IMG/VR virus record: IMGVR_UViG_3300027708_000220
Coordinates: 1-32,000 of that record
Length of the DNA: 32,000 nucleotides
Origin: a virus
Direction: 5' to 3' (one strand)
In this document: positions 1-32,000 of the stretch, piece by piece
Layout of the letters: the number at the start of each line of letters is the position of its first letter
How positions within the stretch are numbered: position 1 is the first letter of the stretch
Notes under the pieces: model-generated
Databases searched by the model: none
Seen by the model: the letters and a program-made list of their open reading frames with translations, nothing else
Told to the model about the DNA's origin: nothing
Translations under genes and position numbers: made by a program

Positions 1-480
1 AACAAAGTCTGCAAAAACACTTCTTGCTAGTTTTTCGGTCCAAAAGTCACTTTCTTGTTGGTAATAGAAATCGCTGTCATTTAATTTTTCAAGTGCTTGA
101 TTAATTCCACCGAAATTGTTATTAATAATGTCATTGACTGTGTTTAGAAAAAATTCAGCTTCTTTGGTTACTTGCGTTCGATGTAACTGCATTCGGTTAA
201 TACCTAATTCGAATCTTTTTACGTCAATAGCTTTTAAATTTTTTTCTAAACCGGTTAGCGATTCTAATTCTGATTCTGCTATTTGTTTTTTTATTTCAAG
301 TTCTTCTAGATCTAATGCACTATTTGCCAATGTTTCTATTCTAGATTTTCCTTCAATAAATGCTTGTCTTAATTTTCTAAATGGTGTTATACTGTCGTTA
401 ACAACAAATTTTTCCATTTGAAATGTACTCATACCGTTGACGATAAGAGGGTCTAACTGCGAAAATATTTCAATATCCAT
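1..480 (-). CDS. Unrecognised coiled-coil protein, C-terminus beyond window edge
   Basis: The reading frame starts at the ATG at 478-480 and stays open for 160 codons to the left edge, so the C-terminus is missing. A good ribosome binding site (AAAGGT) lies 6-8 bases upstream of the ATG. The protein begins MDIEIFSQLDPLIVNG. Around residues 25-45 it has a segment FVVNDSITPFRKLRQAFIEG, followed by a charged, Leu/Ile/Glu/Lys-rich stretch (about residues 45-95) that looks helical and probably coiled-coil. No signal peptide or membrane segment is visible. It is the last minus-strand gene seen in the tail cluster and follows a 17-base gap, so it is probably co-transcribed with the late genes. A role in the virion or in assembly is inferred from position only; I do not recognise the family with confidence. 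Confidence 0.75.
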   Translation of the reverse strand, partial: MDIEIFSQLDPLIVNGMSTFQMEKFVVNDSITPFRKLRQAFIEGKSRIETLANSALDLEELEIKKQIAESELESLTGLEKNLKAIDVKRFELGINRMQLHRTQVTKEAEFFLNTVNDIINNNFGGINQALEKLNDSDFYYQQESDFWTEKLARSVFADFV

Positions 481-497
481 CTATATACCTTTTTATA

Positions 498-968
498 TTA
501 AAGATCGTAATACAAATTATCCGAGATATATTTTTTTAATAACATATCATCATTTAATCCTGTTATATCCAAAATCATCTGTTGTACAACAGAGTCATCA
601 AGATTTTTCATTCGTTTCTTATCAGGTATCCATACGTTTAACGCAAGCCATTTTATTAAACTGATACGGAAATTCATCTGATCTTCAGTATACATTATAG
701 CACGTCTACGCTTGCTGTCAACATCTTTACTTAAATTAATTTCTTTATTTGTTAAGCCTAAAACTTTTTTTCCATTAGGAAATATATGATATTCTAAATT
801 ATTATGATATTCTGTTGGAAATTCTACCACAAAATCACCATTTGGCTCAACCGGACATTCTGCAATAAAAAAACTATTTTCTATACAATCTATCGTAAGA
901 AACCCATCCGGCTGAGATACATCGTGATCAAATATTCCAGAACTATTTTTTAGTATCCATTGTTTCAT
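498..968 (-). CDS. Hypothetical protein, 156 residues
   Basis: This is a complete small gene whose ATG follows the stop of the upstream gene by one base (TAA-T-ATG), with an AGGG ribosome binding site about nine bases before the start. It is probably translationally coupled to the 343-residue gene upstream. The first half (residues 1-80) is predicted beta-rich, with a strand-like pattern such as DFVVEFPTEYHNNLEYHIF. The second half has a basic KRRRA segment followed by an amphipathic region (FRISLIKWLALNVWI). No signal peptide or membrane segment is evident. Its place among tail-fibre genes makes a tail-related or fibre-assembly role plausible, but no motif supports a specific function. Confidence 0.75.
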   Translation of the reverse strand: MKQWILKNSSGIFDHDVSQPDGFLTIDCIENSFFIAECPVEPNGDFVVEFPTEYHNNLEYHIFPNGKKVLGLTNKEINLSKDVDSKRRRAIMYTEDQMNFRISLIKWLALNVWIPDKKRMKNLDDSVVQQMILDITGLNDDMLLKKYISDNLYYDL

Positions 969-969
969 A

Positions 970-2001
970 TTAAAATCCCTGCATCATTTGTCCAGAACTT
1001 TGTGGAATAACCAAATCGTTCATTACAGTATGTACATCAGTCGCTAGAGTTAATCTTTCACATAGAGCATGTTGTGAGTGAGTAGGGGCACCGTCAGCGC
1101 CGACTCCCATATATCTTCCACTGTTGTCTGGAAATCCTGCCATCATAAATCCAAAATTAGAATTATTTAAACTATGACTTTCACCAAAATTATATACATA
1201 AGGATTAGCCTGTGTATATGATGACATAGAAGCACCAGAAAAATTAACTCGTATATTACTATATCCAACAAAGTATCCGTGATCATTGCTAACGCTCATA
1301 CCACAAGCTACCTGCTCCATTTGAAAAAATCCTATTCCTTGACTAGCAACTGATAGAGTATTGTAATTCAATGCAATTATATCTGTACAATCGGTAGTAA
1401 AACCATTAACCAGAAATGCCGCATACTGATTGTTAAGAGCTTGTCTACTTGAGCCCATTGGGCCTGCACCGAGATTTCCTTGATCTGTAGGAGTATCGGT
1501 AGTTAAATCAATTTTTATATAATCGGCAATGGCAAGGTTATAACTTTCGGCTGAGTTTGAACTAAAAATCCATGCTTGTGTATATAGATTAAGATCTACT
1601 GCGGTAGAACTGTTTGGTGCAAGTGTATTAAACGAATTTGCCGCAGTTGTTGTAAAATAACTAAATTTTTGAAATCGATACGTGTTATCGACTGAAAAAT
1701 ATCCGGCAGTATTTCCGCTAATACCTGCAAAATATCTTCTATTAAAACCTGTGTCGTAAATTAATCTGCCTACCTGTGTTATACAATTAAACGCTTGGAT
1801 ATGACTCCAAGCTGCCTCTGCACCTCGAACAACTCCGTCTGGTGGATAAGTATCACCTGCCGGATTTCCTGAATTTCTATTTCCAGGAATGTTTCCAGTA
1901 TAATATCCGCCTTGTAGATATCCTATTGAACGCTCGATAATTCCCAAAGCATTGAATCCTGCCGCACATCTTCTATCGCTAATTGTTCTAATTAATCCCA
2001 T
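970..2001 (-). CDS. Putative tail-associated adhesin, possibly beta-propeller
   Basis: The 343-residue protein has an AAGGA ribosome binding site seven bases before its ATG and sits nine bases after the collagen-like fibre gene. It is rich in Gly, Ser, Asn, Tyr and Phe. It carries recurring blade-like strands: YFAGISGNTAGYFS near residue 90, MSVSNDHGYFVGYSN near 230 and NFGFMMAGFPDNSGRYMGVG near 285. Regular aromatic and glycine strands of this kind are usual in beta-propellers (Kelch-like) and in other beta-rich receptor-binding proteins. There is no signal peptide. Position downstream of two tail-fibre genes suggests a fibre-tip adhesin or another virion surface protein. The beta-rich character is seen; the propeller fold and host-binding role are inference. 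A fibre chaperone is less likely because the sequence is not helical. Confidence 0.6.
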   Translation of the reverse strand: MGLIRTISDRRCAAGFNALGIIERSIGYLQGGYYTGNIPGNRNSGNPAGDTYPPDGVVRGAEAAWSHIQAFNCITQVGRLIYDTGFNRRYFAGISGNTAGYFSVDNTYRFQKFSYFTTTAANSFNTLAPNSSTAVDLNLYTQAWIFSSNSAESYNLAIADYIKIDLTTDTPTDQGNLGAGPMGSSRQALNNQYAAFLVNGFTTDCTDIIALNYNTLSVASQGIGFFQMEQVACGMSVSNDHGYFVGYSNIRVNFSGASMSSYTQANPYVYNFGESHSLNNSNFGFMMAGFPDNSGRYMGVGADGAPTHSQHALCERLTLATDVHTVMNDLVIPQSSGQMMQGF

Positions 2002-2010
2002 ACTGTTTCC

Positions 2011-3957
2011 TTAATACGATGTACCTTTGAATGTAAACACAAAATCTGAGAATGTAGCATCTACAGAATTAACTGTGTTGTCTACTTGAATAGCAAATTC
2101 GTCAGCTATATTAAAAGTAATTGCACTCGGAGAACTAAATGCTCCGGTATATGATCCTGGTGCAAATGTAATAGTACCAAAAGGTACGTTATTTTTTAAT
2201 ATTCTAAGTAAAACTGTGCCAGTGGCTGGGATTTTACATTGAGCTAAACTTCCTGCAAAATTTGCTTCAAGTGTAAATATTCTCACGGCCAACATACGTA
2301 ATACAACTTCATTAGTAAGAGGTTGACCGTTGATAAAATTAGATATATCATAAGTCGACGGACCGGATGGTCCTTGAACTCCTTGGGGTCCTTGTGGGCC
2401 TTGAACTCCTTGTGGTCCTTGAACTCCTTGTGGTCCTTGGGGACCAACCACACCTTGAGGGCCTTGTGGTCCTACACCCTGAGGTCCTTGTGGACCGACC
2501 ACACCTTGTGGTCCTTGTGGACCAACTACTCCTTGAGGTCCTTGTGGTCCTACACCCTGAGGTCCTTGTGGACCGACCACACCTTGTGGTCCTTGAGGTC
2601 CTTGAGGTCCCGGAACGTTACTTACTCCGCTCGGTCCTTGAGGTCCAACATCTCCCTGTGGTCCTTGTGGTCCTTGAACTCCCTGTGGTCCTTGAATTCC
2701 CTGCGGTCCTTGGGGTCCGACATCTCCCTGTGGTCCTTGTGGTCCTTGAACTCCCTGGGGTCCTTGAATTCCCTGCGGTCCTTGGGGTCCAACATCTCCC
2801 TGTGGTCCTTGTGGTCCTTGAACTCCCTGGGGTCCTTGGGGTCCTACAATTTCCCCAGCGTTTTCAAAACCGTATTGAGGACCTGTTCCGGTATATAACC
2901 ATAAATGTCCCGTGTCTAACGCTATCCATGCATCGCCTAAATTTGATATCGAAGCAAGAGCTTGAGTAATTCCTGTTGAAAAACTAGCAACGCTACCTTT
3001 AATATCAACTCCAGCTCCATTTTGACCAGCAGGACCAGTTGGTCCTTGGGCGCCATAAACACCAGAAGGTCCTCTAGGGCCCGATGGACCTTGAACTCCT
3101 CGTGGACCAATTGGCCCCGGAATGTTGCTCACTCCGCTTGGTCCTACAGGTCCCTGCGGACCAGGTGATCCTACACCGGGGGGACTATTATCAACCCACT
3201 CATTTTGATAGTATATATAAGTTCTTCCAGATATAGTACTGTACCATAAATTTCCTGGAACAGTAGAAGATGGCGGAGTTGGTCCTATATATGTTCCTTG
3301 CGATAAAGCTCCGTTTTGGTAAAGTTTACCTGTATAATTTATATCTCCATAAATGTTTAGTCCCTGAACTACAAGATTATTTGTTAGGGTCGACCCTGCA
3401 TCTAAAAATAAATTTTGATACGAAATAGGGTCCATTGTAAACGATGAATTTGATATTAATCCAAGGGTAACAGAATGATTTTTTATTAAAGATATATTAG
3501 GATTTTGAATATTTCCCGGCGCATCTCTAACTGTAAAATTAGGAAATTTCCAACCAGTATTCCTGTTTTCTTCTGTCGACGGACCAATAGTGGTGTAACC
3601 ATCATTTAATTTAATTTTTAATTGATTGTTAGTTAAATCAAACCATAAATCGCCTACTAGTTGGCCGGTATCGGGACTAGATGATACAGTTGCTCCGCCA
3701 ATTGGCGACCAAGTGCCTTTGTATATCTTTAATCTTTGTGTAGAGGAATCATACCAAAGCTGACCAGTTAACGGACTCCTTGGGTTAGGATCGCCTGCTG
3801 AATTTGACAACACCCTAACAAAGTTATTATTAAAATATTCCCCGTACGAAATTACATCTTTCCCTACCAGTGATAAGGACGTAGTAATTTGATCAACAGT
3901 AGCATCTGCTAGTATAGTTAAAATTGTACCGTCGGAATTTAGAATATTGTATGCCAT
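2011..3957 (-). CDS. Collagen-like tail fibre protein
   Basis: This 648-residue structural protein is predicted to form a trimeric fibre. Residues about 20-90 form a module also found in the adjacent fibre gene ([20 protein letters not shown], then [19 protein letters not shown]). [19 protein letters not shown] modules recur further on. Collagen-like Gly-X-Y tracts occupy about residues 256-316 and 366-534, the second being almost entirely GPQGPQGV and close variants. The last 110 residues are beta-rich ([19 protein letters not shown]), like the compact receptor-binding ends of other collagen-like phage fibres. The start ATG follows the upstream stop by one base (TAA-T-ATG) and has no clear ribosome binding site, so translation is probably coupled. 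The collagen-like DNA is GC-richer than its surroundings and internally repeated. The fibre role is well supported; the exact attachment site is not known. Confidence 0.85.
2440..2595. repeat. 78-bp tandem repeat in collagen-like fibre gene
   Basis: Two nearly identical copies are spaced 78 bases apart (CCTACACCCTGAGGTCC at 2471 and 2549). Each encodes 26 residues with [11 protein letters not shown] motifs. Each unit has a Gly-Val-Gly step that breaks the Gly-X-Y register of the collagen-like helix. Confidence 0.8.
2647..2840. repeat. 72-bp tandem repeat in collagen-like fibre gene
   Basis: Units begin at 2647, 2719 and 2791, each with (A/G)ACATCTCCCTGTGGTCC in the plus-strand reading, for about 2.7 copies with very few differences. 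Each encodes 24 residues built from [18 protein letters not shown] and GPQGV. Near identity at the DNA level indicates recent duplication by slippage or recombination. Confidence 0.85.
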
Positions 3958-3958
3958 A

Positions 3959-5740
3959 TTAAGTTTTTATAATGTAATTTATTAAGATACCTTCACCTGC
4001 TGTTGCATGTCTCATATCCGGTAACTGAAAATAACCGCCGTTTAGGGTAAGGTTGTACTTATAGCCGATTACTGTAAATAAAGGTTCATAATCTATTTTT
4101 GAAAGTGTTATTCCGTCGCATAATAACCAACCAGGAGGTGGATTGGTTCCAGCATATGGCATCATCATACCTGGTAAAAAGATATTATTGGCCAATTGAA
4201 ATACCGGATTAGGATTACCGGGACTAGTATCGTATGCAAGAAGGTTAGTAGTAGGAGTATTACCATTAGTTTTAACCGGTAATGATGTAAATGCTCCAGA
4301 CGACAATGAAACATTGATAGATTTTCCAATATTAAATCCGTGTTTGTCTCTAAGCGATCCGTCACCGTTAAAAATAAACTCGTCCGAAGTGATTGCTCCT
4401 ACAAGCTGGGCATGTGTATAATTTGTTAATTTATCTGCAGAACTAGCGTTACCTATTAAATTTCCGGTAAACGCAGTCGAGCCTCCGGGAAGTCCTACAC
4501 TTTGCGCATAAACAGTTCTAAAAAACTGAGATGATCCTCCAATATCAATATTAGTAGTTCCTGGCAAAATAGCGGAACCGGGCTGGCTATTAATATATAT
4601 TTGACCGCCTACACGTATATCGCCAACGCAGGCAATATTTCCTTGACCAGTTATATTTCCCAAAATATTTAAATCGGAATCGCCGACAATAGAGCCTGTA
4701 GCAGTAAGAGAATAAACAGTTTGATTTCCGGCAACTTGTAAATTATTGTTTATGCTAGTTAGTGACGGAGTGACCGTAAGTAAATTAGTACCGTTTATAT
4801 TTAAACTTATATTTGATGCCGCGGCACTGTTTTTTATTGCTAAATTGTTTTCTAAAAATACTATTTGTGACGTTTCTGCATTATTAGGAGAAGAAAAAAT
4901 TAAACCACCGCTAGTGCCGTTTCTTAAATTTACCTTTCCTGTTATAATTTGACCGGTTTGGCTCGAGTCGTCTTTTCTTAAAAAATTTCCAGCGGCAACA
5001 ACAGTTGCTCCCTGAAATTGTATATTGTTTAATTTACTGGTATCTAAATATTGTGCGGCTAAAGATATTCCATTTATAATTGCACCGGTTGATAAATTGA
5101 TACCTTTAACAACAGGGTTGATTCCAAAACCGCTTATGATTTTTTTTGGAGTAAAAGAATCAGCAGAGATTATAGATATAACTTTTCCGTTTACGTAATT
5201 TTCAATTACAAGATGTTCGGACGGGGGTATTTGATTGTCAATTTCAGTTGTAGGGAAGCTACCAGTAGTAGTAATTGTTGCAACTACGTTTCCGTTAACA
5301 TCTGTTACTAAGTTAGTAGCACACGGTCCAATTAACGTCCAACCATTTTCGCTATAAATTTTAACTTGATTACGTAATGTATCTACCCATATATCTCCAT
5401 TCTTTAACCCCGATACACCAGTAGTAGCGGGATCAACTGTTTGTTGATAAATTCCAGTTGCATTAGGCCACCTCACTGAACTAGAAGTACCGTCCATTAT
5501 TTTTAAAACTTTGTTTCCCGAATCGTACCACAATTGGCCTTCGACCGGATTAGGAGGTGGATTAGCACTGGCAAAATTTTCTAATAGGTGTACAAAATTT
5601 TCAGCAAATTTTTGAGCATAATTAGGATATCCTTTTCCAACCAACGCTAAACTAGTATCGATACTGTCTATACCTGGTGGATAATCGGGTATAGTTATCG
5701 GAGGTTTAATAGGGTCTGTAAAGTTTACTGTTATTGGCAT
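3959..5740 (-). CDS. Tail fibre protein with C-terminal tail-collar domain
   Basis: The 593-residue protein shares its N-terminal module with the next gene ([22 protein letters not shown], here in two parts as [11 protein letters not shown] and [11 protein letters not shown], then [15 protein letters not shown], then [20 protein letters not shown]). The middle, about residues 150-510, is a long Ser/Thr/Asn/Gly-rich beta region typical of fibre shafts. The C-terminus, about residues 525-592, matches the phage tail-collar domain, with [17 protein letters not shown] followed by YFQLPDMR. In T4 this domain type belongs to the short tail fibre gp12. The start follows the upstream stop by one base (TAA-A-ATG). 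It is likely a peripheral baseplate or fibre protein that contacts the host. Equivalence to gp12 is inferred from domain type and gene order, not from full-length similarity. Confidence 0.85.
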
Positions 5741-5741
5741 T

Positions 5742-6404
5742 TTACATTCCGGCTGTCAAACTTTGTATACGCACAGTATACTCTACTTGTATCATTCTGT
5801 TTAACGATTTTTGCACAGGATGGAAAATAACGTGTGTTAGTAAATCTCCTGTCCCTACTCCATTGGCGCTGTATGCTTTCAATCCTAATTCATCAAATAT
5901 AAAATTTCCAGAAGAATCAGTTGCATTATCGAAAGCCGACTGACCAGCTGGTTCGCCAAAATCCAGTAAACAATTTACTAAAACATCGGCGTAAGAAGTG
6001 CCTGCCACATGTCGAACTTCCATATAATTTCTTGAAGGATCTTTATCGGTAGGTTGCTTTGCATCAATAGTTTTTGCGTAAGTTTGATTGTATAAATTGG
6101 CGCTGATACCTATTGTATTGGGTGTTAAATAAGTGATAATCCCTGTTTGGTCAACTCTGGTGCCGCCGTTACCAAAACTCATATCTACAATAAATCCGTA
6201 ACCTTGATTACTGATACTCTGTGCTAACGACACAGCAAAATTTTCATAATGAATAGCATTGCGTTTATTAATAAAAACTTCTTTAGTCACAGGATCAAAT
6301 ATTTTAATATGTCCTTGTATGCTAAAAGCACCTTGTTCGTTAGGTTTTGATGTTTGTGTCATATTAGGGTCTTTCGGTAAAGGTTGTGTATTTTTAGTAT
6401 CCAT
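5742..6404 (-). CDS. Conserved tail/baseplate structural protein, 220 residues
   Basis: The gene lies between the giant baseplate protein and the fibre genes, where T4 carries genes 8 to 11. The sequence includes GHIKIFDPVTKEVFINKRNA near residue 31, then an aromatic/Gly segment (YGFIVDMSFGNGGTRVDQTG) and a C-terminal beta region ending VEYTVRIQSLTAGM. I believe proteins of this type recur in marine T4-like tail clusters, but I cannot assign a T4 counterpart. The ATG at 6404 has no ribosome binding site. Instead a late-promoter-like CATAAATA ends five bases upstream. Met15 (codon 6360-6362) is an alternative start with only a weak GAAAGA upstream. The stop overlaps the coupling junction with the next gene. 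A wedge or fibre-attachment role is inferred from position. Confidence 0.75.
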   Translation of the reverse strand: MDTKNTQPLPKDPNMTQTSKPNEQGAFSIQGHIKIFDPVTKEVFINKRNAIHYENFAVSLAQSISNQGYGFIVDMSFGNGGTRVDQTGIITYLTPNTIGISANLYNQTYAKTIDAKQPTDKDPSRNYMEVRHVAGTSYADVLVNCLLDFGEPAGQSAFDNATDSSGNFIFDELGLKAYSANGVGTGDLLTHVIFHPVQKSLNRMIQVEYTVRIQSLTAGM

Positions 6405-6409
6405 AGTGA

Positions 6410-6417
6410 TATTTATG
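6410..6417 (-). promoter_or_regulatory. Late-promoter-like CATAAATA, five bases before ATG
   Basis: The octamer CATAAATA on the minus strand ends five bases before the ATG of the 220-residue gene (6404). With T4 late spacing, transcription would start at or next to the A of the ATG. No Shine-Dalgarno sequence is present between promoter and start. Confidence 0.55.
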
Positions 6418-6444
6418 CTAATTTAAACTTGTAATATTATTTTA

Positions 6445-6452
6445 TATTTATT
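6445..6452 (-). promoter_or_regulatory. Second late-promoter-like octamer AATAAATA
   Basis: This second octamer lies in the 57-base gap between the giant gene and the 220-residue gene, 35 bases upstream of the CATAAATA motif. It would give a leader of about 35 bases, which also lacks a ribosome binding site. One of the two may be inactive, because AT-rich spacers produce such matches easily. Confidence 0.35.
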
Positions 6453-6461
6453 GTAAAACTA

Positions 6462-9400
6462 CTATCCATGATTTCCTCCATAATACCAAATATCTGGTAA
6501 TTGTGCGGGATTAGCTTGTAAAAACGTTGCAATACTATTAGTAGCTGTATTTAAATAACTCCATTCTTCAAATGAAGTTGTTTCTTTTTTAATAATTGTT
6601 ACCTTGATATTAGGTTTTACTCCATCTATTATATTTAAAGTTAGCAAGTGTGTTGATGTGCTAATACTAAATTCGGGTGGCAGATAATTTAGTCCTCTAT
6701 AAACATACCCGTTTACAGCATCAATTGATAATGAATTTTCATATATCCATACTTGACCTGTTTCGACTACATGGTAAGCATCTCCTACGTTGGCCGATAG
6801 CGGAAGTAAATTTACAGTAGATGTTGTCATTATAGCCTGCTCGGATATAAGATTATCGTCATACGACAACAGGGTATCTTGAACAAAGATTCCTGCTTTT
6901 CTAAGAGGTCTTCCACCGTAAAATACTAGAAGCTGATCAATTGCCGGTACACCAGAATTTAATACTATCCCGTCATTTAAATTAGTAGATGTAGTATAAA
7001 TTTGATATGTGTCTGTTCCAGTTGTTATAAAAGATTGTTTTAATGTAGTTTCTTTAAATGGTATTAGTTGTTCGTAGCTTTGATCGATCACTGTTGTACC
7101 AATTTCAAGAATGTTGCTTGGACTTGTTCCTAAAGTGCCTCTACGAAGCTGACTCAACGTATTTCCGGTTATTTGGAAAAATTCAATTCTTTCTCCTTCG
7201 ATTATTACAACACCTGGTATTTTTTTAGAAACAATCGGGCGAGTTAATGCCAGAACATTATCAACATGTATTTCAGTATCTGTCACTAATAACGGCTGAG
7301 ATAATTTTGTAGAATTTTTTACAGTTAATCTATCAAACTCAGTTCTATTAAAAATATCGTTAAACATTCTGAATCCCACAACTTCGGCATTTAATCCCTG
7401 GTCACTTAGGCTAATAATTTCTACACGATCATTTAATGTTAGATTGTAACGAGTACTTAATTGTACAGTTACTCTATCGTTTAACATCGTATAGTCGAGT
7501 GTGTTAATTAACGGGACACCGTTTACAATTACCCAAATGTAATTGCTGTTTAATACAGGGCGGTCAGTTTTAAATCTACCTAATCCATTTCCTAAATATG
7601 TAGTAGTTTCAATTGCCATATTATCGTGGTTAGTATAAGTTATTACATTTATGCTGGCATTTGTGACAGGACTAACTAAAGTAAGTTGAGATCCTATTAA
7701 ATCATAATCGTAATGTCCTAACGGCAACCATAATATAGCAATAACATCATGCATTGACAATTGACTATTAATTTTTACAGTATTTTTATTTACATTAACT
7801 GTAACCTCTGGTCCATTTCTAAGTTGTTTTCCATTTAGATAAACTCTAACTGCTGGAACGCTGTAATTGTAAAAATAAAAATATACAGTATCTCCTGAAT
7901 TTAAAGGAATTAAAGTTTTTTCACTAAAATAAACTTCGTTGCTGATATAATCAACATCACTGATAATAACATTTGTATTTGCGCCAAATAAATCATTATC
8001 AGTTGCCACAATTACTTTGCCGGGGTGAAAATTTTCCACAGATTGAAATTTTAAAACATTTAATCCTATTGTACTATCCGTAACCACAGTGCCTACTACA
8101 TAAGGAACATAATATTTTTCTTGTGGATCTATCAAATATGTAGTTATTCTAGGATCTGTAATATTGTAATAGGTAACCGGCGGTGGTAACATAATTTTAA
8201 AACCGGTTCCTGTATCGATTTCAACAATCGCCTGAACTGCTTCCGGAAGAATAATTCCAGGCGGGTGAGATAACTCGAAGACAGACTGCGGATTACTGTT
8301 TATAACAAATGATTGTTGATTAATTTCATTAAACAATTTATAAGAATTTCCAAAAAACCAAGCATGTATGTTATTATTGCCTGTTGGTAAATTATAAACA
8401 GTTGCGGCGGCTCTATTATTATTTTCACTAACTGATCCTAATTCAAAATAGATATAAGAAGCAGATGACGAGGCATGAAATCCTAACGGTTCTTTAGAGA
8501 CATTTACTCCATTTACATAAACAATTGCATCCTTGACCGTATCAATATCGGATAAACTTTGTACTTGACCCGTAGTTGCAGTATTTGTATTTGTAAATGA
8601 AGCTGATGCATCATCAATGACTCCTCGATATGTTCCGTATGCTTCCCCGCCAATGCTTACAATTCTATAACCAATATTTCCGCCCTGAGATTGAGGACTG
8701 ACTATTAACGCATTATTAATCCAATCTATAGTAAATTCTGTAGAATCAATATATTGAGTAAAGTCTGTATTAGTACTGTAACTAAAGAGTTTATTTTTAT
8801 AGTAAACTGAAATACTAGCAGGATCGGTTGGCCGTATCGGTAAAGTTATAGTAGTTGTTGTATTTAAATTCAATGGAGCATAACTAGAAATTACCGTAGG
8901 AGCACTTTTATCATTTATAGAATAAACATTTAAAGAAAAACTATCTGATATGTGTCCCGGAACAACTTCCTCAGGGGCATGACCATAATCGGGCGTATAA
9001 AATCCAGAACCGTCTATATTAATATCTTCTGGATTGATTCCCAAAGGATTAGAAATTATTCCATTATCCCAAGTACCGCCTGTTATGTTACTGTCGTATA
9101 AAGAAGAATTTGAATCAAAAGTCCAAAATTCAACAACATCTCCTGTGTCTACTTCTGTAATAAAAAACGAACTTAAGGTTACTTGAGAAGTATCGTTGTT
9201 GATGCTTACAACTGTTACGTCAATACTGGGATCTAATTTAACCGATCGCGTTGTTTTACCTACAATATTAACCAATTGACCGATTCGAATATTTTTTGTA
9301 CTGTCAACTGTTATTTGATTATAATTAATAATACTTGTTAAAGTTTGTTCATCGTTTCCGTAACCTCTAAAAATACGTTGTCCTTTTGTATCACCTAGAT

Positions 9401-12400
9401 TAACGGCATTAATTCTAGAGTCGTACAAATAAAAATGATTATCATCTACTACTCTTACATAATAAATTTTATTATCAAATAATCCGTCAATTGCTATTAC
9501 CCCGTTAACTGAATATCGAACAGACATTCCGGTTAAAAAATTGTGGTCGAGTATTGAAATTATATTAGTATTTAGGTCAATCGCACTTGTAGGAATTATA
9601 ATAGCAGTTCCTGTTCCCGGAGCCGGTACTGATTCTGTAACAATAGATGAATTGTAATAATTAGAATTATCTGAAAATATATCTTTTCCAAAAATAGATG
9701 TATTTTGATCCCAAATTAACGTATAATTAAAAGGTAGCGACTGGATAGATGTTTTGGGAAAATCTATGCCTGTCATTAATTGGCCTAATTCTAACCCGGG
9801 CATTCCGGAAGTTGCGGTATAAAAATTTAATATTCTTTCCGTAGCATTAAACATTTTTATATTTTTATCATACGTGACCGATAACACCTGCCCCACTGCT
9901 GGAATATACTTTGTAAAAACAATTTTAGAAAATTCTTTAGAATAATTGTCAACTATATCAGTGTAAATTTCAATGTTAAAATCCGATGAAAGAACAAACG
10001 ATCCATCTAATGTAACTGCCGTTTTTATTTTTGTAGTATTGGCTAACCATTTTAATGTAAATTCGCTTGTATTACCATCACATCTAAATGTATCTACTGC
10101 CGAAGTTAATTCAAACGAATTATTAGTTCCTACCCGGTCAAATTTCATTCCTATTAAATTATTTCTAATAGTATTGTTAGCCAGTTGTGCATAAGCAACA
10201 GCAGGAACTATGCCCGGTGTTGAACTTTGTATTATTACGCTAGGCGCTGTTAGATAATTAGCACCAGGCGATAATACAACTATCTTACTAATTTGTCCAC
10301 CAGTAATATACGCTTCGGCCGTTGCGCCGGATCCCGGATCTCCGGGAGCAGATTGAATTACAACTGTTGGCCTAGATGTGTAATTTTTTCCCGGATTACC
10401 AACAAGGATACTATCGACTTGGAATGTATAATTATTGGCCCACGATTTCCACGGGTAGGTATTTAAAATAGGATCGCCTACTACAATACTTTGATATAAG
10501 CCTGTGGCGGTATTATATACTGTAGGTAAATCAAAATCTGTAATGTAAGACTGGCTCGGATCAACATAGGTATAATTAGTTGTATATTTTCTAATTTGAG
10601 TATGATAAGGTTTAATTTCGGAAATATAATTAATAAAGTATGTGTCGTCCTGCAATTGATATACTGAACGCTGATCTAAATTTCCAGCGTAATTTACAAC
10701 ATTTATAAAACTTGTTTTAAATGCCCAATCGAGTAATTTTTGTTCTGTTAACGCATATTTTACAGCGTTAAAGAAAAATAAATTCCAGCAAACTTTTAAT
10801 TCGCCTATGAATATGTCATTTTTTAAAGCATTTAAAATATTTACTAATTCAATATCAGCGGTTTGATCAAATAGTGTTTGATCGTAGTTTACAGCACTGT
10901 AGGTTAAATTTCCCGAAGATAGCGACCATAACGTATCTAATAATTGTATTGTACCGTTTTGTTTGAAAACTAAATTATAATCGTTACTAAAGGTTCCGTT
11001 TCCTAAAATTGTTTTTTCTAAAATCAAATAATTTCCATCGCCGCCGTTGAATATTTTAACATATTGATTAGGTAGAACATTTACTAACGATGAAAGATAA
11101 TTTAAAGACGCTATTGTAGCCGAATATGGAATATATTCATTAAATGTACTAGACTTCCAATCTATATATTTCCAATAAAGGGTAGTATTATACAATTGAG
11201 TGTAAACTTTAATCCATTGGTTCGATTGTTTATCCCAAGAGAACATTGCCCATTTACCGTTGCTATCGGCATCAGTTAACACTAAAACAGAATAAGGACG
11301 AATTTCGAGTATAGGCGCAGTTACGTATTCGCTACCAGGATTAATTATTTGAACCGATACAACAATGCCGGATGAATTAATTGCTGTTTCTATAACTGCT
11401 CCCGTACCATTGTCGCTTGCAATAATTGTAACCTTTGGTGCTATTTTATAACCAAAACCGGGATCAACTATCTTGACTGAAATAACTTTTCCATTATCAA
11501 CTGTACAAGACAATTTAGTCTGTTGTAATTTAGTTGTGTTTATAAGGTTAAGAAATTCTAAATCTTCAACCACCCGGTCATATGTATTAGAAAATTGATC
11601 GGGGGGAGATTCTTGAGAAGTTAAATTTTCAAAATTATAATTTCCAGTCAGTTGATTAGAAAGCAAAACAGTATTTGCAAAAGTAATTAAATTACGCAAT
11701 GCGGCATTTCTATCAACAAACATGCTTTGACGAGGACGGATATTAATACCAAAGGATAATCTTTTTGACAGTGCTGGATCAGGAACAGGATTTCCAAGAT
11801 TGTCGTGTCCTCGTAAACTATCAATTAATTTTTTTTCTAACATAGTATTAGGCTGACTATTAACATTGCCCTCTTGTAACAACAGCCATTCAGTATGCTT
11901 GTTAATATTGTTATTAGTATTATCGAACGCAATATTTAAATTTATATTGTTAGAAACTAATTCTGATCCAATATTAGCCAATGATATAGCAGAAGGAGCA
12001 ATAGGCGAAATAAACTTATAACCGTAGCTTGCTGGATCGGCTATTAAACTAGCAATTTCAAATGTACTTTTTCTTCTATTTTTTGTTTTAGGAACTGTAA
12101 TTTTATTTTTTACCCAATAGTAATAAAAATTAGTAAATCCTCCAGAAGAATTATAAACTTGTTTTACAGCCATGACACTGCCATCGGGATATTTAGGCTG
12201 ACCGCTTATACTTTCAACCAGTCCTGTTGTAGTGTCTGCTAAAACACTCCATTCGCTAGGTAGATATTTTGTACCTACCCATTCATACACATCAATAGTT
12301 GCTCCCGGAAAAAGATTACCCCAATGATTTTTTCGATAAATTAGTTCGCCTTGTTCATACCACATATATTTTACAGTGCTTAAATCCCACCACAATTCCC

Positions 12401-15400
12401 CAACATGGTCATCCAGCCAACTGGTATTAGTATTAACATTTACTCCTAGTGAGCCTATAGAATATATTGCAGGATCATATGATGAAATATATTTTAATTC
12501 TTCACGGGCTAATCCTGCAATTTTTCCTTTAACCGGATCAATAACATCTAAGTAATCAACAATTTTTTCGCTAACTGTATCTATTAAAGACACCTTTTGA
12601 AATTGAGTTACATCTACAGAATCTGGCTGAAATCTTAATTTTTGCCAACTGTTTAATGTGTTATCATTTTTTATAAATTGAAAGACCGTTCCGTATTCCG
12701 TAGGCGACAATGACGTGGGCGGAAATGGTGCTCCAACATAAACAATATTATCGTCAACTTGTAAACTAGTTCCGTAATCTGAATCAGCAACTACACTCGG
12801 AGGGCGCAATTCATCGGCTAACGCAAATCTGCCATATTGTTCTGTTTTATTATAAAGGTAAACAGACCCTGCATTTCCTACAAAATCAACTATTCTTGTT
12901 TCGTTTGTATCAAATGTCATTTGTCCAATATTAGAAGAGCTGTCAACAGTTGCATGCTGAGGAGTATTACCGCCTAACGATGATATTACTAAGGTATCTA
13001 TAGCGGTATTGCAGTCTATTGCACTTCCAAATTTCATACCTACGCCGGCTTGCGGATTAACAATACTGTGATTAAAGACAAAGACTCCGTTGGAGTTGGT
13101 AAAAACAGAAACTGCACCGTACGAATTATCAATATTTTGATACAACGGTGCAGATATAAACAAATAATTACCAGTCGGGCTCATTTTTACTGCTGAACCA
13201 AATCCAGTATTAGTAGGATATCCTAAATCAACGCCATGTATAGTTTGTAATAAATTTAATGTATTGTTTAAAAATTGATAGATAGAAACGAAACCTGCAT
13301 TAGCACCAGGGGCACTAATTGCAATATAGTTTGCAGTATCGGATCCGCTTATTACATTACCCCATAATGATCCGATTGTTAAATTATTTCCCGGGGTAAC
13401 TGTTCCATTATATTCTAACTGGACCGGAGATTCACTTGTATCAAGTTTATAAGAATATACAACTCCGGTTCCTGTAGTTGTTGTTCCGGGGGCACCGACT
13501 AATAATAATTTATTAGATTGAACAAATATCGAAGAACCAAATCTTTGATAATTGTTTGACGTGTTAGGGCTTAATAAAACGTATTCTGTTTTTTGAGACA
13601 ACGATCCTGATATTTTGCTACTAATTTTTACAATCCCTTCTTGTACCAATGTAGATACCGTACCTGTGCCGGTTGACTGTCTTAACCCGCCCGCTGGCGA
13701 ATTTGAAACAGTCTTTCCTGTTCCAGGAGCACCGACAAACATTAAACCAAATTTTGTATTGTTAAAGTTAGTGTCATCATACGCCATTGCCAATCCTGCT
13801 TCAACAGGATCAGTTGAATGATGGTATGTGACTGATGTATAACCATCCTGATTAATGCCGTAGCTAAAAGATATTGTAGTTGCCGATGTAGCTATATCGT
13901 AAACAAAAATTGTTCCAGAGTCGTGGGGGGCCGCTACCATTAAGACGTTTCCGTTTTTCTTTTTGGCCAATGTTCTGCCAAATTCTAAAACTGTGGGACT
14001 GCGGTTTACGATCGAAGTGCTGGTAAAGTTTTGAATTTTTTGATAAACAGCCCAACGATCTTTACCGTCATTATCAATCCATAACTTTACATTATACGGC
14101 AACCTCAATAATTTATTATCTTTAGGAATTTGAGAAAATGTTGCAAATCGTTGACTAAAAAATTTAAAAAGTAAACCAGGAGAAAGTAAAGGTTCGTTGT
14201 TAATGACTGTTAACTGCGATGATACTGTAATTTCTGTTAGGGTGGGAATATCGATAATACGATAAACACCATTTACCTGCGCATTAAATTGTGTACAAAA
14301 AACTATATCGCCAACTGATAACGAGTGACGAATATTAGTAGTAAAGGTAATTGTATATCCGGGAGAGCTGACATAAACTCCGATAATTTTTACACCAGCA
14401 TTTTCATATCTTAATACGTCCCAGTCTCCGTTAGCTTTAAATCCTAACCAAACAGTTGTTCCTTCGGGCAAAGAAGTAGACGCTATATCTAATAAACTGT
14501 TTTCATTATAAGCAGTAGCAGTAACGTCATCAATTCTCACGTAACCTGCGGTGTTTACTAAATTAGCAGTACCGGTTGTTGCAAATACAGAATTTATATT
14601 AAGGTCGGTGGGCGTAATTTGTAAATCACTAGGAAGTACTGTAACAGTTACACTGCTTGTTTGTATAGAATTAGTTGCAGTAAATTCAACAAGTTGCGGA
14701 TTTTCTAAAAATGTACCTTCTGTCAAAGGAAATTCAATTTCTTGATAACTAGAATAAGATCCGTAAACTCCGACCCTAAATGCCCACTCTTCCGAATAAT
14801 CTACTGTACCCTGATTATTAAATATACTTGCTTTAGAAAGTTTTGATATAGGATTTTTTGTTCCTTTTTCTTTAATGTACCCTTGATAAAATTTATATTG
14901 AGCAATTGAATCGCTAAAGATACCATTTAAATACGGCCTTGGCGTATATCCAGTTAAATGTTGAGCTAACTTTTGTTGGCCTGCATCAAAATTATCTATG
15001 TTTAAATTATAAAAATCTTGGAATTGTGTAATTTTATAATCAAAATTTGGAATTAATCCAGGAGTAGGTACTTTATCTAACAATACCCAACCATCTGTAA
15101 CATTAAACGAGGCTGATCCAGGTATATTCTGTTTTGCAGAATAATATTTTCCATTAAAACTTATTGTATCTGCATAAAAATAATCAACATACTGGGCCCA
15201 TATACTTACATTAGAGACATCATAAACAAATCCCGGACTTGAAAAATTTCCATCCCAGCCCGCAGTGCGTAGTCCGGATAATTTAACACGCAGTTGTCTG
15301 TAACCGGATTGAATATCAAATATTGTATCATTAAATAAACTAATATTGTTTAAAACCATTCCGTGTTCTTTTTGTACTGGTCTTAATATAGCAAAATAAA

Positions 15401-18400
15401 TTCCTTGGCTGGTATTATTTGTAGTAATCGTACAAACGCCGCCTTGCCTATTTACAGAAAGATGTTTTTGAGAAAATGCAGTTCCGTCAGATCGTAAAAT
15501 TCTATATTCATAAAAACTATCATATAGATTATCAACTACTGCGACGGGAGATTGAAATTTAATTGTATCAGCAAATGGACTTAAAGTTATTAAACTATTA
15601 TCCACCCAGTTTTGACTAGTCCAAAATAAAAATTCTTTTCCGGTAAAATTCCAATCTAATATTTCACCCACATCTGTGTTGTATTCGTCAAATATAAATC
15701 CTATACTTTCTAAATAATTTCCGTAGCCTATTAAAAAATCGTAAACTTCTTGAATGGTCGAAAACGCTGTTCCGTAAGGAACTTTTGTAAGTTGGCTAGA
15801 AAATCCGGTGGATCGCTGAACTGTGACTCCTCCAACTGTAGGTAATTCAGGAAGTTGAATATACAAAGATTCATTAAACACATTTTCTGGAGTATGACTA
15901 ACTTTTACTCTATAGAATTTGCTATTGTAAGAAACAATTTGACCTTGTGTATAAAACAATGTGTTTATCGCTGACTTAGCTGTTGTGGTTTCAGATTGTG
16001 TTAGTCCGGTTGGGCCTGCCGAAGAACCCGAACTCCATGTTACGTACGGTTCTGAAATTCCACCGACCGTAACAACAGGAGTAGAATTATTTCTTATAGG
16101 TTGATAAACATTAAAAAATCCAGTAGTTTGATCGTAACCTTTAACTATAAACGACCCGTTTGATTTTTGTATAACAACTCCGCTTATATTAGCGGTTTCT
16201 ATAGGACTGCTTACATTTAAAAATAAGTTATAATCTTCGGGAGGTAGTATTGCTCCCGGATCAACTGATGTCGGATTATATGCATCGATAGTAACAGTCA
16301 TATTGTTTTTGCTTATAAACCCGCCAACTTTATAAAATAAATTAAGATTAAAATAAGTTAAATCATTTTTTAATTCAGTAATATAATTGTCGTTACGTTT
16401 TTTTCCATATTCAACAACATACACTCCGTAACCGCTGGTTAAATTTCCGTTGTCGCCGTGAATTGCAATATTTTTAGGATTTAAAAATTGTTGGTCACTG
16501 CCATACGTCCATTGTCCTGCTATGTTAATGTTCATTCTACTTGTATCATATAATAAAGAAGCATATATAGAAGGTTTAGTCAATGCTAATAGTCGTTGAA
16601 CTGCAAAAGGATAAAAACTACTTTTACGCCACGCTGTTTCAACAGGACCTTGATCACCGAACTTAAAAGAATTTCTTATAGAATAAGCAGTTGTATTATA
16701 TAGTAATTGGCTAGGTGGTATTAACTCGCCGTAGTCAGTAACTGGTAACATATTGTATAAACCCGGTCGTGCATAAACTGGGTTGCCGCCGCCAGTTTCT
16801 ATATAATCCCACAATATTTTATTTCCCGCTGTATAAGGGGCTGATCCGTATGTATTTTCCCAATTAGCAGGTTTTTGAAAAACTCCTATCATTTCCCAAG
16901 GATGTGTATGAGGGCGATCAGTATCGTATAATGATTTATATATGTTTCTCCAATAACCCGATAGTTGTACATTTCCGTCGGTAGATACCGATCCTGTATA
17001 GTTCCATGTAAACGGATTGAATTCATCAAACGTAGTATTTGTAGAATAATCTATACCGAAGATTCCTGCCCATTTAATAAAATCAATTTCTAATATTTGA
17101 TTTATGTCGGAGGCTGAATAATCTGTATTTCTAAATCTACCGGGTAAAACTGAATTTATTTCGAATAATTCTGAACGGTATTTTGTTTTTATATTGTTAT
17201 AAATTCTTTTTTCAAGTTCTAAAATAATTTGATCTCTATAATCATTGTATGCTATAGTGATACTACCATCATGTCCTTGAATTACCGTTTGAGGAATTGC
17301 ATAAGTGTCGTCGACGTAGATACTAGGAACAAATGCCGGATACAATCCTAATTTTGTCGGAGTGCTAGGGATATAACATCTAGAAGTATCTTGGTAATCG
17401 TTTATTACAATAATATCGCCGACTCGCAAAGGAATTAAAAATTCGACCGCGGAGTCGACTGATAAAAAAGCATAATCTGTATTGACAATTAATTGCTTTC
17501 CATTAAGGTACACTAAAACAGATCGTAAATTTAGTGTCAATAAATCAAATGCACTAGATAACGGATATATTGTATTCCTAGAATCTGTTACCGAGAATGT
17601 TCTAACAATTTTATCTTCTCCATATCCTATCATATCTGATAAAGAATATGATGCAATATTAGTTTTATTTTGATTAATTGCAGTCATAGCACTGTCGACT
17701 GCTGAAACATAATCAGTTTGATCGGGCTGTAATTCTAATTGTTTTAAAAAAGATAATTTAAATTGATTGTATTGTTCTGCCGCATCTTGAACAGCATTTA
17801 TTAGATTATGGTATTTGTCGCCGATGAAGAAAAGAGCAAACGGTAAAGGATTAGCATTTGAAATTAACTGTGTTCCGGGGAAATTGCCTAAATCTCGTAA
17901 ATTACTTTCTCCAGGAAATATTCCTGAAAAATTAGGAATAGTATCGATTGTAGTTTTAACATGATTGGTTATTTCAGTTTCTGTCATGTTACTAATAGGA
18001 CCGTTTAACGGGTTATTGGTTAAGGACAAAGGGATTTGATAAAATCCTATAGGATTTGGAACAGCGTTACTATTATAGATTTTAATTAATACATTTGAAT
18101 AGGCGGGAATCGGGTCATTAAAATGTATAAAATAATTAGCCGCCGATGTTGATGTTGAATATTGTGTATTTTTAAATTTTATCTCGTTTACGTATACATC
18201 AAAATTAAATTGGGTTGTTACTGGATTATTAATTGCAGTTAACTGTAAAGTTGATGTTGAAATTGTAGTAGATTCAAATTGTAAAATAGGAATTGAGGTG
18301 TGAAATGATTCTTCCCAAACGTTTACAAATTTACTGGTTCCGTTAGAAACATATTTTAAATATGTGTTAGCAGTAGGCACACTAGTTAATATATTATTAT

Positions 18401-19910
18401 TAGAAATAGTAATTGTTTCTGTCATAAAATAATTGTTAAACAAATAACTTCCTACACCTACGCTATTTTTATATTGTAGGGGGAAACCTAATATTGAATC
18501 AACCGCACCTGTACCTATTGCGTAATTAAAAATTTGATTTCCAAAAAAATCCGACTGATAATACGCAGTATCGCTGTAGCTGTTTCCTGTATTATCAAAC
18601 AAATCAAATAAAGGAAACTGATTTAATTTTTGATGTTGTTGAGAAAAAATCCAATACCTACCGTCATAATGCCACGTTGTGCCCTTATACGTTTTTCCGT
18701 TGCTAACAACTATAGACGATTCCGGTGCCGGGCTATTGTCTAATAATAATTGTATTTGATAAACATCATTTACCTTAGCAAAATTAACAATATAGATATT
18801 GCCACGAACTTGTATATTTTTATCTGCATTAAAAATTATTCTATTGCCTTGTTCTAAAAGAACTCCGTCTATAAAATATCCCTCGGAGCCTTCTATAGTA
18901 GAAAACGCATTAGTTGTATCAGTATCAATAATATCTACTTTAGAAATTCCAACAGTTCCAAAATTATATAGTTTGAGATTAGCATTAAATTCAACAATAG
19001 GACGCTGTGCCCTGCTACTAGCGGAAATTACTGGAACTACACCATTTACTATTGCACTTATTGTTATAATGTCTTGATGAAACCATCTATTATATCTAGT
19101 CCAAGGATTTAAATCTCGGCTAGCTCGATTAATAGTAATATAATCAGGAGTGATCGGTACATCGCTAAAATAATCGTACGGATATTGATCAAAAGGCGTA
19201 GCATCAAAATTATCTGCGACTGCAGGATTTATTATTCCTGATGCGGAAACTGTATTGTAGTCAACCAACACAATTGCTTTTCCAACTCCTTCAACAAAAT
19301 ATGTTTTATTTTGATATTTTTGAGAAACTACATCCGAAGTGAATTGAATTTTCATTCCATTGGATAACGCCTGTGTTGCTGTTGTTCCGATAGTAGTTAG
19401 GTAACTAAATGTATAATTAGATTGACCTACAATATCAACATCGACATTTATATATCCGTTAATTGTTCCTATAGAAATTACACTCGGCCCAGTTGGTAAC
19501 CAATAATATTTTTGGTAGTTTGTAAATTTATCCCAGTTGATATGCGGGTTGTAAGAATAAATTGGGGAACTGTATAATTTGTTAAAATCGGCTGGTAGCC
19601 CACTTTGAATTGATATGTTGTTTGTTAAATCGTCGATTCCTATTGCTCGTTGTATATTGTTTGATTCATCATATATTACCAGTGCAGGGTTAAATTGATA
19701 ATCTTTACGTATTTCTAAAACATCCGGAATGTAAGTATCGGCTGTAGAATTATAGTTTGGAGATAATTTACTACCAATAAATCCGCTAATCCTTTCTATT
19801 TGTGCCGGTTGTATTAATTGATCAAGCGAACTTGATAAAAATTTATTATTTTTATCTGTTTGAAAATATTCTGGTAATAAATTAGCTGAATTGATATTAT
19901 CGGTTGACAT
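6462..19910 (-). CDS. Giant baseplate/tail structural protein with FG-GAP propeller
   Basis: This is one uninterrupted 4482-residue frame located just after gp6, the position of T4 gene 7 (about 1030 residues). The ATG follows the gp6 stop by one base and has a GGAAA ribosome binding site. The N-terminus (LLPEYFQTDKNNKFLSSSLD) is of the type found in large marine T4-like baseplate proteins. Residues about 1975-2420 contain seven FG-GAP-like blades with cores VLMVAAP, LMFVGAP, LLLVGAP, YIAISAP, YLFISAP, TLVISS and IVYVGAP. Paired beta modules with PGxxY motifs occur near 2800-2870 and 3160-3240. A conserved block (DWAFKTSFIN, EIKPYHTQIRKY) lies near 3060-3110, YLNGKQL modules occur near 800 and 3990-4060, and an IEGERIEFF/QLRRGTLGTS block near 4240. 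There is no signal peptide or membrane segment. It is probably a wedge component acting with gp6, gp25 and gp53. Equivalence to gp7 is inferred from gene order only. Confidence 0.88.
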   Translation of the reverse strand: MSTDNINSANLLPEYFQTDKNNKFLSSSLDQLIQPAQIERISGFIGSKLSPNYNSTADTYIPDVLEIRKDYQFNPALVIYDESNNIQRAIGIDDLTNNISIQSGLPADFNKLYSSPIYSYNPHINWDKFTNYQKYYWLPTGPSVISIGTINGYINVDVDIVGQSNYTFSYLTTIGTTATQALSNGMKIQFTSDVVSQKYQNKTYFVEGVGKAIVLVDYNTVSASGIINPAVADNFDATPFDQYPYDYFSDVPITPDYITINRASRDLNPWTRYNRWFHQDIITISAIVNGVVPVISASSRAQRPIVEFNANLKLYNFGTVGISKVDIIDTDTTNAFSTIEGSEGYFIDGVLLEQGNRIIFNADKNIQVRGNIYIVNFAKVNDVYQIQLLLDNSPAPESSIVVSNGKTYKGTTWHYDGRYWIFSQQHQKLNQFPLFDLFDNTGNSYSDTAYYQSDFFGNQIFNYAIGTGAVDSILGFPLQYKNSVGVGSYLFNNYFMTETITISNNNILTSVPTANTYLKYVSNGTSKFVNVWEESFHTSIPILQFESTTISTSTLQLTAINNPVTTQFNFDVYVNEIKFKNTQYSTSTSAANYFIHFNDPIPAYSNVLIKIYNSNAVPNPIGFYQIPLSLTNNPLNGPISNMTETEITNHVKTTIDTIPNFSGIFPGESNLRDLGNFPGTQLISNANPLPFALFFIGDKYHNLINAVQDAAEQYNQFKLSFLKQLELQPDQTDYVSAVDSAMTAINQNKTNIASYSLSDMIGYGEDKIVRTFSVTDSRNTIYPLSSAFDLLTLNLRSVLVYLNGKQLIVNTDYAFLSVDSAVEFLIPLRVGDIIVINDYQDTSRCYIPSTPTKLGLYPAFVPSIYVDDTYAIPQTVIQGHDGSITIAYNDYRDQIILELEKRIYNNIKTKYRSELFEINSVLPGRFRNTDYSASDINQILEIDFIKWAGIFGIDYSTNTTFDEFNPFTWNYTGSVSTDGNVQLSGYWRNIYKSLYDTDRPHTHPWEMIGVFQKPANWENTYGSAPYTAGNKILWDYIETGGGNPVYARPGLYNMLPVTDYGELIPPSQLLYNTTAYSIRNSFKFGDQGPVETAWRKSSFYPFAVQRLLALTKPSIYASLLYDTSRMNINIAGQWTYGSDQQFLNPKNIAIHGDNGNLTSGYGVYVVEYGKKRNDNYITELKNDLTYFNLNLFYKVGGFISKNNMTVTIDAYNPTSVDPGAILPPEDYNLFLNVSSPIETANISGVVIQKSNGSFIVKGYDQTTGFFNVYQPIRNNSTPVVTVGGISEPYVTWSSGSSAGPTGLTQSETTTAKSAINTLFYTQGQIVSYNSKFYRVKVSHTPENVFNESLYIQLPELPTVGGVTVQRSTGFSSQLTKVPYGTAFSTIQEVYDFLIGYGNYLESIGFIFDEYNTDVGEILDWNFTGKEFLFWTSQNWVDNSLITLSPFADTIKFQSPVAVVDNLYDSFYEYRILRSDGTAFSQKHLSVNRQGGVCTITTNNTSQGIYFAILRPVQKEHGMVLNNISLFNDTIFDIQSGYRQLRVKLSGLRTAGWDGNFSSPGFVYDVSNVSIWAQYVDYFYADTISFNGKYYSAKQNIPGSASFNVTDGWVLLDKVPTPGLIPNFDYKITQFQDFYNLNIDNFDAGQQKLAQHLTGYTPRPYLNGIFSDSIAQYKFYQGYIKEKGTKNPISKLSKASIFNNQGTVDYSEEWAFRVGVYGSYSSYQEIEFPLTEGTFLENPQLVEFTATNSIQTSSVTVTVLPSDLQITPTDLNINSVFATTGTANLVNTAGYVRIDDVTATAYNENSLLDIASTSLPEGTTVWLGFKANGDWDVLRYENAGVKIIGVYVSSPGYTITFTTNIRHSLSVGDIVFCTQFNAQVNGVYRIIDIPTLTEITVSSQLTVINNEPLLSPGLLFKFFSQRFATFSQIPKDNKLLRLPYNVKLWIDNDGKDRWAVYQKIQNFTSTSIVNRSPTVLEFGRTLAKKKNGNVLMVAAPHDSGTIFVYDIATSATTISFSYGINQDGYTSVTYHHSTDPVEAGLAMAYDDTNFNNTKFGLMFVGAPGTGKTVSNSPAGGLRQSTGTGTVSTLVQEGIVKISSKISGSLSQKTEYVLLSPNTSNNYQRFGSSIFVQSNKLLLVGAPGTTTTGTGVVYSYKLDTSESPVQLEYNGTVTPGNNLTIGSLWGNVISGSDTANYIAISAPGANAGFVSIYQFLNNTLNLLQTIHGVDLGYPTNTGFGSAVKMSPTGNYLFISAPLYQNIDNSYGAVSVFTNSNGVFVFNHSIVNPQAGVGMKFGSAIDCNTAIDTLVISSLGGNTPQHATVDSSSNIGQMTFDTNETRIVDFVGNAGSVYLYNKTEQYGRFALADELRPPSVVADSDYGTSLQVDDNIVYVGAPFPPTSLSPTEYGTVFQFIKNDNTLNSWQKLRFQPDSVDVTQFQKVSLIDTVSEKIVDYLDVIDPVKGKIAGLAREELKYISSYDPAIYSIGSLGVNVNTNTSWLDDHVGELWWDLSTVKYMWYEQGELIYRKNHWGNLFPGATIDVYEWVGTKYLPSEWSVLADTTTGLVESISGQPKYPDGSVMAVKQVYNSSGGFTNFYYYWVKNKITVPKTKNRRKSTFEIASLIADPASYGYKFISPIAPSAISLANIGSELVSNNINLNIAFDNTNNNINKHTEWLLLQEGNVNSQPNTMLEKKLIDSLRGHDNLGNPVPDPALSKRLSFGINIRPRQSMFVDRNAALRNLITFANTVLLSNQLTGNYNFENLTSQESPPDQFSNTYDRVVEDLEFLNLINTTKLQQTKLSCTVDNGKVISVKIVDPGFGYKIAPKVTIIASDNGTGAVIETAINSSGIVVSVQIINPGSEYVTAPILEIRPYSVLVLTDADSNGKWAMFSWDKQSNQWIKVYTQLYNTTLYWKYIDWKSSTFNEYIPYSATIASLNYLSSLVNVLPNQYVKIFNGGDGNYLILEKTILGNGTFSNDYNLVFKQNGTIQLLDTLWSLSSGNLTYSAVNYDQTLFDQTADIELVNILNALKNDIFIGELKVCWNLFFFNAVKYALTEQKLLDWAFKTSFINVVNYAGNLDQRSVYQLQDDTYFINYISEIKPYHTQIRKYTTNYTYVDPSQSYITDFDLPTVYNTATGLYQSIVVGDPILNTYPWKSWANNYTFQVDSILVGNPGKNYTSRPTVVIQSAPGDPGSGATAEAYITGGQISKIVVLSPGANYLTAPSVIIQSSTPGIVPAVAYAQLANNTIRNNLIGMKFDRVGTNNSFELTSAVDTFRCDGNTSEFTLKWLANTTKIKTAVTLDGSFVLSSDFNIEIYTDIVDNYSKEFSKIVFTKYIPAVGQVLSVTYDKNIKMFNATERILNFYTATSGMPGLELGQLMTGIDFPKTSIQSLPFNYTLIWDQNTSIFGKDIFSDNSNYYNSSIVTESVPAPGTGTAIIIPTSAIDLNTNIISILDHNFLTGMSVRYSVNGVIAIDGLFDNKIYYVRVVDDNHFYLYDSRINAVNLGDTKGQRIFRGYGNDEQTLTSIINYNQITVDSTKNIRIGQLVNIVGKTTRSVKLDPSIDVTVVSINNDTSQVTLSSFFITEVDTGDVVEFWTFDSNSSLYDSNITGGTWDNGIISNPLGINPEDINIDGSGFYTPDYGHAPEEVVPGHISDSFSLNVYSINDKSAPTVISSYAPLNLNTTTTITLPIRPTDPASISVYYKNKLFSYSTNTDFTQYIDSTEFTIDWINNALIVSPQSQGGNIGYRIVSIGGEAYGTYRGVIDDASASFTNTNTATTGQVQSLSDIDTVKDAIVYVNGVNVSKEPLGFHASSSASYIYFELGSVSENNNRAAATVYNLPTGNNNIHAWFFGNSYKLFNEINQQSFVINSNPQSVFELSHPPGIILPEAVQAIVEIDTGTGFKIMLPPPVTYYNITDPRITTYLIDPQEKYYVPYVVGTVVTDSTIGLNVLKFQSVENFHPGKVIVATDNDLFGANTNVIISDVDYISNEVYFSEKTLIPLNSGDTVYFYFYNYSVPAVRVYLNGKQLRNGPEVTVNVNKNTVKINSQLSMHDVIAILWLPLGHYDYDLIGSQLTLVSPVTNASINVITYTNHDNMAIETTTYLGNGLGRFKTDRPVLNSNYIWVIVNGVPLINTLDYTMLNDRVTVQLSTRYNLTLNDRVEIISLSDQGLNAEVVGFRMFNDIFNRTEFDRLTVKNSTKLSQPLLVTDTEIHVDNVLALTRPIVSKKIPGVVIIEGERIEFFQITGNTLSQLRRGTLGTSPSNILEIGTTVIDQSYEQLIPFKETTLKQSFITTGTDTYQIYTTSTNLNDGIVLNSGVPAIDQLLVFYGGRPLRKAGIFVQDTLLSYDDNLISEQAIMTTSTVNLLPLSANVGDAYHVVETGQVWIYENSLSIDAVNGYVYRGLNYLPPEFSISTSTHLLTLNIIDGVKPNIKVTIIKKETTSFEEWSYLNTATNSIATFLQANPAQLPDIWYYGGNHG

Positions 19911-19911
19911 T

Positions 19912-22900
19912 TTAATTTCCAGCGTTAGTAATAATTGTTGTAGAATTTAATTGACTCGCAGTAATTGCATCAATAATTTCAATATTACTCGTAGTTGCTC
20001 CACTTATAAATATTTCATTATTTGCACACGTCACTTCGTACAAACTTCCAAAATTATTAATGGTTGGCACCAAAATAAAATTAGTAATATCTGGGGTTAG
20101 TAAATTCATTACATACGTAGATAGCTCGCTAAAATTAAAAGTTTGACCAAACTCCCAATTTTCTAAAGCAAAGAAGTAATTAATAGCATCAAAAATTTTA
20201 GTAATTAATTCGTTATTGCTAACAACAGAATTAGAATTTTTCACTGCCTTAAATTTTCCTTGTAAATTTATATTTGCTTGGTTGCCAAATAATATTTTAT
20301 AATTTACAGGATGATAAACTATCTCGTCGCTTATGGTTTTAATTGGTTGTAATACCGAGTCAAAACTATTTGCTAACTCTTGGCTAGTTGGGGGTAAAGG
20401 TGCGGAACCAATCTGTGTCCTTAACCAGCTCCTATAAGAACTATCGTAGCTAGAAGTTAACATATAAATGTCCATAATATTGCTCTTACCGGGATCAATT
20501 CTTCTTTCTTCGCCGCTATTGTGTACATAATGAAATTTTAATCCACTACGTCCCGGATACGCAAAGTAATCAGGTTGATATATCCATCCATTACCGGTAT
20601 TGTAGTACTGCTGTACCGAATAAAGTTTAACTATGTTTAATAATCGATCGCTAAAATAATATAATCGACCGTCAACCGGATCAACCACATCTGTTTCAAC
20701 TTTAGCAGAGGTTGCTATAATCGGAGTTGTTGTTTGATTAACTAATTTATATCGTACTCCGTCGGATAATTTTTGAAAATATACAAAATTAAATGCGCCG
20801 ACAATTTTTGTAAACGTATCTGGTTCAGAAATTTGTCCGGAATTATTATAGTCGTAAAAACTAACTAACACTTTTGATGGCTCAATATAACCATCCGGCT
20901 CAATGATATAATTATCTATCTGTAAAGAGTAGTCTTTGTCAAGGCTTGTACGTACAGATGGTTGTGTGTTAAAAGAAAGAATGTCAACTTTGTCTTTTAC
21001 AACTGTATTATTTGTATAATCAAAATTTACGTCGGTTGGATCAATATAAAAGCCAGTTTCTTTTTCACTTTCAAAAATATAATTTGTATATCTATGTAAA
21101 ACTTTATACTTATTATTTTGCCATGTAAACGCAACTAACCAGCTTGAGTCTAAATTAGCCCCGGTGGAATCTCCTTGATAATCTAAAGAAAAAGGATCTA
21201 TTAAATTTAAATTGATATTAGAAATTATATTCCAGTTTCTAGTAATTGCACTAAAACTTAAACCAAAATTCTTTTGAGCTAAACATAAATTTGCTAACTG
21301 ATTTTCAAAATTGTAAGAATATACCGTGTCGAATATAGGAATAACCTCTATTGGAGTATATCCGCTAGGCACTATGTTATTTAAAATAATAGGACCGGTT
21401 CCGTCACTTAATACTCCAGCGCCGGAATTACTGCCATTTCCTATTACCTGCATTACTGTAGACCAAATGTACTCAGTACTGTTTACTTTTTGAAATTTAA
21501 TTAAAGCTCCCGGAGTTATGTAATATAAATTATTTGAAACACCCGCACCTACACTAACTGCTAAAAGATTAGAGTCGCCTAAATTTTTAAAATATCCTCT
21601 AGAACTTCCAGAAACGTTATTGACCTGTTGCCAAATTAAATTATAGTAAGAAAGATCGGGTCTATTATAATTATCAAAATAAAAAGATCTCATTGCAGTT
21701 GATGCAACCAGTGGCTCTAATTGATTTTTAATTACTCCTAATATATCATTTTTGTTGGTAAATGAAAATTCAAAATTTGATTGGAATTGATTTTTGTAAA
21801 ATACCCCGTCAGTGGCAAAAATATTTGTTTTACTATACTTACCGCTAACATCACTTAATTCAAAATACTTACTAAGTCCACTTACTACCCGAGCAACTGA
21901 TTTTATTTTTAATATATTTGTACTAGCAGTTAACGGAGCAATATTATAATCTTCGCCTGTTACCATTCTATTTTGTGTATAATATGCCTGAGGGGCTTTT
22001 TGTTGTATACTTGCATTTGTTTCTGCTGGAGCACTATTTGATACAGTGTATTGCAATCCTAAAACTAGTGTTAAGTTATGCGATTGACCGTTTTTATTGG
22101 TATAAGGGATTGTTACCGACACACCAGTCATTTGCTCAGGTTTAATACCATAAGAAAGACCGTTACTTTGTCTGTATAATAAATTAAAAGTTCCTTTAGG
22201 CAAATTGCCAAAGCTACCGTCGGCAAAATTTAAATCAATCTGATCTTGATCTCGTGTGGTAACACTGTAAATATTTCGCTGACTTACATTTAAAGAATTG
22301 TATATAATATTATTGCCAACTAAATTAGGAACAGGAGTCCATAAATTACTATAATTATTATTGCTGTCTAATTGCCATAACCATACATCAATATTATTAA
22401 TATCTGTTACATTAATACCAATTAATTCGTTAGGCACAGGATTGTCTATTGTAAATTTAGATAGTCCTAAGTTACCTTGTCGAAAATGTACAAAAAATCC
22501 GGTATTGCTACTGCCCGATCCTTGATTATCATTTTGGTATAAAAAACTAAAGTTAGCCCCCGGAACTGGCGCGGCTTCGTATACTGTTGTTGATTGGCTA
22601 AACGTACAAGGAACAACTTCAAAATTAGTCGGTGTTCCGTTTATTGTTTTGTTAAAAGAAAATATTGGAACATTTGTGTTATTACTATTAATTGCATATT
22701 GTTCGGTTAATATTCCATTTATAGTCTGTCTGCCCAGTGGGGTTCCGAATACATAAGAACCAGACATAGCAGAATTAATTATTGTTAAAAACTGATTATA
22801 CCAATTTTTATTTGTAGAATCGTTCCAACCTACTACAGAACTTGATAAATTATTTCCACTCGAATCGTAAACATTATCAGTCGTTGCTATTGCCGTTATT

Positions 22901-23253
22901 TTAAGAAACCCGTTAGCTGGTACGTTTCTAGTAGGCACATAACTAATTAACTGTGCAAGTTGTAAAATACTATCTCGGCGTTGTGCTGTTTCTAAAAAAT
23001 TTTCACGAGCATTGAGATCAATACGAAAACTTAAATTTTGACCTAGATAAGCAATTAAATCAATAAGAGCAATATATTCACTACTGTTAATATAATCATT
23101 AAAATTTTCTGGATAATTCTGCTGAAGATATTGAATCATTACTCGTCGAATGGTTTCAAAGTCGTAACTTTGAAAGTCAGCATTTCGATAACTTTGATAA
23201 ATTTTAGTCCAATTTTCTGCTACAAGCAATTGATTTTTAGTTGATGGAATCAT
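19912..23253 (-). CDS. gp6: Baseplate wedge protein gp6
   Basis: The gp6 family forms the dimeric ring of the contractile-tail baseplate wedge and belongs to the baseplate J-like group. The N-terminus is highly characteristic: a Tyr/Phe-rich start followed by IRRVMIQYLQQNYPENFNDY (about residues 36-55), then LIDLIAYLGQNLSFRIDLNA and ARENFLETAQRRDSILQLAQ around residues 70-100. A J-like core motif, MVTGEDYNIAPL, lies near residue 433, and the C-terminal wedge-type region near 1000-1060 includes FFALENWEFGQTFNFSEL. The protein is 1113 residues against 660 in T4, so it carries large insertions, mostly in the middle. The start lies 21 bases after an AATAAATA late-promoter-like octamer, with only a weak AGAG as ribosome binding site. 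Its stop is followed after one base by the ATG of the giant protein, consistent with coupled synthesis of wedge partners. Confidence 0.93.
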   Translation of the reverse strand: MIPSTKNQLLVAENWTKIYQSYRNADFQSYDFETIRRVMIQYLQQNYPENFNDYINSSEYIALIDLIAYLGQNLSFRIDLNARENFLETAQRRDSILQLAQLISYVPTRNVPANGFLKITAIATTDNVYDSSGNNLSSSVVGWNDSTNKNWYNQFLTIINSAMSGSYVFGTPLGRQTINGILTEQYAINSNNTNVPIFSFNKTINGTPTNFEVVPCTFSQSTTVYEAAPVPGANFSFLYQNDNQGSGSSNTGFFVHFRQGNLGLSKFTIDNPVPNELIGINVTDINNIDVWLWQLDSNNNYSNLWTPVPNLVGNNIIYNSLNVSQRNIYSVTTRDQDQIDLNFADGSFGNLPKGTFNLLYRQSNGLSYGIKPEQMTGVSVTIPYTNKNGQSHNLTLVLGLQYTVSNSAPAETNASIQQKAPQAYYTQNRMVTGEDYNIAPLTASTNILKIKSVARVVSGLSKYFELSDVSGKYSKTNIFATDGVFYKNQFQSNFEFSFTNKNDILGVIKNQLEPLVASTAMRSFYFDNYNRPDLSYYNLIWQQVNNVSGSSRGYFKNLGDSNLLAVSVGAGVSNNLYYITPGALIKFQKVNSTEYIWSTVMQVIGNGSNSGAGVLSDGTGPIILNNIVPSGYTPIEVIPIFDTVYSYNFENQLANLCLAQKNFGLSFSAITRNWNIISNINLNLIDPFSLDYQGDSTGANLDSSWLVAFTWQNNKYKVLHRYTNYIFESEKETGFYIDPTDVNFDYTNNTVVKDKVDILSFNTQPSVRTSLDKDYSLQIDNYIIEPDGYIEPSKVLVSFYDYNNSGQISEPDTFTKIVGAFNFVYFQKLSDGVRYKLVNQTTTPIIATSAKVETDVVDPVDGRLYYFSDRLLNIVKLYSVQQYYNTGNGWIYQPDYFAYPGRSGLKFHYVHNSGEERRIDPGKSNIMDIYMLTSSYDSSYRSWLRTQIGSAPLPPTSQELANSFDSVLQPIKTISDEIVYHPVNYKILFGNQANINLQGKFKAVKNSNSVVSNNELITKIFDAINYFFALENWEFGQTFNFSELSTYVMNLLTPDITNFILVPTINNFGSLYEVTCANNEIFISGATTSNIEIIDAITASQLNSTTIITNAGN

Positions 23254-23270
23254 ATTTTTTTACTCTGTTA

Positions 23271-23300
23271 TACCTATTTATTTTATATTTTATATAGGTA
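23271..23300. repeat. Small inverted repeat in gp25-gp6 gap
   Basis: TACCTATTTA and TATATAGGTA can pair over ten positions with one mismatch, around a ten-base AT-rich loop. It is not a classical terminator because the stem is AT-rich. It could be an mRNA processing or stabilising hairpin at the end of gp25, or a chance feature of an AT-rich spacer. Confidence 0.35.
23275..23282 (-). promoter_or_regulatory. Late-promoter-like AATAAATA before gp6
   Basis: The octamer is in the 52-base gap between gp25 and gp6 and ends 21 bases before the gp6 ATG. It predicts a leader of about 15 bases containing only a weak AGAG ribosome binding sequence. It overlaps the left arm of a small inverted repeat. 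Confidence 0.5.
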
Positions 23301-23305
23301 TATAA

Positions 23306-23743
23306 CTACAATACAGTAAGTCCTATTTCTTGATTAAAATTTAATTTTAAAGTACTCGATTGATCTGTGCCTTTTAGTAATAAGGTTAACTCTATCAAGT
23401 ATCCTTGATCATATTCATTTAAATCTATTTGTAAGGTGGTTACTCTAGGATCACTATTACATATTTGTTGAACATCATTAACTAATAAAGTCTTTACATT
23501 TTCAGTTAACGGTTCCATTAATAAATTCCATATAATACTACCGAACGCTGGATTCATAATCCTTTCGCCTTTTTTTGTATTGAATTGATTTATGATATCT
23601 TGTTTAACAATGTCAAAATCATACAATCTCGTATCAAATGTGTCGGTATTAACTGAACTAAATCCTTTATAAAATTGACTAGTTTGAATAGTGTTTTGAG
23701 ATTTGTTCGAATTGTTTGTAATTACTAAATTTTTATATGGCAT
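23306..23743 (-). CDS. gp25: Baseplate wedge protein gp25
   Basis: This 145-residue protein is a clear member of the GPW/gp25 family (T4 gp25 has 132 residues), which joins wedges to the sheath-initiating face of the baseplate. The diagnostic stretch near residues 55-77 reads KKGERIMNPAFGSIIWNLL and is followed by MEPLTE. A family-typical end follows, with ICNSDPRVTTLQIDL and a last beta strand. The N-terminus (MPYKNLVITNN, then FYKGFSSVNT) resembles other marine gp25 proteins, which supports the ATG at 23743 as the true start. There is no Shine-Dalgarno sequence before it. An AATAAATA octamer ends exactly five bases upstream, suggesting a leaderless late transcript. It lies between gp5 and gp6, so the neighbours are all baseplate parts. 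Confidence 0.95.
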   Translation of the reverse strand: MPYKNLVITNNSNKSQNTIQTSQFYKGFSSVNTDTFDTRLYDFDIVKQDIINQFNTKKGERIMNPAFGSIIWNLLMEPLTENVKTLLVNDVQQICNSDPRVTTLQIDLNEYDQGYLIELTLLLKGTDQSSTLKLNFNQEIGLTVL

Positions 23744-23748
23744 AGGTA

Positions 23749-23756
23749 TATTTATT
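23749..23756 (-). promoter_or_regulatory. Late-promoter-like AATAAATA, five bases before gp25 ATG
   Basis: The octamer fills most of the short gap between the gp5-like spike gene and gp25 and ends five bases before the gp25 ATG, the same distance as at the 220-residue gene. There is no ribosome binding site. The gp25 start itself is well supported by family similarity. Confidence 0.55.
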
Positions 23757-23760
23757 TAAG

Positions 23761-25995
23761 TTACTGAGCTCCGGTTTTGATAGGTTTACCACTACTGTCA
23801 GTCAAAATTCCATCGGTGCCGGTTTTTACAGTAGACCCTTTAAGTTGACCAAGGAAACATTCATACAATCCCTGTTTAGTAGCATGTATGTCTTTAGTAC
23901 AATACCCAACAGATTGTACCGCGGCTTCAAAATATGAAGGACTATCAAACGGCACTTTACATCTATCTTTCATATAAAGTGGAACAACTTTGGCCGCAAT
24001 TTTTGGATCAGCTAATAATTCTGGGTTGTTAACTAGGTCTACACCGGCCATTTTACCGTATCTAGTATAATTTGCCAAGCCGGTTAATTGAATATAACCT
24101 CTTCCTATATACGTTGTGCCGTCTCCGGGTTTTTTATTTCCTAATTCTTTTCCTTTAGGAGTATTGGATCCATACAATAGTTCTGGCAATTGATTTCCAG
24201 GATTTCCTACATATTTTTGAGCATACGCCGCATCTCCACGGAATACTCCCGGAAACACTGTTAATAATCTGTCGGCAGTGGTGTAATTAAAACTTTCAGT
24301 TACACAAGTCCAACGACTTTCGCCGCCGCATATTGCTAATATTGTAGCAAGAGCGTTTGTAGATGTAATTCCTTCGGCAATACAAGCATCTTTTATCATT
24401 TGTATACCGTTGCCTTTGGCACTGTTGATCATTTTTGCATATTTAGGATCACAAGTGCCAGGAGTAACTTCTGGGTAATTTGAAGGTGTTGTAGTCGATG
24501 CATTAGGATTAGGTGCTACATCGGATCGATTTTGTAAGGTGCTATCTGTCGAAGCCGAATTGTATCTTTGAACATCGGTATTTTCGTGTTGATCCCAAGG
24601 TTCGTGCGTTGGCACTCGTTGCATAATCGAAGTAAGAGTACCTGCTTTATAAAATTGTCCATTTTCCCAACCGCTATTACGATCTCTATTAGGTAAATTA
24701 TAAATTGGCAATTTTGATGGAAGCGTAGGCTGTTGGGCCACGGCTGCGGCTGGACCATTCATGTCAATTCTTGCGGCAGACTCCACATGATTTCCTGAAC
24801 TGGCTATATTGGTATCTCCTGCAGATGATAGAAATATGTTAGCCGCTGTTGCATGAAATCCTGCGCCGGCTACTGTTCTAGAACTTTGTCCAATTGTTTC
24901 GTGTTTGTCCTGTCTGATAGAAATTTTAGAATCTTTGTCAACAATTAAGTTATAATTGCCATCAATGTTAGCTTCTAAGTCGCCATTAGCAAACATATGA
25001 ATGTGCCGACCGGCTTCAAGATTTATATCCCGGCCTGCTCGAAAATTAAAATCGTTTTTAGAATGTATACTTACACTGTCTTCGGCATAGATGTCAATTT
25101 TGCCATTGCTGGTCATTTCTAACCATGCTGTTCCTTTACTGTTGGCAATATAAATTAAATCTTGACTATTGTGTAATAATATCTGATGTCCGGTTCTTGT
25201 TCTAATACGCACTAATTCATTTTGACCGTTAATATCTCCATCATCCATCACAAATGTTGTTCCACCTAATCGAGTAACCGGAATTCTTCGAGGTTGTTCA
25301 TTATCTTGTGTGTAACCTAGGTCGCCTTCTTGCGCACCCGGGCTTTGGTCAACCGGGCCCGGGGTCGATATACCGAACACATTACTTGGATGTTCTCTAC
25401 GAGCCGAACTCGAAGTAACTCCCCTAACTGTATCTAATAAAAGCCCTTGTTGTAATAATCTATCAGCGAAAGGATGTACAGGTTTTTTAAATGTTTCTAC
25501 GTTTGGGTTATCTAATTTTTTTGTTTTTTTATTAAATTCTGCAACAGGAAGCAACGTGGTACCGTATTTTCTTTTTTGATCTTCAGTCATATGCACTTGC
25601 TGACTAGCGGCAATTCCGGGAACCATATGATTTTGGAACATATCTTGTACGCACCCTATCCAGTATCCTTGATTAGGATCCCCGTCAATAAAAATACACA
25701 ATACTCTAGTTCCTATATCTGGAGGAACCATCCACATACCGTAACTTTTTTGAGCATGTTGAAAATTAGTTTCATCGTTCCCTTCAAATCTAACCGACAT
25801 AACTCCATAAAAAGGACTAAGATAATTTACAATATAAGTATCTGCTTGATTAATAGTTGCACTGTTTGGGATACCTTTAACCAATGCTACCTCAAGCCTT
25901 CCCATAAATGCAGGGTCAAGGTGACTTGTTATTTCTGCCATAAAGGGACCAGACGAAGGTAACTTACTTCTTTTTCTAGTATCAAACGATCCCAT
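23761..25995 (-). CDS. gp5: gp5-like baseplate spike with C-terminal GH19 glycosidase
   Basis: This 744-residue protein is the membrane-piercing spike at the tail tip, which binds the hub and opens the cell wall. Residues about 15-130 form an OB-fold of the gp5/VgrG kind (GRLEVALVKGIPNS, then GTRVLCIFIDGDPNQGYWIG). Residues about 250-410 give the repeated spike beta-helix (KIDIYAEDSVSIHSKNDF, then RDINLEAGRHIHMFANGDLE). After a Pro/Asn/Thr linker comes a GH19-type lysozyme/chitinase domain (about 515-725) with AICGGESRW, SFNYT and YIGRGYIQLTGLANYTRYG. Glu559 and Glu567 are the likely catalytic pair. T4 gp5 instead carries a T4-lysozyme-type domain between OB-fold and helix, so the enzyme class and its position both differ. 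The start has a GCGGA ribosome binding site and follows the hub gene after three bases. Confidence 0.9.
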   Translation of the reverse strand: MGSFDTRKRSKLPSSGPFMAEITSHLDPAFMGRLEVALVKGIPNSATINQADTYIVNYLSPFYGVMSVRFEGNDETNFQHAQKSYGMWMVPPDIGTRVLCIFIDGDPNQGYWIGCVQDMFQNHMVPGIAASQQVHMTEDQKRKYGTTLLPVAEFNKKTKKLDNPNVETFKKPVHPFADRLLQQGLLLDTVRGVTSSSARREHPSNVFGISTPGPVDQSPGAQEGDLGYTQDNEQPRRIPVTRLGGTTFVMDDGDINGQNELVRIRTRTGHQILLHNSQDLIYIANSKGTAWLEMTSNGKIDIYAEDSVSIHSKNDFNFRAGRDINLEAGRHIHMFANGDLEANIDGNYNLIVDKDSKISIRQDKHETIGQSSRTVAGAGFHATAANIFLSSAGDTNIASSGNHVESAARIDMNGPAAAVAQQPTLPSKLPIYNLPNRDRNSGWENGQFYKAGTLTSIMQRVPTHEPWDQHENTDVQRYNSASTDSTLQNRSDVAPNPNASTTTPSNYPEVTPGTCDPKYAKMINSAKGNGIQMIKDACIAEGITSTNALATILAICGGESRWTCVTESFNYTTADRLLTVFPGVFRGDAAYAQKYVGNPGNQLPELLYGSNTPKGKELGNKKPGDGTTYIGRGYIQLTGLANYTRYGKMAGVDLVNNPELLADPKIAAKVVPLYMKDRCKVPFDSPSYFEAAVQSVGYCTKDIHATKQGLYECFLGQLKGSTVKTGTDGILTDSSGKPIKTGAQ

Positions 25996-25998
25996 ATT

Positions 25999-28900
25999 TT
26001 ATCCGCTTATTAATTTTTGTAATGGACTTGCACTTGCTTTTGAACCGAATTGTGTTATCACTGAATTTCCTAATGCTGTTGTTGAAGGATTTCCTGGAAA
26101 TGACCCGACAACAGAATTTACTGTTGATTGTGCAGATTCAACTGATCCTGCATAACCGGTTAAATTCGGTACTCCTGACATATAGGTCGAAAGTTGATTT
26201 CCAACAATCAAACCAGACGAATCAAGTACACGAGATTGGAAAGCCCCGACAGTTGCATTCATGTTAGCGTTCTGCTGATTTAATGCGTTAATTCCGTTGT
26301 CAAATAATGTTCTGCTAGTTCCAGGAACAACAGAACTATTTACATCTGTAAATGAACCATTGGCGCTAGAATCGGCTATGTACGCCGGGGCTGATTTATA
26401 AGGAGCAGTAGGTGGCAAATTTCCTATTGTTTGTGATGTAAGATTATCTAATATAACCCCCTGAGACTGTGCAGTTTTTAAATCAACTCCTTCAGGAATA
26501 GCATTAGCAATATTTGAAATTTGTTTTGATATAAAACTACCGAGTGAACTAGAAAGTCCCGATATTTGCGAAGTATCAATGCCTACTGTATTTGCTAACG
26601 ATCTTGGATTGATCGGATTACCTTCCAATACATTATTTGCAAAATTAACTGGGTTGTTACTTATTAACCCGCTGGCTAAATTATTATTTCCAAGAGCATC
26701 TGAAATTCCTCCAGTAAATCCAAGAGGATTGGTACTTACTAAACTTGTAGGGACTATGTTTTTAATTGCAGAATTTGCTGTTATGTTTGCGGCGGCAGAT
26801 GCTAATCCTAATACACCGGCCTGATCTTTCGGAGACATATTAAGAGCAGAATTAATTTTACTGGAAGCAAGTCCTTGAATATAATTTTGAGGATTTATAC
26901 TTGCAATTTGAGAAACTTTTTGCAAGGCACCAGATGCTTTCAATAACGCATCACTGCCTTTAGTAACAAATTTTCCTAATCCTGATCCCAACACTCCGGA
27001 TTTAATAACAGCTTTTGCGGCCTGTTGTGAAACTAATCTACTGGCCATTGATGACAATATCGGATTAACTCCTAATTCTCTTAAAGATTCATCTGCAATA
27101 TTTCCGGTGATAAATGCTGTTTGACCAGCAAGATAACTATTATTAGCTAAACTGGCCATTCTAATAACACTAGATGCTGTCCCTAATGAAGATTGAGCTA
27201 AGTCATATATTCCAGATGCTTGCATTCTAATACCAGAAGCAAGTTGATCAACACCCCCCGGTATTGCTCCACCAAATATAGCGTTGCCTGCACTTTGTAA
27301 ACTTAAGCCATTTGCGGCTGCTCCACTTACTTGATTTAATAATGGATTAGATATTCCTCCTAATCCTCCCAATGCATCGGTAAAATTGTTAGTTGGGTTA
27401 GGCAATCCTCTGCCTACCATTGATTGTAAATTTAATGCGTCTGGTCTTAATCCGTTTACCATTGCTGCCGCGGTGCCGTTTGATTGCGGCAGCGACCCGG
27501 GACTCAACGGACTGATCGGTATTTGTTGATTGATCGGGTTTGGTGTTCTTTCTAAAACTTTAGATTTATCTGTGTCACTTGTTTTAAGTGGTGTATCTAT
27601 ATATTGGCCAGGAACCCTCAATATATTTAATTTTTGTTTAAACATTCCGTCTTTGAAAGTATTTACTAATGTAATCACCTTGTAAACTCCACCAAAAGGA
27701 ATTTTTTTCTTATCAAATTTCATAAAACCATCTTCTTCATAATCTATAGGATTATTAAAAGTAATAGCAATTTGAAGTTCCCCTCGATTGCCGACAACTT
27801 CGCCATCCACTGTTGAATTTACTTTAGCCGTGTCTATTTTAGGATTATAATTCCCCCATCCACCGGTAGAAAGATAATAAGGATCTCCTATAATTTCCAT
27901 TTCTCCACTAACAAGAGCAGTGTCAGATTTAATGATTGCTTCGTGAAACCCTCTTGCCATTTGATAATACGGAGTTGATTGTACAGGAATAGCATTAGGA
28001 GTAGTGCCAGATAGAACTTGTCCTTTGCTTGCTTCTACTTGACGAGATGCTTGGCCTAATTGATTTTGTGCTAGTTGAGTATCTTGCTCTTTTCCTTTAA
28101 TCTTAATATCAGGAGTTTGATTTGAAGCCGCACCTTCTCTTCTAGAGGGCTGATCTGTATTTCCAAAATTTTTGCCAATTGCTTCAAAATATGTATTATT
28201 AAATTCTAATTTAAAATTTAAAATATCAACGTTTTTACCCATGTAGATATAATTGTATACTCGTCCTACATTTTGTTGTAATTTAGAATGATCAATAGGA
28301 AAATTTTCGTAACCAGAGAGAAGACTATGATGTACTTTAAACGGCGTTACAACATAAGTAATTTCTTGAAGAGGTTTATTAGTTACTTTGTCAATTTCTT
28401 TCAAATCTTTTGTGTCTACTCTTACCATAAAATATTCAACCATTCCATCTGTGCCAACTTTGTTTTTTATGTTATCGTAAATGTTTTTTACATATTCGCT
28501 ATCTCGAATAACTGCAGAAATTACATCGTGAATATTTGTACTTTCTGAAATTTGTATTTGACTATCGCTGGTATATGGATTAGGTTTATTTTTTTCAGGG
28601 TTGCTAGTTTCTTCGTCGGGGGTTGGTTTTTTTTGATCTTTGCCTTGATAAGCATCTTTTTTTGATTCAGCCGGATTAATAAATTTATAAATGATACTAT
28701 CCTGTAAATTTTCCTGCATTTTAGTTTTAGCAATTATTTGTTCTTTGTCTTTAGCAGAATCAAATACCAATCCGTCGGTTTCGCTCCAGGTAGGAAAAGC
28801 AATTTTATAAACATCATGTTTTGGACGATCTTCCGATTTCGCGCTATCGTCAGATTGTTTAATTTGTTTGTTCAACTGTGACATCAAACTAGTTAAAATT

Positions 28901-29874
28901 TCGTAAACAGTTTTTCCTTTCATATTAATTGTTGCTTTGAGAGAGTTGGTATTTTTTCCCAATGCTCGGTCGCTTGGAGTAACTGCGGCACATTTATACA
29001 TTGTGCCTTTTTCTGTAACTTCTAAATCAACAGAATTAATAAGTAATGGGAAATATCTAGTAGAATATTCGATGTTTTCGGGTGTAGGAAGATCTTGATT
29101 GTCAGGATATCCTACAAACTCTACCAACATGATAAACTTTGCACTCAAATAATTAGGATACCCTGCAGATAATGCAGTAGTATGCAATGCTTCTAAAAAA
29201 CCATTTATACTATAGGGTTCTATAACTGTAAACGACATTGAACAACTTTGCGAATATCCGTTCACTTCTCCGGGCATCATTATGCTTTGAATCTCTACAT
29301 CATCAATATACATATCAAATCTTCCAGGACTTAATTGATTAAATTCATTTACCAGAGATGAATTGTTATTAGATAAATTATTACTTTGACTTTGTGCTTT
29401 TCTACTATTTTGGTCAGGATATTTTTCTTCAGCCACATAAGGTACATAAGGAGAAGCGATTGTTTGATTACCTTTTCCTTTAGATGTTAATACTACTCTT
29501 GTTAAAGGTTTTCCTCTATATGTTGCAGGATCATTGTAAGAATTTTGATCTAGTGCTGCCAAAGTAAAATTGTAAGTATAAGATCTATAAGAATTTAAAA
29601 CGTTTGACCCAGCGACCTTATTGTACTTTACATCGCTCGGGTCAGCAAAAGCGGCAATCGTAGTAGTTGATGTATTTGAATTTCGAACTACTTCTGGCCC
29701 AGCATCTTTCATGGGCAGTAGTCCCATATCGTACTTTTGTTGCTCAATTGCGTTGTAAGAATCAGATCCTTTAGTAAAATGCTTTTGTGCCGATTCTAAA
29801 GTTGCTAACTCTTGTTTCTTTTTTTTGGCGGCGTCCGATTCGCTTAGTTGATAGCCTTCCCATTTTTCAGCCAT
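25999..29874 (-). CDS. Putative baseplate hub protein, 1291 residues
   Basis: The gene sits directly before the gp5-like spike. Its product has the character of large hub proteins in marine T4-like phages. The N-terminal third includes RFDMYIDDVEIQSIMMPGEV near residue 180 and FTVIEPYSINGFLEALHTTA near 215. The middle has MEIIGDPYYLSTGGWGNY near 660 and GGVYKVITLVNTFKDGMFKQ near 730, a usual ending for tail hub proteins. From about residue 760 to the end it is a low-complexity Ala/Ser/Asn/Gly/Leu-rich extension with no recognisable domain. The start has an AGGA ribosome binding site and follows the gp53 stop by one base (TAA-T-ATG). The hub (gp27-like) role rests on position before the spike and on these patterns. 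A different tail protein cannot be excluded. Confidence 0.6.
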   Translation of the reverse strand: MAEKWEGYQLSESDAAKKKKQELATLESAQKHFTKGSDSYNAIEQQKYDMGLLPMKDAGPEVVRNSNTSTTTIAAFADPSDVKYNKVAGSNVLNSYRSYTYNFTLAALDQNSYNDPATYRGKPLTRVVLTSKGKGNQTIASPYVPYVAEEKYPDQNSRKAQSQSNNLSNNNSSLVNEFNQLSPGRFDMYIDDVEIQSIMMPGEVNGYSQSCSMSFTVIEPYSINGFLEALHTTALSAGYPNYLSAKFIMLVEFVGYPDNQDLPTPENIEYSTRYFPLLINSVDLEVTEKGTMYKCAAVTPSDRALGKNTNSLKATINMKGKTVYEILTSLMSQLNKQIKQSDDSAKSEDRPKHDVYKIAFPTWSETDGLVFDSAKDKEQIIAKTKMQENLQDSIIYKFINPAESKKDAYQGKDQKKPTPDEETSNPEKNKPNPYTSDSQIQISESTNIHDVISAVIRDSEYVKNIYDNIKNKVGTDGMVEYFMVRVDTKDLKEIDKVTNKPLQEITYVVTPFKVHHSLLSGYENFPIDHSKLQQNVGRVYNYIYMGKNVDILNFKLEFNNTYFEAIGKNFGNTDQPSRREGAASNQTPDIKIKGKEQDTQLAQNQLGQASRQVEASKGQVLSGTTPNAIPVQSTPYYQMARGFHEAIIKSDTALVSGEMEIIGDPYYLSTGGWGNYNPKIDTAKVNSTVDGEVVGNRGELQIAITFNNPIDYEEDGFMKFDKKKIPFGGVYKVITLVNTFKDGMFKQKLNILRVPGQYIDTPLKTSDTDKSKVLERTPNPINQQIPISPLSPGSLPQSNGTAAAMVNGLRPDALNLQSMVGRGLPNPTNNFTDALGGLGGISNPLLNQVSGAAANGLSLQSAGNAIFGGAIPGGVDQLASGIRMQASGIYDLAQSSLGTASSVIRMASLANNSYLAGQTAFITGNIADESLRELGVNPILSSMASRLVSQQAAKAVIKSGVLGSGLGKFVTKGSDALLKASGALQKVSQIASINPQNYIQGLASSKINSALNMSPKDQAGVLGLASAAANITANSAIKNIVPTSLVSTNPLGFTGGISDALGNNNLASGLISNNPVNFANNVLEGNPINPRSLANTVGIDTSQISGLSSSLGSFISKQISNIANAIPEGVDLKTAQSQGVILDNLTSQTIGNLPPTAPYKSAPAYIADSSANGSFTDVNSSVVPGTSRTLFDNGINALNQQNANMNATVGAFQSRVLDSSGLIVGNQLSTYMSGVPNLTGYAGSVESAQSTVNSVVGSFPGNPSTTALGNSVITQFGSKASASPLQKLISG

Positions 29875-29875
29875 A

Positions 29876-30175
29876 TTATATTCCTAATGAATGTTTGATA
29901 GAAGTAATTTTAGGTAGATAAATTTGTATTCCAGACTTCATGTTGTAAATAGGATCATTAATTACAGATGGATTTCTAATAGCAAATACCCACCATAGGT
30001 TAACATCACCGTACAAGTCATATGCCAATAAGTCAGGTCGATGTTCATAATTTTTTGTAATGGTAAACAAAATATCATCTTTTTCGGCAACTATATTTCT
30101 ATATGTCAAAACATCAAGATAACCATTTATTGTCGGTGTCAAATAATAAGGACTGGTATTTTTATAAGAAGACAT
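29876..30175 (-). CDS. gp53: Baseplate wedge protein gp53-like
   Basis: This 99-residue protein contains the conserved gp53/LysM-like core of baseplate proteins: HRPDLLAYDLYGD and NLWWVFAIRNP around residues 45-70, then a terminal IYNMKSGIQIYLP. T4 gp53 is about 196 residues, so this form consists of little more than the core. In T4 gp53 bridges neighbouring wedges after gp25 and gp6 are in place. The start codon overlaps the stop of the upstream gene (TAATG), and an AAGGG ribosome binding site lies just before it. The next gene starts one base after its stop. Its place immediately before hub and spike genes fits T4-like order (53 then 5). Confidence 0.8.
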   Translation of the reverse strand: MSSYKNTSPYYLTPTINGYLDVLTYRNIVAEKDDILFTITKNYEHRPDLLAYDLYGDVNLWWVFAIRNPSVINDPIYNMKSGIQIYLPKITSIKHSLGI

Positions 30176-31020
30176 TATAGATACCCTTTACCTTTAAGAC
30201 TTTTATTAAGATATCCTGTAACACTGTAGTTTAAAATTTCTTGTCTACTGTAAACAGGTGCACAGGTAACAGAAATTTCAGATAAGGTAGGAACCGACAC
30301 TGGAGATTTTCCATTTTTTTTCCCTACTGTAAAATAATCAACTGTGTTTGGATAATCCGTTCTAAAATTAGTTATAACTATTGGAACATTTTTAAACATA
30401 AATTCACCGTAAGCATCTAATCTGCATATCGGCGGAGGGCTTCCTGCCTTGCTATCTGATCCCCATGGCATTTTTGTAAGTGCTCTAAGCAGTGTAATGG
30501 TAGCTATATATACGTTTGCATCGTTATCGTTTTGAACTGAAAATTTTCCAGTAATAGTTATAGGCGATACTGAACTATTTTTATAAAAATATTGGGCATA
30601 ATTACTGTGTAATGGAGTTTGTGTTGTATAGTCTGCTTTGGTTTCATAACTAATTGTTGGAGTATATGGAAAAATTATTCCTTTTAATGCAACTAATTCA
30701 GGAGCCATCCATCCACCGCTTTGTGCATTACCGAGATAACCGTCAGGAACTCTTATTCTTGTACGTATATCTTGTTCAATTGTTTGACCGTTCATACCTT
30801 TAACATTCACCACAGTTTGATCATTGTTATTTGATAAATTCATTGCACCGGGTCCTACGGTGCCGTCGGCAGTTCCGCCGCCTGCTAAATTTATCAATTG
30901 AGCCGCGGTTGCATACTGATTCCCTTGATAATAAGAACTGACCAAATTAACAGCGGTATCGCCGCCGATTAACTGTGCACCGATCAATCCGGCTAGATAT
31001 TTTGATTCGTCTTGTGCCAT
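30175..31020 (-). CDS. Tail-tube/baseplate junction protein, gp48/gp54-like
   Basis: This 281-residue protein is the first gene of the minus-strand block. Diagnostic segments are GIIFPYTPTISYETKADYTT near residue 113, HSNYAQYFYKNSSVSPITIT near 138, and LLRALTKMPWGSD followed by PPICRLDAYGEFMFKNVPIV near 180-210, then a TDYPNTVDYFTV strand and a final GKGYL. I recognise this as the tube-type protein of marine T4-like tails. It is probably the cap that joins the baseplate to the tail tube, but I cannot choose between the gp48 and gp54 roles. A strong AGGAAAA ribosome binding site lies eight bases before the ATG. Upstream is the 134-bp divergent region, where only a poor late-promoter match (GGTAAATA) reads toward it. 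The stop overlaps the gp53 start. Confidence 0.65.
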   Translation of the reverse strand: MAQDESKYLAGLIGAQLIGGDTAVNLVSSYYQGNQYATAAQLINLAGGGTADGTVGPGAMNLSNNNDQTVVNVKGMNGQTIEQDIRTRIRVPDGYLGNAQSGGWMAPELVALKGIIFPYTPTISYETKADYTTQTPLHSNYAQYFYKNSSVSPITITGKFSVQNDNDANVYIATITLLRALTKMPWGSDSKAGSPPPICRLDAYGEFMFKNVPIVITNFRTDYPNTVDYFTVGKKNGKSPVSVPTLSEISVTCAPVYSRQEILNYSVTGYLNKSLKGKGYL

Positions 31021-31076
31021 TAATGTTTTTCCTGCATACTAAAAATCATATCTTGTCCTTTAGCTATATTTACCAT

Positions 31077-31084
31077 TATAAATA
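31077..31084 (+). promoter_or_regulatory. T4-type late promoter TATAAATA before gp55
   Basis: This is a perfect match to the T4 late-promoter consensus, reading toward gp55. Transcription would begin a few bases downstream, near 31090, giving a leader of about 65 bases. Because gp55 is the factor that recognises this sequence, the site implies positive feedback. It overlaps the region where a minus-strand promoter for the structural block would lie. Confidence 0.6.
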
Positions 31085-31103
31085 AGTGCTCAGTTTATAA
31101 AGG

Positions 31104-31131
31104 TTGACAGCCAATATTTCTATGCTACAAT
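31104..31131 (+). promoter_or_regulatory. Sigma70-like promoter for gp55
   Basis: A consensus -35 box TTGACA (31104-31109) is separated by 16 bases from a near-consensus -10 box TACAAT (31126-31131). The start point would fall near 31138, just before the ribosome binding site AAGGAAA (31139-31145), giving a leader of only about 17 bases. This is a good candidate for early or middle expression of gp55 by unmodified host polymerase. Confidence 0.7.
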
Positions 31132-31154
31132 AGAATATAAGGAAAATAATAATA

Positions 31155-32000
31155 ATGACAATGCTTCCAATGTTACCAAAAAAACAAAAATATCTCAATA
31201 ATAGAGATCTACTAATAGAAATACACAACAGTAAATGTACATATTCTAGTTTTACCAAACAAGAGTACAGCCAGCACGATATTATATTAACCAGTTTAGA
31301 TAAAGTTAATATTCGAACAATAGCAGAAGCAAAACGAGCTCGTGCTAAACGCATCGGACTCCACACATTTGCACAAGCTCGAGCCAACGGCGATAAAAAA
31401 ATTAAGCTGTTAGAATGCACCCCGGACTATAAAACTATTGCAAAAACAGATATTATCATTAGAATTATGACATACGATCATATTCCGTTAGCACCGGGTC
31501 GTAAGAAAACTACTAAAACTCGAGCCGATAGCCACGATAAAATAAATTTTCCCCCATTTCAACATTGGAAGTTTAATGACGAAGATGAATTAATCTGCGT
31601 AGGTAAAAGTCACTGGAAAGGTGGAATTAAAACTGGTAAATTTTCAAAAGATCACGGTCGCATTACAGAAAATCTCGGACGTATGTACATTAAACTATCA
31701 GAACGATATGCTCAACGTAGCAACTGGAGAGGTTATACTTATATTGACGAAATGAAAGGGCAAGCTATTTTACAATTAAGTCAAATTGGTTTGCAATTCG
31801 ACGAAAGTAAGTCAGAAAATCCGTTTGCTTATTATACTGCCGCAGTTACTAACAGTTTTACCAGAATTCTCAATATCGAAAAGAAAAATCAAAACATTCG
31901 AGACGACATGTTAGAGGATAACGGACTAACCCCGTCAATGACAAGACAAAACAGTCAACTATATGCTGATGAAATTGCTCGACAAGCAGGTTTATATAAA
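31155..32000 (+). CDS. gp55: Late-transcription sigma factor gp55, C-terminus cut by window end
   Basis: gp55 is the phage sigma factor that directs host RNA polymerase to TATAAATA-type late promoters, in T4 together with gp33 and the gp45 clamp. The frame is open from 31155 to the end of the window (282 codons). Sigma region 2-like sequence is visible: ERYAQRSNWRGYTYIDEM from residue 183, then ENPFAYYTAAVTNSFTRIL from residue 221 and NIEKKNQNIRDDM. The ENPF...NSF and EKK patterns are typical of gp55. The first 150 residues have no counterpart in T4 gp55 (about 185 residues in total); they include KYLNNRDLLIEIHNSK and a SHWKGGIKTGKFSKDHG segment at 152. I believe other marine gp55 proteins have a similar N-terminus. 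An AAGGAAA ribosome binding site ends nine bases before the ATG. It is transcribed away from the structural genes it should activate. Confidence 0.9.
   Translation, partial: MTMLPMLPKKQKYLNNRDLLIEIHNSKCTYSSFTKQEYSQHDIILTSLDKVNIRTIAEAKRARAKRIGLHTFAQARANGDKKIKLLECTPDYKTIAKTDIIIRIMTYDHIPLAPGRKKTTKTRADSHDKINFPPFQHWKFNDEDELICVGKSHWKGGIKTGKFSKDHGRITENLGRMYIKLSERYAQRSNWRGYTYIDEMKGQAILQLSQIGLQFDESKSENPFAYYTAAVTNSFTRILNIEKKNQNIRDDMLEDNGLTPSMTRQNSQLYADEIARQAGLYK

Follow-up and report, generated by a model that had tools for sequence, protein, structure and literature searches.

The window analysed in this study is a 32,000-nucleotide stretch of DNA (positions 1 to 32,000 of IMG/VR virus record IMGVR_UViG_3300027708_000220). 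Clustered on its minus strand are the structural genes of a myophage of the jumbo type, in the order gp5/lysozyme, gp25, gp6, and then an ORF of 4482 aa, which is adjoined by the gp6-like gene:

23761..25995, minus strand, gp5-like hub protein with a C-terminal GH19/chitinase-type lysozyme domain (E = 6e-7)
23306..23743, minus strand, gp25-like baseplate wedge protein (PF04965, E = 6.4e-9)
19912..23253, minus strand, gp6-like baseplate wedge protein (phrog_10646, E = 3e-285; Gp6-like_1st, E = 0.0018)
6462..19910, minus strand, giant protein of 4482 aa (phrog_10938, E = 0, and matches to homologues)
14562..19910, minus strand, conserved N-terminal block of the giant protein, residues 1-1783 (blastp/tblastn to PA5oct, SCTP-2, Atu_ph07, RaK2, and Vibrio 2.275.O)
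11661..12638, minus strand, conserved C-flanking block of the giant protein, residues 2425-2750 (the query that found the relatives)

Collagen triple-helix repeats (E = 1.5e-27) were observed in a tail-fibre-like protein at 2011-3957. At 31155-32000 lies a divergent gene for a late sigma factor (phrog_12791, E = 6.8e-84); in PA5oct, the late sigma factor is likewise divergent to the virion cluster.

Sequence comparison indicated that the 4482-aa ORF is homologous to the giant structural protein of the virion whose gene comes after gp6 in jumbo phages of the RaK2/PA5oct type. Its homologues gave E values from 5e-127 to 2e-31, covering 62-87% of residues 1-2003 in most of the matches listed. The giant virion proteins of RaK2, PA5oct, SCTP-2, and Atu_ph07 (phrog_10938) resemble the window ORF in their post-gp6 position, the gene being directly after gp6 in PA5oct, RaK2, and Atu_ph07, and in having conserved blocks on either side of the propeller site described below (approximately 24-37% identity to the window), but differ from it in having no FG-GAP propeller. 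In PHROGs, this family is assigned to the head and packaging category; against this category, the gene order favours placing the giant protein in the baseplate region. The preliminary description had called it a T4-like baseplate protein. Gene order agrees with this, as does a virion mass-spectrometry note in the annotation of the PA5oct homologue, whereas no match to T4 gp7 was obtained with hhalign (probability 0.1%, with one gp7 sequence as the template); the label "T4-like" is therefore positional.

The giant protein also contains G-x-G-Y ... P-T-V-x-I repeats at 11211-11570 and 10206-10433 (residues 2780-2900 and 3160-3235), common to it, Atu_ph07, and the giant protein of S-MbCM6. These G-x-G-Y-type repeats are probably the reason why many cyanophage records match its C-terminal half.

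Between the two conserved blocks, seven repeat cores were located in one open frame on the minus strand, namely VAAP (residue 1992), VGAP (2059), VGAP (2138), ISAP (2198), ISAP (2252), ISS (2309), and VGAP (2392). All seven FG...(V/I)(A/G/S)AP repeats of the preliminary description were thus present where it had put them, within residues ~1977-2414 of the 4482-aa ORF. The domain had been placed at 12660-13990, which is the right place, with the limits now set slightly wider, from about 14036 to 12651 (residues ~1959-2420). The features of this region are as follows:

14037..14084, minus strand, first of the two hairpin arms in the host protein (LWIDNDGKDRWAVYQK, residues 1943-1958; from the flank-joined alignment to homologues that lack the propeller)
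12651..14036, minus strand, inserted FG-GAP/integrin-alpha-type seven-bladed beta-propeller, predicted, residues ~1959-2420
14007..14027, minus strand, N-terminal strand, modelled as the outer strand of blade 7 and closing the ring (DSSP; integrin alignment from model residue 24-25)
13860..13982, minus strand, blade 1 (FGRT...VAAP)
13572..13799, minus strand, blade 2 (LMFVGAP, long BC loop)
13635..13727, minus strand, blade-2 BC loop, the site of a nested CBM5/12-like module in distant relatives (after window residue 2081)
13398..13541, minus strand, blade 3 (FGSS...VGAP)
13236..13361, minus strand, blade 4 (WGNV...ISAP)
13059..13202, minus strand, blade 5 (FGSA...ISAP)
12807..13034, minus strand, blade 6 (FGSA...ISS, long BC loop)
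12870..12974, minus strand, blade-6 BC loop with a T-F-D motif (D2334 invariant in alignment A2)
12669..12776, minus strand, blade 7 (YGTS...VGAP)
12621..12650, minus strand, second of the two hairpin arms in the host protein (residues 2421-2430; flank-joined alignment)

The repeat is the same as that of the Pfam family FG-GAP_2 (PF14312; FG...hydrophobic-GAP...G-VYVY), although the window copy is divergent: the window segment alone scored 19.0-19.6 bits (E ~ 0.001), short of the curated Pfam threshold of 23 bits. FG-GAP_2 matched 11 of 13 family members at E ≤ 0.01, the best at 2.9e-16, and nine of 27 related records were above the Pfam cut-off. A 13-row family profile searched against the PDB matched integrin alpha-4 at E = 9.5e-12. 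Pfam scans of single blades gave a signal too weak for use, and Kelch_3 also matched blade 3 weakly. A single-blade HMM was built from relatives only, with the window, L006, and L007 left out. Window residues 1936-2426 scored 110.8 bits with this HMM, the best of 500 shuffles 9.8 bits, and the propeller-less homologues at most 3.7 bits. Five blades were detected singly (i-E from 1e-4 to 1.5e-11), and blades 2 and 6 as fragments only.

Structure prediction with AlphaFold2, using alignment A2 (13 sequences) as the input, gave a model with seven four-stranded blades (pLDDT 84, pTM 0.87), the last of which was closed by the N-terminal strand according to DSSP. The blade-6 BC loop (model residues 380-409) was poorly modelled. 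Integrin alpha chains were the top Foldseek matches, and VIA-align to integrin alphaM gave Z = 34.7 and rmsd 3.2 over 369 residues (model residues 25-491). Because the integrin alphaM alignment begins at the first residue of its chain, the ring appears to be closed by the N-terminal strand, as in integrins. Thus, the profile matches and the predicted closed seven-bladed ring both support the preliminary reading of the segment as an FG-GAP propeller, and computation identifies residues ~1959-2420 as a predicted seven-bladed beta-propeller of the integrin-alpha (FG-GAP_2) type. Seven FG-GAP blades and N-terminal-strand closure are shared with the propellers of integrin alphaM, alphaX, alphaV, and alpha4; the window propeller differs in that it sits within a viral protein and has 15-19% identity to them. 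Integrin alpha chains bind calcium through DxDxDG motifs in AB loops of their final blades; no such motif was found in the window propeller, so integrin-style chemistry is not to be assumed. Integrin thigh/calf-type domains gave no Pfam match in the 4482-aa protein, and we know of no integrin-beta-chain-like partner of the propeller.

The insertion site was defined by comparison with cultured homologues. Homology of the window to these stops near residue 1783-1845 and restarts at ~2425, and between the conserved blocks they have 100 to ~1530 residues of unrelated sequence; no FG-GAP match was found in their giant protein. A LamG-like segment of SCTP-2 at this site was a by-eye impression, to which Pfam gave no match. 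When the propeller was removed, the window flanks could be aligned with PA5oct, SCTP-2, and Atu_ph07 across a W-x-V ... W hairpin, the turn of which is empty in these three phages; for RaK2 and Vibrio 2.275.O, the alignment was confined to the C flank. The flank-joined alignment indicates that the propeller fills the hairpin turn, and on this computed evidence it is one module inserted in a beta-hairpin turn of the giant virion protein.

Scanning IMG/VR with the conserved C flank yielded 30 loci. When the propeller by itself served as the query, the scan retrieved no relatives, and tblastn with the window and L009 propellers gave no matches in 50,697 phage records. Conservation in alignment A2 was too low to supply a pattern for scanning bacterial genomes or viral contigs. 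FG...AP repeats were present upstream of the C flank in L006-L032, which are uncultured relatives of the window, several of them near-identical; L033 and L034 have no ring, and the sequence of L035 begins too late to show its presence or absence. PF14312 matched at E ≤ 0.01 in 18 of the 27 records tested, the match in Atu_ph07 being in a separate gene and not in the giant protein. Distances of the propeller and the flank were correlated (Mantel r = 0.86, p = 0.0005), which indicates that the insertion is old and co-inherited; by this computation, vertical descent has preserved it in a single clade of uncultured jumbo phages. In every pair involving the window, the propeller had diverged more than the flank; identities of the window to L006 and L007 were 61 and 69% in the propeller and 83 and 82% in the flank, respectively. 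Giant-protein residues 3151-4100 diverge about as much as the propeller, and the faster divergence is therefore not special to the propeller, being similar in some C-terminal regions.

In propellers, the BC and DA loops lie on one face, which is the ligand face in integrins. Among the relatives, AB loop lengths were near-constant, and the widest ranges were those of loops 1BC (4-79), 2BC (30-76), 6BC (31-133), and 3D-4A (15-138); an exception to the BC/DA pattern is the CD loop 3C-3D, which also varies strongly (5-55). Modules of a chitin-binding type (CBM5/12) were detected in the propeller region of distant relatives (L018, 1.2e-9; L026, 1.6e-13). In L017, L018, L020, and L028, an insert was located in the BC loop of blade 2, following window residue 2081. 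Despite its insert, the L020 domain was again modelled as a propeller (pLDDT 74), for which integrin alphaM gave Z = 29.0 and WD40 rings scored only slightly lower. A CBM5/12-type match also occurs within the window giant protein (E = 0.0078, Pfam). Such matches in phage virion proteins do not imply sugar binding. The blade-6 BC loop of the window and its relatives has a conserved T-T-F-D ... T-F-D motif, in which Asp 2334 is invariant.

The propeller is most likely a surface-binding or module-presenting platform, of which the binding is what we infer. The explanation toward which we lean overall, by a modest preference, is that a hairpin-borne ring would be shown at the tail tip as a non-enzymatic binding platform for the host surface. 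Because the ends of the ring appear to adjoin, the hairpin could carry the domain and leave the giant host protein undisturbed. The propeller would be displayed from the tail-tip region and serve in binding rather than catalysis. On the face equivalent to that which binds ligands in integrins, the BC and DA loops would change in length or take up nested modules for carbohydrate binding, and through them early contacts would be made with glycans or proteins of the host surface, the AB-loop side staying constant. Its presence at one site across the uncultured clade makes the propeller a good candidate for a host-touching part. Counting against the binding-platform view, homologues of the giant protein function without a propeller. 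Moreover, a fixed internal partner would explain the retention throughout the clade and the invariant D2334 motif as well as a changing host receptor would.

Such a partner is the basis of the chief alternative, to which we give a substantial but minority share of belief: the ring would be an internal docking platform, a rigid protein-protein ring within the baseplate (holding, for instance, a short tail fibre or an adjacent wedge) that makes no contact with the host. Beta-propellers commonly act as protein docking rings, and docking would suit a ring that occupies one site throughout the clade and is inherited together with its flank, as well as the conserved T-F-D loop of blade 6 with its invariant D2334. 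Yet PA5oct, with flanks that are 37-39% identical, and RaK2 do without it, its length-variable loops are mostly on the one face that accepts carbohydrate-binding modules, and it evolves faster than the adjoining blocks.

A passive spacer, or a neutral and merely tolerated insert, would account for the cultured homologues that lack the propeller and have unrelated sequence of widely differing length at the site; we consider this improbable, since the ring is not degenerate and its architecture and core motifs are kept at ~30% identity across the clade. Slightly more improbable still is an enzyme, such as a propeller-type polysaccharide lyase or hydrolase acting on the host capsule. Some polysaccharide lyases do have beta-propeller folds, and a GH19-type domain is already present in the hub protein encoded in the window; however, the closest structures are integrins and not lyases, and glycine, proline, and aromatic residues predominate at the near-invariant positions, where polar residues are few and a common catalytic set is absent. 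An enzymatic function was judged unlikely, as no catalytic-looking cluster was seen among the conserved residues. A fortuitous likeness or a propeller of another type (WD40, Kelch), which the sub-threshold Pfam score of the window alone and the weak Kelch_3 match of blade 3 might suggest, has next to no probability and is refuted by the strong FG-GAP_2 matches in relatives, the integrin alpha-4 profile match, the lead of integrins in the Foldseek and VIA lists, the VIA alignment itself, and the failure of shuffled sequences.

FG-GAP propellers are known as adhesion domains in animals and bacteria. A 2024 paper regards FG-GAP in viruses as nearly unreported and describes an algal virus as possibly the first confirmed case (PMC11467894). 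Among the papers searched, those combining FG-GAP with phage terms included none about phage tail proteins, going by titles and abstracts. The structure matches of the propeller include many giant viruses of eukaryotes, and through the structure match to S-TIM5, FG-GAP proteins of phages were reached. S-TIM5 gp054 (407 aa, six FG-GAP repeats, annotated as virion structural), the "hemagglutinin" of Atu_ph07 (a 393-aa FG-GAP_2 protein beside tail-sheath genes), and ORF127 of Vibrio nt-1 ("FG-GAP repeat protein") are stand-alone genes, unlike the window propeller. The "TolB" of S-SCSM2R is an FG-GAP protein beside tail-fibre genes. FG-GAP rings are thus also carried by cultured phages under vague names.

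Synechococcus phage S-MbCM6 (L044, JN371768.1) is closer in arrangement. Its protein 080 (7022 aa, 630-21698), located directly after gp6 and annotated as "gp8 baseplate wedge", has one internal FG-GAP array, with PF14312 matches within codons ~4440-4710. Homology between this protein and the giant protein of the window was considered and rejected, as only short G-x-G-Y-type repeats match besides the weak FG-GAP similarity. This limited likeness suggests that the propeller was probably acquired independently. With propellers in S-MbCM6, S-TIM5, Atu_ph07, and nt-1, that of the window is a variant and not the first of its kind in phages. Here, the FG-GAP ring is inserted at a fixed position in a giant protein of the virion, across a clade of uncultured jumbo phages. 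It is a real and well-supported variant of a known domain, and its binding function is a proposal.

If the propeller binds the host, part of host recognition would move to the baseplate region, and a concrete, expressible domain would be available for testing. More tentatively, and as a possibility that we hold to be somewhat doubtful, the ring could be a built-in tail-tip adhesin chassis, in which evolution exchanges or extends the ligand-face loops, or equips them with modules that bind glycans, to tune host recognition. Part of the adsorption specificity would then reside on a fixed protein of the baseplate cluster and not on a tail fibre, and similar rings would have entered the giant gp6-adjacent proteins of cyanophages independently.

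Multiple FG-GAP repeats were also observed in Sinorhizobium phage Phosso (L048, PV764938.1), in which 42 FG-GAP_2 matches occur at ~48-69 kb. Most of them lie in two very long frames, of 3702 and 3182 aa, and the number of matches would suffice for several seven-bladed rings in series.
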